Source of the DNA: Candidatus Thorarchaeota archaeon
GTDB lineage: Archaea; Asgardarchaeota; Thorarchaeia; Thorarchaeales; Thorarchaeaceae
Assembly: GCA_003345595.1 (NCBI GenBank)
Contig: PRDI01000025.1
Location: 1 to 53,784, forward strand
Length of the DNA stretch: 53,784 nucleotides
Reading direction: 5' to 3'
In this document: one piece after another, positions 1 through 53,784 of the stretch
Layout: the number at the start of each line of letters is the position of its first letter
How positions within the stretch are numbered: position 1 is the stretch's first letter
Program-made: the position numbers and the translations under genes
Notes under the pieces: model-generated
What the model saw: the letters and a program-made list of their open reading frames with translations, nothing else
What the model was told of the DNA's origin: nothing
Database searches by the model: none

Positions 1-586
1 TGTCAAGGAATGCCTTGAAGTAGCAATCCCGAATCTCCTCATTGCCAACCGTGGCGAGTCGGTGTAGACTGAATCCTTGAGGGACTCCAGAGCCCACAAG
101 TGCGCGCTTCTTGAGCTTTGCACGCATGTAGTACTCTTCTGATGCCTTCAAGAAGCCCTCGCCGGAATACCATTTGTCAAACGTTCTCAGAAGCGGCCGA
201 TGCTTGGGAGTGATTTCATCAAACTGGATTTCGAGTCTCTTCTGGCGTAGGAGAGCGGTCTGCAGTTTCGCTTCCTGAATTATGCGCCGAGCACCTTAAG
301 ATCGTTTCTGCCCTCGTGGTACAAGAGGATGCCACCGGCCGACGAAGACCATCGTCGGAATGCCTGTGTATAGGTTCAGCCACCCAAGCAAGGCTTCACT
401 GTTCTCGTCCCTTGCCCGAACCGCCATGTTGCTGGTTTCTCTTCTGACCAAGTCTCTAAACACTCTCTCCAAGTGGGCAAGCGAAGGAGCCTTGTTGCTG
501 AGCGGCGAGTCGCGTCGTACTTCATAGCTCATCCTCGCCAGCTCTGAGAGGTCAGCATCTCCCAACGGCTGAATATCGATCTTCAT
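1..586 (-). pseudogene. GNAT-family acetyltransferase gene interrupted by an in-frame TAA, cut by the window edge
   Basis: The 96 codons from the ATG at 584-586 look like the start of a GNAT N-acetyltransferase: a mixed alpha/beta N-terminus, then a strand ending GIPTMVFVGRWHPLV, as at the edge of the acetyl-CoA-binding core. The frame stops at TAA (296-298) but stays open in the same frame, without another stop, to base 1. The part after the stop is protein-like (GARRIIQEAKLQTALLRQKR, then a region rich in Glu, Lys and aromatics). The simplest reading is one gene with a nonsense mutation or a base-call error, not two genes. TAA rules out pyrrolysine, which uses UAG. The C-terminus lies outside the window. 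The GNAT assignment rests on overall pattern and is moderate; the interruption itself is certain from the sequence. Confidence 0.6.
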
Positions 587-743
587 CAGTTGATCACTGT
601 TTCTGGAGTCGGAGGAGGACTGCCATGCTTTCTGCTGATAAGTCTGACCTCAAGCCGCCTTCGGGATTCTGCAATTCATTGACGGAGTCACGGCCGCAGC
701 ACGTGACAACGAACCATCAAAGCGACTTCGAACCTCCTTATTG

Positions 744-810
744 TTTATATGCTATTGGCGGCAATTGCTAGTCTACTTTGAATCGTTCCCTTTTCGTGCC
801 TTGGGAGGAG
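744..810 (+). promoter_or_regulatory. TATA-type box and ribosome-binding site of the 821 gene
   Basis: TTTATAT at 744-750 is a good archaeal TATA box and would place transcription start near 775. A strong ribosome-binding sequence GGGAGGAG (803-810) lies 10 nt before the ATG at 821 and fixes that start. Nothing else is recognised in the rest of 587-820. Confidence 0.6.
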
Positions 811-820
811 AAAAACCCCG

Positions 821-2626
821 ATGGAGTATTGGAGGAAGTCTGTCGGCATATTTGCGACAGTTATCCTGACTTTGCTTGGATTGTGCTCAATGATTGCGAT
901 GCCTGTACTTGGTGACCAATCTGCTGTGTCCCCTGAAAAGGCTCAGGTCATTACTGTGGGTACGACAGAAGGTATCGAAGCCACTCTAGATCCGGCTCTG
1001 GCATACGGTGTTCTTGACAGGGACGTCATTACTTCACTCAGCTCCGGTTTGGTGGATATCGCACCAGGATCGGATGGCCGCGCCGACGACATCGTCCCTG
1101 CTTTGGCAGTCGGCTGGGCCGTGAGCCTCGATGGCAGAGTCTGGGACTTCCAGCTGAGACAAGGTGTGACGTTCGAGAATGGTGAAGCCTTCAACGCATC
1201 GATTGTGAAGTACACATTTGACAGGAACTGCAATCTGACTGGTTCGGGACTAGAAGAGCCGGACGGCCCGCAGGTCAACATGGGCTACAAGTCCATCATA
1301 GAGAACGTCACAGTCACGGGAGAGTACTCTGTCAGATTCTTTCTTCATGCTCCTTTCGCCCCTTTCCTGCAGCTCATGGCATGCGCTGCATCATACATGG
1401 TAGAGCCGGCCTATGCTCCAATGAGCCAACTTGCTACTTACACCGCAGGTGACCCACGCGGGAGTACTTCCTGTGGTCTAGGACCGTATCTGTTGGAGAA
1501 ATGGATTCGTGTCGGAGGTACTGACCAAGAGATCTGGCTGAATAGGAACCCCGCCTACTGGAATGTCAGCGGCGGCTTTGCGGTGACTGAACGCATTATC
1601 GTTAAGATGTACCCCAGCTCTACGTCCCTAGCCGCAGCAATAGCCAGTGGTGATGTCGACGTCGCGTATAGGCAACTGACGTCGCTGCAGATCGATGTTT
1701 TCCGTTCCAACTCTGCTTTCAGAGTCTGGCAGGGTCACGGACCGCTAATCCAGTACATGTGCTTCCAACAGAGGACTCACCCATTCGACCATGTTGAGGT
1801 GAGAGAGGCCATCGCTGCATGCTTCAATAGGACTGAACTCAGTCAGTGGGTGTTCTCGGATACCGTTGAGCCATTGTACAGTATGGTGCCAAACGGAGTC
1901 GCATATCATCAGGATTCATTTGTCAGGTACGGCGAAGCCAACTACACCTATGCAGGGACTATGCTCGCCCAGCTTGGATTCAACGAGAGCCACAAGCTTC
2001 AGGTTGATCTGTGGTATGAGACCTCCGGGTACTATCCATATAGTGAGGAACAGGCTCTGGTATACGAGGCAGACTTGGAGGCTAGCGGGGTCATAGCTGT
2101 CAGCCTTCACACTGCAGCATGGATTGAGTACCGAATGCGCAGAGACAGTGCTGACATGCCCATGTTCGTCTATGGCTGGCACCAGAACTTCGTCGATCCC
2201 GACGATACTGTCAGCCTGCCTTTTGCTGATTGGTTGAACATGGGTTTCAATAGCATATATGGTGGTATTGCGCAACATGATTACTGGATCAAAGGTCGAA
2301 GTGCTACGACTGAAGGTGATCGTTACTCTAACTACAGTGCTCTCCAGGACCTGCAGGCATCTGAGTGCTCAGTGGTTCCACTTTGGCAGAGTCGCAGTAT
2401 TGTCATCGCCAACGTTAGTGTCAGTGGGGTTTCACCGGACATAAGTGACAGACTGTACTCTTGGCGCTTGGAAATGGAGAACAGAACGTCGTCGACCACG
2501 ACAACAGACACCACGTCGATAGTTACTACTCCCGGACCGTGGAATCTTACGACTGTTGTGGTGACATCTGCGTCCATAGCGGTAATCGTGGTATTCAGTG
2601 TCGCAATTATCCGTTCAAGGAGGTAG
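821..2626 (+). CDS. ABC transporter substrate-binding protein, family 5 (peptide/oligopeptide type), membrane-anchored
   Basis: This 601-aa protein binds substrate, probably peptides, outside the cell for an Opp/Dpp-type ABC importer. It has an N-terminal hydrophobic signal segment (about residues 9-30, ending MPVLGD). The body resembles SBP family 5: an early GTTEGIEATLDPAL strand, then WDFQLRQGVTFENGEAFNAS, which matches the family pattern 'W.F.LR.gV.F.dG..f.A', and later an RNPAYWN element. After residue 550 comes a Ser/Thr-rich linker, then one membrane helix (about 575-596) and a basic RSRR tail, the usual archaeal way to tether a binding protein. The gene stands alone on + and converges on the 2878 gene, a second family-5 protein whose permeases lie close by. 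It may use the same permeases with another substrate range. Family is confident; the ligand is not known. Confidence 0.88.
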   Translation: MEYWRKSVGIFATVILTLLGLCSMIAMPVLGDQSAVSPEKAQVITVGTTEGIEATLDPALAYGVLDRDVITSLSSGLVDIAPGSDGRADDIVPALAVGWAVSLDGRVWDFQLRQGVTFENGEAFNASIVKYTFDRNCNLTGSGLEEPDGPQVNMGYKSIIENVTVTGEYSVRFFLHAPFAPFLQLMACAASYMVEPAYAPMSQLATYTAGDPRGSTSCGLGPYLLEKWIRVGGTDQEIWLNRNPAYWNVSGGFAVTERIIVKMYPSSTSLAAAIASGDVDVAYRQLTSLQIDVFRSNSAFRVWQGHGPLIQYMCFQQRTHPFDHVEVREAIAACFNRTELSQWVFSDTVEPLYSMVPNGVAYHQDSFVRYGEANYTYAGTMLAQLGFNESHKLQVDLWYETSGYYPYSEEQALVYEADLEASGVIAVSLHTAAWIEYRMRRDSADMPMFVYGWHQNFVDPDDTVSLPFADWLNMGFNSIYGGIAQHDYWIKGRSATTEGDRYSNYSALQDLQASECSVVPLWQSRSIVIANVSVSGVSPDISDRLYSWRLEMENRTSSTTTTDTTSIVTTPGPWNLTTVVVTSASIAVIVVFSVAIIRSRR

Positions 2627-2639
2627 AACTAATCGCATC

Positions 2640-2756
2640 GAAGATGGGCGAGCTCATATAGGAAATGCAGTTTCTGTGGTGGCGGATGGAAAGCCGCTGG
2701 AGGGCAACATCCTTCCAATTCCTCCGGCTGGCAAGACCTATGTCAAAGTGAAGTGA
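2640..2756 (+). pseudogene. C-terminal remnant of a GH94-like glycoside phosphorylase gene
   Basis: Directly after the 821 gene, another frame encodes about 38 residues containing GNAVSVVADGKPLEGNILPI, then GKTYVKVK and TGA (2754-2756). The pattern 'SV..DGkp.eGN.iP...gkt..V.V' is what closes many GH94/GH36-like phosphorylases, whose last domain is a beta-sandwich. No start or upstream domain exists: the frame runs back into the 821 coding region. I read it as the tail of a deleted gene. The window holds an intact GH94-like gene at 45729 whose own C-terminus is different, so this is not a recent copy of it. The call rests on one short motif and is moderate. Confidence 0.45.
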
Positions 2757-2830
2757 ACGATTTCATAGAGCAGCTTGCTAGAATAAGGTAAGAACAAAAA
2801 ACGCGTTGTGCACTTTGCGGGTCTAATAAA

Positions 2831-2868
2831 GAAAAAAGGAAGGTTGTGATCTACATCAGCAACCTTCT
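2831..2868 (-). terminator. Hairpin plus T-run terminator of the 2878 gene
   Basis: On the - strand, just past the stop codon at 2878, a stem of 8 pairs plus one G-T pair (2838-2846 with 2860-2868; GAAGGTTG/CAACCTTC core, 13-nt loop) is followed at once by six T residues (2832-2837 read on -). This has the layout of an intrinsic terminator and sits between convergent genes. Confidence 0.65.
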
Positions 2869-2877
2869 GTCTCATTC

Positions 2878-4857
2878 TTACTTGCTAGGTCTACGCATAT
2901 ACAGCACAATAACTACAACTACCACTGCGACTGCTGCTACTCCAACTATGAGGAGCGTGTAGTCCGGTGGTTGAGTTGTGGTAACCCCTGTTGCGTTTAA
3001 GGCGAAAACGATCGCAAGCAGATTTGCGTTCTGTGTGGTGCCAGCGAATGGACTGCTCGGTAGCATTGGATTGGTTACACTGTTTGGCCAGCCAGTCCAG
3101 TACGTAGTGCTATAGATTTGCCAGTCAGCGTGTCCTGCCAATGGAATGACAGGCATGGCTTGACCCAGAATCTCTTGCATCTCATTAGCGACAGCCCATT
3201 GTGCGGCAGAGCCAGCAGGATGCGTATCAAGTTCCTCTATATCGTCAATGAATGTCTGGTTATACCAGCCGCCTAGTGGAGCATTTACTCCTCCACCTGC
3301 GCTAGAGCTCTCTGGCGAGAACATCTGGAAGTAGCGTTCATACATGTTCATGTTTATCTGCCCAGACATGACCATGTCGGCAATATCGAACTGGAAATTG
3401 TTCATCCTTACCTGGACGGTACCCCAGCCGCTAATCAGTTCCACTTGTGTCTGTATGTGGAGCAGATTGGAGAATAACTGAGCTGCCACGGCATCCATAG
3501 CATCAACGTCTGTCCACCCTAGGAAGTCTAGGATAGTCCACGGTGCGGTCGTGTTAGATGCATAGTTCCACTCTTGGAGTGGATAGTGCTGGATTGGATC
3601 GCTGGGTGTGACTCCTTGCTTTGTCCACCATACTCCGGTTTCTTCATCGAAGTTGCAGTACGTGTTTAGGATCTCAAGTGCATGGGCTACGTTGTAGGTG
3701 ATTGCGTATTTAGCTTCGATTGTCGTATTCAATAGTGCTCTAGCTGAAGCGTCGTCTGCCGGGATCAGCATAGGGCTGGGTGCCTTCAAGTAGCCGCTAG
3801 AAACGTCACTCATTGCTGAATAGTTCAGCACAGAAGCCATAGCCTTGTGGAGCCAAGTCTGATTCAGCGGGTAGTTCTTATGGTTTGGCACAAGCATGAC
3901 CGGTGACTTGTCTGGGAAATATGGCAAATCATCGAAGTAGGTGACGATGTTCGGGAATTCTGCCTTGACTTCAGTCAATCCTGCAAGATAATTACCATCC
4001 CAGTCGAGATTTCCACCCTCCATAGCAAGAAGTGCAAGGTCGTTACTGGAGTACGATGTGTATCCAAAGTAGTTTGGCTTGGGCAATCTTCCGAAATCTG
4101 TGTCGTCTACACCCCACCAGTTCTGGTTGACCTTACCAATCGTGGTCGTAGCATCATGATAGTACGGTAAGTACATCCCAGATGCGACTCTCCACTTGGC
4201 TGGCACCGCTTCGGTATCCTGCCAGTCATTCGTGTGGGTTGATAGATCGCCAGCATATGTCGAATTGATGTCTTGCCAGACGGCCTTGGGGAATATGAGA
4301 AAGCCATAAGTCAGTTGGCGGTACACCTCGCTGCTTCCTTGGTACAGCGGTAGTATGTGCACCTTCAATACTGTAGCACTCACCTTTTCGAAGGCGGTGC
4401 TGACATTCCCTACTCTTTGTACAAGGGAACCGAGTTGACCGGTCTGCTGAAGAATCCTGAACGAGTAGATGACATCATCCGTTGTAATCGCTGTGGTGTT
4501 GGTGGCGAGGCTGCTGCCTACGGAAGTCCAGTGAAGATCACTCCGTAGTGTTATCTGTATAGTAGTGGTGTTAACCCATTCGATAGTCTTGCCTAGCCAG
4601 CCAATGATTTCTCCTGTTGCTACATTAGTTCCGAACATAGGTTCATACATCAGGTAGGTCGTCCAGCCTTGGTTTGAGCCCATGTTCCATGGTTGGAAGC
4701 TTCCAGGGTTCATGCCGAAACCAGCTCCCCAGACCGTTTCGTTTCTAGGAACGTTCGCTTGGGCGGAAACTGGAATCAGGCTGACACTGGAAAGGGTCAT
4801 TGCAGCTACCATGAACGCAATTGTCATAGTGCATGCAATCTTAGTTAGTCTATTCAT
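2878..4857 (-). CDS. ABC transporter substrate-binding protein, family 5 (peptide/oligopeptide type), membrane-anchored
   Basis: A 659-aa extracellular peptide-binding protein. The signal segment covers about residues 8-32 (ending PVSAQA). The mature part keeps family-5 features: a GFGMNPGSFQPWN start, an early strand with WVNTTTIQITLRSDLHW, and a long two-lobe body. After about residue 625 there is a TTQPP linker, one membrane helix (about 632-653, very Val-rich) and an RRPSK tail. It lies downstream of the four transporter genes (5088-8885) on the same strand but after a 230-bp gap with its own TATA box and a strong ribosome site, so it can be made in excess of the membrane parts, as is usual for binding proteins. 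It is only distantly like the 821 protein. Confidence 0.9.
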   Translation of the reverse strand: MNRLTKIACTMTIAFMVAAMTLSSVSLIPVSAQANVPRNETVWGAGFGMNPGSFQPWNMGSNQGWTTYLMYEPMFGTNVATGEIIGWLGKTIEWVNTTTIQITLRSDLHWTSVGSSLATNTTAITTDDVIYSFRILQQTGQLGSLVQRVGNVSTAFEKVSATVLKVHILPLYQGSSEVYRQLTYGFLIFPKAVWQDINSTYAGDLSTHTNDWQDTEAVPAKWRVASGMYLPYYHDATTTIGKVNQNWWGVDDTDFGRLPKPNYFGYTSYSSNDLALLAMEGGNLDWDGNYLAGLTEVKAEFPNIVTYFDDLPYFPDKSPVMLVPNHKNYPLNQTWLHKAMASVLNYSAMSDVSSGYLKAPSPMLIPADDASARALLNTTIEAKYAITYNVAHALEILNTYCNFDEETGVWWTKQGVTPSDPIQHYPLQEWNYASNTTAPWTILDFLGWTDVDAMDAVAAQLFSNLLHIQTQVELISGWGTVQVRMNNFQFDIADMVMSGQINMNMYERYFQMFSPESSSAGGGVNAPLGGWYNQTFIDDIEELDTHPAGSAAQWAVANEMQEILGQAMPVIPLAGHADWQIYSTTYWTGWPNSVTNPMLPSSPFAGTTQNANLLAIVFALNATGVTTTQPPDYTLLIVGVAAVAVVVVVIVLYMRRPSK

Positions 4858-4864
4858 AGTTCAT

Positions 4865-4917
4865 CTCCTCCTGAATAATCCGCGATTACGTAATACCGCC
4901 TACGGAGTTATTTAAGA
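4865..4917 (-). promoter_or_regulatory. TATA-type box and ribosome-binding site of the 2878 gene
   Basis: Read on -, CTTAAATAAC (4908-4917) is a good TATA box about 50 nt before the ATG at 4857, and CAGGAGGAG (4865-4873) is a near-ideal ribosome site. A run of eight A residues on - (4936-4943) lies just upstream of the TATA box. Confidence 0.6.
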
Positions 4918-5087
4918 GTTGGCCGATTGCTTCCGTTTTTTTTCGTTCGCCGCTACCTTTTGTCGCAAATACTATTGCCCTGCAGCTTCTCAAGTCCGAG
5001 TGTATCTTCAACTAGGATTCAGTGTCAATTCGGATTGGGTGTGAGTCTATACCCAAAGACATGCTCTTACCGAACAGCGGAAAGGGC

Positions 5088-5909
5088 CTAGGAACACTCT
5101 TTCCATCTCTCATAGAGGGTAGGGACGGCTGCAAGGAGTTCTTTTGTGTATGGATGTTGAGGTCTAGTGAAAACCTCATCAACAGGGCCCTGTTCGACTA
5201 CTTCCCCTTGCTTCATCACAATAACCCTCTCCGAAACGTACTGGGCTTGACCGATATCATGAGTTATGAACAACACAGACAGCCCTTTCTCCTTCTTAAG
5301 ACTAAGAAGCAGGTTCAGAACACCGGCGCGTGTGGATGCATCTATCATGCTGGTAGGTTCGTCTGCTATCAGTAGCTGTGAACCGATGAGAAGGGATCTA
5401 CCGATAAGCAACCGCTGCATTTGACCGCCGCTTAGTTCGTGTGGATACCTGCCCAAGACTTCACTAGGATTTAGCCCGATCGACTCGAGTGTCGACCGTA
5501 TGATCTTGCTCCTTTCGTCACGGTTGAGGTTGTCTTCGCGGAGACCAAAAGCCCTCTCTAGGACATGGTCGACTATGTAGAACGGATTGAAGGCTGAGTA
5601 TGGATCCTGAAACACGGCTTGTACTTGCCGGTAGTACTCTCGTATGTTGTATGAATAGATGCTTCTCCCGTTGAGAGCGATGTCGCCAGAGGTCGGCTTA
5701 ATCAATCTGAGGATCATCCTAGCTACGGTCGATTTTCCGCTGCCGCTCTCACCTGCGAGAGAGACGATCTCCCCCCTCTTAATGTCGAAGGTCACGTCTC
5801 TCGCGCCTACGACTGTTTTTGTCCTTATGAGGCCAGAGGTGTATAGCTTTGTCAGTCCTTCACACTTCAAGGCGATACCGTCGTTTCCTGTTTTGGACGT
5901 GTCTTCCAT
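5088..5909 (-). CDS. dppF: Peptide ABC transporter ATP-binding protein, DppF/OppF type
   Basis: One of the two ATPases that power the peptide importer on the cytoplasmic side. From the chosen start it is 273 aa. Visible motifs: Walker A GESGSGKST (53-61), Q-loop QDP (101-103), signature LSGGQMQR (159-166), Walker B LLIADEP (179-185), and H-loop ITHD (His217). The C-terminus HPYTKELLAAVP is typical of OppF/DppF. The longer frame from 5954 would overlap the upstream gene; the ATG at 5907-5909 sits just after that gene's TAA (5911-5913) and behind GGGGGAG, so I take it as the start. Unlike its partner ATPase it lacks the Cys-rich extension. Confidence 0.93.
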   Translation of the reverse strand: MEDTSKTGNDGIALKCEGLTKLYTSGLIRTKTVVGARDVTFDIKRGEIVSLAGESGSGKSTVARMILRLIKPTSGDIALNGRSIYSYNIREYYRQVQAVFQDPYSAFNPFYIVDHVLERAFGLREDNLNRDERSKIIRSTLESIGLNPSEVLGRYPHELSGGQMQRLLIGRSLLIGSQLLIADEPTSMIDASTRAGVLNLLLSLKKEKGLSVLFITHDIGQAQYVSERVIVMKQGEVVEQGPVDEVFTRPQHPYTKELLAAVPTLYERWKECS

Positions 5910-5910
5910 G

Positions 5911-6921
5911 TTACTCCCCCGATTGTGAAGCCAATAACCAACAAAAAGCCCCACCCATCCTCTCCCCAGTGCGGAACATTGGTGGCTCTTTTGTCTTGCA
6001 GATATCCATAACGTAAGGACATCTTGGATGGAACCTACAGCCGGCCGGAGGATACCTTAGGTCGGGGGGCGATCCAGCGATGCTCTTCAGCTCTCCTTTT
6101 CTCCTTCCTTTTGAGTCATATGATGCGATTGCAGCTGTGAGCAGACGGGAATAGGGATGTAGAGGATCGTTTATTGTTCCCTCCATATCGCCTATTTCAG
6201 CGATCTTCCCCGCATACATGATTATGCATTCACCGCAGAGTTGTCTAAGACTTGTCAAGTCATGAGATATGTACAACATGCTTTCAATGATTCTGGCTCG
6301 TTTAAGATTTAGAAGAGATTCTATCATGCGTTTCTGCGAAGTCACATCGAGAGCAGAAGTTGGTTCATCTATTATGAGGAGCTTGGGATTCCAAAGGGTC
6401 GATATGGCAATCACCACCCTCTGCTTCATTCCTCCACTGAGTTCGTGTGGGTAACGGTCCAGAACCGGCCTGTCCAATCCCAGTGTTTTCATGTGGTTCG
6501 CAGCCATCTCGATAACTTCCTTCTTCCGTTCGCTTGAGAGGACTCTTTTGCTGGTGCGCTGTCCCACGACATCGAAGATGAAGTCCCTTATCCTTTTGAC
6601 TGGGTTTAGAGACTCCATTGAGGACTGAGGCACGTAAGACATCCGTTTGCATTTGATTTCAGTTCTAAGTTCTTCGGAATCTATGTTGTAGATGTCAATT
6701 CCGTCAACGAGGACTCTTCCTCCTTCAAGGTGTAGTAATGGAGGGGGTGTTCCCGAGACAAGTTGGGCGAGTGTGGATTTGCCACCGCCTGATTCGCCTG
6801 CAATACCCAGTATTACGCCGCGGTCCAATGTGAGCGAAACACCGTCAACAGCATGAACGACACCGAACGTACCTCTGTAGTATCCCCTGAGATCTTCGAC
6901 TTCGAGGATATGTTCAGCCAC
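5911..6921 (-). CDS. dppD: Peptide ABC transporter ATP-binding protein, DppD/OppD type, with C-terminal four-Cys site
   Basis: The second ATPase of the importer, 336 aa. Motifs: Walker A GESGGGKST (42-50), signature LSGGMKQR (161-168), Walker B LLIIDEPTS (181-189), H-loop ISHD (His220). The C-terminal oligopeptide-transporter extension holds Cys295, Cys301, Cys308 and Cys327 (CRFHPRCPYVMDIC, then FCW), the spacing seen in DppD/OppD proteins that carry a [4Fe-4S] cluster. It lies 6 nt after the upstream permease gene and abuts dppF, so the four genes read as one operon. Peptide specificity is set by the binding protein and cannot be told from here. Confidence 0.93.
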   Translation of the reverse strand: MAEHILEVEDLRGYYRGTFGVVHAVDGVSLTLDRGVILGIAGESGGGKSTLAQLVSGTPPPLLHLEGGRVLVDGIDIYNIDSEELRTEIKCKRMSYVPQSSMESLNPVKRIRDFIFDVVGQRTSKRVLSSERKKEVIEMAANHMKTLGLDRPVLDRYPHELSGGMKQRVVIAISTLWNPKLLIIDEPTSALDVTSQKRMIESLLNLKRARIIESMLYISHDLTSLRQLCGECIIMYAGKIAEIGDMEGTINDPLHPYSRLLTAAIASYDSKGRRKGELKSIAGSPPDLRYPPAGCRFHPRCPYVMDICKTKEPPMFRTGERMGGAFCWLLASQSGE

Positions 6922-6927
6922 GAGGAA

Positions 6928-7773
6928 TCAGATCTCCCGTAACCTTGGATTGAATACTTCATCCATACCCGCATGAATGACGAAGATGGCTGTCAGTAAT
7001 GCTGTCAACACGATGCCGGGGGGAATGAACCACCACCAGATATTCCACCAGAACGGGACCGTGGTTTCGTGCTGGGCCCAGTAGAGCATATAACCTAGGG
7101 TAATGGTGCGGGTTGTGGACACGCCTATCATGCTGAGTGCTGATTCGGCAAGTATGGATGTGCCGGTCAATATCACGAACACCATCATGATGTAAGCCAG
7201 CATATTCGGCAAAACCTCTGTCACCACAATTTGCACGCTATTTTGCCCCGACATTCGCGCCAGATTTACGAATTCTCTTTCCTTTAGAGTGAGCACTTGC
7301 GATCTTATGCTCCTCGCTGCCCACGGCCAAGAAGTCACGGCTAGTATCACGCCTATCAGAACCAGATTCAGTCCGCGTACGACCGATGCGATAATTATGA
7401 ACAGAGGTATCAGGGGGAGAACCAATGCAAGGTTGGTAGCTAAACTGGAAATCTTATCTGCTAGCCCTCCTCTATACGGACCCACTGCCCCCACTAGGAT
7501 TGCTATCAGTGTACCCAATCCTCCTGCGACCAGACCGACTACCAGTGAATTGCCGATAGCACTGCATAACTGGGTAAACACGTCCTCTCCGAAACTCGTC
7601 GTACCCAAGATGTGCGCAAAGCTGGGAGGCCGACCCATAAGACTCAGGTCCATGTAGTAGGGATCTCCAAGGAGGAAAGGTCCTACTGTTCCAAGCAAGA
7701 TGAGAATTACCAAGACGGCCAAACCAATCATGAACTTCCGGCTTCTCAGTAACAGCTCCCACATTCCTATCAC
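6928..7773 (-). CDS. dppC: Peptide ABC transporter permease, DppC/OppC type
   Basis: A 281-aa inner permease with about six membrane helices: a first helix near residues 14-33, then GDPYYMDL and HILGTTSFGEDVF, the 'HplGTD..GrDvf' region of DppC-type proteins, and the EAA-type cytoplasmic loop around REFVNLARMSGQNSVQIVV. The GTG at 7771-7773 overlaps the stop of the upstream permease in a GTGA arrangement, which suggests coupled translation. A second candidate start is the ATG at 7762-7764, which has GGTGAT just before it and gives a protein three residues shorter. It pairs with the upstream permease to form the membrane channel. Confidence 0.92.
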   Translation of the reverse strand: MIGMWELLLRSRKFMIGLAVLVILILLGTVGPFLLGDPYYMDLSLMGRPPSFAHILGTTSFGEDVFTQLCSAIGNSLVVGLVAGGLGTLIAILVGAVGPYRGGLADKISSLATNLALVLPLIPLFIIIASVVRGLNLVLIGVILAVTSWPWAARSIRSQVLTLKEREFVNLARMSGQNSVQIVVTEVLPNMLAYIMMVFVILTGTSILAESALSMIGVSTTRTITLGYMLYWAQHETTVPFWWNIWWWFIPPGIVLTALLTAIFVIHAGMDEVFNPRLREI

Positions 7774-8885
7774 CCGCGTCCGGTTCGCATGCGGGGGTCT
7801 ATGAACCCGTAGAGAACGTCAATCAGGAAATTGCCAATCACAATAATGACGATTATCACCAGAAAACACCCAAAGATCAATGGGTAGTCGTAGTTGAACA
7901 CGGCGTTATACAGCAGCAAGCCGAGTCCAGGCCAGCCAAAGACGATTTCGATTATCAAGGTCTGCCCGACGATGCCGTTGAACACCATGTTCAGACCAGT
8001 GAATTGCGGGAGGATGGCGTTCCTCTGAGCATAAGACATCAATTTGCTCTTCTTGAAGCCTAACTGCTCGCCGTAGCGTACGTAGCCAGAATCCATTTCG
8101 TGGGTCACCATTGACCTCATGCCTGTAGCCCAGGCGCCCACGTATACGATTAGCAAAGTCAGAAAAGGCAGAATCCAGTGGGCTAACAGCTCGAAGAAAT
8201 AGCTGACGCTCAAGGATGGGATTACACCTAGAGTAGCAGCACCAATAGGGGGAATGCCATGGAACAGCAGTATGTAGATGAATATGATCACCAATCCAAG
8301 CCAAAAGGGCGGCAGCTGGTTGCAGAAAACTAGGATGAAGTAACTTGTTTCATTCAGCTTGCCCCTCATGTACGCGGCCCTTGCGCCAACCCAATTCCCC
8401 ACGAAGAAACTCACAAGAAGCACGGGAATTGCCAAGGACAGTGTGTAGGGCAAGTAGTATAGAACTATGGTTGAAACCTGCACAGGATAAAAGTGGTACG
8501 ATGGTCCTAGATTCCAGCTGAAGAAGTTCCCAAAGAAAATGAAGAACCGCTCCAAGATCGGTTTGTCCAAACCGAAGTACTCCCTCATTCTAGCTGCTAG
8601 TGCCTCGATGTCTGCTCCTGGCGGAGGATTTCCACTTGCCAGCATAACAGCAACGGGATCACCCGGCATCGATTCAATAATGAAAAACACCAACACAAGC
8701 GAGAGAAACACGACAACCAAGTAGAAGCCGGCTTTTGTGGCCAGGAATCTCGCGAAAGAGTTTGTGAGTAGGCTCCTCAACTTGGAGAACATACGAGTAA
8801 GAAAGCGATTCTCCTCAACAGGGGGGGATGAGTTCTCGTTCTTCTCCGGAGAGTTAGTGACTCGCTTCATCTCCTGATTTCCCAC
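7770..8885 (-). CDS. dppB: Peptide ABC transporter permease, DppB/OppB type
   Basis: A 371-aa permease, first gene of the transporter operon. An unusually polar N-terminal stretch (about 45 residues, rich in Asn, Glu and Lys) precedes the first helix (about residues 50-72). Then come the family features: PGDPVAVMLASG after helix 1, YFGLDKPILERF, and the cytoplasmic loop YVRYGEQLGFKKSKLMSYAQ, which contacts the ATPases. The GTG at 8883-8885 is the longest start; an ATG at 8868-8870 is touched directly by GGAG and so is less likely. A possible TATA box lies 75 nt upstream. Confidence 0.9.
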   Translation of the reverse strand: MGNQEMKRVTNSPEKNENSSPPVEENRFLTRMFSKLRSLLTNSFARFLATKAGFYLVVVFLSLVLVFFIIESMPGDPVAVMLASGNPPPGADIEALAARMREYFGLDKPILERFFIFFGNFFSWNLGPSYHFYPVQVSTIVLYYLPYTLSLAIPVLLVSFFVGNWVGARAAYMRGKLNETSYFILVFCNQLPPFWLGLVIIFIYILLFHGIPPIGAATLGVIPSLSVSYFFELLAHWILPFLTLLIVYVGAWATGMRSMVTHEMDSGYVRYGEQLGFKKSKLMSYAQRNAILPQFTGLNMVFNGIVGQTLIIEIVFGWPGLGLLLYNAVFNYDYPLIFGCFLVIIVIIVIGNFLIDVLYGFIDPRMRTGRG

Positions 8886-8960
8886 TCAATGAGTTTGTCC
8901 TCTGGCAATGCTCCATTAGGCACTGGCAGACCCGGGTCCGTAAGGAACTCGATTGGACAA

Positions 8961-8970
8961 TAATAAACGT
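8961..8970 (-). promoter_or_regulatory. Possible TATA box of the peptide transporter operon
   Basis: On -, TTTATTA (8961-8967) lies about 75 nt ahead of the dppB start. A pair of 16-bp direct repeats stands about 25-60 nt further upstream. Weak on its own; position is the main support. Confidence 0.35.
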
Positions 8971-8992
8971 TCTCATTCTTTTTCAGTAACTT

Positions 8993-9024
8993 TGTAGGGC
9001 GATAACTCTGTAGGGCGGTAATTT
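8993..9024 (-). repeat. Two tandem 16-bp direct repeats upstream of dppB, possible operator
   Basis: Read on -, TTACCGCCCTACAGAG and TTATCGCCCTACAAAG lie head to tail and differ at two positions. A partial third copy (CGCCCTGTAGAG) follows near 9031-9042. They stand just upstream of the putative TATA box of the transporter operon, where a dimeric activator or repressor would bind. The HxlR-type regulator at 9482 is the nearest candidate. Confidence 0.4.
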
Positions 9025-9042
9025 TGGGAGCTCTACAGGGCG

Positions 9043-9400
9043 AAGCATTTGCACGACAAAACTCGCAGATATCGCTTGGGAACTCATCACTTGCTTCGGT
9101 AATGCGCGTTCTTTGCCTTTGTTTGTGATCTCATCGAGCCCCCTCTCCACTCTAGGCATAGTACGAGCATTGTTGGATAATGCTGTGCCGTGTTTCGTAT
9201 CAGAGCCGGTCTTCGCGGGGTATGAGAGATTGGTCTGTCTAAATGGCGAAGTCTCGAATCTCACGGCGTGTTCACAGGCATTCCAAGCGTCGGCATACCG
9301 TTGCCTATGTGTGTATCAATCGCCGGGACGCACACCCCTGGCATCATCGAATGCAGCGTCTAGACAAAGCCATGCCGTAGAAAGACCTGCATAAACGACA
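9043..9400. other. Gap with no recognised gene
   Basis: Open frames of up to 93 codons exist on both strands here, but they overlap each other, have no ribosome site I can see, and translate into low-complexity, family-less sequence. I see no RNA gene. The stretch separates the transporter promoter from the hairpin cluster at 9403. Confidence 0.3.
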
Positions 9401-9402
9401 GA

Positions 9403-9530
9403 GGCAAGGCCGCATTTGGCCTAGGTTGCGGCTTGCCTGTATGCTTTGGTAGCCGGAGCCAGATGTGGCTCGGCTGTCTTCCTAGCAGGCGGATGAGCAA
9501 TCCGCCATTGGACGGCGGTTGTTGAAACCG
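9403..9530. other. Cluster of consecutive hairpins, possible structured RNA or terminator array
   Basis: Stems follow one another: 9403-9414 with 9427-9437 (11 pairs, one bulged G, 12-nt loop); 9451-9461 with 9466-9475 (10 pairs, again one bulged G, GATG loop); 9488-9494 with 9500-9506 (7 pairs, 5-nt loop); 9502-9506 with 9514-9518 (5 pairs, exclusive of the preceding stem); 9516-9520 with 9526-9530 (5 pairs). The first two lie just past the stop of the HxlR-type gene (9482); the others fall in its last codons. It may end or regulate that transcript, or be an RNA of its own. Confidence 0.4.
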
Positions 9531-9859
9531 TTCTGTGTCCAACGTTGCATACGGATCACATGCTGGTAGGTTTCATAACCCGCGAGGGTTAGAGCGTACT
9601 CACCGTTCAGAGCAGAGTCCGCGCTAGCAGCTCTGTGTACGAGGCCTGCCTCAACGAGATCCGAAAGGCACTTGGAGAGCGCAGTATCGGCTATCTTCCT
9701 GCTAGTGGCTGATATCATCCTGTCTTGTATCTCATGATATCCGAGGTCGGAGTCACGTTCACCTAGAACAAGAATGAGAGATACAGCCCACGGGTGCCCG
9801 AGCTGAGAGAATATCTCAATCAAGGGCTGAGTTGTATTTGGTTCAGATGATTTGTTCAA
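9482..9859 (-). CDS. HxlR/MarR-like winged-helix transcriptional regulator
   Basis: A 125-aa DNA-binding protein of winged-helix type, probably a dimer. The core looks like HxlR: HPWAVSLILVLGERD (helix 1 region, like the 'gGKW...IL..L' of the family), YHEIQDRM, then SATSRKIADTALSKCLSDL and EAGLVHR as recognition helix and turn, a wing with YALTLAGYETY, and a last helix. The canonical Cys of redox-sensing HxlR proteins is not at the N-terminus; a Cys lies inside the recognition helix (SKCLSDL) and another at the very end. The start is a TTG (9857-9859). It is divergent from a cupin gene and sits upstream of the peptide transporter operon, either of which it might control. Confidence 0.7.
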   Translation of the reverse strand: MNKSSEPNTTQPLIEIFSQLGHPWAVSLILVLGERDSDLGYHEIQDRMISATSRKIADTALSKCLSDLVEAGLVHRAASADSALNGEYALTLAGYETYQHVIRMQRWTQNGFNNRRPMADCSSAC

Positions 9860-9898
9860 GTTAGTTCGATTCCGGCGTGTATGTTTACGCCCGAACTA

Positions 9899-9931
9899 CA
9901 CATACATATGAGTGGCACCTTATTAAATTAT
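9899..9931. promoter_or_regulatory. Divergent promoter region of the HxlR-type and cupin genes
   Basis: CATACATATG at 9901-9910 can serve as a TATA box for the - strand gene about 40 nt away, and TTATTAAATTA at 9920-9930 as one for the + strand. The two boxes are close enough for one bound regulator to affect both. Confidence 0.4.
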
Positions 9932-10070
9932 GTCCTCAATCTTCAGATCTTTCTGCATTCCGAGGGACGGATGTTCTTCAGCTAAGTGGGAATCACTGCT
10001 GTTGGAGAGAATGATTTGCCGATGGAGAAAGAATATTACAGAGTCAAGCCGAGCCCATCATGTGGTTCAC

Positions 10071-10412
10071 ATGAAGAGTGCACCCTATCCTGAATGCATC
10101 AAGAATCTCCCCAGAGCGAAGGTCGCCTTTCCTGGCGTGCAGGGATGGGTTTCTCAAGGCAAGGACTCGCAAGTAGTTTTCTTTGAGATTGAAGCAGGAG
10201 GTGTTGTATCACCTCACGCACACTGTGAACAGTTCGGATTCGTCCTAGAGGGAGAGATGGCACTCACAATGAATGGAACTACCAAGGTCTACAAGAAGGG
10301 TGACTCCTACCACATCCCAAAGGGCCTCGTCCACAAGGCCGAGTTCAGGACATTCGTGCGCGCGGTGGATTTCTTCGCTGACCCGACTAGATATGAAACC
10401 GTCAATACGTAG
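10071..10412 (+). CDS. Small cupin-domain protein
   Basis: A single-domain cupin of 113 aa from the chosen ATG. Cupin motif 1 is visible as GGVVSPHAHCEQFGFVLEGE (His, His, Gln, Glu-type metal ligands in the G(X)5HXH(X)3,4E(X)6G pattern), and motif 2 as GDSYHIPKGLVHKAEF with its HIP...H core. It may bind a metal and a small molecule; such proteins range from isomerases to regulators, so I give no reaction. The frame is open back to 9930, but the extra 47 residues look non-coding, and the domain starts right after the ATG at 10071. No clear ribosome site precedes either start. It is divergent from the HxlR-type regulator, a common arrangement for regulator and target. Confidence 0.75.
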   Translation: MKSAPYPECIKNLPRAKVAFPGVQGWVSQGKDSQVVFFEIEAGGVVSPHAHCEQFGFVLEGEMALTMNGTTKVYKKGDSYHIPKGLVHKAEFRTFVRAVDFFADPTRYETVNT

Positions 10413-10459
10413 TTACTATCCGGTAGTCCGCTACATGCAGGGATCTGCAACGAGGGCTC

Positions 10460-10918
10460 CTATTGAATTATCTTGGCTATCTCAAGTCCAATGCTCGTGA
10501 AGTTGCTCTCTGCGCCTTCTTCGAGGGGGCCTTCTTTTCCCTTCACAATCGCAGACACCCTCTCCCTTACAACGTCAGCACCAAGTTTCGAGAGTGAGTC
10601 CTGGATGTCCTTGGATGCGCCACTTCCTGCGAATCGACCTTTCATTTTCGTATCGAACGCGAAGACTCTCTTGCCCTTGATAGATGATTCACTGAGCTTC
10701 GCGAGGAACTTTCGGATCGACTCAGAAGCTTTCCACGCGTGCGTAGGAGCACCGATGAGTAGTATGTCGTATTCGGCGAGTCTGCCGGCATCAGTCGCAT
10801 CAGGTCGAGAGAGAGTTACCTTGACTGTACCTGATTTCTCCAGACCCTCCGCGAGAGCACGTGCAACCTTCTCGGTATTTCCGTATACCGAATCATAGAC
10901 TATGATTGCATTCTTCAT
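10460..10918 (-). CDS. Flavodoxin-domain protein
   Basis: A 152-aa flavodoxin fold protein that should bind FMN and carry electrons in the cytoplasm. The phosphate loop is YDSVYGNTEKVA (residues 8-19), a variant of the usual T-x-T-G-N-T. Next come the typical strand DILLIGAPTHAWKASESI and the later GKRVFAFDTKMKGRFAGSGA element that lines the flavin. The frame is open for 123 codons upstream without recognisable protein sequence; the ATG at 10916-10918, behind GGTGGGA, gives the correct N-terminus (MKNAIIVYDS) and is chosen. It converges on the cupin gene. Its redox partners are not evident; the Fe-S protein at 40745 is too far away to infer a link. Confidence 0.9.
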   Translation of the reverse strand: MKNAIIVYDSVYGNTEKVARALAEGLEKSGTVKVTLSRPDATDAGRLAEYDILLIGAPTHAWKASESIRKFLAKLSESSIKGKRVFAFDTKMKGRFAGSGASKDIQDSLSKLGADVVRERVSAIVKGKEGPLEEGAESNFTSIGLEIAKIIQ

Positions 10919-11249
10919 GTTTTCACTTCCCACCTGGAATGAACAATGTGGGCTACTGAGCACATCCAAGCACAAGTAGATTGTGGAATGTGGACATAAG
11001 CACCGATGTTGCTCTAATTGGGGTTCCAAGTATGTATTTCGGCACAGGAACTCAGAAACCTCCTTCTTTGTTTCTGAGATCTTGTGTCCTGCTCGTCCTA
11101 AGACGTAGTTCCCAACGTCAATCAACGACTCGGTAGATCGCATTACCAATGGTTGTGGACCATTGTTTCTGAGTTGCCTAGTCACGAGAGCCGGTCCGCT
11201 CCGCCATGATACATATAAAACCCACAACAATACGCTAGAAGCAGGTGAT
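10919..11249. promoter_or_regulatory. Intergenic region with the promoter of the MBL-fold gene
   Basis: ATATAAAA at 11213-11220 is a very good TATA box; transcription would start near 11242, only some 8 nt before the ATG at 11250, so the leader is just long enough to hold the ribosome site AGGTGAT (11243-11249). The remaining 290 bp hold an open frame on - in phase with the flavodoxin but nothing I recognise. Confidence 0.6.
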
Positions 11250-11937
11250 ATGAATAAGCATCTCAATCCGATACCTCGGTCATGCAAGTTTCGTGATCAA
11301 GGTTGGATCGGAGAACATCTACATCGACCCGTCAACCAAAGACACCGGCCTGCGTAAGGAAGACTTTGGGCCGTCCGACCTGACACTGGTGACTCACAGC
11401 CACCCCGACCACTGTGACCCTGATTTAATCAAGAAGATTCGGAAGGGTGGGACACCAATCTTGGCACCTGAGAGCTGTCGTAAGGATCTTAGCAAGGCGG
11501 GCGTCATGTGGCCTCTGAATCCGGGGGACATTATGCAGATGGGTGATGGAAAGCTGATAAGGGCGGTGCCGGCATACAATCTGAAGAGAGTCAAGACCTC
11601 AGGCGAACCGTACCATCCCAAGGGTCTGGGGTCGGGTTACATTCTGACCATCAGCGGGAAGAGAATCTACCATGCAGGAGACACCGAGCTGGTTCCAGAG
11701 ATGGAGGAACTTGGCGACTTACTGCGTGGGACAGATGTAGCGTTGCTTCCATGCGATGGTACGTTCACAATGAACGTCGAGGAGGCATCTGAAGCGGCTG
11801 TGATGATCAAACCGAGGGTGGCAATCCCAATGCATCTGAGGTCCGCAGACCCCAAGGCTTTCAAGGAAAAAGTTGAGAGCAAGTCCTCTATCCGAGTTGT
11901 CGTTCTTCAGAAGGGCGAAGAGTACAAACTAGAGTAG
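11250..11937 (+). CDS. MBL-fold metal-dependent hydrolase, UlaG/YcfU-like, with a one-base frameshift at codon 2
   Basis: A metallo-beta-lactamase-fold hydrolase of about 228 aa. Metal motif THSHPDHCD (HxHxDH), then YHAGDTE (Asp ligand) and a late IPMHLRS (His ligand) are all present, as in small UlaG-like hydrolases. The longest simple frame starts at GTG 11293 and lacks the family's first strand. That strand is encoded just upstream in the same frame: ISISIRYLGHASFVIKVGSE from about 11254, directly after a TGA at 11251-11253. The ATG at 11250-11252, with ribosome site AGGTGAT and a close TATA box, is in another frame. Deleting one A after this ATG (ATGAATAAGC to ATGATAAGC) joins them into a perfect N-terminus. 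The shift is an indel, a read error or real frameshifting. Confidence 0.82.
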
Positions 11938-12084
11938 GTATGAGAGAGCGAACGAATGGAAGTCTGCCCTCTCATTTGTGGTCTGGCCAAGCGCACGAGC
12001 ACTGTCATCAACCTTGCGTCACTCAGCCCATTCTGCGGGTCATTGCCGTGGCGATGTCCGCACAACCTAGTGAACAGGTCGATG

Positions 12085-12307
12085 AGATCCTGCTTGGCGG
12101 CTTTCTCCTTTCTCGCCCAAACAGCTCAGGAGCTCGAAGGCTATTGTATCCAGAGGTCTGTGAAAACGGACCGCTGACATCAGTTGGCTCTCATAGAAAC
12201 CCGATTCCCTGCTCAAGGAGTTTCAAGAAACTGTAGGAGTACTTAATAGGCGCGCCTCATCAAAGGTCACCCTCTTCCCCGATTCGCGTGGTTAGCTCTC
12301 TCTGTAG
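12085..12307. repeat. Upstream region duplicated ahead of both giant paralogs (copy 1)
   Basis: Bases from about 12085 to 12307 resemble 19330-19559: shared blocks include CTTTCTCCTTTCTCGCCC, GGAGTTTCAAGAA, CTGTAGGAG, TTAATAGGCGC and CGCGTGGTTAGCT. The duplication therefore took in the promoter region as well as the gene. A 98-codon open frame on + through 11940-12236 has no ribosome site and no family resemblance; I leave it out. Confidence 0.7.
12243..12250 (+). promoter_or_regulatory. TATA-type box of giant surface gene 1 (TTAATAGG)
   Basis: TTAATAGG, preceded by AC and followed by CGC, stands 57 nt before the GTG at 12308. The same box is conserved at the same distance ahead of the paralog (19500), and again at 41904 before the sugar symporter. 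Confidence 0.55.
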
Positions 12308-15300
12308 GTGTCGAGATTGAAGAAGAGACGATACGTGCTTTTTGCCGTCCTAGTTATTGTGATGCTCATTCAGCTCGATGTCAAACTGGCTGTAGACCAT
12401 CCAGATACCCCGAATCTCAGTTCCGACGGATTGGTCGGGATTGAAGACCCCCTTAGACTCCTGAGGAAGGTAATAGCCGACACCGCAGCTCCAAGAACCC
12501 CGACGGACCTCAAGGAGCTTGTGCTCGACCTACTTGAGGCCACGCCGCTTGCCAACAGGACTGACTACGATGGGGACGGACTTTACGATCCTGTGGAGGC
12601 CGTTATCGGGACTGATCCTGAGAGCAATGACACAGACGCAGATGACCTGTCAGATTACGATGAAGTCATGAACGGGACTGATCCGATTCTGCCAGACTCC
12701 AACTATGACGGGCTCTTTGATGATGATGAAGTAAGTGTTGAACTAGATCTTGACGATGATGGCATTCCGAATGCGTGGGATTTTGACAACGATGGCGACG
12801 GGGTAAATGACCGTTCGGACCTTTCCCCCTATGCGAAATCAGTTGTTAGTACGAGCTTCAACATTTCGATACAAAGTACTGGTTCACCCACCTACATAAC
12901 CTTCCAAGTTGTCCCGGAGAATCCTGAGCATCTTCGATTACTTTACCAGACTTGGGATTGGCTCAATTACGATAGTGAAGGGCAGATGCAGGATATTGAT
13001 GGGTCGAAGAACGACTTGGAGTTAGTTCCGTATCTGCATCTCAAGACTCGAGCAATACCTGTTCAGTCCGACTTGGATGCTTTTGGTGTCTTGGCCGTAG
13101 GCGATGGTATCTCTATTCCTCTATCACCAGTATATGAGTTTGAGAACATAGTGGCATTCAGCGGAAGGCTTCTCTATAATGAAAGTACACCGTTGGATAT
13201 TGATCTGGAGGCAGAGCTAGTGTGGCAAGTGGTGGGATACACTGATGCCACAGCCTACATTCTGAAAGCAAATGGCAACTACGTGTCCGTTGGTCAGAAT
13301 ACGATTGCTGTTGCTAACGTTAGCGATGAGAGCTATGCTGCGGTTTTGGAATGGATTATACTCAAGGAAACCAGCGATATAACCACTGTAGCCATAAAAC
13401 TCATGGGCGGCCCCTACCTGTCAGTTGCTGAGGACAACAGGACTCTGGAGTTCAATGGAACAAGTATTGGTCAGCGAGAAACGTTTCAGCTTCTCAAACT
13501 ACAAGGTTGGTTAATGGGTTACAATGGGAACTTTACGTCTGTTCTGCCGGACGGTACTATGACCCTCACGGTGTATGAACGAGCAGTATTCAGTGTCATT
13601 GATACCGTGCATACAAGCCCGACCGCTCTTGTGAGGTATGATGAGCCTTTCATGTTGACTGGATTCACAGTCGAAGAGTTCCACGGAACTGATGTTGGGA
13701 TTCTCTACAATGTCACTAGCAAGAATCAGACAATTGCAGCCCAATGGCTCATGAACTACAGGTTCGTTAACAACGCGACGACCACACTATCAGATATGCC
13801 TAGTCTCTTGCAGGGGTACAACGTGAACGTGTCGTGCCGGGGCCAATCCGTCACTTCCAAGTATCAAGCTCTGGTTGTATTGAGTGAGAATCTGATTCCA
13901 GATGCTCTGGGGCTCCGCTCGAGTGATGAGGCGATGCCCATAATCATCGCTATTGAAGATAATACTACGATTGTAGACATGTCAGAGGTTTCAGCTGGTT
14001 CGTGGATTCTGAACGGTCCGTGTACGGTTGATCTGACAGCCAAGGCTATGCAGACGAGCAAGTCCCTGAAGATGAACTGGTACAATTCATCTACATTCAT
14101 TGGTCTTTGTCCAGCTGAGATAGTCGCCGAAGTGATCACCTGGGGCGAAGATCCGGTGACTTCCTACAACCTGATTACAGTCCTTCTGAGATGGAACACT
14201 GGAGAATACAGAATAACGAAGCAACAACTTGTTCCACTGGAGCTTGACGATTTTGACACCTCTGAACTTGATTTGGTGTCGAATATTGCCATGGCCGGTC
14301 TTTCAATACTGGAACTTGGCGGCACTTATGTGAGTCTTCTCAAGAACTGGAGGCATCTCAAATGGCTACAGGGCGGGGAAGTGCCAGCGACAATGCGGGA
14401 GATCACAGACTACTTGGCAAGATGGTCACAGGGTCTCTGGGGCAAGAGCAATCTCGTGAAGAGCATAGGGCAGGACAGCAAGATCCTAGCGTTCTGCAAG
14501 TATCAGGATTCTCTGTCGCGGGGAAGTAGAAGTGGACGGTTTGCGAAGTTCTTCAAGATGTTCGATGACGCCATGTTTGTGATTGGGGTGGTTGTCGAAG
14601 TAGGTCTGTCAATTGCGGCAGGTGTCATGATTGCAGATCAGATTGGAGGCTCGGCAGGCAGGGAGTTCGGAGTACCATATGCTTTACTTGCGCTTGTTGT
14701 CGGGCTGTGGATAATGGGCACAGAGGCTATTATTGCGACAATACCAGTCATCGGATGGCTGATAGCATTGGGAATCGGAATAGCTGATGCTTGCGGTAAT
14801 TACTCGCAAGGTATGATAGCGTATATCGTTAGCCAGCTGTACGGAAGGGCAAACTCCTTCGCCTTTGTTACGCCAGACGCCTATGTCAAAGAAGTGCCAA
14901 CCATATCTGTCCTAGACTATGACAACAATGGTGTCGACCTAGGGGATACCATTCTTGTGAACGGTACCCTGTGGAGCGAGATTGATGTGGCCATACTGTT
15001 CGCTAGCAAGATGACGGAGTTCTTTGAAACCGACCTCTATACCCTCTTTGCTAAAATGACTAATCCAGAATGGCATTGCTACGGTGACATCAACTTCAAC
15101 CTCCCGTATGTGGACATCATCGGCCCAGAAGGATCGAACACGGGCATGTCGGTCACGTCCTACACCGATCCTCTTTTTGTGTGGAGGTTGCTCAATGCAT
15201 ACCTCTATGGTGGGCTGTCGATCCTGAATTCCGAGGATGGAACATACGTGAAGAGCATCCGTGAAGGTGGCACATGGTGGCCTTGGCGTCACTATTGGGT

Positions 15301-18300
15301 CGCACGAGAATACCCCTTCTCTGCTTGGATCACGCCAGGAAGCGCGCAACCCAACTTCCCGATAGTGACACGGATGACATCAACGTACAAAGTGTCAAAC
15401 TTCTGGTGGCACTGCCCTGTCTGGCTATTTGGTGCGGAATGCCTTCATCGCGACTGGTTCATCAACTATACACGGTACAACATAGTCACAGACTACTATG
15501 ATGTTTTGCCCGGTTCTCTTGCTGATTTCCTTGTATGGAAGTGGATTTCTGCCAATGATTACGACGGAGATGGTCTCAACAAAACTGAGGAGCTGTATTA
15601 TGGAACATTCTGGACTGAGTGCGATAGCGACGCCGACGGCCTCGACGATGGATATGAGATCGAGCACGGTTACGACCCACGAGCGTACGACACTGACTCG
15701 GATGGAGTCACAGACTGGTTCGAGAACACGTATGAAACGAATGTTACAGACACTGATTCGGATGGTGACGGGCTCACTGATTACCAAGAGATCTCCGGCT
15801 GGGTCATCAGCTTCGACTACCTAGACAACATATCATTGCCGTTCCAGATGCGTGTGACGTCAGACCCGAGCATTAACGATACTGATGATGATGGGATTGG
15901 AGACCTCACGGAATACAAGTGCAACACGAACCCACGGTCAAAGGACACCGATGGTGACCGCATCGAGGATGATGTCACAACTGAGAAAACGATTTCGATA
16001 GGGAACTATGAAACAAGCCGCGACGTCACACAATATGGTTGGGTATGGGATTCAGAGGCCAATCACCCCCAATCAGCAACAACGATGGCTCGTGTGGTTG
16101 ACGACATTGCCGTTGATGCCTATGGATGCCTATACACAACCAGTTTCTATGACGACTATTATGACGAGATTAGGAAGTTCTATCCGAATCTCACTGAGGT
16201 AGTTCTGCCAGATACTTCCTACTTCACTCAAGGGGACAGTTGGGCGATTGATGGTTGTGTGTTTGGATTAGAGGTAGACTCAGCAAACGATTGGCTCTAT
16301 GCATGGACGTACAATTATAACTACACACTCAGTCTCTTGAGATTCAGTCTGGATGGATCAGTCCTGAACCCAGGATCATACACCCCATTGTCTTATGCGG
16401 TTACACCGGCACACACTGAACCCGACCTGATTGCAAGTGTTCCATCAGTTATGTCGGATTTGGATCTAAGCTCGGCCGGAAATATCTTCACTACGTGGTA
16501 TGTTGGTATACCTACAGAGATGGGACAACCATGGGATTATGGCCCGGTAGAAGTGTACAACCGTTCAGGAGCTTTACTTGATACGTGGGGAACTTGGTTA
16601 CCATGGCCCCCAGCCGAACTTCTTCCAGAGAAGTTCGACAATCCAGTCACCATAGCAGTTGATTCTGAGAACGGGTATGTCTATGTGGGTGAGAGAGCAG
16701 AACCTTGGATGTTCAACTATTCACGAGTCGCAAAGTTCCGAATGGCAGACGGAGCTTACATCTCAGCGCTTCCAATGGATTTCCTATCAATAGAAGACAT
16801 TGATGTAGACCCAGAAGGCTTTCTCTATGTCCTTGGCAATACGACTGAAGGCCCTTGTCTTAGGAAGTTCAATAGGGATGGGTTTGAGGACGAGGGCTTC
16901 GTCTTGTATGGGAATGCGACCGCTAACTTCACAAAACCCATAGCTGTTACTGTAGACCCGAACCATAACATCTTCATCCTAGATACCGTCGAGCGCAATT
17001 CTGTTCCTCTAAATCCGTCATCAGTATCACGAGTCTGGAAGTTCTCGCAGGAGGTCTACTTTGTTTCTGATCTACCGCCAGATACGAATCCGGACTGGGA
17101 CAATGATGGTCTGAACAATACTCAGGAGTTCGACGGTTGGGACATCACTGTCAACTTCACCTCTGGCGAGTTTGCATTCCGAGTGACAAGCAGTCCTCTG
17201 ATGAACGACTCTGACCAAGATGGCTTGGGAGATTTCGTGGAGTTCGCTCTTGGCTCTAATCCAAACTCACCTGACACAGACCTAGATGGAGTATCTGACC
17301 ACAAGGAGTGGTGGTTATTCACCTATCCCGGTGTTGCCTATGTTCCACCTACGCCGTCTTGTTCGGCTTCTCCATCAACTCTCCATACGAACTACATGAA
17401 TTGGCAGGCTGCGGGAGCCTCGTTGACTGATTGGGACACTGATGGAGATCTTCTACGAGACGGCATCGAGCTCGCCTTCGGCAGTTCGCCCGTCAGCCCG
17501 GACTCAGACGGAGACGGATTGTCTGACATTATGGAGTTCTTGTATAACTCAGACCCGAACAGTGCTGACACGGACAATGATGGTGCCGATGATGATCAAG
17601 AGTTGTATGGCAACTCTAGCCTCCTCTCAGCTGATTCTGACAACGACTTCATGTTTGATGGGGCTGAGTATGATCAAGGCACAAATGCAACTGACATCGA
17701 CTACGATGCTGACGATATTCCAGATGGGTATGAGCTGCTTTATGGGACCGATCCAGTAGACGATGATTCTGATGGCGATAACATCTCTGACAGCATGGAG
17801 CTCACTCTCGGGCTAGATCCGAGAAGCAACGACACTGATGGGGATGGCATTGATGATGGAACAGAGCTCTCGATAGGCAGCAATCCTTGGAATGAAGACT
17901 CAGACTACGACGGAATTCCAGACAGTGAGGACACTGATACCTATGCCAAATGGGAGGGACCAGTCATCCTGGTCCTAGACCCAGATGCGCTTAATGAGAC
18001 CCTTGATTTCGCGACGACGCTTGCAGATTATGTCGAAGTCATAGTAGTTTCTGTTGACGAGCTTCTTGAGAACTATAGTGACGCTTCATACGTCGTCCTC
18101 ATAGGGCGTCCTGACCCTAACGGTTCCTCAGTTGAGGGGCTGGTATATGACCTTCTGGTTGACACTGGAGACGTCTTGACTGACATGTTGGATGAAGAGT
18201 CACGCAACATGGCCATAAGATACGGAGTGTGGACTGATACTCAGACAGTGACCATGTTATCTTCAGCAATTCCAGAAGATGTCTTCTTGGTCCTCCAGAT

Positions 18301-19054
18301 ACTGCGTGGGAAGAATGTCACAGTTTTGGCTGATTCTGTACATATTGAGTATCAGAGACTTGATGCACTACACAATGGAACAATCGCCTATGCGATTGTT
18401 GTGAATGAGATTGACTCTCTGCGTGCGATTGACTCGGTTCTGTCCTTGTATCTGAGTGGAGGCGCACGTCTCAGTATGCAGATCAGCAGGTACAACACAA
18501 CAACAACTCCTCACGTACTGACCTATGCAACTGGACTGCGTGGGAGTGAAGTTTCACTCGGTGTCTACTTGGATGTGTCAGTAACACTGTACGAAAACAC
18601 AACCGACGCGTTGGAGGCCACATTGGTTCAAATCTACTACAGGGAATCAGACTTGGACCAGAACGGGGACGGTGTCATTGGGAAAATCGGCGACATCAAT
18701 GAAACCTCTCTCTGCCTCTACTGGTACGATGAAACATCTAGCTCGTGGATCAGACTCACGAGCGATTTGGAATGGGTAATAGGTTCTGGTCTGAATACCA
18801 CTGATGTTGAGATATATGGAGAGAGCTATGCAGGCTACGTATGGGCTAACGTCACGCGACTCTCGTTGTTCGGGCTGGCAGGCGAGCTCATCTCTGTCGA
18901 GGTGCCCCTGGCATACTATGCAGTTGCCACAATCGCAGCCTCTGCTGCAGTCGTGGGTGTCCTGTTCGTATATAGAAGAAAGAAGCAGTTCCTGGGAGGA
19001 ACTGAAACCGAAACTTCGCTTGACCCTCAGCCGAAGAAAGAGGATGGAGGTTAG
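12308..19054 (+). CDS. Giant membrane-anchored surface protein with TSP3-type calcium repeats and a beta-propeller (paralog 1)
   Basis: A 2248-aa protein predicted to lie on the cell surface. In order: N-terminal hydrophobic signal/anchor (about 6-24); Asp/Asn-rich thrombospondin type-3-like calcium repeats (about 86-170, e.g. DYDGDGLYDPVE, DLDDDGIPNAWD); a region (about 310-430) with three units of 'NGNYVSV...E-x-F' type like a fascin beta-trefoil; three strongly hydrophobic stretches (about 755-845, e.g. AIIATIPVIGWLIALGIGI); a second TSP3 block (about 1082-1220); an NHL-like beta-propeller (about 1255-1580); a third TSP3 block (about 1594-1877); an alpha/beta domain (about 1883-2010); a membrane helix (about 2200-2220) and a polar tail. 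The start is GTG 12308; a TTG at 12317 behind AGGTG is an alternative. Adhesion or S-layer association is inferred, not shown. Confidence 0.85.
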   Translation: MSRLKKRRYVLFAVLVIVMLIQLDVKLAVDHPDTPNLSSDGLVGIEDPLRLLRKVIADTAAPRTPTDLKELVLDLLEATPLANRTDYDGDGLYDPVEAVIGTDPESNDTDADDLSDYDEVMNGTDPILPDSNYDGLFDDDEVSVELDLDDDGIPNAWDFDNDGDGVNDRSDLSPYAKSVVSTSFNISIQSTGSPTYITFQVVPENPEHLRLLYQTWDWLNYDSEGQMQDIDGSKNDLELVPYLHLKTRAIPVQSDLDAFGVLAVGDGISIPLSPVYEFENIVAFSGRLLYNESTPLDIDLEAELVWQVVGYTDATAYILKANGNYVSVGQNTIAVANVSDESYAAVLEWIILKETSDITTVAIKLMGGPYLSVAEDNRTLEFNGTSIGQRETFQLLKLQGWLMGYNGNFTSVLPDGTMTLTVYERAVFSVIDTVHTSPTALVRYDEPFMLTGFTVEEFHGTDVGILYNVTSKNQTIAAQWLMNYRFVNNATTTLSDMPSLLQGYNVNVSCRGQSVTSKYQALVVLSENLIPDALGLRSSDEAMPIIIAIEDNTTIVDMSEVSAGSWILNGPCTVDLTAKAMQTSKSLKMNWYNSSTFIGLCPAEIVAEVITWGEDPVTSYNLITVLLRWNTGEYRITKQQLVPLELDDFDTSELDLVSNIAMAGLSILELGGTYVSLLKNWRHLKWLQGGEVPATMREITDYLARWSQGLWGKSNLVKSIGQDSKILAFCKYQDSLSRGSRSGRFAKFFKMFDDAMFVIGVVVEVGLSIAAGVMIADQIGGSAGREFGVPYALLALVVGLWIMGTEAIIATIPVIGWLIALGIGIADACGNYSQGMIAYIVSQLYGRANSFAFVTPDAYVKEVPTISVLDYDNNGVDLGDTILVNGTLWSEIDVAILFASKMTEFFETDLYTLFAKMTNPEWHCYGDINFNLPYVDIIGPEGSNTGMSVTSYTDPLFVWRLLNAYLYGGLSILNSEDGTYVKSIREGGTWWPWRHYWVAREYPFSAWITPGSAQPNFPIVTRMTSTYKVSNFWWHCPVWLFGAECLHRDWFINYTRYNIVTDYYDVLPGSLADFLVWKWISANDYDGDGLNKTEELYYGTFWTECDSDADGLDDGYEIEHGYDPRAYDTDSDGVTDWFENTYETNVTDTDSDGDGLTDYQEISGWVISFDYLDNISLPFQMRVTSDPSINDTDDDGIGDLTEYKCNTNPRSKDTDGDRIEDDVTTEKTISIGNYETSRDVTQYGWVWDSEANHPQSATTMARVVDDIAVDAYGCLYTTSFYDDYYDEIRKFYPNLTEVVLPDTSYFTQGDSWAIDGCVFGLEVDSANDWLYAWTYNYNYTLSLLRFSLDGSVLNPGSYTPLSYAVTPAHTEPDLIASVPSVMSDLDLSSAGNIFTTWYVGIPTEMGQPWDYGPVEVYNRSGALLDTWGTWLPWPPAELLPEKFDNPVTIAVDSENGYVYVGERAEPWMFNYSRVAKFRMADGAYISALPMDFLSIEDIDVDPEGFLYVLGNTTEGPCLRKFNRDGFEDEGFVLYGNATANFTKPIAVTVDPNHNIFILDTVERNSVPLNPSSVSRVWKFSQEVYFVSDLPPDTNPDWDNDGLNNTQEFDGWDITVNFTSGEFAFRVTSSPLMNDSDQDGLGDFVEFALGSNPNSPDTDLDGVSDHKEWWLFTYPGVAYVPPTPSCSASPSTLHTNYMNWQAAGASLTDWDTDGDLLRDGIELAFGSSPVSPDSDGDGLSDIMEFLYNSDPNSADTDNDGADDDQELYGNSSLLSADSDNDFMFDGAEYDQGTNATDIDYDADDIPDGYELLYGTDPVDDDSDGDNISDSMELTLGLDPRSNDTDGDGIDDGTELSIGSNPWNEDSDYDGIPDSEDTDTYAKWEGPVILVLDPDALNETLDFATTLADYVEVIVVSVDELLENYSDASYVVLIGRPDPNGSSVEGLVYDLLVDTGDVLTDMLDEESRNMAIRYGVWTDTQTVTMLSSAIPEDVFLVLQILRGKNVTVLADSVHIEYQRLDALHNGTIAYAIVVNEIDSLRAIDSVLSLYLSGGARLSMQISRYNTTTTPHVLTYATGLRGSEVSLGVYLDVSVTLYENTTDALEATLVQIYYRESDLDQNGDGVIGKIGDINETSLCLYWYDETSSSWIRLTSDLEWVIGSGLNTTDVEIYGESYAGYVWANVTRLSLFGLAGELISVEVPLAYYAVATIAASAAVVGVLFVYRRKKQFLGGTETETSLDPQPKKEDGG

Positions 19055-19101
19055 TGCCCTAAGAGCATGATAGGACACACTTCAAGACAGAGAGGACTCA
19101 C

Positions 19102-19281
19102 GCCTTTCTCCTTTCTCCAGACGTAGACTGATATCAACAACAGATAGCCGACAATTGCGGAGTAGATTGCCCATTCTAGAGTTGGGAGCATCAAGAGGTC
19201 GGGACGGTCAGCGAGACTGCCAATGTCACCATAGTCACCGAACAGAAACGCCTCAAAGACTACGACATTGAGAACCCCCTC
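19102..19281 (-). pseudogene. C-terminal fragment of a DUF998 membrane-protein gene
   Basis: On -, 60 codons translate to a sequence that matches the last 60 conserved residues of the 37656 DUF998 protein at 51 positions by eye (LNVVVF.AFLFGDYGDIGSL, MLPTLEWAIY, GYLLLISVYVWRKEKG). The rest of the gene is absent; the frame is fused on both sides to unrelated sequence, giving a 143-codon open frame (19051-19482) that I do not regard as a gene. It lies between the two giant paralogs, and the full-length relative flanks the third giant gene. Confidence 0.8.
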
Positions 19282-19329
19282 GCACAGGAAGAACTCCTCA
19301 ATCCATATCGTCCACTGTGTTTCGTTTCC

Positions 19330-19559
19330 CAAGACTTTGATGAGATCCCACTTGGCCGCTTCTCCTTTCTCGCCCGCACAGCTCGGGAGCTCAATGGCTT
19401 TGGTGCCCAGAAATCTGTGACAAGACACACGTGGCATCAGCTGGCGTGACAGAGCCCCGAATTCCTGCAAGGGGAGTTTCAAGAAGGCTGTAGGAGCAGT
19501 TAATAGGCGCCTTTCGCCGTGGGATAATCCCTTCTTCCTGTTCGCGTGGTTAGCTTTCT
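19330..19559. repeat. Upstream region duplicated ahead of both giant paralogs (copy 2)
   Basis: Counterpart of 12085-12307, with the same order of shared blocks. Copy 2 has extra sequence on its left, where the DUF998 fragment sits; no such fragment is evident to the left of copy 1. Confidence 0.7.
19500..19507 (+). promoter_or_regulatory. TATA-type box of giant surface gene 2 (TTAATAGG)
   Basis: Same TTAATAGGCGC element and spacing as ahead of paralog 1, with conserved CTGTAGGAG just upstream, so the two genes probably share regulation. Confidence 0.55.
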
Positions 19560-22500
19560 GTGCAGGTGTTGAGATTGAAGAAGCGATACATGCTCTTTGC
19601 CATATTAGTGACCGTGATGCTTATTCAGCTCGATGTCAAACAAGCTGTGGACCATCCAGAAACGTCGAATCTCAGTTCGGGCGGATTGGTCGGAACTGGA
19701 GACCCGCTTCGAGTCCTGCGGAAGGTAATGGCGGACACCCCGGCTCCAAGGACCCCAACGGATGTCAAGCAGCTAGTCCTTGACCTACTTGAAGCTACGC
19801 CACTCGCCAACAGGACTGACCGCGACGGGGACGGGCTTTACGATCCTGTGGAAACTATCATCGGAACTGACCTTGAGAGCAACGACACGGACGCCGATAG
19901 TCTGTCTGATTACCATGAAGTCATGAATGGGACTGACCCAATCCTGCCAGACTCCAACTATGATGGACTCTTTGACTATGATGAAGTCAATATCGAATTG
20001 GATCTGGATGATGACGGTATTCCAAATGCATGGGATTTTGACAACGATGGCGATGGGGTGAATGACCGTGCGGATCTCTCCCCCTATGCGGAATCAGTTG
20101 TCAGTACCAGTTTCAACTTCTCAATACAGACTACTGGCTCGCCTACCTACATAACCTTCCAAGTTCTCCCTCAGAATCCTGAGCATCTTCGGCTGCTGTA
20201 TCAGACCTGGGATTGGCCAGATTATGATACCGAAGGGCAGATGCAGGATCTTGACGGATCGAAAGATGACCTAGAGTTGGTTCCATATCTGCATCTCAAG
20301 ACTGAAGCAGTGCCTGTTCAGTCGGACTTGGATGCGTTTGGTGTTCTAGAAACAGGCGATGGCGTTTCTATTCCCTTGTCACCGGTATATGAGTTTGAGA
20401 ACATAGTGGCATTCAACGGAAGACTTCTCTATGCCGAAACCACACCCTTGGACATCGACCTAGAGGCAGAGTTGGTATGGCAAGTATTAGGATACAATGA
20501 TGTCACAGCTACCATTCTGAAAGCAGATGGCAACTATGTATCCGTCGGACGGGACATGATCGCTGTTGCTAACGCTAGCGATGAGGGCGATGCCGTAGTA
20601 CTGGAATGGATAACAATCAGGGAAACTAGTGAAAGGACCACTGCAGCCATAAGAATCATGGACGGCCCCTATCTGTCTGTAGCAGAGGACAAGAAGACTC
20701 TGGAATTCACTGGAACAAGCATTGGTGAGCGAGAAACGTTCCAGCTTCTGAAACTGCAGGGATGGCTAATGGGCTACAACGAGAACTGCACAGCTGTTCT
20801 ACCAGACGGTACCATGGTCCTACGGTATGACGATCGAGCAGTGTTTGAGGTCATGCACAGTCTTCATACAAGCTTAACTCCTCTTGTCAAGTATACTGAG
20901 CCTTTCATGTTTACTGGATTCACAGTCGAAGAGTTCCACGGAGCCGATGTGGGGATTCTCTACAATGTCACTGACAAGAATCAGACGATTGCAGCTCAAT
21001 GGCTTATGAACTACAGATTCGTGAACAATGCCACGACCACACTATCAGACATGCCCGGTCTTCTGCAAGAGAACAACGTGGCCGTGTCGTGCCAAAGTCA
21101 ATCAGTCAGTTCCAAGTATGAAGCTCTAGTAGTATTGAGTGAAGAGCTGATTCCAAGTGCTCTATATCTCGATTCAGGCGATGAAGCGGTACCCATAATC
21201 ATCGCTATCGAAGATAACGCCACGATCGTAGACATGTCCGAGGCCATACCTGGCTCATACATCCTAGGCGGTCCGTGTACTGTTGATATGGCAACCAAAG
21301 CTATGCAGACGAGTAAGTCCCTGAAGATGAACTGGTACAATTCAACTACATTCATCGGTCTCAGCGCGACTGAGATAATCGCCGAAGTGATAACTTGGGG
21401 CGAAGACCCAGTGACTTCCTACAATCTCGTGACCATCCTTCTGAGATGGAACACTGGAGAGTACAAGATAACGAAACAAGACCTTGTTCCGTTGGAGCTT
21501 GACGATTTCGACCCCTTGGAGCTTGAACTAGCGTGGAATATTGCCATCACTGGTGTTTCAGCACTCGAACTCGGTGGCAAGCTTGTAAGTCTTCTCAAGA
21601 ACTGGAGGCATCTCAAATGGCTACAGGGCGGCGAAGTGCCAGCAACAATGGCAGAGATCACAGATTACTTGGCAAGATGGTCACAGGGCGCATGGGGCAA
21701 AAGCAACCTGGTGAAGAGCATAGGAAAGAACAGCAAGATCCTGGCGTTCTGCAAGTATCAAGATTCTCTGTCGCTCGGATGTAGAAGTGGTAGATTCGCG
21801 AAGTTCTTCAAGATGTTCAACGACGCCCTGTTTGTGATAGGAATCGTTGTCGAAATAGGTCTCTCAATCGCAGCGGGAGTAATGATTGCAGATCAGATTG
21901 GAGGCTCCGCAGGCAAGGAGTTTGGAACAGCATATGCTGTTCTTGCGCTCATTGTCGGTCTCTGGATGATGGGTACACTAGCTGTTATTGCGGCAATACC
22001 AGTCATTGGATGGCTGCTGGCATTGGGAATCGGCATAGCTGATGCCTGCGGCGATTACTCACAAGGCATGATCACGTATGTCGTTGGCGAACTGTATGGA
22101 GAGGCACATGCTTTCGGCTTTGTGACACCAGATGCCTATGTCAGAGAAATACCAACCATATCCGTCCTAGACTCTGACAGCAATGGTGTCGATCTGGGGG
22201 ATACTATTCTCGTCAACGGCACGCTATGGAGTGAGCTTGATGTGGCGATAAAGTACGTCAGCAAGATGACCAAGTATTTTGGAACCGATCTCAATACCCT
22301 CTTGGATAGAATGACTAATCCCGCAACCGGGAACCTCAGAGACCTCAACTACATTCTTCCATATGTGGATATCATCGCGCCAGCAGGATCGGACACGGCG
22401 GCCTCTAATTCACGGAACTGGCTCTCTGCATACCTCTCGGGCACACTGCCTGCCCTACAATCCGAAAGTGGAACATACAAGGACACGATTTACGAAGAAG

Positions 22501-25500
22501 GATTATACACGCCCTGGTATCATTATTGGTTTGCGAGAGAGTATTCCTATTCTGCTTGGATTAGACCAGGAATTGCACAACCTGATTTCCCAGTAGTAAC
22601 ACGGATGACGTCGGACTACAAAGTTTCGAACTTCTGGTGGCATTCCCCTGTTTGGAAGTTCGGCGCCGAATGCCTACACCGTGAATGGTCCAAGAATTAT
22701 ACGCAGTACAACATAATCACTGGGTACTATGATGTCTTCCCCGGTTCTCTTGCCGATTTCCTCGAATGGAAGTCGATATCCCCTAATGACTACGACGGGG
22801 ATGGTTTCAACGAAACTGAGGAAACAGCCTTCGGAACATTCTGGACTGAATATGATAGTGACGCTGACGGTCTTGATGACGGGTATGAGATCGAACAGGG
22901 CTATAACCCACTATCGTACGATACTGATTTCGATGGAGTCACAGACTGGTTTGAGCACGCATATGGGACGAATGTCACAAACAGCGACTCAGATGGGGAC
23001 GGACTTGATGACTACCAAGAGATCTCTGGCTGGGTCATCAGCTTCAGCTATTTGGGTAACATATCATTGCCGTTCCAGATGCCTGTGGCGTCGAATCCGA
23101 ACAACAACGATACTGATGAGGATGGAATTGGAGACCTCACAGAATACCAGAGCAACACAAACCCACGGTCAAATGACACCAATGCTGATGGTGAACCTGA
23201 CCTCTCATATGCGCAGTTCGTTTCAGAGGCAGCCTATGAGACATATACCGATTGGACAATGGAGGGTGAGTACTCCACAATAGCGGACATCTGTGTAGAT
23301 GAGTATGGACACGTCTATGCCAGCGGAACCCTAGATCCTATCAGCACTAACAGTACGATAAGGAAGTACGACTCATCCTTAGTGCAAGTCACTCTTCCAT
23401 CAGATTCCGTCTTCATCAATATGACCTGTTTTCCCTCCTACTACGGAGTAGGTTTTCTGAGAGTAGATGAGGCTAATGACTGGCTCTACGCCGAGGTCTA
23501 TACCCAACTTTGGAGATTCGATTTGAACGGCACATCAACGAATCCGGGGCCTTGGACGCCACTCAGTGATAACACTATTATGGATGTTGACTTTGATGTC
23601 AGCGGGAATATCTACGCGGCGCGATTCGATCCGGGCTTGGAAACTGCAGGTGTTAGGAAATACAGTTCAGATGGGACGGTCTTGGCAACTTGGGGTACTA
23701 GAGGGTCAGCAATTGACCAGTATGATGAGTTACAGGCAATAGCTGTTGATGACAAGTACGGCTTCATCTATCTCTGTGACCAGCAGTGGAATTACGGCAA
23801 GACGGATAGGGTCGTCAAACTGCGACTATCCGACGGTGCATACGTCGGAACTCTGTCACAGGACTATGATTCAGTCCTAGATGTCGACGTTGATGTGGAT
23901 GGTTGTGTCTATGTTCTTGGTGAGACCCCTGATGGCACGTCTGTTCAGAAGTTCTATCCAAATGGCGATGAGGATGAGGCCTTTCGATTCTTCGGGAATG
24001 AGACGCGTGACTTCATGGCATCTAGTGGGTACTACAGACATCTGGCTGTTGCTCCTGACAAGAGCATCTATGTCTTGGATTGGATAGTCCTAGGTATGAC
24101 CACAACCTCAAGGATCTGGAAGTTCTCACAGACTGTAACGCTAGCTTCCGAATCACTACCCGATACGAACCCGGACTGGGACAATGATGGCCTGAACAAT
24201 ACTCAGGAGGTCGATGGTTGGAACATCACTGTCAATTTCGCTCATGGGGAAGAGACCTTCCGAGTGGCAAGCAGTCCTGTGATGAATGACTCTGACCAAG
24301 ATGGCTTGGGAGACCTCATGGAGTTCACTCTTGGCTCCGATCCAGGATCACCTGATACTGATCTGGATGGGGTGTCTGACCACAAGGAGTGGTGGCTATT
24401 CACCTATCCCGGCGTTGTCTATGTTCCACCTACGCCGTCTTTTGCCATTCCTTCATCGACTCTACCAACGAACTACATGAACTGGCGTGCCGAAGGGCCC
24501 TCGTTGACAAACTGGGACACTGATGGAGACCTTCTACGAGACGGCATCGAGCTTGCCTTCGGTAGCTCGCCCGTCAACCCAGACCTAGATGGCGATGGAT
24601 TGTCTGACGTCATTGAGTTCTTGTACAACTCAAATCCGAATAGTAATGACACGGATAGTGATGGTGCAGATGATGGTCAAGAGTTGGCTGGCAACTCAAG
24701 CCTGCTGTCAGCTGACTCAGACAACGACTTCATATTCGATGGGGCCGAGTACTACCTTGGGACAAATCCAACAGGCACTGATTTTGACGCTGATGGTATT
24801 CCAGATGGGTACGAGCTGCTCTATGGGACCGACCCACTAATCGGCGACTGTGACGATGATGGCATCGCTGATGGCATGGAACTCACGCTCTGGTTAGACC
24901 CATGGAGCAACGATACCGATGGGGATGGCGTTGACGATGGAACAGAACTCTCGGTAGGCAGCAGTCCTTGGAACGAAGACTCAGACTACGATGGAGTCCC
25001 GGACGGTGAAGACAGTGATACGCTCGCTGAATGGGAGGGGCCAATCATCTTGGTCATGGAACCAGATGCATCTAATGACACACTCGAGTTCGCGACAATG
25101 CTTGGTAACTACGTCGAGGTCGTAGTTGTTTCTGTTGACGAGCTCGTCGGCAACTACGGCGACAGTCCATACATCGTACTTGTAGGGCGTCCCGACCCTG
25201 ATAGCTCCTCAGTTGCAGGACTCATGTACGACCTTCTGGCTGACACTGGAGATACCCTGACAGACATGATGGCCGAAGGTTCACACGGCGTGGCCCTGCG
25301 ATATGGAGTCTGGACTGACACTCAGACGGTAGCGATGCTATCTTCAGCGGTCCCAGAAGATGCTTTCATAGTCCTTCAGATAATGCGTTGGAAGAATGTC
25401 ACAGTCCTACCTGAGTTCGTGCGGATTGAGTATCAGAGGGTAGAAGCAGAATACAATGGAACGATTGCCTATGCTGTCGTTGTGAATGAAATTGACTCTC

Positions 25501-26123
25501 TGCGTGCGATTGATTCGTTTGTTACCTTCTATCTTAGCGGAGCCGCTCGCCTCAGTATGCAGATTGCCAAGTACAATACAACGACAACGCCTCACGTACT
25601 CACCTATGCGACAGGACTGCATGGAAGTGATGTGTCACTTGGGGTCTATTTGGAAGTGTCACTGGCACTATACAAGAACAGAACCGACGTGTTTGAATCT
25701 GCACTGCTACAGGTCTACTACAAGGAATCAGATCTGGACCAGAATGGAGATGGCGTCATTGGAGGAATCGGAGACATCGATGAGACTTCTATCTGTCTTT
25801 ACTGGTATGACGACTCATCTGATTCGTGGATAAGACTGACCAATGATCTGGAGTGGGTTCTGGATGCCAGCCTGAATACTACTGATGCTGAGATCTATGG
25901 AGAGAACTATGCAGGCTACGTATGGGCCAATGTCACGCGACTCTCGTTGTTCGGGCTGGCAGGCGAACTCATTTCTGTCGAGGTGCCCCTGGCATACTAT
26001 GCAGTTGCCATAATCGCAGCGTCTGCTGCAGTCGTGGGTGTCCTGTTCGTACATAGAAGGAAGATACAGAATCCAAAGAGAGCTGAGACCGAGGTTTCTC
26101 TTGGCTCTCCACCTGGAGGATGA
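19560..26123 (+). CDS. Giant membrane-anchored surface protein with TSP3-type calcium repeats and a beta-propeller (paralog 2)
   Basis: A 2187-aa tandem paralog of the 12308 gene with the same domain order. Signal/anchor, TSP3 blocks, fascin-like region, central hydrophobic stretches, C-terminal alpha/beta domain and last membrane helix align almost residue for residue by eye. The clear exception is the NHL-like propeller (about 1222-1525), shorter and with largely different sequence, although the flanks (TNPRSNDT before, PDTNPDWDNDGLNNTQE after) are nearly the same. The listed GTG at 19560 starts two codons before the GTG (19566) that matches paralog 1. It converges on the 3670-aa gene with a strong hairpin between. 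The two proteins probably share a scaffold role with different propeller ligands; that is inference. Confidence 0.85.
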   Translation: MQVLRLKKRYMLFAILVTVMLIQLDVKQAVDHPETSNLSSGGLVGTGDPLRVLRKVMADTPAPRTPTDVKQLVLDLLEATPLANRTDRDGDGLYDPVETIIGTDLESNDTDADSLSDYHEVMNGTDPILPDSNYDGLFDYDEVNIELDLDDDGIPNAWDFDNDGDGVNDRADLSPYAESVVSTSFNFSIQTTGSPTYITFQVLPQNPEHLRLLYQTWDWPDYDTEGQMQDLDGSKDDLELVPYLHLKTEAVPVQSDLDAFGVLETGDGVSIPLSPVYEFENIVAFNGRLLYAETTPLDIDLEAELVWQVLGYNDVTATILKADGNYVSVGRDMIAVANASDEGDAVVLEWITIRETSERTTAAIRIMDGPYLSVAEDKKTLEFTGTSIGERETFQLLKLQGWLMGYNENCTAVLPDGTMVLRYDDRAVFEVMHSLHTSLTPLVKYTEPFMFTGFTVEEFHGADVGILYNVTDKNQTIAAQWLMNYRFVNNATTTLSDMPGLLQENNVAVSCQSQSVSSKYEALVVLSEELIPSALYLDSGDEAVPIIIAIEDNATIVDMSEAIPGSYILGGPCTVDMATKAMQTSKSLKMNWYNSTTFIGLSATEIIAEVITWGEDPVTSYNLVTILLRWNTGEYKITKQDLVPLELDDFDPLELELAWNIAITGVSALELGGKLVSLLKNWRHLKWLQGGEVPATMAEITDYLARWSQGAWGKSNLVKSIGKNSKILAFCKYQDSLSLGCRSGRFAKFFKMFNDALFVIGIVVEIGLSIAAGVMIADQIGGSAGKEFGTAYAVLALIVGLWMMGTLAVIAAIPVIGWLLALGIGIADACGDYSQGMITYVVGELYGEAHAFGFVTPDAYVREIPTISVLDSDSNGVDLGDTILVNGTLWSELDVAIKYVSKMTKYFGTDLNTLLDRMTNPATGNLRDLNYILPYVDIIAPAGSDTAASNSRNWLSAYLSGTLPALQSESGTYKDTIYEEGLYTPWYHYWFAREYSYSAWIRPGIAQPDFPVVTRMTSDYKVSNFWWHSPVWKFGAECLHREWSKNYTQYNIITGYYDVFPGSLADFLEWKSISPNDYDGDGFNETEETAFGTFWTEYDSDADGLDDGYEIEQGYNPLSYDTDFDGVTDWFEHAYGTNVTNSDSDGDGLDDYQEISGWVISFSYLGNISLPFQMPVASNPNNNDTDEDGIGDLTEYQSNTNPRSNDTNADGEPDLSYAQFVSEAAYETYTDWTMEGEYSTIADICVDEYGHVYASGTLDPISTNSTIRKYDSSLVQVTLPSDSVFINMTCFPSYYGVGFLRVDEANDWLYAEVYTQLWRFDLNGTSTNPGPWTPLSDNTIMDVDFDVSGNIYAARFDPGLETAGVRKYSSDGTVLATWGTRGSAIDQYDELQAIAVDDKYGFIYLCDQQWNYGKTDRVVKLRLSDGAYVGTLSQDYDSVLDVDVDVDGCVYVLGETPDGTSVQKFYPNGDEDEAFRFFGNETRDFMASSGYYRHLAVAPDKSIYVLDWIVLGMTTTSRIWKFSQTVTLASESLPDTNPDWDNDGLNNTQEVDGWNITVNFAHGEETFRVASSPVMNDSDQDGLGDLMEFTLGSDPGSPDTDLDGVSDHKEWWLFTYPGVVYVPPTPSFAIPSSTLPTNYMNWRAEGPSLTNWDTDGDLLRDGIELAFGSSPVNPDLDGDGLSDVIEFLYNSNPNSNDTDSDGADDGQELAGNSSLLSADSDNDFIFDGAEYYLGTNPTGTDFDADGIPDGYELLYGTDPLIGDCDDDGIADGMELTLWLDPWSNDTDGDGVDDGTELSVGSSPWNEDSDYDGVPDGEDSDTLAEWEGPIILVMEPDASNDTLEFATMLGNYVEVVVVSVDELVGNYGDSPYIVLVGRPDPDSSSVAGLMYDLLADTGDTLTDMMAEGSHGVALRYGVWTDTQTVAMLSSAVPEDAFIVLQIMRWKNVTVLPEFVRIEYQRVEAEYNGTIAYAVVVNEIDSLRAIDSFVTFYLSGAARLSMQIAKYNTTTTPHVLTYATGLHGSDVSLGVYLEVSLALYKNRTDVFESALLQVYYKESDLDQNGDGVIGGIGDIDETSICLYWYDDSSDSWIRLTNDLEWVLDASLNTTDAEIYGENYAGYVWANVTRLSLFGLAGELISVEVPLAYYAVAIIAASAAVVGVLFVHRRKIQNPKRAETEVSLGSPPGG

Positions 26124-26240
26124 CTACTGCCATAGACGGATCTTGCCCAACGGAACCTGGCATGAAGGACAGACTGTGCCCTTCTGAGACTAACGGTCAT
26201 TCTCTGCGGAGCCAAGAAATCCGAAACAAGAAAAGGTAGG

Positions 26241-26265
26241 CGCCCCCGGCAGTACACCGGGGGCG
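26241..26265. terminator. Strong hairpin between convergent giant genes
   Basis: CGCCCCCGG (26241-26249) pairs perfectly with CCGGGGGCG (26257-26265) around a 7-nt loop. It sits between the stops at 26123 (+) and 26288 (-) and could stop transcription from either side. No long T-run follows on either strand, so it may act as a block or an RNA end rather than a classic intrinsic terminator. Confidence 0.6.
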
Positions 26266-26287
26266 AATGGATGCATCTATTGCAGGA

Positions 26288-29200
26288 CTAAGGCCGTCTT
26301 CCACGTGTCGCGATGACGATGATTATCACTATCACGCATGCAGCTCCCGACACAATCACGACTATACCTATGGCTGGCGAGATAATCACGGTTGCCTGGA
26401 TGACTGTGATGGTGATGGTAGCGCTCTGTACGTTTCCAAACGCATCACTGACCGTGATCTCAAGGCCATAGACTCCTGGCTCAAGGTCAGTGCTGTTGGT
26501 GATGACCGCTACTCCATGAGCGACATCTCCCATCGGGTCAATCCGGAAGTTTGCGGTATCGTTGATGGCCCACCAAGAGATCGCCGAGGCATCTGTAACG
26601 GCAACGGCATACTCGAACGGCTGACTCTGAAGGACAGACCTGTCCAGAGGTGTTTCTAGCCATTCTGGGGGTGTAGTGTCAGTCACGGTGACATGGATGA
26701 CTGTGATGGTAATGGTAGCGCTCTGTACGTTTCCAAACGCATCACTGACTGTGATCTCAAGGCCATAGACTCCTGGCTCAAGGTCAGTGCTGTTGATGAT
26801 GACCGCCACTCCATGAGCAACATCTCCCATCGGGTCAATCCGGAAGTGTGCAGTATCGTTGATGGCCCACCAAGAGATCGCCGAGGCATCCGCAACGGCG
26901 ATAGGATACTCGAGTGGCTGACCTTGGAGGACAGACCGGTCCACAGGTAGCTCTAGCCATTCCGGAGGTGTAGTGTCAGTCACGGTGAGTGTGAATGTGG
27001 CCGTAATGGTATTGCCATATATGTCGCTCACTTGAACTGCAATCGCGTATGCTCCTACTTCCAGAGTGTGCAGGTTCGAGATCAAGCCGGAAGCACTTAC
27101 GGCGAAGAGTCCATCGGGCAGGACAGAGTATGATACTTCACCGCTCAAGTCCCAGGCCTCGACCTGATAGTCTAGGTCTTCTCCGGCTTCCAAGACTTGG
27201 TCTTCGGGTTCGATAGTCCAGATCGGAGGCGTTGAATCTACAACATTCACTGTGATAATTGCACCGCAGAAGTATCCTTGCGGGTCATATGCCCTTATCT
27301 CAATCCCATATCTGCCAACTGTGAGTGACAATGCATTTGTGAGTATACCCATTGAGTCAATGTTGAAACTCGTGGTATCATTCACCCAATAGTACGCTAT
27401 GCCGGAGTAATCTGTTGCATTGAGGTCATAGACGAGAAGCTCGCCAAATTCGATTATCTGGTCCGTCGGCACCTCAATCCACTCAGGAGGCATCGTATCC
27501 TCTACTGTGATGGTGAACTCTGCTGAGATGGTGTATTCCCACAGGTTACTTACTACGATGGAGATGTGATAGTCCCCTGTCTCCAATGGAGTAGCATTTC
27601 GTAGAACACCCTGATCATCAATCCAGAACATGCCATCACTAATCAGGGTATAGGTAAGATTGCCGTATCCAAACACTTGCAGATCATAAGATAGTGCCTC
27701 ACCACCTCCTATGGTCATATTACCGGGTGTTTCAATCCACGATAGATACCACGGATAATACATCAGTGGGTGAGGATCCTCATTCTCTGCAAATCCGAAG
27801 ATATGATATGGAATATCACCATAACCATCATGGTCATCATCAGGGCCTGTGTAATCAGACCAATAGTTGTAGTCAACAAGATTGTTCTCGTAGTCATCAG
27901 CCATGTTGTACTGAGTGTTATCCTCGAAGACATTCCACATGACAATGTTGTTATCGGAGTACTGCAGGAAGTATAGTCCCGCGTCATTATTACTGATAAC
28001 ATTGTACTCGATAGTATTCCATTCCGACTGCGAGAGGACAATGCCTACATCCAAGCAGTCTTCGATGGTATTCCATGAGATATGATTGGACGTAGAAGTA
28101 TCAATGATAATCCCTTGGACATCCTGAGCAAGATAGTTATCCGATATCTCGTTCATTGTCCCCCAGAGCACGAGTATACCTGTGCCTTGGTTACCAACTA
28201 TTGTGTTTTCGTGGACAATTGTGTCTGCAGCTTCCACCAGAACGAGTCCATACCCCTGGTTGTAGAGAATACTGTTAAAGCACACATAATCTCCATAGGA
28301 GTAATCGAGTTCCATTCCTATCGTGTTCCCTATGCAAGTGTTGTTCAAGAGAGTGCTGTTGCCCGAGAAGGTTTCATAGATGCCGAAGTAATTGCCTTCG
28401 CAGTAGTTGTCGGTGACATTTATCAAAGAGCAAGTTCCGTTGAGGGAGATTCCGAAGATTTCGTTCATGCTGCACTGATTATCTATGACACTGCTAAGGT
28501 AGGTGTCGGCGAGCATTATTCCTACCGAATTCTCGAAACAATCGTTACTTTGGAAGTAACAGTAGCTGGTCGAAATGGCACAGATACCGAAATCATTCCT
28601 AAAGCAGAGATTATCGACAACAGTAGTCAGCCGACAGATCTCCATCAAGATGCCGAATGAGCCTCCAGTGCAGGTGTTGTCCTCGATGACTCCATTCTCA
28701 ACATTATAGAGATACAGTGCGGAATAACCACCCGCTGCATACATGGCACAGTGTTGGACAATGAAGAATGCTTGCGTATTTCGTATCTCGATACACGGTA
28801 CATAGAGTCCGGACGCATTCAGCACTAAGCCTGAAACGATGAATGGGTCTTCGGGAGTCCCCAAACCCGGCCAGTGTTGAGAAACGAAGTCACCATCTCC
28901 ATCAATGAGAATTGGGCCAGAAATGACTTCAACTATGACTCTGAAGCTACCTGTAAGTACATTCCCAAGGGTATCACTGACCCATACTTGGATAGGATAG
29001 ATTCCTCCACCAAGCTCGACAACATTTGTCACAACGCCCTCGGAATCGATAGCAAAGTGGACTGTATCGTCAATCCACCAATCGCCAACCCCAGCTGGAT
29101 CTATTGCGTCTAAGTCATAGTAAAGAGAATCCCCTACGACAAGGTACTGGTCTTCTGGAAGAGATACCCACGCAGGTGGGACGTTATCAAACGGTGGAAT

Positions 29201-32200
29201 CATGTTCGTATCAGTCAGATAACCAAATCCACGGACCATCATATCTGTTGAATTGAATTGAACCAAGAGTCCATTTGACTGCAGACATAGAGCAGATATA
29301 TCACCGGATTCGCTTGACAAGACCCAGACTGCTTCTCCATTCCACTCTGCCGGACCGACCACGGAGAGTATCTGCTGCCACATGAAGAACGGCGCAAGAT
29401 CACCTATCTGTGTATAGGACTGTATCGGATTAGGTGAGGGGAGTCCGGTGAAGAACATGAAGTGGAAGGTTTCCCAATAGAAATCTGATTGGGGGATGTA
29501 TCCATTCAAGATATTGATGGTGAGCGTATAGTTTTCTAGGGCAATCGTACCTCCTTCATTGTAGAGATGGTATATCAATGACGCTTGAACTTCGAATTCC
29601 GCGACCATTTCACCAAATGTCAAGTTGAGATCATTTGTGGCGTATGGGTCTTCTATTCTGAGGTTGAGATAATCGCCTGACTTCGGACGAGCAATGGGTA
29701 TGACATCTGCGGATAGGACTGTGACATTTGCACTCGAAGACGAGGCATCACTCCATGTTGCTGCAACTGAAATGGTGTTTGTCCCATTGGCGAATACGGG
29801 GACAAAGAGGCTGTTTGAGCCATTATACGGTATTATGAATAGGGATTCGTCGTTTACGAAGGCTTCAATCTGAAGTAGGGAGCCCAGGTTCGAACCCGTG
29901 AATTCCACATATACTAGTCCGCCTTCTACAACTTCTTCCATTGCTGGTTGGACGATCACAATCTCGTTCTCCACGAAACCAGAAATCAAGTTCGTGTCCA
30001 TGACCTCAGCATAGCAGTAGGGTGTTGGCAATCCAAAGTACATTTCGACAAGTAGTCCATTAGACTCCAATACACTGCACGAGAAGTCCCCCAACAAACC
30101 ATAGCCATTCCATACTGTTCGTCCTCTCCATTCACCCAGATCAGAAATCACGTATAGGTCGTTCCAAGTGAAGAACGTCGCTAAATCGCCAGGACTTGCA
30201 TGACTAATGACCTCAGGAGAAAGAAGTCCTGTGAATGGGAAGAAGTGGTAGTTGTCCCATCCAATATCAGACCAAGCAATGTACCCATTCAACACGTTCA
30301 CGATCAGATTGTAGTAAGCTATGTTTTCATAGCCAGAATCATCCCAGACGTGCAATAACAGCCCCACTTCAACCTCGAATTCTGAAACATAGTTGCCAAA
30401 GGTGAAATTGTACTCCTGATAGTATCCGCCGCTGTAGGTGAAAAGATAGTTCAGGTAATCACTTGGCTCCAACTCCGCGAGAGGTGTGACATTTGTTGAC
30501 TCAATGTTCACTACAGCAATAGCACTGAGATTACCATTCCACCATGCGATTAGTGCTATTTCATTCGTTCCTTCCCTGAACACTGGGACAATGAACTGGT
30601 TTAGGCCAATATTACTCGCATTGGCGATGTATTCTCCGTTGACAATCACATCTATGCCTGTAAGACTCTCAGGGTTCGCTGCTTCGTAAGCTATGAGGAC
30701 TTGTCCACCCTCAATCACCTCGCCTTCCATAGGGCTTGTTATCACGAGTAGGTTTTGGACTGTGACCATCCTTGATGCGAAGTTATTATCAAGGTTGGTT
30801 TCATTCTCGACCGGATCCACCATTGCGTCGAAATAGTATACCCCTTCGCTGGGTTGATCCCAGTAGTAGCTTAGGGTGTATTGTGACAAAGTCGGCAAGT
30901 ATGGGATTATTGCATTCGCGACAAGTCCGCCATCAAGGTATATACTCACATTGACATTGTACTCATCAGAAAGACCGAAGTTCGATACTTCAGCATCTAC
31001 GTAAAGTGAAGTCCCAGGACTTACATATGACGGTACTTTCAGCATTATGGCAAGTTCATGTTCAGGTAGCACGTATGTGAACATAAGACCAAAGTCAATC
31101 ACTCCAGAAAGGTCTCCTCCGGGATAGACTGGTCCGTAGATACCATCGCCGTAGTTCAGGCCAACCACAGGAACGCCATATGGGTCTACATCGAACATCT
31201 CCAAGTAGTTGAACTGGATTAGGCCAGATTTGTAAAGCACAACCTCGAATGTTCCCATGGTCATACCTGAGAGGTGGCGATAGTTATCGTACTGAATCAC
31301 GACCCAATCCTCTGTTGCCCACACGAAGACATTGCTTTCCGCCAGTAAATCTGCAAGCAGCAATGCTAGCGAATACCTGTAGGCAGAGTCAGACGTGGGC
31401 CACGAAGGACTGTAGGGCTGGTAAGGATTAGTGTTGTAAAAGGACAGCCAGCCGTTGCTGCTGATGTAGACGACGTCAAACATCTGGTCATAGTAGCTGA
31501 AAGTGAATGGAAGTCCAAGACCGATACTTACATCGTCACCTGACAATCCTATATTGAATCCATTGGCTTTAGCATCTAACCACACTGGTTCATATTCACT
31601 CATGTAGTAATCGTGGAACTCGGCCACAACCAATACGCTGACTGCAAGATTGTTCGCAGTGTCTTCTTCATCAGGCACTGGTTCGACATATGCCCGAACA
31701 TCATGGTTGCCTTCGATATCTGACATCCACCAGTCTCTGATTGTCACTGAGTTTCTTGATTCAAGCAGAGGAACGTAAGTGCTCATTACTTCAACTTCAT
31801 CGATGTAGAGATGTAACGTCACATTTGTTTCAGAGTTCAATCCCCGATTAATCGCAGTTGCAGTCACTAGGGTCCATTCACCAGGACTTACGCTTGATTC
31901 CAGTTCAAGAATAGCGGCAAGGTCGTGTTCGGGGACTGCGGGGAGATAGAGCAGTATGTTTTCCAGCACCCTACTATATCCAGCACCGAAACCCCACTCA
32001 AGAGTCTGCGTCGATATCATAATGCTACCTAAGCCAAACGGTTGTTCGACTAGGACAGGATTGCCATAGTCTGTAGCGAGTATAACGCTCGCACCTGAGG
32101 CTAAGGGGTCAAGATAGCCATGAACTGACGAATACCAATTGTCCAGTTCTTCATCAGTAATAATATTCGGAATCAACATCGTCGGATGATATGGATCAAT

Positions 32201-35200
32201 GATTGAAACGTAATCACTTGGAGCCTGGACATAGTATGAGCCTCCGGGGACTAGCCCATCGATCCAGTATGAGTTGGTAGCAGCGTTTATCTCAAGAACC
32301 CCACCTTGTGCCACATAGTCCTCAAACCACGCTATATTCATGTATAATGCATCCATGAACCAAGAGGGCTGAGCTGATGCAATAACGACTTTCTGATACA
32401 CGCTGAGGTCAACCGTTCCCATTGCAGTATCGTCGTAGAGGACATATGGCACCATCCATAGATCAAGTACCTCTCGAATTGAGCCCAATCCCCACGGATC
32501 TTGGTCTTGGAAGATGGCTACAGGACCATCGAGTTCTAGTTCGAAGACATTCACAGATTGCTGTATGTAGTTATTCGCTAATGTGTCCTCTCCAGCTACT
32601 GGATCGACAAGTGCCTCTATAACATACAGACCCTCATTCAGGGGTGTCCATGGATAAAGGACAGAGTACGATGTATTGTTCTCAAGGACCGGAATGGTTC
32701 CATTAGCCACTCCAGCACCTTCGATATAGATGCCATAAGTCACATTGTACTCTGTGTTCAGTCCCAAGTTCATGACATCTGCGTTGATGAGGACTTCTTC
32801 TCCGGGGTCTGCTGTACGAGGAACATCTAGACTCACGCCTAGATCATGTTCAGGAATCTCATAACTAGACCATGAAATCATGTTATAGACCAGCTGTAGG
32901 TCTTGAGCATTCGACTGGTACTCAGGTATATTCGAGGCGTATACCAGTCCTCGATATGTGATCACAGCTGCAACTCTCTCCTGGCTCGAATCAAGAGCTA
33001 CCATCGACGCTCCTACAAGAGCTGCACTATCCCACCTGATACCTAACGGCAGATACGATAAGGGATAGCCTACTGGATAGGGATTCGACACTCCTTCGAA
33101 GATGGGATGTTCTGGCTCCAGTAGGTCTAGAGACTCGAAATCTATGCCTATAGCAGAATTCGATGTCCAGCCCAGAGTTCCATCAAGACCTAGGAAAGCA
33201 CCCAGTACATCAGGGTGATAGCTGACGCATGAGCTCGTGACGACAAGACCGTGTCCCTCACGCGTGTAGTCAAGAACTGCTTGGAGCTCACTAGAACCCA
33301 GTGGCTGATACATATAGCTCATGATGAGTACATCAGGGCCAAGAGCCTCAACGTCGGCAAGAGTAATCAGTGGAATGTTCAGTGATACGTAATCAATGAA
33401 GATAGGAGTTTGTCCGTAGGCTTCCCAATTCGCATTGATTCTATCCCAGCATGCCATATCCGGACTCTCTGTAAAAAGACCACGTACGACAGCAGCGATT
33501 AGTCTGACTCCCAGGAACTCATGGGCATCCGCATAGCCTGCATGAGTTGCATTGATCTGGATTCTTCCGCTGCTCACCGGATGGACAGTGAACTCGATAA
33601 ACCCGAACTGATCGCTTATTCCAGTTTCATAGACTCCGCAGCCGTCGAGAACTATACTGACATTATCCAAAGGATATCCTTCGTAGAAATCAAAGCAAGA
33701 GATAGATACATTGGATGTAGTATCTCTCTCAAGGAATTCGGGCATGATCTCAAGGCCGATGACAGGCGTTTCGTAGGACACGATGTTTGTTTCGAAAGGT
33801 AAGTAGTCAGCCTTAGTGATATTCACCAGAATGTATCCTGGGACAGTTGGATGAATCGTGATGGTACAGGTCCCATCAGGAAGCGTGTGGTTCTCCGTGC
33901 TCACGCCACAGCCAAATACATCAACCAGTGCCGCTCCAACTGGGGCACCCGTTGCACTATCTGTGACAATCACTTCGACGACTTCAGTACCGCCTGTGAG
34001 TAGTGCATTGTCTGACAAGGAACAGGTCAGACTCGGATATAGTAGGAAATCGACTGCGTTCTTCAGCAGGGTGTTCCTGTCAGAAACATCTACAATAGCA
34101 TCCACTGAGAAGCCAAAGAACACAACCCCACCATTGGTTGCAGTTGGATTCAGTGCCGCGATTGCAGTACCACCTTCATACTCTCCGGAGTAACCACTCA
34201 CATGAGCTGAACCAGATGCGGGCGCTATTACTTCAGCAAACGGAGAACCTAGTCCATCGTCAAGCCATAGAGATGCAGGAAGACCTGAGGTGATTGGATG
34301 AGGCGCGTTCTCCAAATACAAACCACCGGTGTTATCCAACCTCTGCTGCAATTCAACATGGAAGAACGTCGGGAAGATTGCTCCATAAGATGCTTCAAGA
34401 GGAGTCAGAATAGATCCTCCCTCGAAGAGAAGATTGCCGCTCGCGTTATGATACTCCATCAGCACGTCCAGTAGATAGCTATCAGGGGCGATAAGAGGCA
34501 TTCCGTAGTGGTCACCAACCGTGACAATGACCGCATCAAAGAGCTCCAGAAATGCAAGATCAGGGACCAGCTCATATCTGGGTCTGAAAACGTCGACATA
34601 GTATTCATCTTTCAATGCTTGATAGATGTCTCCAAAGTCAGTGGAGTCTCCAGCATTCTCATCAACCCATCCACCCGGATACCAAGGACCATAGCCCCCT
34701 GATTCGTCAGCGATTATCAGGATTTGTCCTCGCATCACTTCGAAGGACACATGACTGCTCCCACCGGATTCTGTGGCAGATACTACCTCAATGTGAAGAG
34801 TCTGAGCTCCGAATGATGTAATGTTGATTGCACCGGAATAGGTGCCTCCTATTACTTCAAAACCCGAAGATGTTATGACGCCACCATTTTGGTTTACAAG
34901 GTAAGCAGTACCATTGCCATCCATGTCACTGAATCCGGAGAAAGCAAGCGGCGCACCATATACTGGTGAGGTGTCGAGAACCACTGACACATTTCCCAGA
35001 CCAATCTGGTACGTTCTCTCGGCCATATACTCAAATGGTTCTGTGAAAGCGAAATGGGCAGTATAAGTTCCGGGATGCTGAGTTGCATTGTGATAGACAG
35101 TAAAGTGCCCTGTGGGGTCCGGAGAAAATCCGCCATCTACAACTGGGTTGCCCAAGGGGTCTTCAATGGTCACATTGACCATGCTCGTTACTGGTAGGTG

Positions 35201-37300
35201 ATTGAAGGTCGTACAGTTTACTTCAATCACAGCTTCTTGGTTGATATCAACAGGTGTTGAAGTCACTTCAACTTCGTTCTTCCAGTACAGCTGCATGGAA
35301 GGATCTCCGAAGTATATGGCCTGAATGACTGTTTCTCTTGAGATGGAGTCAGCCATGTCATAGGTCATCACCATCTCATTTACTGCGTCTCTAAGAGCGA
35401 TCTTTGGACTGGCTGAATACTGGGATAGAGCAGTGTCGAAGAAGTAATCCCAGAACCTGTTGTGAAGCCCGTCAAAAGCGTAATAGCCCGCCCAAGCAAT
35501 TCGTGTTGCTCCGATATACGCAGCAGCTCCCCCATTCGCATTCCTAAAGAATGCCTCTGCGATGGTCGGTTCGCCAATCTCGTAGTCAAAGGCACCAGTT
35601 TCACAGGCCATGGCAAATGCAAATGGAGTGCGAAAGCCATTCGATAATGAAAGCGTTTCCGGTATTGTCAGAGAATCAACCCAGACATCGTACGCGCCAT
35701 GATCAAAGAAGTCTATGATTCCTACTCCCTGGTTAATGCGATCTATCACATTCGAATCAGATAGACTCCCATCAGTTGGATAGAGTCTGTACATATCGAA
35801 AAATGAACCTATGAGATATGGCTGATTCAGTTCTGCTTCAGTCATCGCCGCGCCATCGCCAGAAACGAAGCAATTAGGTCCGAGGAGAAGAAAGTCGTCC
35901 ATCCAATCTCCAGGTTCTGGATCGCTTTCGAGTTTGACGATTGCATGAAGAACGTGAGAGGCATCATCAGGTGTTTGTACAGGAATCCTGCCAACCATCA
36001 CTTCAGGATAGAAATCAACCTGATCTTCGACTTCTCCAAACAAATCGTTGTCGTTTGCGTCCCAGTTTCCATCCAGACACTCAAAGTAGAGATCACTTGC
36101 CTCAGTACCATTGTCAATGCCCGCCCCGGCATAGGCAGGATCCCAGACCTCTCGAGCTGGAACAACATCCCCATCACCCAGTAGGAGAACATACTCGATG
36201 TTGTTCGCTGTATGCTGCTCGATGATGCAATTGCGAAGCCGTTCAGGTGCATCACGACCCGGGAAGGCGGCTACGATATCCTCAACGGAAGCAACATATA
36301 CATTGAATCCTAGGAAACTCTTCCAGTTCGCGAACTCATCCAAGTATGGAATGTAGTCGTCGGGTGTAACGATTAGATAGCCTTCTCCACTGCCAAAAGA
36401 CAACGGCTCAAGTCCAGTTGGCACCTGAAACTCCGAAAGGTGAACATTCCGGCTGAAAGTGATTTCCAGCACAAACTGAAGCAGAAGGCTAGCAGCTTTC
36501 TCAGTAGGATTGTATTGAAGAGGACAAAGCTGCAAAGAAATACAGGGAATCCCATTGATCCGTACTATCTCATAGTCTGCAACATGAGCAGGCTGGTAAA
36601 CGGATGATGAATATGCACCGGGGTCAAAGAAAAGGGTCTCTATTGCTGGAACTCCCTCTGAAACGCTTAGTGGCTTTGGCCCTGGCATTAGTGCCAGGTT
36701 ATTGATTGGAAATCGGATTTCGTTTACAATGTTGCTCGTAATGATCGTGGCACCAGTAGGCAGGCTCAACATCTGTTTTGCATAGGGTGTGACAGGCCGT
36801 CCGTATTCGTGGGTAAGTTCGGTGTCGCCAATTGCCACGATCTGATATGCGTTGCTTCCAATGGAATATGTAGACACATCATAGCTTCCGACCGTGACCT
36901 GTACGAGGAGCCGATCACCCTCAACTACGAAATCGATATTCATTCCCTCACCATAGACACCATAGAACTCTGTGGTGGGATGCTTGGTTTCCATTCTATA
37001 GTCAGCATAGAAATCCCCTGAATCATATAGCGAATCTGCTGAGTTCTTCTCAGATGACTGGTCCTTTTCTAGCGTGTCAAAGATGAGATCAGTAGGGGAG
37101 TCCGTATCAGCGCCAAGTTCTTGCTCCGTTGCCATTGGGTCAAGTTTCTCGTACGAATGTACGCTGCCCGACTCCATCTTCTTCATATCATTCGCTACTG
37201 CACTGGTGAAAGGAACACCGGTTGTTGCCGCGAAGGACCCAGTCACTATTGCAGCGATGAATAGTAGAGATAGGAATCTCATTCCAGCCGCCAAACCCAT
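26288..37300 (-). CDS. Giant gingipain-family (C25) cysteine peptidase with mosaic surface domains, membrane-anchored
   Basis: A 3670-aa exported protein. In order, by eye: signal (about 7-30); gingipain-type propeptide and C25 catalytic region (about 310-690) with His534 in FFDHGAYDVW and Cys566 in MACETGAFD, 32 residues apart as in gingipains; Ig-like part; three ThuA/glutamine-amidotransferase-like folds (about 855-1085, 1269-1467, 1590-1787); CARDB-like domains starting with PEHDL/PEHEL (about 1480, 1787, 2079); a NIDO-like domain (about 1912-2075, ISSNGWLSF); two long paired modules (about 2183-2700); a right-handed beta-helix of NosD type (about 2795-3173); and five or six 'PPEW' cadherin/Ig-like repeats up to 3633; then a membrane helix (about 3640-3663) and an RGRRP tail. 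Extracellular protein cleavage feeding the peptide importers is plausible inference. Confidence 0.85.
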   Translation of the reverse strand: MGLAAGMRFLSLLFIAAIVTGSFAATTGVPFTSAVANDMKKMESGSVHSYEKLDPMATEQELGADTDSPTDLIFDTLEKDQSSEKNSADSLYDSGDFYADYRMETKHPTTEFYGVYGEGMNIDFVVEGDRLLVQVTVGSYDVSTYSIGSNAYQIVAIGDTELTHEYGRPVTPYAKQMLSLPTGATIITSNIVNEIRFPINNLALMPGPKPLSVSEGVPAIETLFFDPGAYSSSVYQPAHVADYEIVRINGIPCISLQLCPLQYNPTEKAASLLLQFVLEITFSRNVHLSEFQVPTGLEPLSFGSGEGYLIVTPDDYIPYLDEFANWKSFLGFNVYVASVEDIVAAFPGRDAPERLRNCIIEQHTANNIEYVLLLGDGDVVPAREVWDPAYAGAGIDNGTEASDLYFECLDGNWDANDNDLFGEVEDQVDFYPEVMVGRIPVQTPDDASHVLHAIVKLESDPEPGDWMDDFLLLGPNCFVSGDGAAMTEAELNQPYLIGSFFDMYRLYPTDGSLSDSNVIDRINQGVGIIDFFDHGAYDVWVDSLTIPETLSLSNGFRTPFAFAMACETGAFDYEIGEPTIAEAFFRNANGGAAAYIGATRIAWAGYYAFDGLHNRFWDYFFDTALSQYSASPKIALRDAVNEMVMTYDMADSISRETVIQAIYFGDPSMQLYWKNEVEVTSTPVDINQEAVIEVNCTTFNHLPVTSMVNVTIEDPLGNPVVDGGFSPDPTGHFTVYHNATQHPGTYTAHFAFTEPFEYMAERTYQIGLGNVSVVLDTSPVYGAPLAFSGFSDMDGNGTAYLVNQNGGVITSSGFEVIGGTYSGAINITSFGAQTLHIEVVSATESGGSSHVSFEVMRGQILIIADESGGYGPWYPGGWVDENAGDSTDFGDIYQALKDEYYVDVFRPRYELVPDLAFLELFDAVIVTVGDHYGMPLIAPDSYLLDVLMEYHNASGNLLFEGGSILTPLEASYGAIFPTFFHVELQQRLDNTGGLYLENAPHPITSGLPASLWLDDGLGSPFAEVIAPASGSAHVSGYSGEYEGGTAIAALNPTATNGGVVFFGFSVDAIVDVSDRNTLLKNAVDFLLYPSLTCSLSDNALLTGGTEVVEVIVTDSATGAPVGAALVDVFGCGVSTENHTLPDGTCTITIHPTVPGYILVNITKADYLPFETNIVSYETPVIGLEIMPEFLERDTTSNVSISCFDFYEGYPLDNVSIVLDGCGVYETGISDQFGFIEFTVHPVSSGRIQINATHAGYADAHEFLGVRLIAAVVRGLFTESPDMACWDRINANWEAYGQTPIFIDYVSLNIPLITLADVEALGPDVLIMSYMYQPLGSSELQAVLDYTREGHGLVVTSSCVSYHPDVLGAFLGLDGTLGWTSNSAIGIDFESLDLLEPEHPIFEGVSNPYPVGYPLSYLPLGIRWDSAALVGASMVALDSSQERVAAVITYRGLVYASNIPEYQSNAQDLQLVYNMISWSSYEIPEHDLGVSLDVPRTADPGEEVLINADVMNLGLNTEYNVTYGIYIEGAGVANGTIPVLENNTSYSVLYPWTPLNEGLYVIEALVDPVAGEDTLANNYIQQSVNVFELELDGPVAIFQDQDPWGLGSIREVLDLWMVPYVLYDDTAMGTVDLSVYQKVVIASAQPSWFMDALYMNIAWFEDYVAQGGVLEINAATNSYWIDGLVPGGSYYVQAPSDYVSIIDPYHPTMLIPNIITDEELDNWYSSVHGYLDPLASGASVILATDYGNPVLVEQPFGLGSIMISTQTLEWGFGAGYSRVLENILLYLPAVPEHDLAAILELESSVSPGEWTLVTATAINRGLNSETNVTLHLYIDEVEVMSTYVPLLESRNSVTIRDWWMSDIEGNHDVRAYVEPVPDEEDTANNLAVSVLVVAEFHDYYMSEYEPVWLDAKANGFNIGLSGDDVSIGLGLPFTFSYYDQMFDVVYISSNGWLSFYNTNPYQPYSPSWPTSDSAYRYSLALLLADLLAESNVFVWATEDWVVIQYDNYRHLSGMTMGTFEVVLYKSGLIQFNYLEMFDVDPYGVPVVGLNYGDGIYGPVYPGGDLSGVIDFGLMFTYVLPEHELAIMLKVPSYVSPGTSLYVDAEVSNFGLSDEYNVNVSIYLDGGLVANAIIPYLPTLSQYTLSYYWDQPSEGVYYFDAMVDPVENETNLDNNFASRMVTVQNLLVITSPMEGEVIEGGQVLIAYEAANPESLTGIDVIVNGEYIANASNIGLNQFIVPVFREGTNEIALIAWWNGNLSAIAVVNIESTNVTPLAELEPSDYLNYLFTYSGGYYQEYNFTFGNYVSEFEVEVGLLLHVWDDSGYENIAYYNLIVNVLNGYIAWSDIGWDNYHFFPFTGLLSPEVISHASPGDLATFFTWNDLYVISDLGEWRGRTVWNGYGLLGDFSCSVLESNGLLVEMYFGLPTPYCYAEVMDTNLISGFVENEIVIVQPAMEEVVEGGLVYVEFTGSNLGSLLQIEAFVNDESLFIIPYNGSNSLFVPVFANGTNTISVAATWSDASSSSANVTVLSADVIPIARPKSGDYLNLRIEDPYATNDLNLTFGEMVAEFEVQASLIYHLYNEGGTIALENYTLTINILNGYIPQSDFYWETFHFMFFTGLPSPNPIQSYTQIGDLAPFFMWQQILSVVGPAEWNGEAVWVLSSESGDISALCLQSNGLLVQFNSTDMMVRGFGYLTDTNMIPPFDNVPPAWVSLPEDQYLVVGDSLYYDLDAIDPAGVGDWWIDDTVHFAIDSEGVVTNVVELGGGIYPIQVWVSDTLGNVLTGSFRVIVEVISGPILIDGDGDFVSQHWPGLGTPEDPFIVSGLVLNASGLYVPCIEIRNTQAFFIVQHCAMYAAGGYSALYLYNVENGVIEDNTCTGGSFGILMEICRLTTVVDNLCFRNDFGICAISTSYCYFQSNDCFENSVGIMLADTYLSSVIDNQCSMNEIFGISLNGTCSLINVTDNYCEGNYFGIYETFSGNSTLLNNTCIGNTIGMELDYSYGDYVCFNSILYNQGYGLVLVEAADTIVHENTIVGNQGTGILVLWGTMNEISDNYLAQDVQGIIIDTSTSNHISWNTIEDCLDVGIVLSQSEWNTIEYNVISNNDAGLYFLQYSDNNIVMWNVFEDNTQYNMADDYENNLVDYNYWSDYTGPDDDHDGYGDIPYHIFGFAENEDPHPLMYYPWYLSWIETPGNMTIGGGEALSYDLQVFGYGNLTYTLISDGMFWIDDQGVLRNATPLETGDYHISIVVSNLWEYTISAEFTITVEDTMPPEWIEVPTDQIIEFGELLVYDLNATDYSGIAYYWVNDTTSFNIDSMGILTNALSLTVGRYGIEIRAYDPQGYFCGAIITVNVVDSTPPIWTIEPEDQVLEAGEDLDYQVEAWDLSGEVSYSVLPDGLFAVSASGLISNLHTLEVGAYAIAVQVSDIYGNTITATFTLTVTDTTPPEWLELPVDRSVLQGQPLEYPIAVADASAISWWAINDTAHFRIDPMGDVAHGVAVIINSTDLEPGVYGLEITVSDAFGNVQSATITITVIHVTVTDTTPPEWLETPLDRSVLQSQPFEYAVAVTDASAISWWAINDTANFRIDPMGDVAHGVAVITNSTDLEPGVYGLEITVSDAFGNVQSATITITVIQATVIISPAIGIVVIVSGAACVIVIIIVIATRGRRP
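26397..26990 (-). repeat. Two near-identical 297-bp tandem repeats inside the C25 gene
   Basis: Bases 26397-26693 and 26694-26990 are almost the same, with a period of 297 nt (99 codons). Each encodes one PPEWLE-type Ig-like module next to the membrane anchor. The close DNA match, against only weak similarity to the other PPEW modules further away, marks a recent duplication. Confidence 0.85.
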
Positions 37301-37655
37301 GAAACCCCCAAATCATGTAAAGTGTACCGGCAATCAAGGTCAGCAAAATGAAGCCTCTAGGTTCGCATCACTCGATACACCCTGGAACACGATTGCAGGC
37401 CAATTTCCACATGAACACTTATAAACCTAGTATATTCATCCGCCTTTTACATGACGACGTTGATCTAACTATGTTACTCCACTGATGCTGAGGGTATGCC
37501 CGTCCGCGCCAGTTGTCTTGTCTGACACACATCCAATACAGTCAGTGGCCCGATTGAAGGCCCATGAGTCTGTCGTCTTGTGGCCGGCACTGCAAACGTC
37601 TTCCTTGGCCAAACCTAGGAAGTATCCGTTCTTGACTGGCATTGGCGGACGCGCT
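37301..37655 (-). promoter_or_regulatory. Intergenic region with the probable promoter of the C25 gene
   Basis: On -, TTTATAAG (37418-37425) is a good TATA box, which would leave a leader of about 90 nt; GGGGGT lies a few bases before the first ATG at 37300. A second ATG six codons later also gives a full signal peptide. I see no gene in 37430-37655. Confidence 0.5.
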
Positions 37656-38360
37656 TCAGGACTGATTGCTGCTCGCGCCTTTCTCCTTTCTCCAGACGTA
37701 GACCGAGATCAACAACAGGTAGCCGATTACGGCGAAGTAGATTGCCCACTCTAGAGTTGGAAGCATCCAGAAGTCGGGACGGTCAACGAGACTGCCAATG
37801 TCACCATAGTCACCGAACAGAAATGCCGCAAAGACCACGACATTGAGAAGCCCCACGATTGACAACGCCTTGTGGACCTTTGACGTGTGCTGCAACAGAA
37901 TCGCAAGGGTCCATAGCCCTGTCATGACCATGCCGCTCAAGAAGAATGACATCGCGGCGGCCGTATGCTCTGCAAGGAAGTTCTCCGGAAAGATACCCAC
38001 GAAGATTATCGCGACCGATGAGAACACGCCTACAACGGCCGCAAGTTTGGCGATGATGTTGTCCATGTACAGTCCAAGTCCGATCATGAATGGAATGAAC
38101 AGGACACCTGCGTAAATCAGACCCACATTGAACATGATGGAGAGTTCTGAGACTCCGACCTCACCCAGTTCTGAAATGAAATGGTTGAATATCGAAAACG
38201 GCTCGCCGTTTCGACCTACATAAGGGATCATCGCTCCAAGAACAAACACCAGGCCAACAACCGATCCTGCTATTCCCCACAAGGGAAAGCGCTTGGCGCC
38301 AACAAGCTTCAGGAGACCCTGCTTCATCTGCATTCCCAACTCACTTCCATAGCTGAACAC
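37656..38360 (-). CDS. DUF998-family integral membrane protein
   Basis: A multi-pass membrane protein of up to 234 aa with about six helices: GIAGSVVGLVFVLGAMIPYV first, then a loop with FNHFISELGEVGVSELSIMFN, in which the 'N..iSeLG' element is the hallmark of DUF998, followed by four or five further helices and a WRKEKG tail. Function of the family is unknown. The frame opens with GTG (38358-38360); the ATG at 38331-38333, with GTGAG 7 nt before it, may be the true start and costs nine residues. A second DUF998 gene lies at 40011 and a C-terminal fragment of a third copy at 19102, so the family has been copied repeatedly in this region. Confidence 0.82.
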   Translation of the reverse strand: MFSYGSELGMQMKQGLLKLVGAKRFPLWGIAGSVVGLVFVLGAMIPYVGRNGEPFSIFNHFISELGEVGVSELSIMFNVGLIYAGVLFIPFMIGLGLYMDNIIAKLAAVVGVFSSVAIIFVGIFPENFLAEHTAAAMSFFLSGMVMTGLWTLAILLQHTSKVHKALSIVGLLNVVVFAAFLFGDYGDIGSLVDRPDFWMLPTLEWAIYFAVIGYLLLISVYVWRKEKGASSNQS

Positions 38361-38646
38361 TCATCGGGTGGGTGCTCTAGTAATGGCGATCGTAGCCTGA
38401 CTGATTCGACGTGAAAAGGCTATGGATATCTAGGCTGGCCGTCAAGATCAGAACAACACGATACCCGCGACGGACGGGGATTTCGTTCAGCCGCCAACTC
38501 CTCGCCGACAGAACCATGACCGAGTGAAAACCTCTCGCAGGAACTGCAGCAGAGCAACTAGGTTCCCGTGTGGACTTGGCTTTGCTGGGCTACCTTCGCT
38601 GTACGGTGGTTCTCCACTCTTCGGATGGACCTAGCCAGGCTTTCGA

Positions 38647-39666
38647 TCAGATCAGATCGGTGACTATCTTGGCGGACCACTTCTGTGCAGCAATGGCGTC
38701 CTTATATGTGATCTCCGGTTTCTCCTTTCCGAGACAGGCCTGAACAAAGTGCGCGATGAGCTGCTTGTGACCCCATACCTCAGGACCCTTGGGTTCCAGT
38801 TTCCAGAGCTCCTTTTCGTCACCTTTGCCATAGAGTGTGATCTTGTCGCTCCAATCAACGACTATTGTCTTGCCGTTGTTACCGAATACCTCGAACCTGC
38901 TTGTGTCCTGGCCCTTTGCAACAGAAGAACCGTATATCAGATTGCCGACGACGCCGTTCTTGAGTCTAATGATTCCAACGGTCTGATAACCCTTGAAGCT
39001 ATCGACTCCCTCGACTGGCATATAGCAGGCCGCCCATTTTACGTTCTCTATCTCGGTCTTGAAGAACCATCTGAACATATCGAGAGACCAGACTGATAAC
39101 GTGAAGTCGGGATATCCTCCACTCTTCTTGATATCCCATGCCCATGATGAGAGCGGCCATTGTCTGGCTAGGTCTTCTGCGGCTATGAATTCCCTGAAGG
39201 TCAGGGCGATGGGTTTCCCTATGGCTCCGACTTCGAGGAGTTCTTTTGCTTTCACATAACCAGGTGCGTGCCTGAAATTCAGTATCGGCATAAGCACGAC
39301 GCCCTTCCCCTCAGCGAGTCTGCCCAGTTCCTCAGCCTTCTGAAGCTCAGGTGCCATGGGCATCTCCAAGAACACGTGCTTGCCACCCTCGATCGCCCTC
39401 TTCGCCAGCTCATAGTGATCGGGTGTGGGGACAGCGATGCATACTGCATCCACGTTCGGATCCACGCATACGGCATCCCAATCATAGTAGACATTGATGC
39501 CATACTTTTCTTTCAGCTGGATGGCGATTCTCTCGCTTTCCCGACCTTTTCTGGCGACCACTCCCAACAGCTTCGAATCGGGCACCTTTCTAAATGATGG
39601 GACGTGAGCGGCTCCACCAACAAAACCTAGTCCGGCGCACACAGTGCGTACTTCTTTCTTCGACAA
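38647..39666 (-). CDS. Gfo/Idh/MocA-family oxidoreductase with an EMP in place of the EKP motif
   Basis: A 339-aa NAD(P)-dependent oxidoreductase of the family that acts on sugars, inositols and related polyols. The Rossmann fold shows CAGLGFVGGAAHVPSF (10-25), then DAVCIAVPTPDHYELAKRAI (73-92) and HVFLEMPMA (97-105). In active dehydrogenases the last motif reads E-K-P, where Lys helps bind cofactor and substrate; here it is Met102. The second domain is complete (ITYKDAIAAQKWSAKI near the end). The start is a TTG, supported by AAGGAG (39676-39681 on -) 9 nt upstream. It may handle sugars released by the genes at 41962-48485; the missing Lys means it may be a different catalyst or a binder. 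Confidence 0.87.
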   Translation of the reverse strand: MSKKEVRTVCAGLGFVGGAAHVPSFRKVPDSKLLGVVARKGRESERIAIQLKEKYGINVYYDWDAVCVDPNVDAVCIAVPTPDHYELAKRAIEGGKHVFLEMPMAPELQKAEELGRLAEGKGVVLMPILNFRHAPGYVKAKELLEVGAIGKPIALTFREFIAAEDLARQWPLSSWAWDIKKSGGYPDFTLSVWSLDMFRWFFKTEIENVKWAACYMPVEGVDSFKGYQTVGIIRLKNGVVGNLIYGSSVAKGQDTSRFEVFGNNGKTIVVDWSDKITLYGKGDEKELWKLEPKGPEVWGHKQLIAHFVQACLGKEKPEITYKDAIAAQKWSAKIVTDLI

Positions 39667-40010
39667 GTGCTGTTGCTCCTTGTTCTATCGAGTAGCCCGG
39701 GTGTCACGATGCGGTTTCGCGGCTGGGCACGTGTACTGCAATCCAGTCCGCTCTCACGACCGCTGAGCGTCTTTTCTCAAGCTTTACGATGTATGGCTTC
39801 GGCCTATTAAGAGCTGAGGCTAGTCCGATTATGTTGGGCCGGGAAGGCACCATTGCAGCGTGAACGTCGGGGACAGTAGGTGAAAAGTCGTCTTCAATGG
39901 CCATCAGAAACCTGTGGCATCCGACCCGCTCAGATTCTGCCGAGCATGAGGAAGTTGTCGTCACTGGGCAGATGGATTAATGAGGATGGCTCAACCAGTT
40001 CAGGGTTGAA
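39667..40010 (-). promoter_or_regulatory. Intergenic region upstream of the oxidoreductase gene
   Basis: TTAATAGG on - (39803-39810) repeats the TATA-type box seen ahead of the giant genes; it lies 137 nt from the TTG start. An 86-codon open frame on - (39704-39964) has no family resemblance I can name and is not called. Just after the stop at 40011, TCAACC/GGTTGA (39991-39996 with 40004-40009) can form a small hairpin. Confidence 0.35.
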
Positions 40011-40613
40011 TCATGTCTTTGCTAGCTTCAGAGTGTCGAATGACAGAAATCCTACGTATGCCAGCGAGGCAAACACTGTGTACCATTCTACGATAGCTCC
40101 GCCCAGTGTGAACGCAAAGACCAGACTCGAGATGGCAACCACGAGGCCATAGAGCGCAATCAGCTTCATGAACCTCGGATGCAGCAAGAGAGCAAGGCTG
40201 ACCAGAATCAAGACAAGGAAGTTGAGCTCAAAGAAGACCCCGGACGCTAGAATGTGGGGGGCTCCCTTGTCCTCAGAGAAAACCCCAATCATGATGAGAG
40301 CAACAGCAGAACAGACGCCAGCCAGTTGTCCAGTGATGAGTATGCCCCTTTCCAGCTTTCCCTCGGTGAACCATCGACGCAGTCCAATGAAGAAGGGGAT
40401 GAGCGCCAATCCCGTGAGAATGCAGCCTGCGTTGTAGAAGTAGGCACCGAATGGGCTATAGTTGAAATCGCCCAACCGGCTCAGGTAGTGTGTGAGTGGT
40501 CCTAAGGGACCGGGGTACAAGGCCCACGAAATGAAAGTGAATGTGCAGTAGGACAGGATCACGAGCGCACCGCTGATGCTAGTCAGCGGCCAATTGGAGA
40601 AACTGAGTTTCAT
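40011..40613 (-). CDS. DUF998-family integral membrane protein
   Basis: A 200-aa protein with about six membrane helices. It shares the DUF998 layout with the 37656 protein: first helix, then a short loop with LTHYLSRLGDFNYSPFGAYFYN (the 'LS.LG' element and the following N), then helices in GCILTGLALIPFFIGL, GVCSAVALIMIGVFSEDKG and so on; the FSEDKG/HI loop matches the FPE...H loop of the other protein. The overall sequence match to that protein is low, so the two are old paralogs. ATG start (40611-40613), with AAGGTAACAG ahead. Role unknown. Confidence 0.8.
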   Translation of the reverse strand: MKLSFSNWPLTSISGALVILSYCTFTFISWALYPGPLGPLTHYLSRLGDFNYSPFGAYFYNAGCILTGLALIPFFIGLRRWFTEGKLERGILITGQLAGVCSAVALIMIGVFSEDKGAPHILASGVFFELNFLVLILVSLALLLHPRFMKLIALYGLVVAISSLVFAFTLGGAIVEWYTVFASLAYVGFLSFDTLKLAKT

Positions 40614-40744
40614 ACTCTGTTACCTTGAGTCTTCTCAGAGCACAGCTTTCTCATAAACACTCACCCAGAAGGCAGTCAGTCCATGAACTTGCACCAACCA
40701 AAATGCGTTGGACATTACAGTCAGTATTGTAGAGCGGAGGCTGA

Positions 40745-41695
40745 CTATGTCTGCTGCCCTATCAACACGCCAAGATTCCTTGTAAACACTGGGATATCCT
40801 CGAGCGTTCTAGTGGGTGAGAATCCTCTCATCTTTCTGGAAACGGTCTGACGAATGCTCTCGTCAACTGTCCCTTCTAAGATCGCCTTAGTTTCTTCTTC
40901 GGTGAGGTCTTCGAGCCGCAATGTCCTATTGATTGCATGGCGGTTGGCAGGGCACTTGAGCTGGCATCTCATACATCCCATGAGTGCGTTATGAGCATTG
41001 ACTGGCATCCACTCAGGGAACACTCCTTCAACCTCATTGTACAAAGGCACGCATCTGCTGATGTTTATGACGAAGTTGTCTTCGGTTATGCATCCATTCG
41101 GGCACTCTTTCATGCAGACTGTGCACTTCTTGCATTTGTCCATCATCCGCATATCGGTCCAGTCATCATGCTCGAAAGTGAAGTCTGTGAAGTAAGCGTG
41201 GAGTGTGACCAGGCTGCCCATCCCGTCAACGTAGCACAGGTTGTTTCTGCCATACCTACCAAGTCCGCTTCTCACGGCAAGCGTCTTCATGAGCACCTGC
41301 CCGTTGGCCTTCTCGATCCTGTGACCCGGCTCATCTATGATTCTCCGGGCAACGGTGTTCTGTAATTGCTCTTGCGAGAACCCGATGTCATAGTAAGCAG
41401 GAGGTACTAAGAACTCAAGGCGCCGCCCCTTATGATAGAATCCAGCAACTGCCAATGGAGTGAAGACAGCCATGATGATCAGAGATTGTGCGTTAGGGAA
41501 CGACTCAGGAATCGCGAATCTCTTGCCATCTACGTAGCTCCTGAAGGTCTTGTCCTCGCACATCTTGCCCTCGCGATACAGTGTGTCGATATGTTTCTGG
41601 AGCTCAGTCAAATGCTCGACAGAGGTAGCCCTAAACCTAAAGTGCGACTCAGGTACGTTCCCATCTTTGGATTGAGCTTTTGTTTTCTCAGTCAT
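40745..41695 (-). CDS. QueG-like double [4Fe-4S] protein, possible corrinoid reductase or activator
   Basis: A 316-aa cytoplasmic protein. Residues 139-154 (LAVRSGLGRYGRNNLC) match the 'aaraGLGwiGkn' element of epoxyqueuosine reductase (QueG) and reductive dehalogenase relatives. Cys188, 191, 194 and 198 (CKKCTVCMKEC) and Cys241, 244 and 248 (CMRCQLKC), with Cys215 between, give two ferredoxin-type [4Fe-4S] sites. QueG itself uses cobalamin, so a role on the corrinoid of the nearby methyltransferase system is plausible: such systems need reductive reactivation when cobalt oxidises. It lacks the C-terminal HEAT repeats of true QueG, which argues against tRNA modification. The activator role is inference from neighbourhood (4 kb from the corrinoid protein gene) and fold. 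Confidence 0.75.
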   Translation of the reverse strand: MTEKTKAQSKDGNVPESHFRFRATSVEHLTELQKHIDTLYREGKMCEDKTFRSYVDGKRFAIPESFPNAQSLIIMAVFTPLAVAGFYHKGRRLEFLVPPAYYDIGFSQEQLQNTVARRIIDEPGHRIEKANGQVLMKTLAVRSGLGRYGRNNLCYVDGMGSLVTLHAYFTDFTFEHDDWTDMRMMDKCKKCTVCMKECPNGCITEDNFVINISRCVPLYNEVEGVFPEWMPVNAHNALMGCMRCQLKCPANRHAINRTLRLEDLTEEETKAILEGTVDESIRQTVSRKMRGFSPTRTLEDIPVFTRNLGVLIGQQT

Positions 41696-41903
41696 TACTT
41701 ATGCCTCAACACTACTCAGTCTAGCCTTCCGACGGATAAGCGACAGATGCAGGGCTTCTCGACCCTCGAATGCAGACTAAGAAGGATTGGTTCAGCGCAA
41801 TGAATAGGCAGTCAGGAATGCTTGGCTGCTCCAGTTACAGAGCAGGCTGTTTGCCTGGTCAGCGTCCCTTCGACTTGAATTAGCTCAGTGACGCCATGCT
41901 GAT

Positions 41904-41911
41904 TTAATAGG
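41904..41911 (+). promoter_or_regulatory. TATA-type box of the sugar symporter gene (TTAATAGG)
   Basis: TTAATAGG, with TT upstream, would start transcription near 41931. This is the same box used before the giant surface genes. It is divergent from the QueG-like gene. Confidence 0.5.
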
Positions 41912-41961
41912 GGCTTCTTCACATCGGCTGGCATTTCCATTTGCTGCCAATGGTGATAGAA

Positions 41962-43374
41962 ATGGAATCCGCGGGCCTAGAGAAGCTGAGTCGCAGAAAC
42001 CTCTGGGGATGGGCATTGGGTTCTATCCCTACCGGTTTGTTGGCCTATATCTTCAGTCTCAAGTATGTTGAGTACTTCTACAATAATCTGGCCCTAGCCC
42101 CACTATACTTCATCATCGGGCAAGCAATCTATCTTGTCGTCAATGCGGTGAACGATCCCCTCGCAGGACAGTTGTCTGACCGGACGAGCCGAAAGCGATG
42201 GGGCAGCCGGCGCCTGATATACATAAAGTATGGCGGTCCAATTTGGGCATGGACCTTCCTATTGGTGTGGTTTCCATGGAGTTTCAACAACCAGATAGTC
42301 ATTTTCATTCACTACGTTGTGTCACTCTGTGCTTTTGACACGATGCTCACAATCGTGCTGTTGGTATGGTTGGCTGTCCTACCTGAGATGACCATGGACA
42401 TCGATGAGCGAAACAAGGCGCAGTTCATCGCAGGAGTGATGGGCACGATTGTGGTCTTGCCTGTGTTCATCGTAATTGCTGCCATGAGACCGGACTCAGA
42501 AGGGTTCCGGTTCCTGATGATCCTGTTTGCTGTCATCTCGATGGTATTCCTAGAGCTGACAGCGCACTTCTGCCACGAGCGCCCCGAATTCCAGAGTGAC
42601 AGAGTGTACTCTCTGAAGGAGTCTGTCAAGGCGACCTTCAAATCGAAGACGTTTCTGGTCTATGTTGGTTTCTATTTCTGTCAGAACTTCCTCAGCACCT
42701 TGGGCCTGAGTTACTTCTTCATCTACATGCTGCTGCTCCAGAAAGTGACACCTGGATTGAACGTCGTACTGTTCTTCTTTGTGATATACTTCATCGTGGG
42801 CTATGCGGGCAACATCGTGTGCATGAAGCTTCAACGCAAGTGGGGACTGAGAAGAATCATCCTAAGATTCGGAGTTGTTCGAGTAGTTGGCTCGATAGTT
42901 CTGTTTCTGATAATCCTCGTTCCCATATTCGAGCCGCTGATATGGTATGGACTCGTCGTCGTCACCTTCTTCGGTGGCTACGGCATCTTCCAGATTCCAA
43001 TGCAATATCTAGCCATAGATGAGGATGAAATCCTCTGCGGCTCCCGGAGGGAAGGCATGTTCATTGGAGTAATGGCTCTGTTGACCAAGCCCGCGAACAG
43101 CCTTGGCCCAATCATTGCAACGATGATACTAACGACATTCGGCTATATCCAAGGCGGTGCTCTTGCAGTTCAGCCCGAGTCAGCGTTCTTGGGAATAAAG
43201 ATCATCTGGCTCTTGGTTTCAGGAATCGTGGCGTCTTTGGGTCTGGTTTCTATCTACTATTATCCTCTTCATGGCGAGAAACTAGATGAGATGCAGAGAA
43301 AGCTGACTGAACTGCACAAGCGGAAAAGAGAGGCTGTCTTGGGGCAAGTCCAATCAGCTAAGGGGTCCTCCTGA
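41962..43374 (+). CDS. GPH-family (MelB-like) sugar:cation symporter
   Basis: A membrane transporter of about 470 aa with twelve predicted helices. The GPH/MFS_2 mark is the loop after helix 2: NAVNDPLAGQLSDRTSRKRW, with the Asp-rich 'D.laG..sDrt.tr.G.rrp' pattern, and NNLALAPLYFIIGQAIYLVV just before it. It should import a glycoside or sugar with a cation. Three starts are possible: TTG 41941, ATG 41950 and ATG 41962; I prefer the last because GGTGAT (41952-41957) lies four bases ahead and the protein then begins just before the first helix. Its neighbours are corrinoid methyltransferase and phosphorylase genes, which suggests a modified sugar as substrate; that is inference. Confidence 0.85.
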   Translation: MESAGLEKLSRRNLWGWALGSIPTGLLAYIFSLKYVEYFYNNLALAPLYFIIGQAIYLVVNAVNDPLAGQLSDRTSRKRWGSRRLIYIKYGGPIWAWTFLLVWFPWSFNNQIVIFIHYVVSLCAFDTMLTIVLLVWLAVLPEMTMDIDERNKAQFIAGVMGTIVVLPVFIVIAAMRPDSEGFRFLMILFAVISMVFLELTAHFCHERPEFQSDRVYSLKESVKATFKSKTFLVYVGFYFCQNFLSTLGLSYFFIYMLLLQKVTPGLNVVLFFFVIYFIVGYAGNIVCMKLQRKWGLRRIILRFGVVRVVGSIVLFLIILVPIFEPLIWYGLVVVTFFGGYGIFQIPMQYLAIDEDEILCGSRREGMFIGVMALLTKPANSLGPIIATMILTTFGYIQGGALAVQPESAFLGIKIIWLLVSGIVASLGLVSIYYYPLHGEKLDEMQRKLTELHKRKREAVLGQVQSAKGSS

Positions 43375-43404
43375 GGCTAGGTCCTCCAATCATCGAATGC
43401 GTCG

Positions 43405-43431
43405 GGCGTTCTGGGTTTTCCCAGATGCGCC
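43405..43431. terminator. Hairpin between convergent genes
   Basis: GGCG-T-TCTGGG pairs with CCCAGA-TG-CGCC (43405-43415 with 43420-43431) around a TTTT loop: ten pairs with one internal mismatch. It lies 30 nt after the symporter stop and before the end of the small - strand gene. No T-run follows. Confidence 0.45.
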
Positions 43432-43518
43432 AATGTAGTATGAGGGCGTTTGCCAAGAACCTATATCGGATGCGTGCCATACTACTCTCGGATTTCCATC
43501 ACGCGCCATGAAGTCTTT

Positions 43519-43719
43519 TCATAATGACAGTGAAAGCTTGGAATCCTTGACAGCGTGTTTTGTTATCTCAAGATTGCACGATCTGTGCTTTATGCACCAT
43601 TCCTCACACTTCTTTGCCCAGTGCTCATCATGGTACAGCAGATGGCACTGCTGACATTCGTAGAGATCGCCTACCTTCTTCATAATCCAGCGTTCAACCT
43701 GAATCAAAACAGATGTCAT
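43519..43719 (-). CDS. Small Cys-rich, probably zinc-binding protein
   Basis: A 66-aa protein whose centre, YECQQCHLLYHDEHWAKKC, followed by EWCIKHRSCNLEITKHA, has a CxxC pair, then single Cys and His residues at regular steps. This looks like a small conserved prokaryotic zinc-type protein found as a stand-alone gene; I know no function. The frame starts at ATG 43717-43719; the ATG at 43681-43683 (MKKVGDLYECQQC) fits the conserved part better. Neither has a strong ribosome site. It lies alone between the symporter and methyltransferase genes. Confidence 0.6.
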   Translation of the reverse strand: MTSVLIQVERWIMKKVGDLYECQQCHLLYHDEHWAKKCEEWCIKHRSCNLEITKHAVKDSKLSLSL

Positions 43720-43815
43720 GATAGAAGAACCTGTGGGAAGGGATAAGGAGTGCTGTTCGCACGCAGAATCAAAAGACGCTCCAGAATCTATCCCGGTTCT
43801 CTGCAGAACGGCCGA

Positions 43816-44982
43816 CTAGTCGGGAATCCGTATTGGATACGAGCCATACTTCTCGCGCACTCTCATCACAGCCTCCCATCTGTCCACTGTGATGGCTGGA
43901 TTGATGCTGTGGCCGCTACTAAAAATGTAGCCGCCGCCAGGCGCGAGTTCTCTTATCAGCCGCTTGCTGTATTCCTCGATTTCGGTAACTGTCCCCACGG
44001 CAAGCATCACCGGGCTGATGTTTCCCACGAAGGTAATCTTGTCCTTGTACTTCTCTGCAAGTCTGAAGATGTCGTAATCGGGGTTGGCAGTCGTGGGTTC
44101 GATAGGATTGAGTGCATCCACGCCGCACTTTATGATGTCTTCAAAGATTAGCATCAGATCCCCATCCGAATGCAGGAGTATTCTGGAGTCCCGTTTGTGA
44201 GCTTCATCGCACATCTGTTTCAACCATGGGAACACATAGGTTCTGTAGTTCTGAGGGCTCATGAACAGGCCGTTCTTGAAGCCGTAGTCATCCCATACCA
44301 GAATCAGTTCAGCCCCCTGGTCTGCGAGAATCTTCACGAGCTCCACAGCCAGCTTGCCATTGTCGTCAAATACCTTCTTGGCTTGCTTCGGGTGTCCGAG
44401 TATTCGAGAGAACGTTTCAAGACCGAAGGCTTCCCAGCTTGGTTCCATCATTCCTCCTATTGCGGGAACTGAGAGTATCTCATTATTCATCTGCTTTTGG
44501 ACGTCCTTGCCGGCGAGAAATGCAGCCAACCTCTTTGGTTCGTTCGGGTCCGGACGTTCCCACTTCTCGTAGTCCTCAAAGCTGTGAAGATGGCCTCCAC
44601 GATATCCAAGGATCAGTGTGCCATCTCCTTCGTATTTCTCGAATTTCATCAAACGCCCGAACTCATCGATCATACCACCCTCGACGATCTTCCGCTGCTG
44701 ATGCGTGACGAAGCTTAGACCGATGTCAATCTTGACGCGACGTAGAAACTCATAGGAATTGACCATGCCCTTCGCTAACCATGAACGATTGCTCATGGCG
44801 TAGTTGGCTACTCGCGTCTTGAAAGGGAGGTGCTTGAGAGCATCTATCCCAGAACTCAGGCCAGCAGCCGCAATGCCATAATGTTCCATAATCGTGTTAT
44901 TAGTGAATGCACTCTCGAATGCAGGTACGCGATCAGGTTCTTCGTGATTTAGGGCCTTCATCACCCGTGTTGGTGCGTCCAT
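43816..44982 (-). CDS. URO-D/MtaA-like corrinoid methyltransferase (HSD-type site)
   Basis: A 388-aa TIM-barrel protein of the uroporphyrinogen decarboxylase superfamily, in the branch used for methyl transfer to and from corrinoid proteins. The start RVMKALNHEEPDRVPAFE is typical ('R...al.hk.pDRvP'). At the usual zinc position it reads LLHSDGDLM: the His is kept but the Cys two residues on is Asp; the last ligand position has FSSGHSINP (His instead of Cys). So it departs from the His-x-Cys...Cys set of MtaA. It lies 5 nt after the corrinoid protein gene on the same strand, so the two form an operon and are probable partners. Methyl donor and acceptor are unknown. Confidence 0.85.
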   Translation of the reverse strand: MDAPTRVMKALNHEEPDRVPAFESAFTNNTIMEHYGIAAAGLSSGIDALKHLPFKTRVANYAMSNRSWLAKGMVNSYEFLRRVKIDIGLSFVTHQQRKIVEGGMIDEFGRLMKFEKYEGDGTLILGYRGGHLHSFEDYEKWERPDPNEPKRLAAFLAGKDVQKQMNNEILSVPAIGGMMEPSWEAFGLETFSRILGHPKQAKKVFDDNGKLAVELVKILADQGAELILVWDDYGFKNGLFMSPQNYRTYVFPWLKQMCDEAHKRDSRILLHSDGDLMLIFEDIIKCGVDALNPIEPTTANPDYDIFRLAEKYKDKITFVGNISPVMLAVGTVTEIEEYSKRLIRELAPGGGYIFSSGHSINPAITVDRWEAVMRVREKYGSYPIRIPD

Positions 44983-44987
44983 CGACT

Positions 44988-45593
44988 CTAGACCCCCATG
45001 AGAGCCTTGATATGCCTCACTCCATCGATGGCATCAGCGGCGTAGTCGTCTGCGCCCAGTTCTTCGGCGAGCTCCATGTTCAGTGGTGCTCCTCCGACAA
45101 TTATCTTCACCTTGTCGCGGAGGCCAGCGTGTTTGAGGGCTTCGCCAATGACCGAAATCTCTCTCATCGTCATTGTCAACAGACAGCTCAGTGCAAGAAC
45201 CTTGGCATCATGCTTTCTCATGGCTTCAACGATCTTCTCGCTTGGACAATCCACTCCAAGGTCAATGACCTCAAACCCTGCGGAAACGAGCATGGTGATC
45301 AGGATGTTCTTGCCAATGTCGTGATTGTCCCCCTTTACAGTGGCCACAACAATTGGCTTTCTCTTGCCCTTCTCCTTGACTGTCAAGCGCGGCTTCAGAA
45401 CGTCAAATGCCTCCTTCATGGTTTCGCCGGCTAAAACGAGCTCAGTGAGGAAGTACTCCTTCTGCTCATACCTGCGTCCAACTTCATCCATGCCTGCTGT
45501 GAGAGCCTTCAAGACATCATTGGGGTCCACATGTTTCTCAAGCTCCTGCTGGACTGACTTGGCGATGTTGTCCACATCTAGCTCTACAATCAT
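44988..45593 (-). CDS. Corrinoid (B12-binding) methyltransferase protein, MtaC/MtbC type
   Basis: A 201-aa carrier that holds a methyl group on cobalt. The N-terminal half is the helical cap (about 1-80, with DPNDVLKALTAGMDEVGRRY and YFLTELVLAGETMKEAFDVL). The C-terminal half is the Rossmann-like B12 domain: GDNHDIGKN (88-96), with the cobalt-binding His91 in the family's DxHxxG motif, then LALSCLLTMTMREI and IIVGGAPLN, which hold the base and tail of the cofactor. ATG start, first gene of a two-gene operon with the methyltransferase at 43816. It is divergent from the phosphorylase gene at 45729. The only corrinoid protein in the window, it may serve all three URO-D-type enzymes. Confidence 0.93.
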   Translation of the reverse strand: MIVELDVDNIAKSVQQELEKHVDPNDVLKALTAGMDEVGRRYEQKEYFLTELVLAGETMKEAFDVLKPRLTVKEKGKRKPIVVATVKGDNHDIGKNILITMLVSAGFEVIDLGVDCPSEKIVEAMRKHDAKVLALSCLLTMTMREISVIGEALKHAGLRDKVKIIVGGAPLNMELAEELGADDYAADAIDGVRHIKALMGV

Positions 45594-45612
45594 CTTTGTT
45601 ATGTCGTCAAGA

Positions 45613-45620
45613 GTAATAAT
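45613..45620 (-). promoter_or_regulatory. TATA-type box of the corrinoid operon
   Basis: ATTATTAC on - lies about 25 nt before the ATG at 45593, so the message would be leaderless or nearly so. On + the region also holds AT-rich GTTAATGA (45692-45699) as a possible box for the phosphorylase gene. Confidence 0.45.
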
Positions 45621-45728
45621 ACGCCAGCTCCTGCAATTGTCGTTGCTTCTCGCCCTCTGCAGAACGCAGTAATATCCTTTGTTTCACAGAAGGTTAATGA
45701 CCACCTTTGGACTCGTCAACGAAGCAGG

Positions 45729-48485
45729 ATGATGGTACCCATGTCAAGCAAGCCATTCGGATCAGGCCATTTCGGTGAGTGGATCACAGACGAATTCGGT
45801 CTGCCTGCGTATCACTATACCTGCAATCAACTCACAGACCCCAAGGCACATACACCTACGAATGAGCTCTGGCGCTCTCCTACGGAGCATTTACATCAGG
45901 TTGGGAATGATAGACTTGTCGGTGTTGCTTCGAATTATGGACATGTTCAGGTTCGGCAGGATGAAGGGAGTCCGAAGTTCCTGAATGACTACGACCCCGC
46001 GAGCCATCAATACGGCGGCGGGTTCGGGTATTTGACAGATGGCAAGACTGTACTCAGTACCTACTACTCCGGGAAGGCCGAATCCTTTGACAGAGTCTTT
46101 GGCGCAGGATACTACAGAAAGACAGTCAAGGGAAACGGGCTGGTAGTGGACCATGCTGTCTTTGCTCCCTATGGCGACGATCCCATTCTTATCTCGAAGG
46201 TCACGATAGAGAATCAACGGGAAGAGCCTGCGGATCTGAGATGGATCGAGTATTGGGGTTGTCAGCTGTATCAGTTTTCATACAAAGCATTCATGCGGTC
46301 TGTCGTATCAAAGAAGCATCCTAACCTCTATCGTAGAAGACTCGCAACGCGGTTTGCAGACCATATCAGTGTCCTGAGTAGCGGAAGAGGGCTGGAAGTC
46401 AAGAAACAATTCATGGGTCATGCCCTGCCTGACATGTTAGGATGGGGGTTTCTGAATTTCATGCTGAATTTCGTGGGAAAGGAAATGACTGGTGGACCAG
46501 TCAGATCCCCAGTGAAACAGGCAGTGCTCGAAGACCTCTCTCCTCCAGACGTTTTCCTCGTATCTCTCGATGCGCCCTGTGATGCCGTGTGCACCAATGC
46601 GGCAGGTTTCTTTGGTGAGGGAGGCGTGGTTTCGCCTGACGGCATACGGGGTTTTCTATCTGAGAACGTTGAGGGAAGTGGCCCAGAGACAGGTCTCTTC
46701 CTCGAGCGGCGTGCCCATCTGAAGCCCGGCGAGAGCAGGTCGATGTACTTTGCCTATGGTTATCTGCCCGAAGGCTTCACTCTTGAGTCTCTCATCTCGA
46801 AATATGAGAAAGATCTTCCTCAGTTGTTGAGCCGATCGTGCGAACAATGGAAGAAAAACCGCATCCAGCTGGACGTCGGTGATGAGAAGTGGGTCGATCG
46901 CGAACTCGCATGGCACAATTACTACCTGAGAAGCAACCTCACGTATGATAGCTTCTTCAGAGAGCACATTCTATCTCAGGGGCATGTGTACCAGTACCTG
47001 ATCGGATTCCAAGGTGGAGCGCGTGACCCGCTGCAACACGCTCTACCATTCGTATACTCCGACCCGACCATTGTGAAGGAAGTTCTGAGGTACACCTTAA
47101 AGTCGATGACCCCTGACGGCAAGATTCCGTATGGCATTGTTGGCTGTGGGATGTACATGCCATCGCCGTTCCATCCAAGTGATCAGGAGATGTGGCTCCT
47201 TTGGCTCGCCGGCGAGTACGTGCTCGCCACGAGAGACTTGGCGTTTCTGAACGAGGTCATCCCAACGTATCCGGTGTATGGTCACAAGGCGAGGACCATG
47301 CGCGTCGACGATCTCCTGTCCGCCTGCTATCGTCGACTGGTTGTATTGACAGGGGTCGGGCAACACGGCATTCAGAGACTGGTGAAGGGTGACTGGAATG
47401 ACATGATGGTCATGGGATACGTTCCGAAGGAGCAACGTCCAGTTGTCGAGGAAGTCGGTGAGAGCGTTCTCAATGCGGCAATGGCCACATATGTCTTCGA
47501 CGTTTATTCAAGGCTGCTGACCTATGCAGGTAACAAGAGTCTGGCGGAGGATGTCATGAAACATGCCGCCGCTCAGCGGTCCGCGGTACAAGCACAGTGG
47601 ATGGGCAAGTGGTTCAAGAGGGCATGGCTCAGCGAGGATATCGGATGGGTCGGAGAGGACAATCTCTGGTTGGAACCGCAGCCCTGGGCTATCATTGGGG
47701 AATCTGTGGACTCTGAGCAAAGACGGATTCTAGTACAGTGGATAGACAAGGAAGCAAGAAAGCCATCGAAGATAGGTGCCATGATTCTTGGAAAAGCAGA
47801 CCCAAAGATGGTCGGCCCAACAGGAGTGGGAACGAATGCGGGGATATGGCCCTCAATAAATGGTACCCTCGTATGGGCTCTGTCGCTCGTGGATGGTAAG
47901 ATGGCGTGGAACGAATGGAAGAAGAACACGCTTGCCACGCATGCTGAGGAATACCCAGATATCTGGTATGGTATCTGGAGCGGCCCCGACACCTACAACT
48001 CTGAACTCTCCGTTCGTCCAGGAGAAACCATCTTCGGTACCGAAGACGAGATTCCTCATGAAACCGATGAAGAGAAAGCCAAGGACTCCGACATCGGTAA
48101 GATCTTCGAGGTCAAATGGACAGACTTTCCAGTGATGAACATGCATCCGCATGCATGGCCCCTCTACAGTGTTGCCAAGCTCATGGGAACAGAATTCACT
48201 GAGCAGGGGGTCGACCTCGCTCCATCGCTGCCGAAGGACGAATACAGGTTTACGTCTCCTCTGCTCGAGCTGGAGAAAACAAAGCAAGGTTACCGAGGTA
48301 GGTATTCGCCAATGACTGCAGGGACTTGGAGAATCACGCTCAAGCTTGGTGAGAAAGAGCGGAACCGAGTCAGTGTTTTGACTGTTAATGGAAAGGATCA
48401 GAAGCTGACCTCTGAAGGCGACAAGGTTGTGCTGACTGGAGCAAGCGCGCCAGACCGGCCGCTCACATGGTCGCTCAGATTCTGA
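45729..48485 (+). CDS. GH94-like glycoside phosphorylase
   Basis: A 918-aa cytoplasmic protein of the GH94/GH36-like (cellobiose phosphorylase type) group, which cleaves or makes beta-glucosidic bonds with phosphate. The N-terminus FGSGHFGEWITDEFGLPAYH matches the usual 'yG.fd...rEyvIt.p.tP' start, followed by a large beta-sandwich with PKFLNDYDPASHQYGGGFGY. The (alpha/alpha)6 barrel shows HVYQYLIGFQGGARDPLQH and LVKGDWND (Asp555, Asp558), the 'GDWNDg' motif where GH94 enzymes keep the catalytic Asp. A C-terminal beta-sandwich ends with PDRPLTWSLRF. It has no signal peptide. The homologous start may be the fifth codon (ATG 45741). Two URO-D methyltransferase genes follow on the same strand. 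The sugar is unknown. Confidence 0.85.
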   Translation: MMVPMSSKPFGSGHFGEWITDEFGLPAYHYTCNQLTDPKAHTPTNELWRSPTEHLHQVGNDRLVGVASNYGHVQVRQDEGSPKFLNDYDPASHQYGGGFGYLTDGKTVLSTYYSGKAESFDRVFGAGYYRKTVKGNGLVVDHAVFAPYGDDPILISKVTIENQREEPADLRWIEYWGCQLYQFSYKAFMRSVVSKKHPNLYRRRLATRFADHISVLSSGRGLEVKKQFMGHALPDMLGWGFLNFMLNFVGKEMTGGPVRSPVKQAVLEDLSPPDVFLVSLDAPCDAVCTNAAGFFGEGGVVSPDGIRGFLSENVEGSGPETGLFLERRAHLKPGESRSMYFAYGYLPEGFTLESLISKYEKDLPQLLSRSCEQWKKNRIQLDVGDEKWVDRELAWHNYYLRSNLTYDSFFREHILSQGHVYQYLIGFQGGARDPLQHALPFVYSDPTIVKEVLRYTLKSMTPDGKIPYGIVGCGMYMPSPFHPSDQEMWLLWLAGEYVLATRDLAFLNEVIPTYPVYGHKARTMRVDDLLSACYRRLVVLTGVGQHGIQRLVKGDWNDMMVMGYVPKEQRPVVEEVGESVLNAAMATYVFDVYSRLLTYAGNKSLAEDVMKHAAAQRSAVQAQWMGKWFKRAWLSEDIGWVGEDNLWLEPQPWAIIGESVDSEQRRILVQWIDKEARKPSKIGAMILGKADPKMVGPTGVGTNAGIWPSINGTLVWALSLVDGKMAWNEWKKNTLATHAEEYPDIWYGIWSGPDTYNSELSVRPGETIFGTEDEIPHETDEEKAKDSDIGKIFEVKWTDFPVMNMHPHAWPLYSVAKLMGTEFTEQGVDLAPSLPKDEYRFTSPLLELEKTKQGYRGRYSPMTAGTWRITLKLGEKERNRVSVLTVNGKDQKLTSEGDKVVLTGASAPDRPLTWSLRF

Positions 48486-48527
48486 CATAACGTGAAGTAG
48501 CAGCGTTTCAAGAGATGTCGATTGAGA

Positions 48528-49571
48528 ATGAAACCACTTGACCTCACCCTGTCAGCAATTGATGGCACTGCGGAGAGAGTCCCGTTCAATCCATTCATCA
48601 TGCATCTCGCGGCGGCAATTGACGGCATTGATTACAGCGGAATCTACTGCCAGGATGCAGATGTCCTTGCAGAGGCTCAGACGAAGTGTGCCAGGACCTT
48701 CGGCGTTGATCATGTCAATGTATCGACGGACGCTTACAGAGAAGCCAGTGCATGGGGCATTGAGATAGACTTCTCTGGTCACACGCCTGTAGCCAAGACT
48801 CATCTGGATCCAGCCGGCTTTGAGTCGGTCGAGAAACCTGATCTACAATCCAGTCCCAGAATCAAGAATCGAGTCGAAGCCGTGCGGCTTCTCAAGCGCA
48901 GTGTGGGCAACGAGCAATGCATCGTGGGATGGATAGAAGCCCCGTTCGCAGAGATATGCTGCCTGTTTGGTCTCATGGAAGTGCTAAAGCTGGGACGTAA
49001 TCCGAAGTGGAACGAGATGGTTAAGGACTTCACCAAACGAGTCATCCCTGTTCAGCTGGAGTTCGCCGAGATGCAGATTGAAGCGGGTGCAGACATCATC
49101 GGAGTGGGAGATTCGGCGGTTTCTCAGATAGGTCCCAAGCGCTACAAGGAGGCATGCCTCGAATCAACACAGAAACTGCTCAAGGACATCGCCAAGCAGG
49201 TGCCTGTCCTTTACCACGTTTGCGGAGATAGCTCAGTGGTTGACAAAGAAGGACGATCCATGCTCGAGCTTGTCGCCGACTCAGGGACTTCCATTCTGGA
49301 CATTGACTATCAAGTTGATATGACCACAGCCAAGCAGAAGATTGGCGACAGGGTGTGCATCCGAGGAAACACAAACACTGCTATGCTTGGCGATCGCCTG
49401 TATTCGCCAACAAGGATAATCGGCGAGGTCACGCGGACTATCAAAGCCGGCAAGCCAGGAGGAAAGTACATGTTCTCTGCAGGATGTGAATGGCCTTGGG
49501 AACCTATTGATCTTGCTGCACGCAATCTGGGGATTGCCCGGACTCTGGTCGAGCGAATCGGTGGATACTGA
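48528..49571 (+). CDS. URO-D/MtaA-like corrinoid methyltransferase (His-x-Cys...Cys site)
   Basis: A protein of 347 aa in the uroporphyrinogen decarboxylase superfamily. It keeps a complete MtaA-like zinc set: His230 and Cys232 in LYHVCGDSS and Cys320 in FSAGCEWPWE. MtaA has His, Cys and Cys at almost the same positions. This zinc activates a thiol acceptor such as coenzyme M in MtaA, so this protein is the best candidate here for methyl transfer from the corrinoid to a thiol. The ATG at 48528 is preferred over a TTG two codons earlier. It starts 42 nt after the phosphorylase gene and its stop is one base before the next gene's ATG, so all three read as an operon. No other coenzyme-M or methanogenesis gene is in view, so the acceptor is open. 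Confidence 0.87.
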   Translation: MKPLDLTLSAIDGTAERVPFNPFIMHLAAAIDGIDYSGIYCQDADVLAEAQTKCARTFGVDHVNVSTDAYREASAWGIEIDFSGHTPVAKTHLDPAGFESVEKPDLQSSPRIKNRVEAVRLLKRSVGNEQCIVGWIEAPFAEICCLFGLMEVLKLGRNPKWNEMVKDFTKRVIPVQLEFAEMQIEAGADIIGVGDSAVSQIGPKRYKEACLESTQKLLKDIAKQVPVLYHVCGDSSVVDKEGRSMLELVADSGTSILDIDYQVDMTTAKQKIGDRVCIRGNTNTAMLGDRLYSPTRIIGEVTRTIKAGKPGGKYMFSAGCEWPWEPIDLAARNLGIARTLVERIGGY

Positions 49572-49572
49572 C

Positions 49573-50745
49573 ATGAACTCACGCCAAAGGGTACTCGCGG
49601 CACTGGATCATCAGACACCGGATAAGGTCCCACTTGATTTTGGCGGAAACCAGTCAGGCATTCACATCATAGCCTACAAACGACTGCTTCAGTACCTCGA
49701 CATCGAGGACAAGGAGATATGCTATTGCGACTTCTTGGAACAAGCGGTGCGACCGTGCGAGGAGCTGCTGAAACACTTCGAGATAGATGTCCGATGGTTG
49801 AGGCCGGAGTCCAGTATTGTCCCTGAGGACTTCGTCCCGCAAGTGGAGGGCAAGTACCAAGGTGTGTATGACCAGTTCGGAGTGTTCTGGGGAGATAATG
49901 CAGAGAAGAAGATTGAGGACATCCTGTACTATGATCCTGTCATCCATCCCCTGAGTGAGATGAAGACTGTACAGGAGATCAAGGAGTACAACTGGCCTGA
50001 TGGCACTGACAAGAAACGGATGAAGGGTTTGAGAGAGGAAGCCAGGCGGCTCAGAAGAACCACTGACTATGCCATTGCCACTCCGCCGCTCGGATGCATC
50101 TATGAATATACGACATTTCTGTTCGGGTTTGCGAAAGCATTGAGGCATCTGCAAAAGAACCCGGAACTGATAGTCGCCACCATGGAAGAGCTGGAGAAGT
50201 ACTGGACCGACTACGCGACTGCATTCCTCGATGAGGTCAAGTTCGGAAACGAGCACTATGTGGACATAGTAGCCAACAATGGAGACCTCGCCCAGCAAGG
50301 AGGTCCCATAATGAACCCGAAGACAATCTACGAACCGTTGATCAAGCCAATCGAAAAACGATTCTCAGCAAGAGTGCACTCTCTAGCTAATGTCAAAATC
50401 AACTATCATTGCTGTGGGTCGATACCTCTCTTCATTCCACACTTCGCTGAAATTGGATACGATGCCGTGAATCCTGTCCAGGTCGGTGCATATGACATGG
50501 AGCCGTGCAGTCTTAAGAAGCGATTTGGGGAATTGATTACATTCTGGGGCGGCATGTGTGATACTCAGAGTACTCTGCCTTTCGGCACGCCTGAGAAGGT
50601 TCGTGATGAGGTGCATCACAATGTGGCGTGCCTCAAGCCAGGCGGCGGATACATCGCGGCCAATGTACATAACATAACCGGAGAGGTGCCAGCCGAGAAC
50701 ATAGTGGCAATGTTCGAAACTGCGAGAGAGTTCAGAGGATATTAG
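49573..50745 (+). CDS. URO-D/MtaA-like corrinoid methyltransferase (His-Cys-Cys site)
   Basis: A 390-aa protein of the same superfamily, with the standard opening MNSRQRVLAALDHQTPDKVP and a barrel ending in GGGYIAANVHNITGEVPAEN. The zinc-type position reads NYHCCGSI, so His-x-Cys is kept with an extra Cys between; the third Cys of MtaA is replaced by the VHN segment. The frame is open upstream to 49486, but the ATG at 49573 follows the previous stop (TGA 49569-49571) by one base and gives the family start. This pattern is typical of the substrate-side members of the group, so it may take the methyl group from the methylated substrate; that is inference. Sequence match to the other two in the window is low. 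Confidence 0.87.
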   Translation: MNSRQRVLAALDHQTPDKVPLDFGGNQSGIHIIAYKRLLQYLDIEDKEICYCDFLEQAVRPCEELLKHFEIDVRWLRPESSIVPEDFVPQVEGKYQGVYDQFGVFWGDNAEKKIEDILYYDPVIHPLSEMKTVQEIKEYNWPDGTDKKRMKGLREEARRLRRTTDYAIATPPLGCIYEYTTFLFGFAKALRHLQKNPELIVATMEELEKYWTDYATAFLDEVKFGNEHYVDIVANNGDLAQQGGPIMNPKTIYEPLIKPIEKRFSARVHSLANVKINYHCCGSIPLFIPHFAEIGYDAVNPVQVGAYDMEPCSLKKRFGELITFWGGMCDTQSTLPFGTPEKVRDEVHHNVACLKPGGGYIAANVHNITGEVPAENIVAMFETAREFRGY

Positions 50746-50948
50746 TGGCTCTCTGTTGTTGACGGTTTCTCCCTTGGACAGCCAACTGCAGTCGAGTGAC
50801 TGCAAATCCGGTTATATTCCTCATGATTTCCCACCGGAATGTGTCAGCCTTCCCGGAAGCATCTGCAACCCGCTTTTCCGCATACACTCCAGACAGCATT
50901 CATTCATAACTGTCCTTCTACATATCCACAGCCGAGGTCTCATGTGGT

Positions 50949-53285
50949 TTGAAGCACAACAAGGAGTCGATGCTGGGAGTAGGAATCATGACTATTTTCC
51001 TGTTGAGCTCTGTCATGTGCCCTGCTGCTGCAGCACTGACTGTAATCAATGAAGAGCAGTTTGAACGTGTCTATACTCCGAACGCCAATAATCACACGTA
51101 CGTCTATGCCGAGCCTGATGTGCTATCGGGGGTGACCACGTCGACGCTGCATGTTAATCAGGATCTTCAAATGAGGAGATACGCGTTTGATGGCACGGGC
51201 TGGACTTACTATGACGCAGCTTACCCAGGACCCAATGATGTGCCATTTCCCTGGAGCGCATTCAATGTCTGGGCAGGTACCACCTTCACCAACACGTCGA
51301 TACTGCCCTCCTTCATCACCGCTGTTGCGGCGGACGGCGGACCGGCTGTCTTGAACTCGACACTTACGCGTTCGTCATTCGAACTCAAGATGGGACAGCT
51401 TTCGACTCTGGTCCTCGAACCCAATCTGTACTACTTTGGAGTGCTCGGGATTGCCGCTGAGGAGTTCATATATCTCACAGTTTCCTCCAGACAAGTCAAT
51501 TCCCCGAGCTGGCAAGTCACGGTTGTTGACCCTGCGGGCCATTTCATGGGGAGCATCGAAGGGTCTGAGAATGCCAGCACTGTTCTCCCATTCAGACCAT
51601 CGGGACCGGGTACGTACTTCGTCATGATAATTGGCGAAGCGAACTCTCAGAGCCTGCTCATCTTCGATCTGTTGCCACAAGCAGTGGCACCCACACAAGT
51701 GGCGTTTGGCCAACTCGTGCAGGGCGTTCTCGAGGATAGTGAGTTCGTGGTCACGAGTGATTCCGGAACGGTGGTTGATACTAAGAAGACTCCAGCAGCC
51801 CACACATACAAGTTCTACTCACAAGAGGTGGCATTGATATCTTACTCATTCAACTACCCGGGTGAGAGCGAGCCCGTCGATCCACCCATAGGGACGCGGA
51901 TAGAACTCTCCAGCGATGCATTCACGTCCATGTTTGATTACGGCCAGAGGTACAACAACATAATCAACTCACCACAAAGCAGCATCCTGTACTACCGATC
52001 CTCAAACGGAGAAACGTACTACCTTACCGTGATTGGACCTGGCAATGTCAAGTACACGCTGTTCCACGAAGACAACGTCGCTCAGGACCTGCCTGTGAAC
52101 CAAGAGTTATCTGTGATAAACAACCAGGGCTATGCGGTGAAGAGCGCCTACAGCCTATACCTGTCTCAGGACTCTTTCATGAAGCTGAACTCCAGTGCAT
52201 TGTTAGCAGAATACGCTTGGAGAGCGTGGGCAGTCTACGGCAATGATATGTACATTTCCCAGAACCTGCAATGGGCGGCCACACTTCAGTCCTCCTCGTT
52301 CTACTACCTCCCCGCGGGATATTATGTCTTCGAAGTCACAGCTGGTCCTGATACATCTGCTCAGTTCGAGTTCAACATCGGACCGGTAGTCGACGCGTCC
52401 ACGGCCAGTATCGCGAGAGTGGGCGGCTTCCGTGTGAATACAGATACGATGACTTATTACAATACAACTCTGAAGCTGCTGAATCTTGCCAACATCACAG
52501 TAAGAGCCAACTTGGCGTTCTACGACCGATACATGATTCTTTCGTCCAGTTCGACCCCGATACTGGCAAACCGTGTGAACGGAACCCACTGGGCTCCGCA
52601 TCCCTCCTACAGCAACTCCACGAGCTTTGTGACTACGAACACATTGACAGAGGGGTACTCTCTCGTCGCAGTGTGTACCTACAGGGTGTCTAACAACACT
52701 CAAGGAGCGACAAACGACTATTCCGACTATGAAGTCAATTACGGTATCGAATGTGTGGATTACACCAGTAGCTACTTCAACGGTACATTCAATCTTGATG
52801 TTGGCGCTGGCCCCGTAGAACACAACTTCACACTGCCACTCCCCGGAGAGACAACAGAGAACTATCAGGTTGGACTAAGCGTACCCAAGGGTATCTGGTT
52901 CAATGTCACCATCATAGCTCATGATGCTGACACTTTCTCCGCAGTCCTTCTTCAGAACTGGCAGTCCAGATCACACAGGACTCAGTGGGCGGATCTCAAC
53001 GATGAACTTGTGGGGAGCATTGGAACACAGCTATCGTTCCAATTTGGCTCGATAAGTGACTCGATGAAACTGATCCTCAGTGTTGGCAGAGACCTGTCCG
53101 ACAACGGGTCATTATATGTGAGGATTACGCCTTTCAACACCACCACCTTCATAGGTCCCCCTGTGCTGACTGTGGGACCGCCTGACTTCCTGTCTGGCCT
53201 TTTGGTCTATGCAGTTCCGATTGCGATTGGCGCTGCGGCAATCGTGATAGTAGCAGTTGTCTATTTCAAGAAGTACAAGAAATAG
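50949..53285 (+). CDS. Exported, membrane-anchored beta-rich protein of unknown function
   Basis: A 778-aa protein with a signal peptide (hydrophobic run MLGVGIMTIFLLSSVMCPA, then AAA), a long Ser/Thr/Asn-rich exterior with repeated beta-type patterns such as GTYFVMIIGEANSQSLLIFD and YYVFEVTAGPDTSAQFEFNI, and a C-terminal membrane helix (about 750-772) with a KKYKK tail. The repeats have the spacing of jelly-roll or pre-peptidase C-terminal type modules ('yyv.v....g...y.l'), but I cannot name a family. Start: TTG 50949 gives a proper basic n-region (MKHNKES); the ATG at 50970, behind AAGGAG, gives a shorter one without charge. It follows the methyltransferase genes by 203 bp and is probably a separate unit. 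Confidence 0.75.
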   Translation: MKHNKESMLGVGIMTIFLLSSVMCPAAAALTVINEEQFERVYTPNANNHTYVYAEPDVLSGVTTSTLHVNQDLQMRRYAFDGTGWTYYDAAYPGPNDVPFPWSAFNVWAGTTFTNTSILPSFITAVAADGGPAVLNSTLTRSSFELKMGQLSTLVLEPNLYYFGVLGIAAEEFIYLTVSSRQVNSPSWQVTVVDPAGHFMGSIEGSENASTVLPFRPSGPGTYFVMIIGEANSQSLLIFDLLPQAVAPTQVAFGQLVQGVLEDSEFVVTSDSGTVVDTKKTPAAHTYKFYSQEVALISYSFNYPGESEPVDPPIGTRIELSSDAFTSMFDYGQRYNNIINSPQSSILYYRSSNGETYYLTVIGPGNVKYTLFHEDNVAQDLPVNQELSVINNQGYAVKSAYSLYLSQDSFMKLNSSALLAEYAWRAWAVYGNDMYISQNLQWAATLQSSSFYYLPAGYYVFEVTAGPDTSAQFEFNIGPVVDASTASIARVGGFRVNTDTMTYYNTTLKLLNLANITVRANLAFYDRYMILSSSSTPILANRVNGTHWAPHPSYSNSTSFVTTNTLTEGYSLVAVCTYRVSNNTQGATNDYSDYEVNYGIECVDYTSSYFNGTFNLDVGAGPVEHNFTLPLPGETTENYQVGLSVPKGIWFNVTIIAHDADTFSAVLLQNWQSRSHRTQWADLNDELVGSIGTQLSFQFGSISDSMKLILSVGRDLSDNGSLYVRITPFNTTTFIGPPVLTVGPPDFLSGLLVYAVPIAIGAAAIVIVAVVYFKKYKK

Positions 53286-53291
53286 GGAATA

Positions 53292-53313
53292 GGACCTGGC
53301 ACAAGCCAGGTCC
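53292..53313 (+). terminator. Hairpin terminator after the exported protein gene
   Basis: GGACCTGGC pairs perfectly with GCCAGGTCC (9 bp, ACAA loop) 7 nt after the stop, followed by a pyrimidine stretch with CTTTCTTTTCT (53317-53327). Confidence 0.65.
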
Positions 53314-53511
53314 CCACTTTCTTTTCTGGAACCGGTTTCTGCACCACATGACAGTTGGGGGTCTTTCGCTCGCCCGTTTCTGGGGTGGTTTCTGCCTACG
53401 CCTAGCTGAGATTGAAGGCTTGACGTGCATCTCTCGTCACAAAGGCATCTGTGCCATACAGGCGTACTAACATTGATATGAAAGAGAGCCGAGTATGAGT
53501 ATTGGGCACAT

Positions 53512-53784
53512 ATGAGAACACTGCGGCATAAGGTGCTGGTTGTCATATTGGTTGTTACAATGACATTCGTAGGCATCTTCATAGCTTGGCCTGGTCTGGG
53601 GGGTCCTCAACTGGTTGCTGACTGCGGGCGATTCTGCTACCTCAGTCAGGTATACGACGACAACGACAACAAGACATACACGGTCGAGTTCGCTGGTGCT
53701 AACTTCACATTCCTATACTGGCACTACACTGGGCTTCAGGTTTGGAACGGTACGACTGTGACTCTCACGGACCAACCAGACAGG
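53512..53784 (+). CDS. N-terminal part of an exported or membrane-anchored protein, cut by the window edge
   Basis: An open frame from ATG 53512 runs without a stop to the last base (91 codons). It begins MRTLRHKVLVVILVVTMTFV, a basic n-region and a hydrophobic segment, followed by a polar part with a CGRFC pair, DDNDNKTYTVEF, an LYWHY stretch and VWNGTTVTLTD, which looks like extracellular beta structure with N-glycosylation sequons. No ribosome site is obvious. The rest lies beyond the window and I cannot name a family. Confidence 0.6.
   Translation, partial: MRTLRHKVLVVILVVTMTFVGIFIAWPGLGGPQLVADCGRFCYLSQVYDDNDNKTYTVEFAGANFTFLYWHYTGLQVWNGTTVTLTDQPDR

Follow-up and report, generated by a model that had tools for sequence, protein, structure and literature searches.

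A conserved cluster of corrinoid-protein, URO-D, GPH symporter and GH94-fold genes in Thorarchaeota and its possible role in the anaerobic demethylation of methylated sugars

The window analysed here is the whole 53,784-nucleotide stretch of contig PRDI01000025.1 (assembly GCA_003345595.1), which comes from a Thorarchaeota (Asgard) draft genome of 129 contigs. Each gene named in the initial annotation was confirmed as an open frame at its given position, and profile matches placed it in the expected family. The six-gene set, located at positions 41941–50745, comprises one gene each for a GPH symporter, a corrinoid protein and a GH94-fold enzyme, and three for the URO-D proteins U1, U2 and U3. 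The set and its neighbouring genes are arranged as follows:

38647–39666, minus strand: Gfo/Idh gene (open frame, family match)
40745–41695, minus strand: QueG/Fer4_16-like gene (open frame, family match)
41941–43374, plus strand: GPH/MFS_2-type cation symporter (MFS_2 7e-42)
43816–44982, minus strand: U1, URO-D superfamily protein (URO-D 7e-29)
44988–45593, minus strand: corrinoid protein of the MtbC/MtgC/MtaC type (B12-binding 8e-25, B12-binding_2 4e-17)
45594–45728, no strand: divergent intergenic region of 135 bp separating the corrinoid-U1 pair from the GH94-U2-U3 operon
45729–48485, plus strand: GH94-fold enzyme of 918 aa (GH94 superfamily; GH94 catalytic model partly matched)
48522–49571, plus strand: U2, MtaA-like URO-D protein (URO-D 1e-45)
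49573–50745, plus strand: U3, URO-D superfamily protein (URO-D 7e-17); the likely start is the ATG two bases past the U2 stop

The corrinoid protein had been described as MtaC-type with His91 kept, and both the B12-binding domains and the cobalt-ligand histidine, His91 within the DNHDIG motif, were found. The scores of all cluster members against the NCBIfam models were below the family cut-offs, e.g., 169 bits against 215 for the corrinoid protein and the pyl_corrinoid model. The symporter scored 143.8 against the MFS_2 cut-off of 27 and 91 bits against the TIGR00792 cut-off of 231; judged by these scores it is a distant member of the GPH family. It likely imports a glycoside.

The alignments bore out the different metal-site residues of the three URO-D proteins, with the patterns HSD..H in U1, HVC..C in U2 and HCC..H in U3. 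The metal-site candidates of U1 are H271, D273 and H358, and its fold is nearest to MtaA of M. mazei (4ay8, TM 0.72). In U2, residues H232, C234 and C322 form the H-x-C...C thiol-activating zinc motif, which is invariant in seven orthologues; its score against the mtaA_cmuA model was 82 bits (cut-off 235). The candidates in U3 are H278, C280 and H365 in alignment numbering, the first row of which begins at the second residue, and no sequence relative of U3 was found in the PDB at E<=0.01. The possibility that these proteins are heme-pathway enzymes was rejected, as the hemE model gave 36 bits for U1, 77 bits for U2 and no match for U3 against a cut-off of 303. None of the three closely matches a characterised methyltransferase. 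U1 is a candidate for the methyltransferase (MT1) that takes the methyl group from the donor and partners the corrinoid protein, and U3 is a candidate second MT1. The methylcobamide:CoM methyltransferases MtaA and MtbA share the H-x-C...C motif with U2, and the MtaA of M. mazei is the nearest fold of U1, but the scores obtained here are far under the family cut-offs and ComA, required for coenzyme M synthesis, was not found in seven genomes. Coenzyme M is thus a less likely acceptor for U2, with the reservation that these genomes are 74–93% complete and that other routes to coenzyme M exist.

The members of GH94 are by and large phosphorylases, and phosphorolysis had been the function initially ascribed to the GH94-like gene. 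The GH94 catalytic Pfam model was matched only at 122–309 of 420, corresponding to the first half of the enzyme. The predicted structure (pLDDT 88, pTM 0.91) has the (alpha/alpha)6 fold of GH94, the nearest fold being that of a GH94 cellobiose phosphorylase (TM 0.76). In the active-site alignment the general acid D558 (Asp490 in CgCBP) is invariant, and the sugar-site Arg-Asp, Trp and Asn are retained. The fold, the general acid and these sugar-site residues are shared with the cellobiose and chitobiose phosphorylases and, together with the lack of a signal peptide in the Asgard enzymes, would suit a true phosphorylase producing a sugar 1-phosphate, which would leave the rest of the initial reading unchanged. 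The phosphate site differs: of the phosphate-binding residues of CgCBP, Arg351, His666, Thr731 and Gly732 (PMC5501786), the last three correspond to positions carrying S709, M805 and H806, and no conserved Arg lies near the position of Arg351 in the alignment, where that stretch is aligned uncertainly. Moreover, eight acidobacterial or gammaproteobacterial homologues begin with a Tat-type RR motif and are apparently secreted, and a secreted phosphorylase is implausible. Because the phosphate-binding residues are replaced and the acidobacterial homologues carry Tat signals, the enzyme is probably a glycoside hydrolase rather than a phosphorylase. Phosphorolysis has become doubtful for this gene even though the catalytic Asp and the sugar-site residues remain, and we regard the phosphorylase alternative as improbable.

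Other Thorarchaeota carry the six-gene set at 58–81% identity with its order largely kept, and nearly complete sets of close counterparts are present in Helarchaeota and Hermodarchaeota. The identity of orthologues ranges from 58 to 81% for U1 and from 68 to 74% for U3. Conserved adjacency in close relatives, the lack of which would have refuted the initial reading, was found: the divergent corrinoid-U1/GH94-U2-U3 layout is kept at five loci (L012, L014, L015, L017 and L023), the symporter orthologue adjoins U1 at L013, L014, L015, L069 and L090, and U1 adjoins the corrinoid gene in complete loci and also where the cluster is split (L090). The orthologues of the GH94-like gene and of U3 occur in the identical seven of the 47 genomes of the family, a distribution with a chance of 1 in 6e7; U1 was found in six of these seven genomes, and the contig of the seventh is cut off. 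Since gene order and orientation are kept across genera and co-occurrence among the 47 genomes is perfect, the association of the six genes is far beyond chance. A chance neighbourhood in a metagenome-assembled genome, conceivable for a window from a draft of 129 contigs, is refuted by the 7/7 co-occurrence and by the repetition of the arrangement in independent MAGs, including the single-contig chromosome CP070761.1, and with counterparts in three Asgard groups its probability is close to nil. The corrinoid protein, the three non-HemE URO-D proteins, the GPH symporter and the GH94-fold enzyme, the last two likewise placed in the set by the initial annotation, are supported as a conserved, co-inherited unit.

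Two neighbouring genes do not belong to this unit. The QueG-like protein had been put forward as the cobalt reductase; its gene is absent at the other cluster loci, and its orthologues, present in 13 genomes that are mostly cluster-free, are located elsewhere. Homologues of the RACo activator (RACo_C_ter) are encoded outside the cluster in all seven genomes, and the QueG-like candidate was rejected on both grounds. The Gfo/Idh gene was also rejected as a member of this cluster; both genes are mere chance neighbours. MtrH homologues are likewise present outside the cluster in all seven genomes, whereas no MT2 of the MtoA/MtrH kind was found within it. In the cluster-free genome G013, comparison of the 767/778-aa neighbour pointed to a possible unoccupied counterpart of the site, which is only suggestive at 35% identity and with a differing orientation.

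More remote GH94-like genes, found in Anaerolineales, Bacillota, Coriobacteriia, Bacteroidota and Lokiarchaeota, adjoin other URO-D lineages, often along with genes for corrinoid proteins, glycosidases, sulfatases or sugar transport; GH5, GH31, GH3, RhaT, PfkB, sulfatase, IlvD/Edd and GPH are among the neighbours. At eight bacterial loci, six URO-D genes were observed against 0.27 expected (P about 4e-7), with a URO-D gene present at four of the eight (P about 5e-5). The tree placed U1, U2, U3 and the Lokiarchaeota URO-D proteins in four separate well-supported clades and the bacterial neighbours in still other clades, which suggests that this GH94-like family acquired URO-D partners more than once. 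No URO-D gene was found at half of the bacterial loci examined nor at some of the Lokiarchaeota loci, which implies that the GH94-like enzyme works without a URO-D partner too. In Lokiarchaeota no corrinoid gene adjoins these loci, and some of the GH94-like genes there are accompanied by Gfo/Idh pairs. The sugar link is supported as recurrent across unrelated phyla, where other URO-D lineages take part.

We consider it slightly more probable than its negation (about 0.52) that the six genes encode an anaerobic pathway in which O-methylated sugars or glycosides are demethylated in a corrinoid-dependent manner. The combination of demethylation with sugar use had been proposed from the initial annotation, and it stands as far as the conserved corrinoid/URO-D/GPH/GH94-fold unit and the recurrent sugar link are concerned, without phosphorolysis, the QueG-like reductase and the Gfo/Idh protein. 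We infer the catalytic steps, the substrate and the acceptor from the observed genes, their arrangement and co-occurrence, the folds, the active-site residues and the activator and MtrH genes. The symporter would bring in a methylated glycoside, whose glycosidic bond the GH94-fold enzyme would cleave, hydrolysis being likelier than phosphorolysis. The methyl group of the ether would be transferred by U1 and/or U3 to the Co(I) state of the corrinoid protein and would then pass on to a C1 carrier. One option is a thiol acceptor methylated by U2; alternatively, MtrH-type enzymes encoded elsewhere may transfer the methyl group to tetrahydromethanopterin and the Wood–Ljungdahl pathway. The cobalt may be re-reduced by the RACo-type activators encoded elsewhere.

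The cluster might instead act on methoxylated-aromatic glycosides, such as lignin-type phenol glucosides, with the GH94-fold enzyme freeing the aglycone and the URO-D/corrinoid set removing aryl methyl groups as in the Mto, Odm and Vdm systems. The closest functional URO-D-type MT1 enzymes (MtoB, MtvB, VdmB and OdmB) do use methoxy-aromatics and come with MFS transporters, but U1–U3 have no strong similarity to characterised methyltransferases, and the E-X14-E-X20-H zinc motif of the VdmB type was searched for in U1, U2 and U3 with a negative result. With no aromatic-degradation gene seen beside the core in the Thorarchaeota loci, and with the annotated neighbours of the distant relatives being mostly glycosidases, sulfatases and sugar transporters, we find this explanation unlikely. 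A slightly smaller probability is given to a URO-D/corrinoid set that does not demethylate a substrate, e.g., one that supplies methyl groups for methionine or performs a non-methyl reaction of URO-D clades, and is co-inherited with the sugar genes for regulatory reasons. The large URO-D clades of unknown substrate and the thiol-type zinc motif of U2 in genomes where ComA was not found are consistent with such a role; that different URO-D lineages have repeatedly and independently paired with one GH94-like family argues for a shared substrate over housekeeping.

In its gene set, the cluster parallels the O-demethylase operon MtoB1/B2-MtoC-MtoA-MtoD-MFS. The Mto system (MtoABCD), described in Methermicoccus shengliensis and Archaeoglobus fulgidus (PMC8630106, PMC8359953), shares with it an MT1 in two copies, a small stand-alone corrinoid protein, an MFS transporter, anaerobic archaeal hosts and an ATP-dependent activator in the genome. 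However, Mto uses methoxy-aromatics, includes MtoA and MtoD in its operon and lacks a glycoside enzyme, whereas in the Thorarchaeota cluster the GPH symporter and the GH94-fold enzyme are constant, the MtaA-like U2 is added, and MtoA and the activator are missing. The chloromethane system CdmBCA, related members of which were reported in the Asgard Sigynarchaeales (PMC13222342), and CmuA likewise pair an MT1 of the URO-D superfamily with a corrinoid protein. They come without sugar genes, and CdmB lacks the metal site, unlike U1–U3, which keep metal-site candidates. CdmB matched U1 distantly (E 3e-7) and in the C-terminal part only, and the plasmid search gave no match named CmuA among the matches listed. 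The removal of a sugar methyl ether before catabolism is also the purpose of the P450 that demethylates 6-O-methyl-D-galactose in marine aerobes, but those enzymes are unrelated to the ones encoded here, need oxygen and yield formaldehyde (PMC10033563). In the open-access literature searched, which takes in only a minority of subscription journals, the sugar demethylation reported depends on oxygen, and no description of a corrinoid-dependent one was found.

Many plant and algal polysaccharides carry methyl ethers. We tentatively suggest, at somewhat below even odds, that the cluster represents an undescribed anaerobic cleavage of sugar methyl ethers, in which dedicated URO-D/corrinoid methyltransferases channel the methyl groups of methylated, perhaps sulfated, polysaccharides into the Wood–Ljungdahl pathway in Asgard archaea as well as some bacteria. 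A new family of GH94-fold hydrolases would be their partner on the sugar side. If true, such an anaerobic route would explain the use of buried methylated carbohydrate and would be a new C1 source for Asgard archaea. The cluster also provides a lead to the substrates of large URO-D clades whose function is unknown, and it singles out a GH94-fold family in which phosphorolysis has probably been lost.

The draft genome containing the contig is 2.73 Mb in size, and its closest named relatives are Candidatus Thorarchaeota of the Asgard archaea. Every gene named in the initial annotation was present in the window, including the six genes of the core unit, which encode a GPH symporter, three URO-D superfamily proteins (U1, U2 and U3), a corrinoid protein and a GH94-like protein.

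41941-50745, mixed strands: core unit, from gene calls

The GPH-type symporter gene (+) faces the convergent pair of U1 and the corrinoid protein (-), followed, after a divergent gap of 135 bp, by the operon of GH94-like, U2 and U3 (+). The U3 gene most likely starts with the ATG at 49573, 2 bases past the U2 stop. Elsewhere in the window, a tandem pair of giant proteins (12308-26123; 2248 and 2187 aa, 70% identical) carries TSP3-type repeats, and a 3670-aa protein (26288-37300) has C25 (gingipain-type) peptidase, CARDB and NosD/beta-helix domains.

A search of the 47 family genomes detected the GH94-like protein in seven, which represent 5 of 13 genera. The adjacency of the genes is borne out in these close relatives: G006 (a single contig), G030, G033, G035 and G011 share the same neighbours, order and orientation within contig limits, at 58-81% identity, the sole exception noted being the lack of a GPH homologue after U1 in G011. 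In G034, the cluster is split into two halves about 90 kb apart (GPH-U1-corrinoid and GH94-U2-U3), each with the usual order inside. Across the 47 genomes, the seven with the GH94-like gene are also precisely those with a U3 orthologue (69-75%), all other matches being at most 40%; were the two independent, identical 7-in-47 sets would have a chance of 1.6e-8, a rough figure, as the genomes are related. Six of the seven also have a U1 orthologue (74-81%), and the contig of the seventh stops short of U1. The QueG-like and Gfo/Idh genes, also named in the initial annotation, do not belong to the unit; the former is present in 13 genomes, mostly cluster-free and located elsewhere in the genome.

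In the window, the cluster sits between the QueG-like gene and the gene of a 778-aa protein (40745-53285). In the cluster-free sister genome G013 (L089, 8483-12805), a 35% homologue of the 778-aa protein is found about 1 kb away from the QueG-like gene, the larger gene differing in orientation from that in the window. The host genome also encodes a GH94-like paralogue (L019 on contig C64, 8176-10938, -; 30% identity, same GIWSGPD motif), which adjoins an HpaB-type hydroxylase and an LRR protein, with no URO-D.

The structure model of the GH94-like protein was confident (pLDDT 88, pTM 0.91), and the nearest folds were GH94 phosphorylases (TM 0.76, 17% identity). Alignment with chitobiose phosphorylase and NdvB showed that the general acid D558, W556, R432-D433 and N703 are kept. 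However, the phosphate site, which in the cellobiose phosphorylase CgCBP consists of Arg351, His666, Thr731 and Gly732 (PMC5501786), is lost: His is replaced by Ser709 and Thr-Gly by Met805-His806, and no conserved Arg was found at the Arg351 position, where the distant alignment makes single-residue statements weak. Moreover, acidobacterial and gammaproteobacterial homologues carry an N-terminal Tat-type twin-arginine signal, which fits a hydrolase, not a phosphorylase. The phosphorolysis suggested earlier is doubtful: the fold and the general acid fit it, but the phosphate site and the Tat-type signals speak against it, and a hydrolase is likelier. D754 and D799, invariant in 32 homologues, are candidates for the base in an inverting hydrolase.

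According to family model scores, U1, U2 and U3 are not the heme-pathway enzyme HemE. In the URO-D tree, U1, U2, U3, the Lokiarchaeota and several bacterial proteins formed separate well-supported groups, with long branches and unsure deeper joins. The H-x-C...C ligands known from MtaA-type enzymes are present in U2 and do not vary among seven orthologues; these positions read H-x-D...H in U1 and H-x-C...H in U3. The U1 model (mean pLDDT 78, pTM 0.85) had M. mazei MtaA as its nearest match, followed by HemE. U1 also shows a weak resemblance to CdmB in its C-terminal part and adjoins the corrinoid gene in complete loci. U1 would act as the methyl-donor methyltransferase (MT1), perhaps together with U3, and U2 would carry out thiol-dependent transfer. 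A second corrinoid methyltransferase locus of the host genome (L020 on contig C59, 7680-12260) encodes an MTTB-family protein (PF06253), a corrinoid protein and two other URO-D proteins.

When named genomes were searched once with the GH94-like alignment, 56 loci were recovered. Most of the six genes have close counterparts in Helarchaeota (L023, L067) and Hermodarchaeota (L055, L069); U2 is absent at L067, and no GPH gene lies near either Helarchaeota locus. Upstream of the GH94-like gene, L067 (525-9673) encodes an FAD-linked oxidase, a CCG Fe-S protein, HGD-D (2-hydroxyacyl-CoA dehydratase-like) and two BcrAD/BadFG ATPases, which could provide an alternative low-potential electron supply. 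In many Lokiarchaeota, the GH94-like gene is accompanied by a GPH symporter (about 41%), a sulfatase and one URO-D that belongs to another clade. Other Lokiarchaeota loci (L048, L062, L068, L072) carry two Gfo/Idh proteins in place of URO-D, L048 also having a sulfatase, SPASM radical SAM and an IlvD/Edd dehydratase; such loci may serve another route for sugars of this kind.

Among Bacteria, an Anaerolineales locus encodes GH5, GH31, three URO-D, GH94-like, a corrinoid protein and two GH3, a Bacillota locus GH94-like, URO-D and corrinoid proteins, and a Bacteroidia locus URO-D, PfkB and RhaT. The Coriobacteriia locus joins GH94-like and a GPH-type transporter with the only URO-D found in that genome. 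At eight bacterial loci with genome-wide counts, six URO-D genes were observed versus 0.27 expected (Poisson), an estimate that ignores URO-D gene clustering and whose P-value is too favourable because half of the loci were chosen once a URO-D neighbour was already known. URO-D genes are absent from all eight Tat-type loci (L032, L033, L044, L047, L050, L053, L054, L061). In Anaerolineales, a URO-D protein fused with an SCP2 sterol-carrier domain was also observed (L026, 11490-13142).

Aerobes remove sugar methyl ethers with P450 enzymes (PMC10033563), and no description of a corrinoid route for sugar demethylation was found in the open-access literature searched, the coverage of which is incomplete. 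Among known systems, the URO-D/corrinoid O-demethylases come closest, and the donors known for them are methoxy-aromatics and halomethanes; the cluster differs in its constant GPH symporter and GH94-fold enzyme and in the sugar genes near its distant relatives. Judged from its genes, the six-gene set would be a sugar-linked relative of these O-demethylases. RACo-type activator domains and MtrH homologues (one to four each) occur outside the cluster in all seven cluster genomes, where ComA was not found. Second RACo-type copies were observed in G030 (C148:73199-73963) and G011 (C309:4458-5222), with one TAG and one TAA in the match, which may reflect a pseudogene, a frameshift or recoding. The presence of RACo and MtrH, with no ComA found, fits a proposed delivery of the methyl groups into the Wood-Ljungdahl pathway like that of Mto systems (PMC8630106, PMC8359953).
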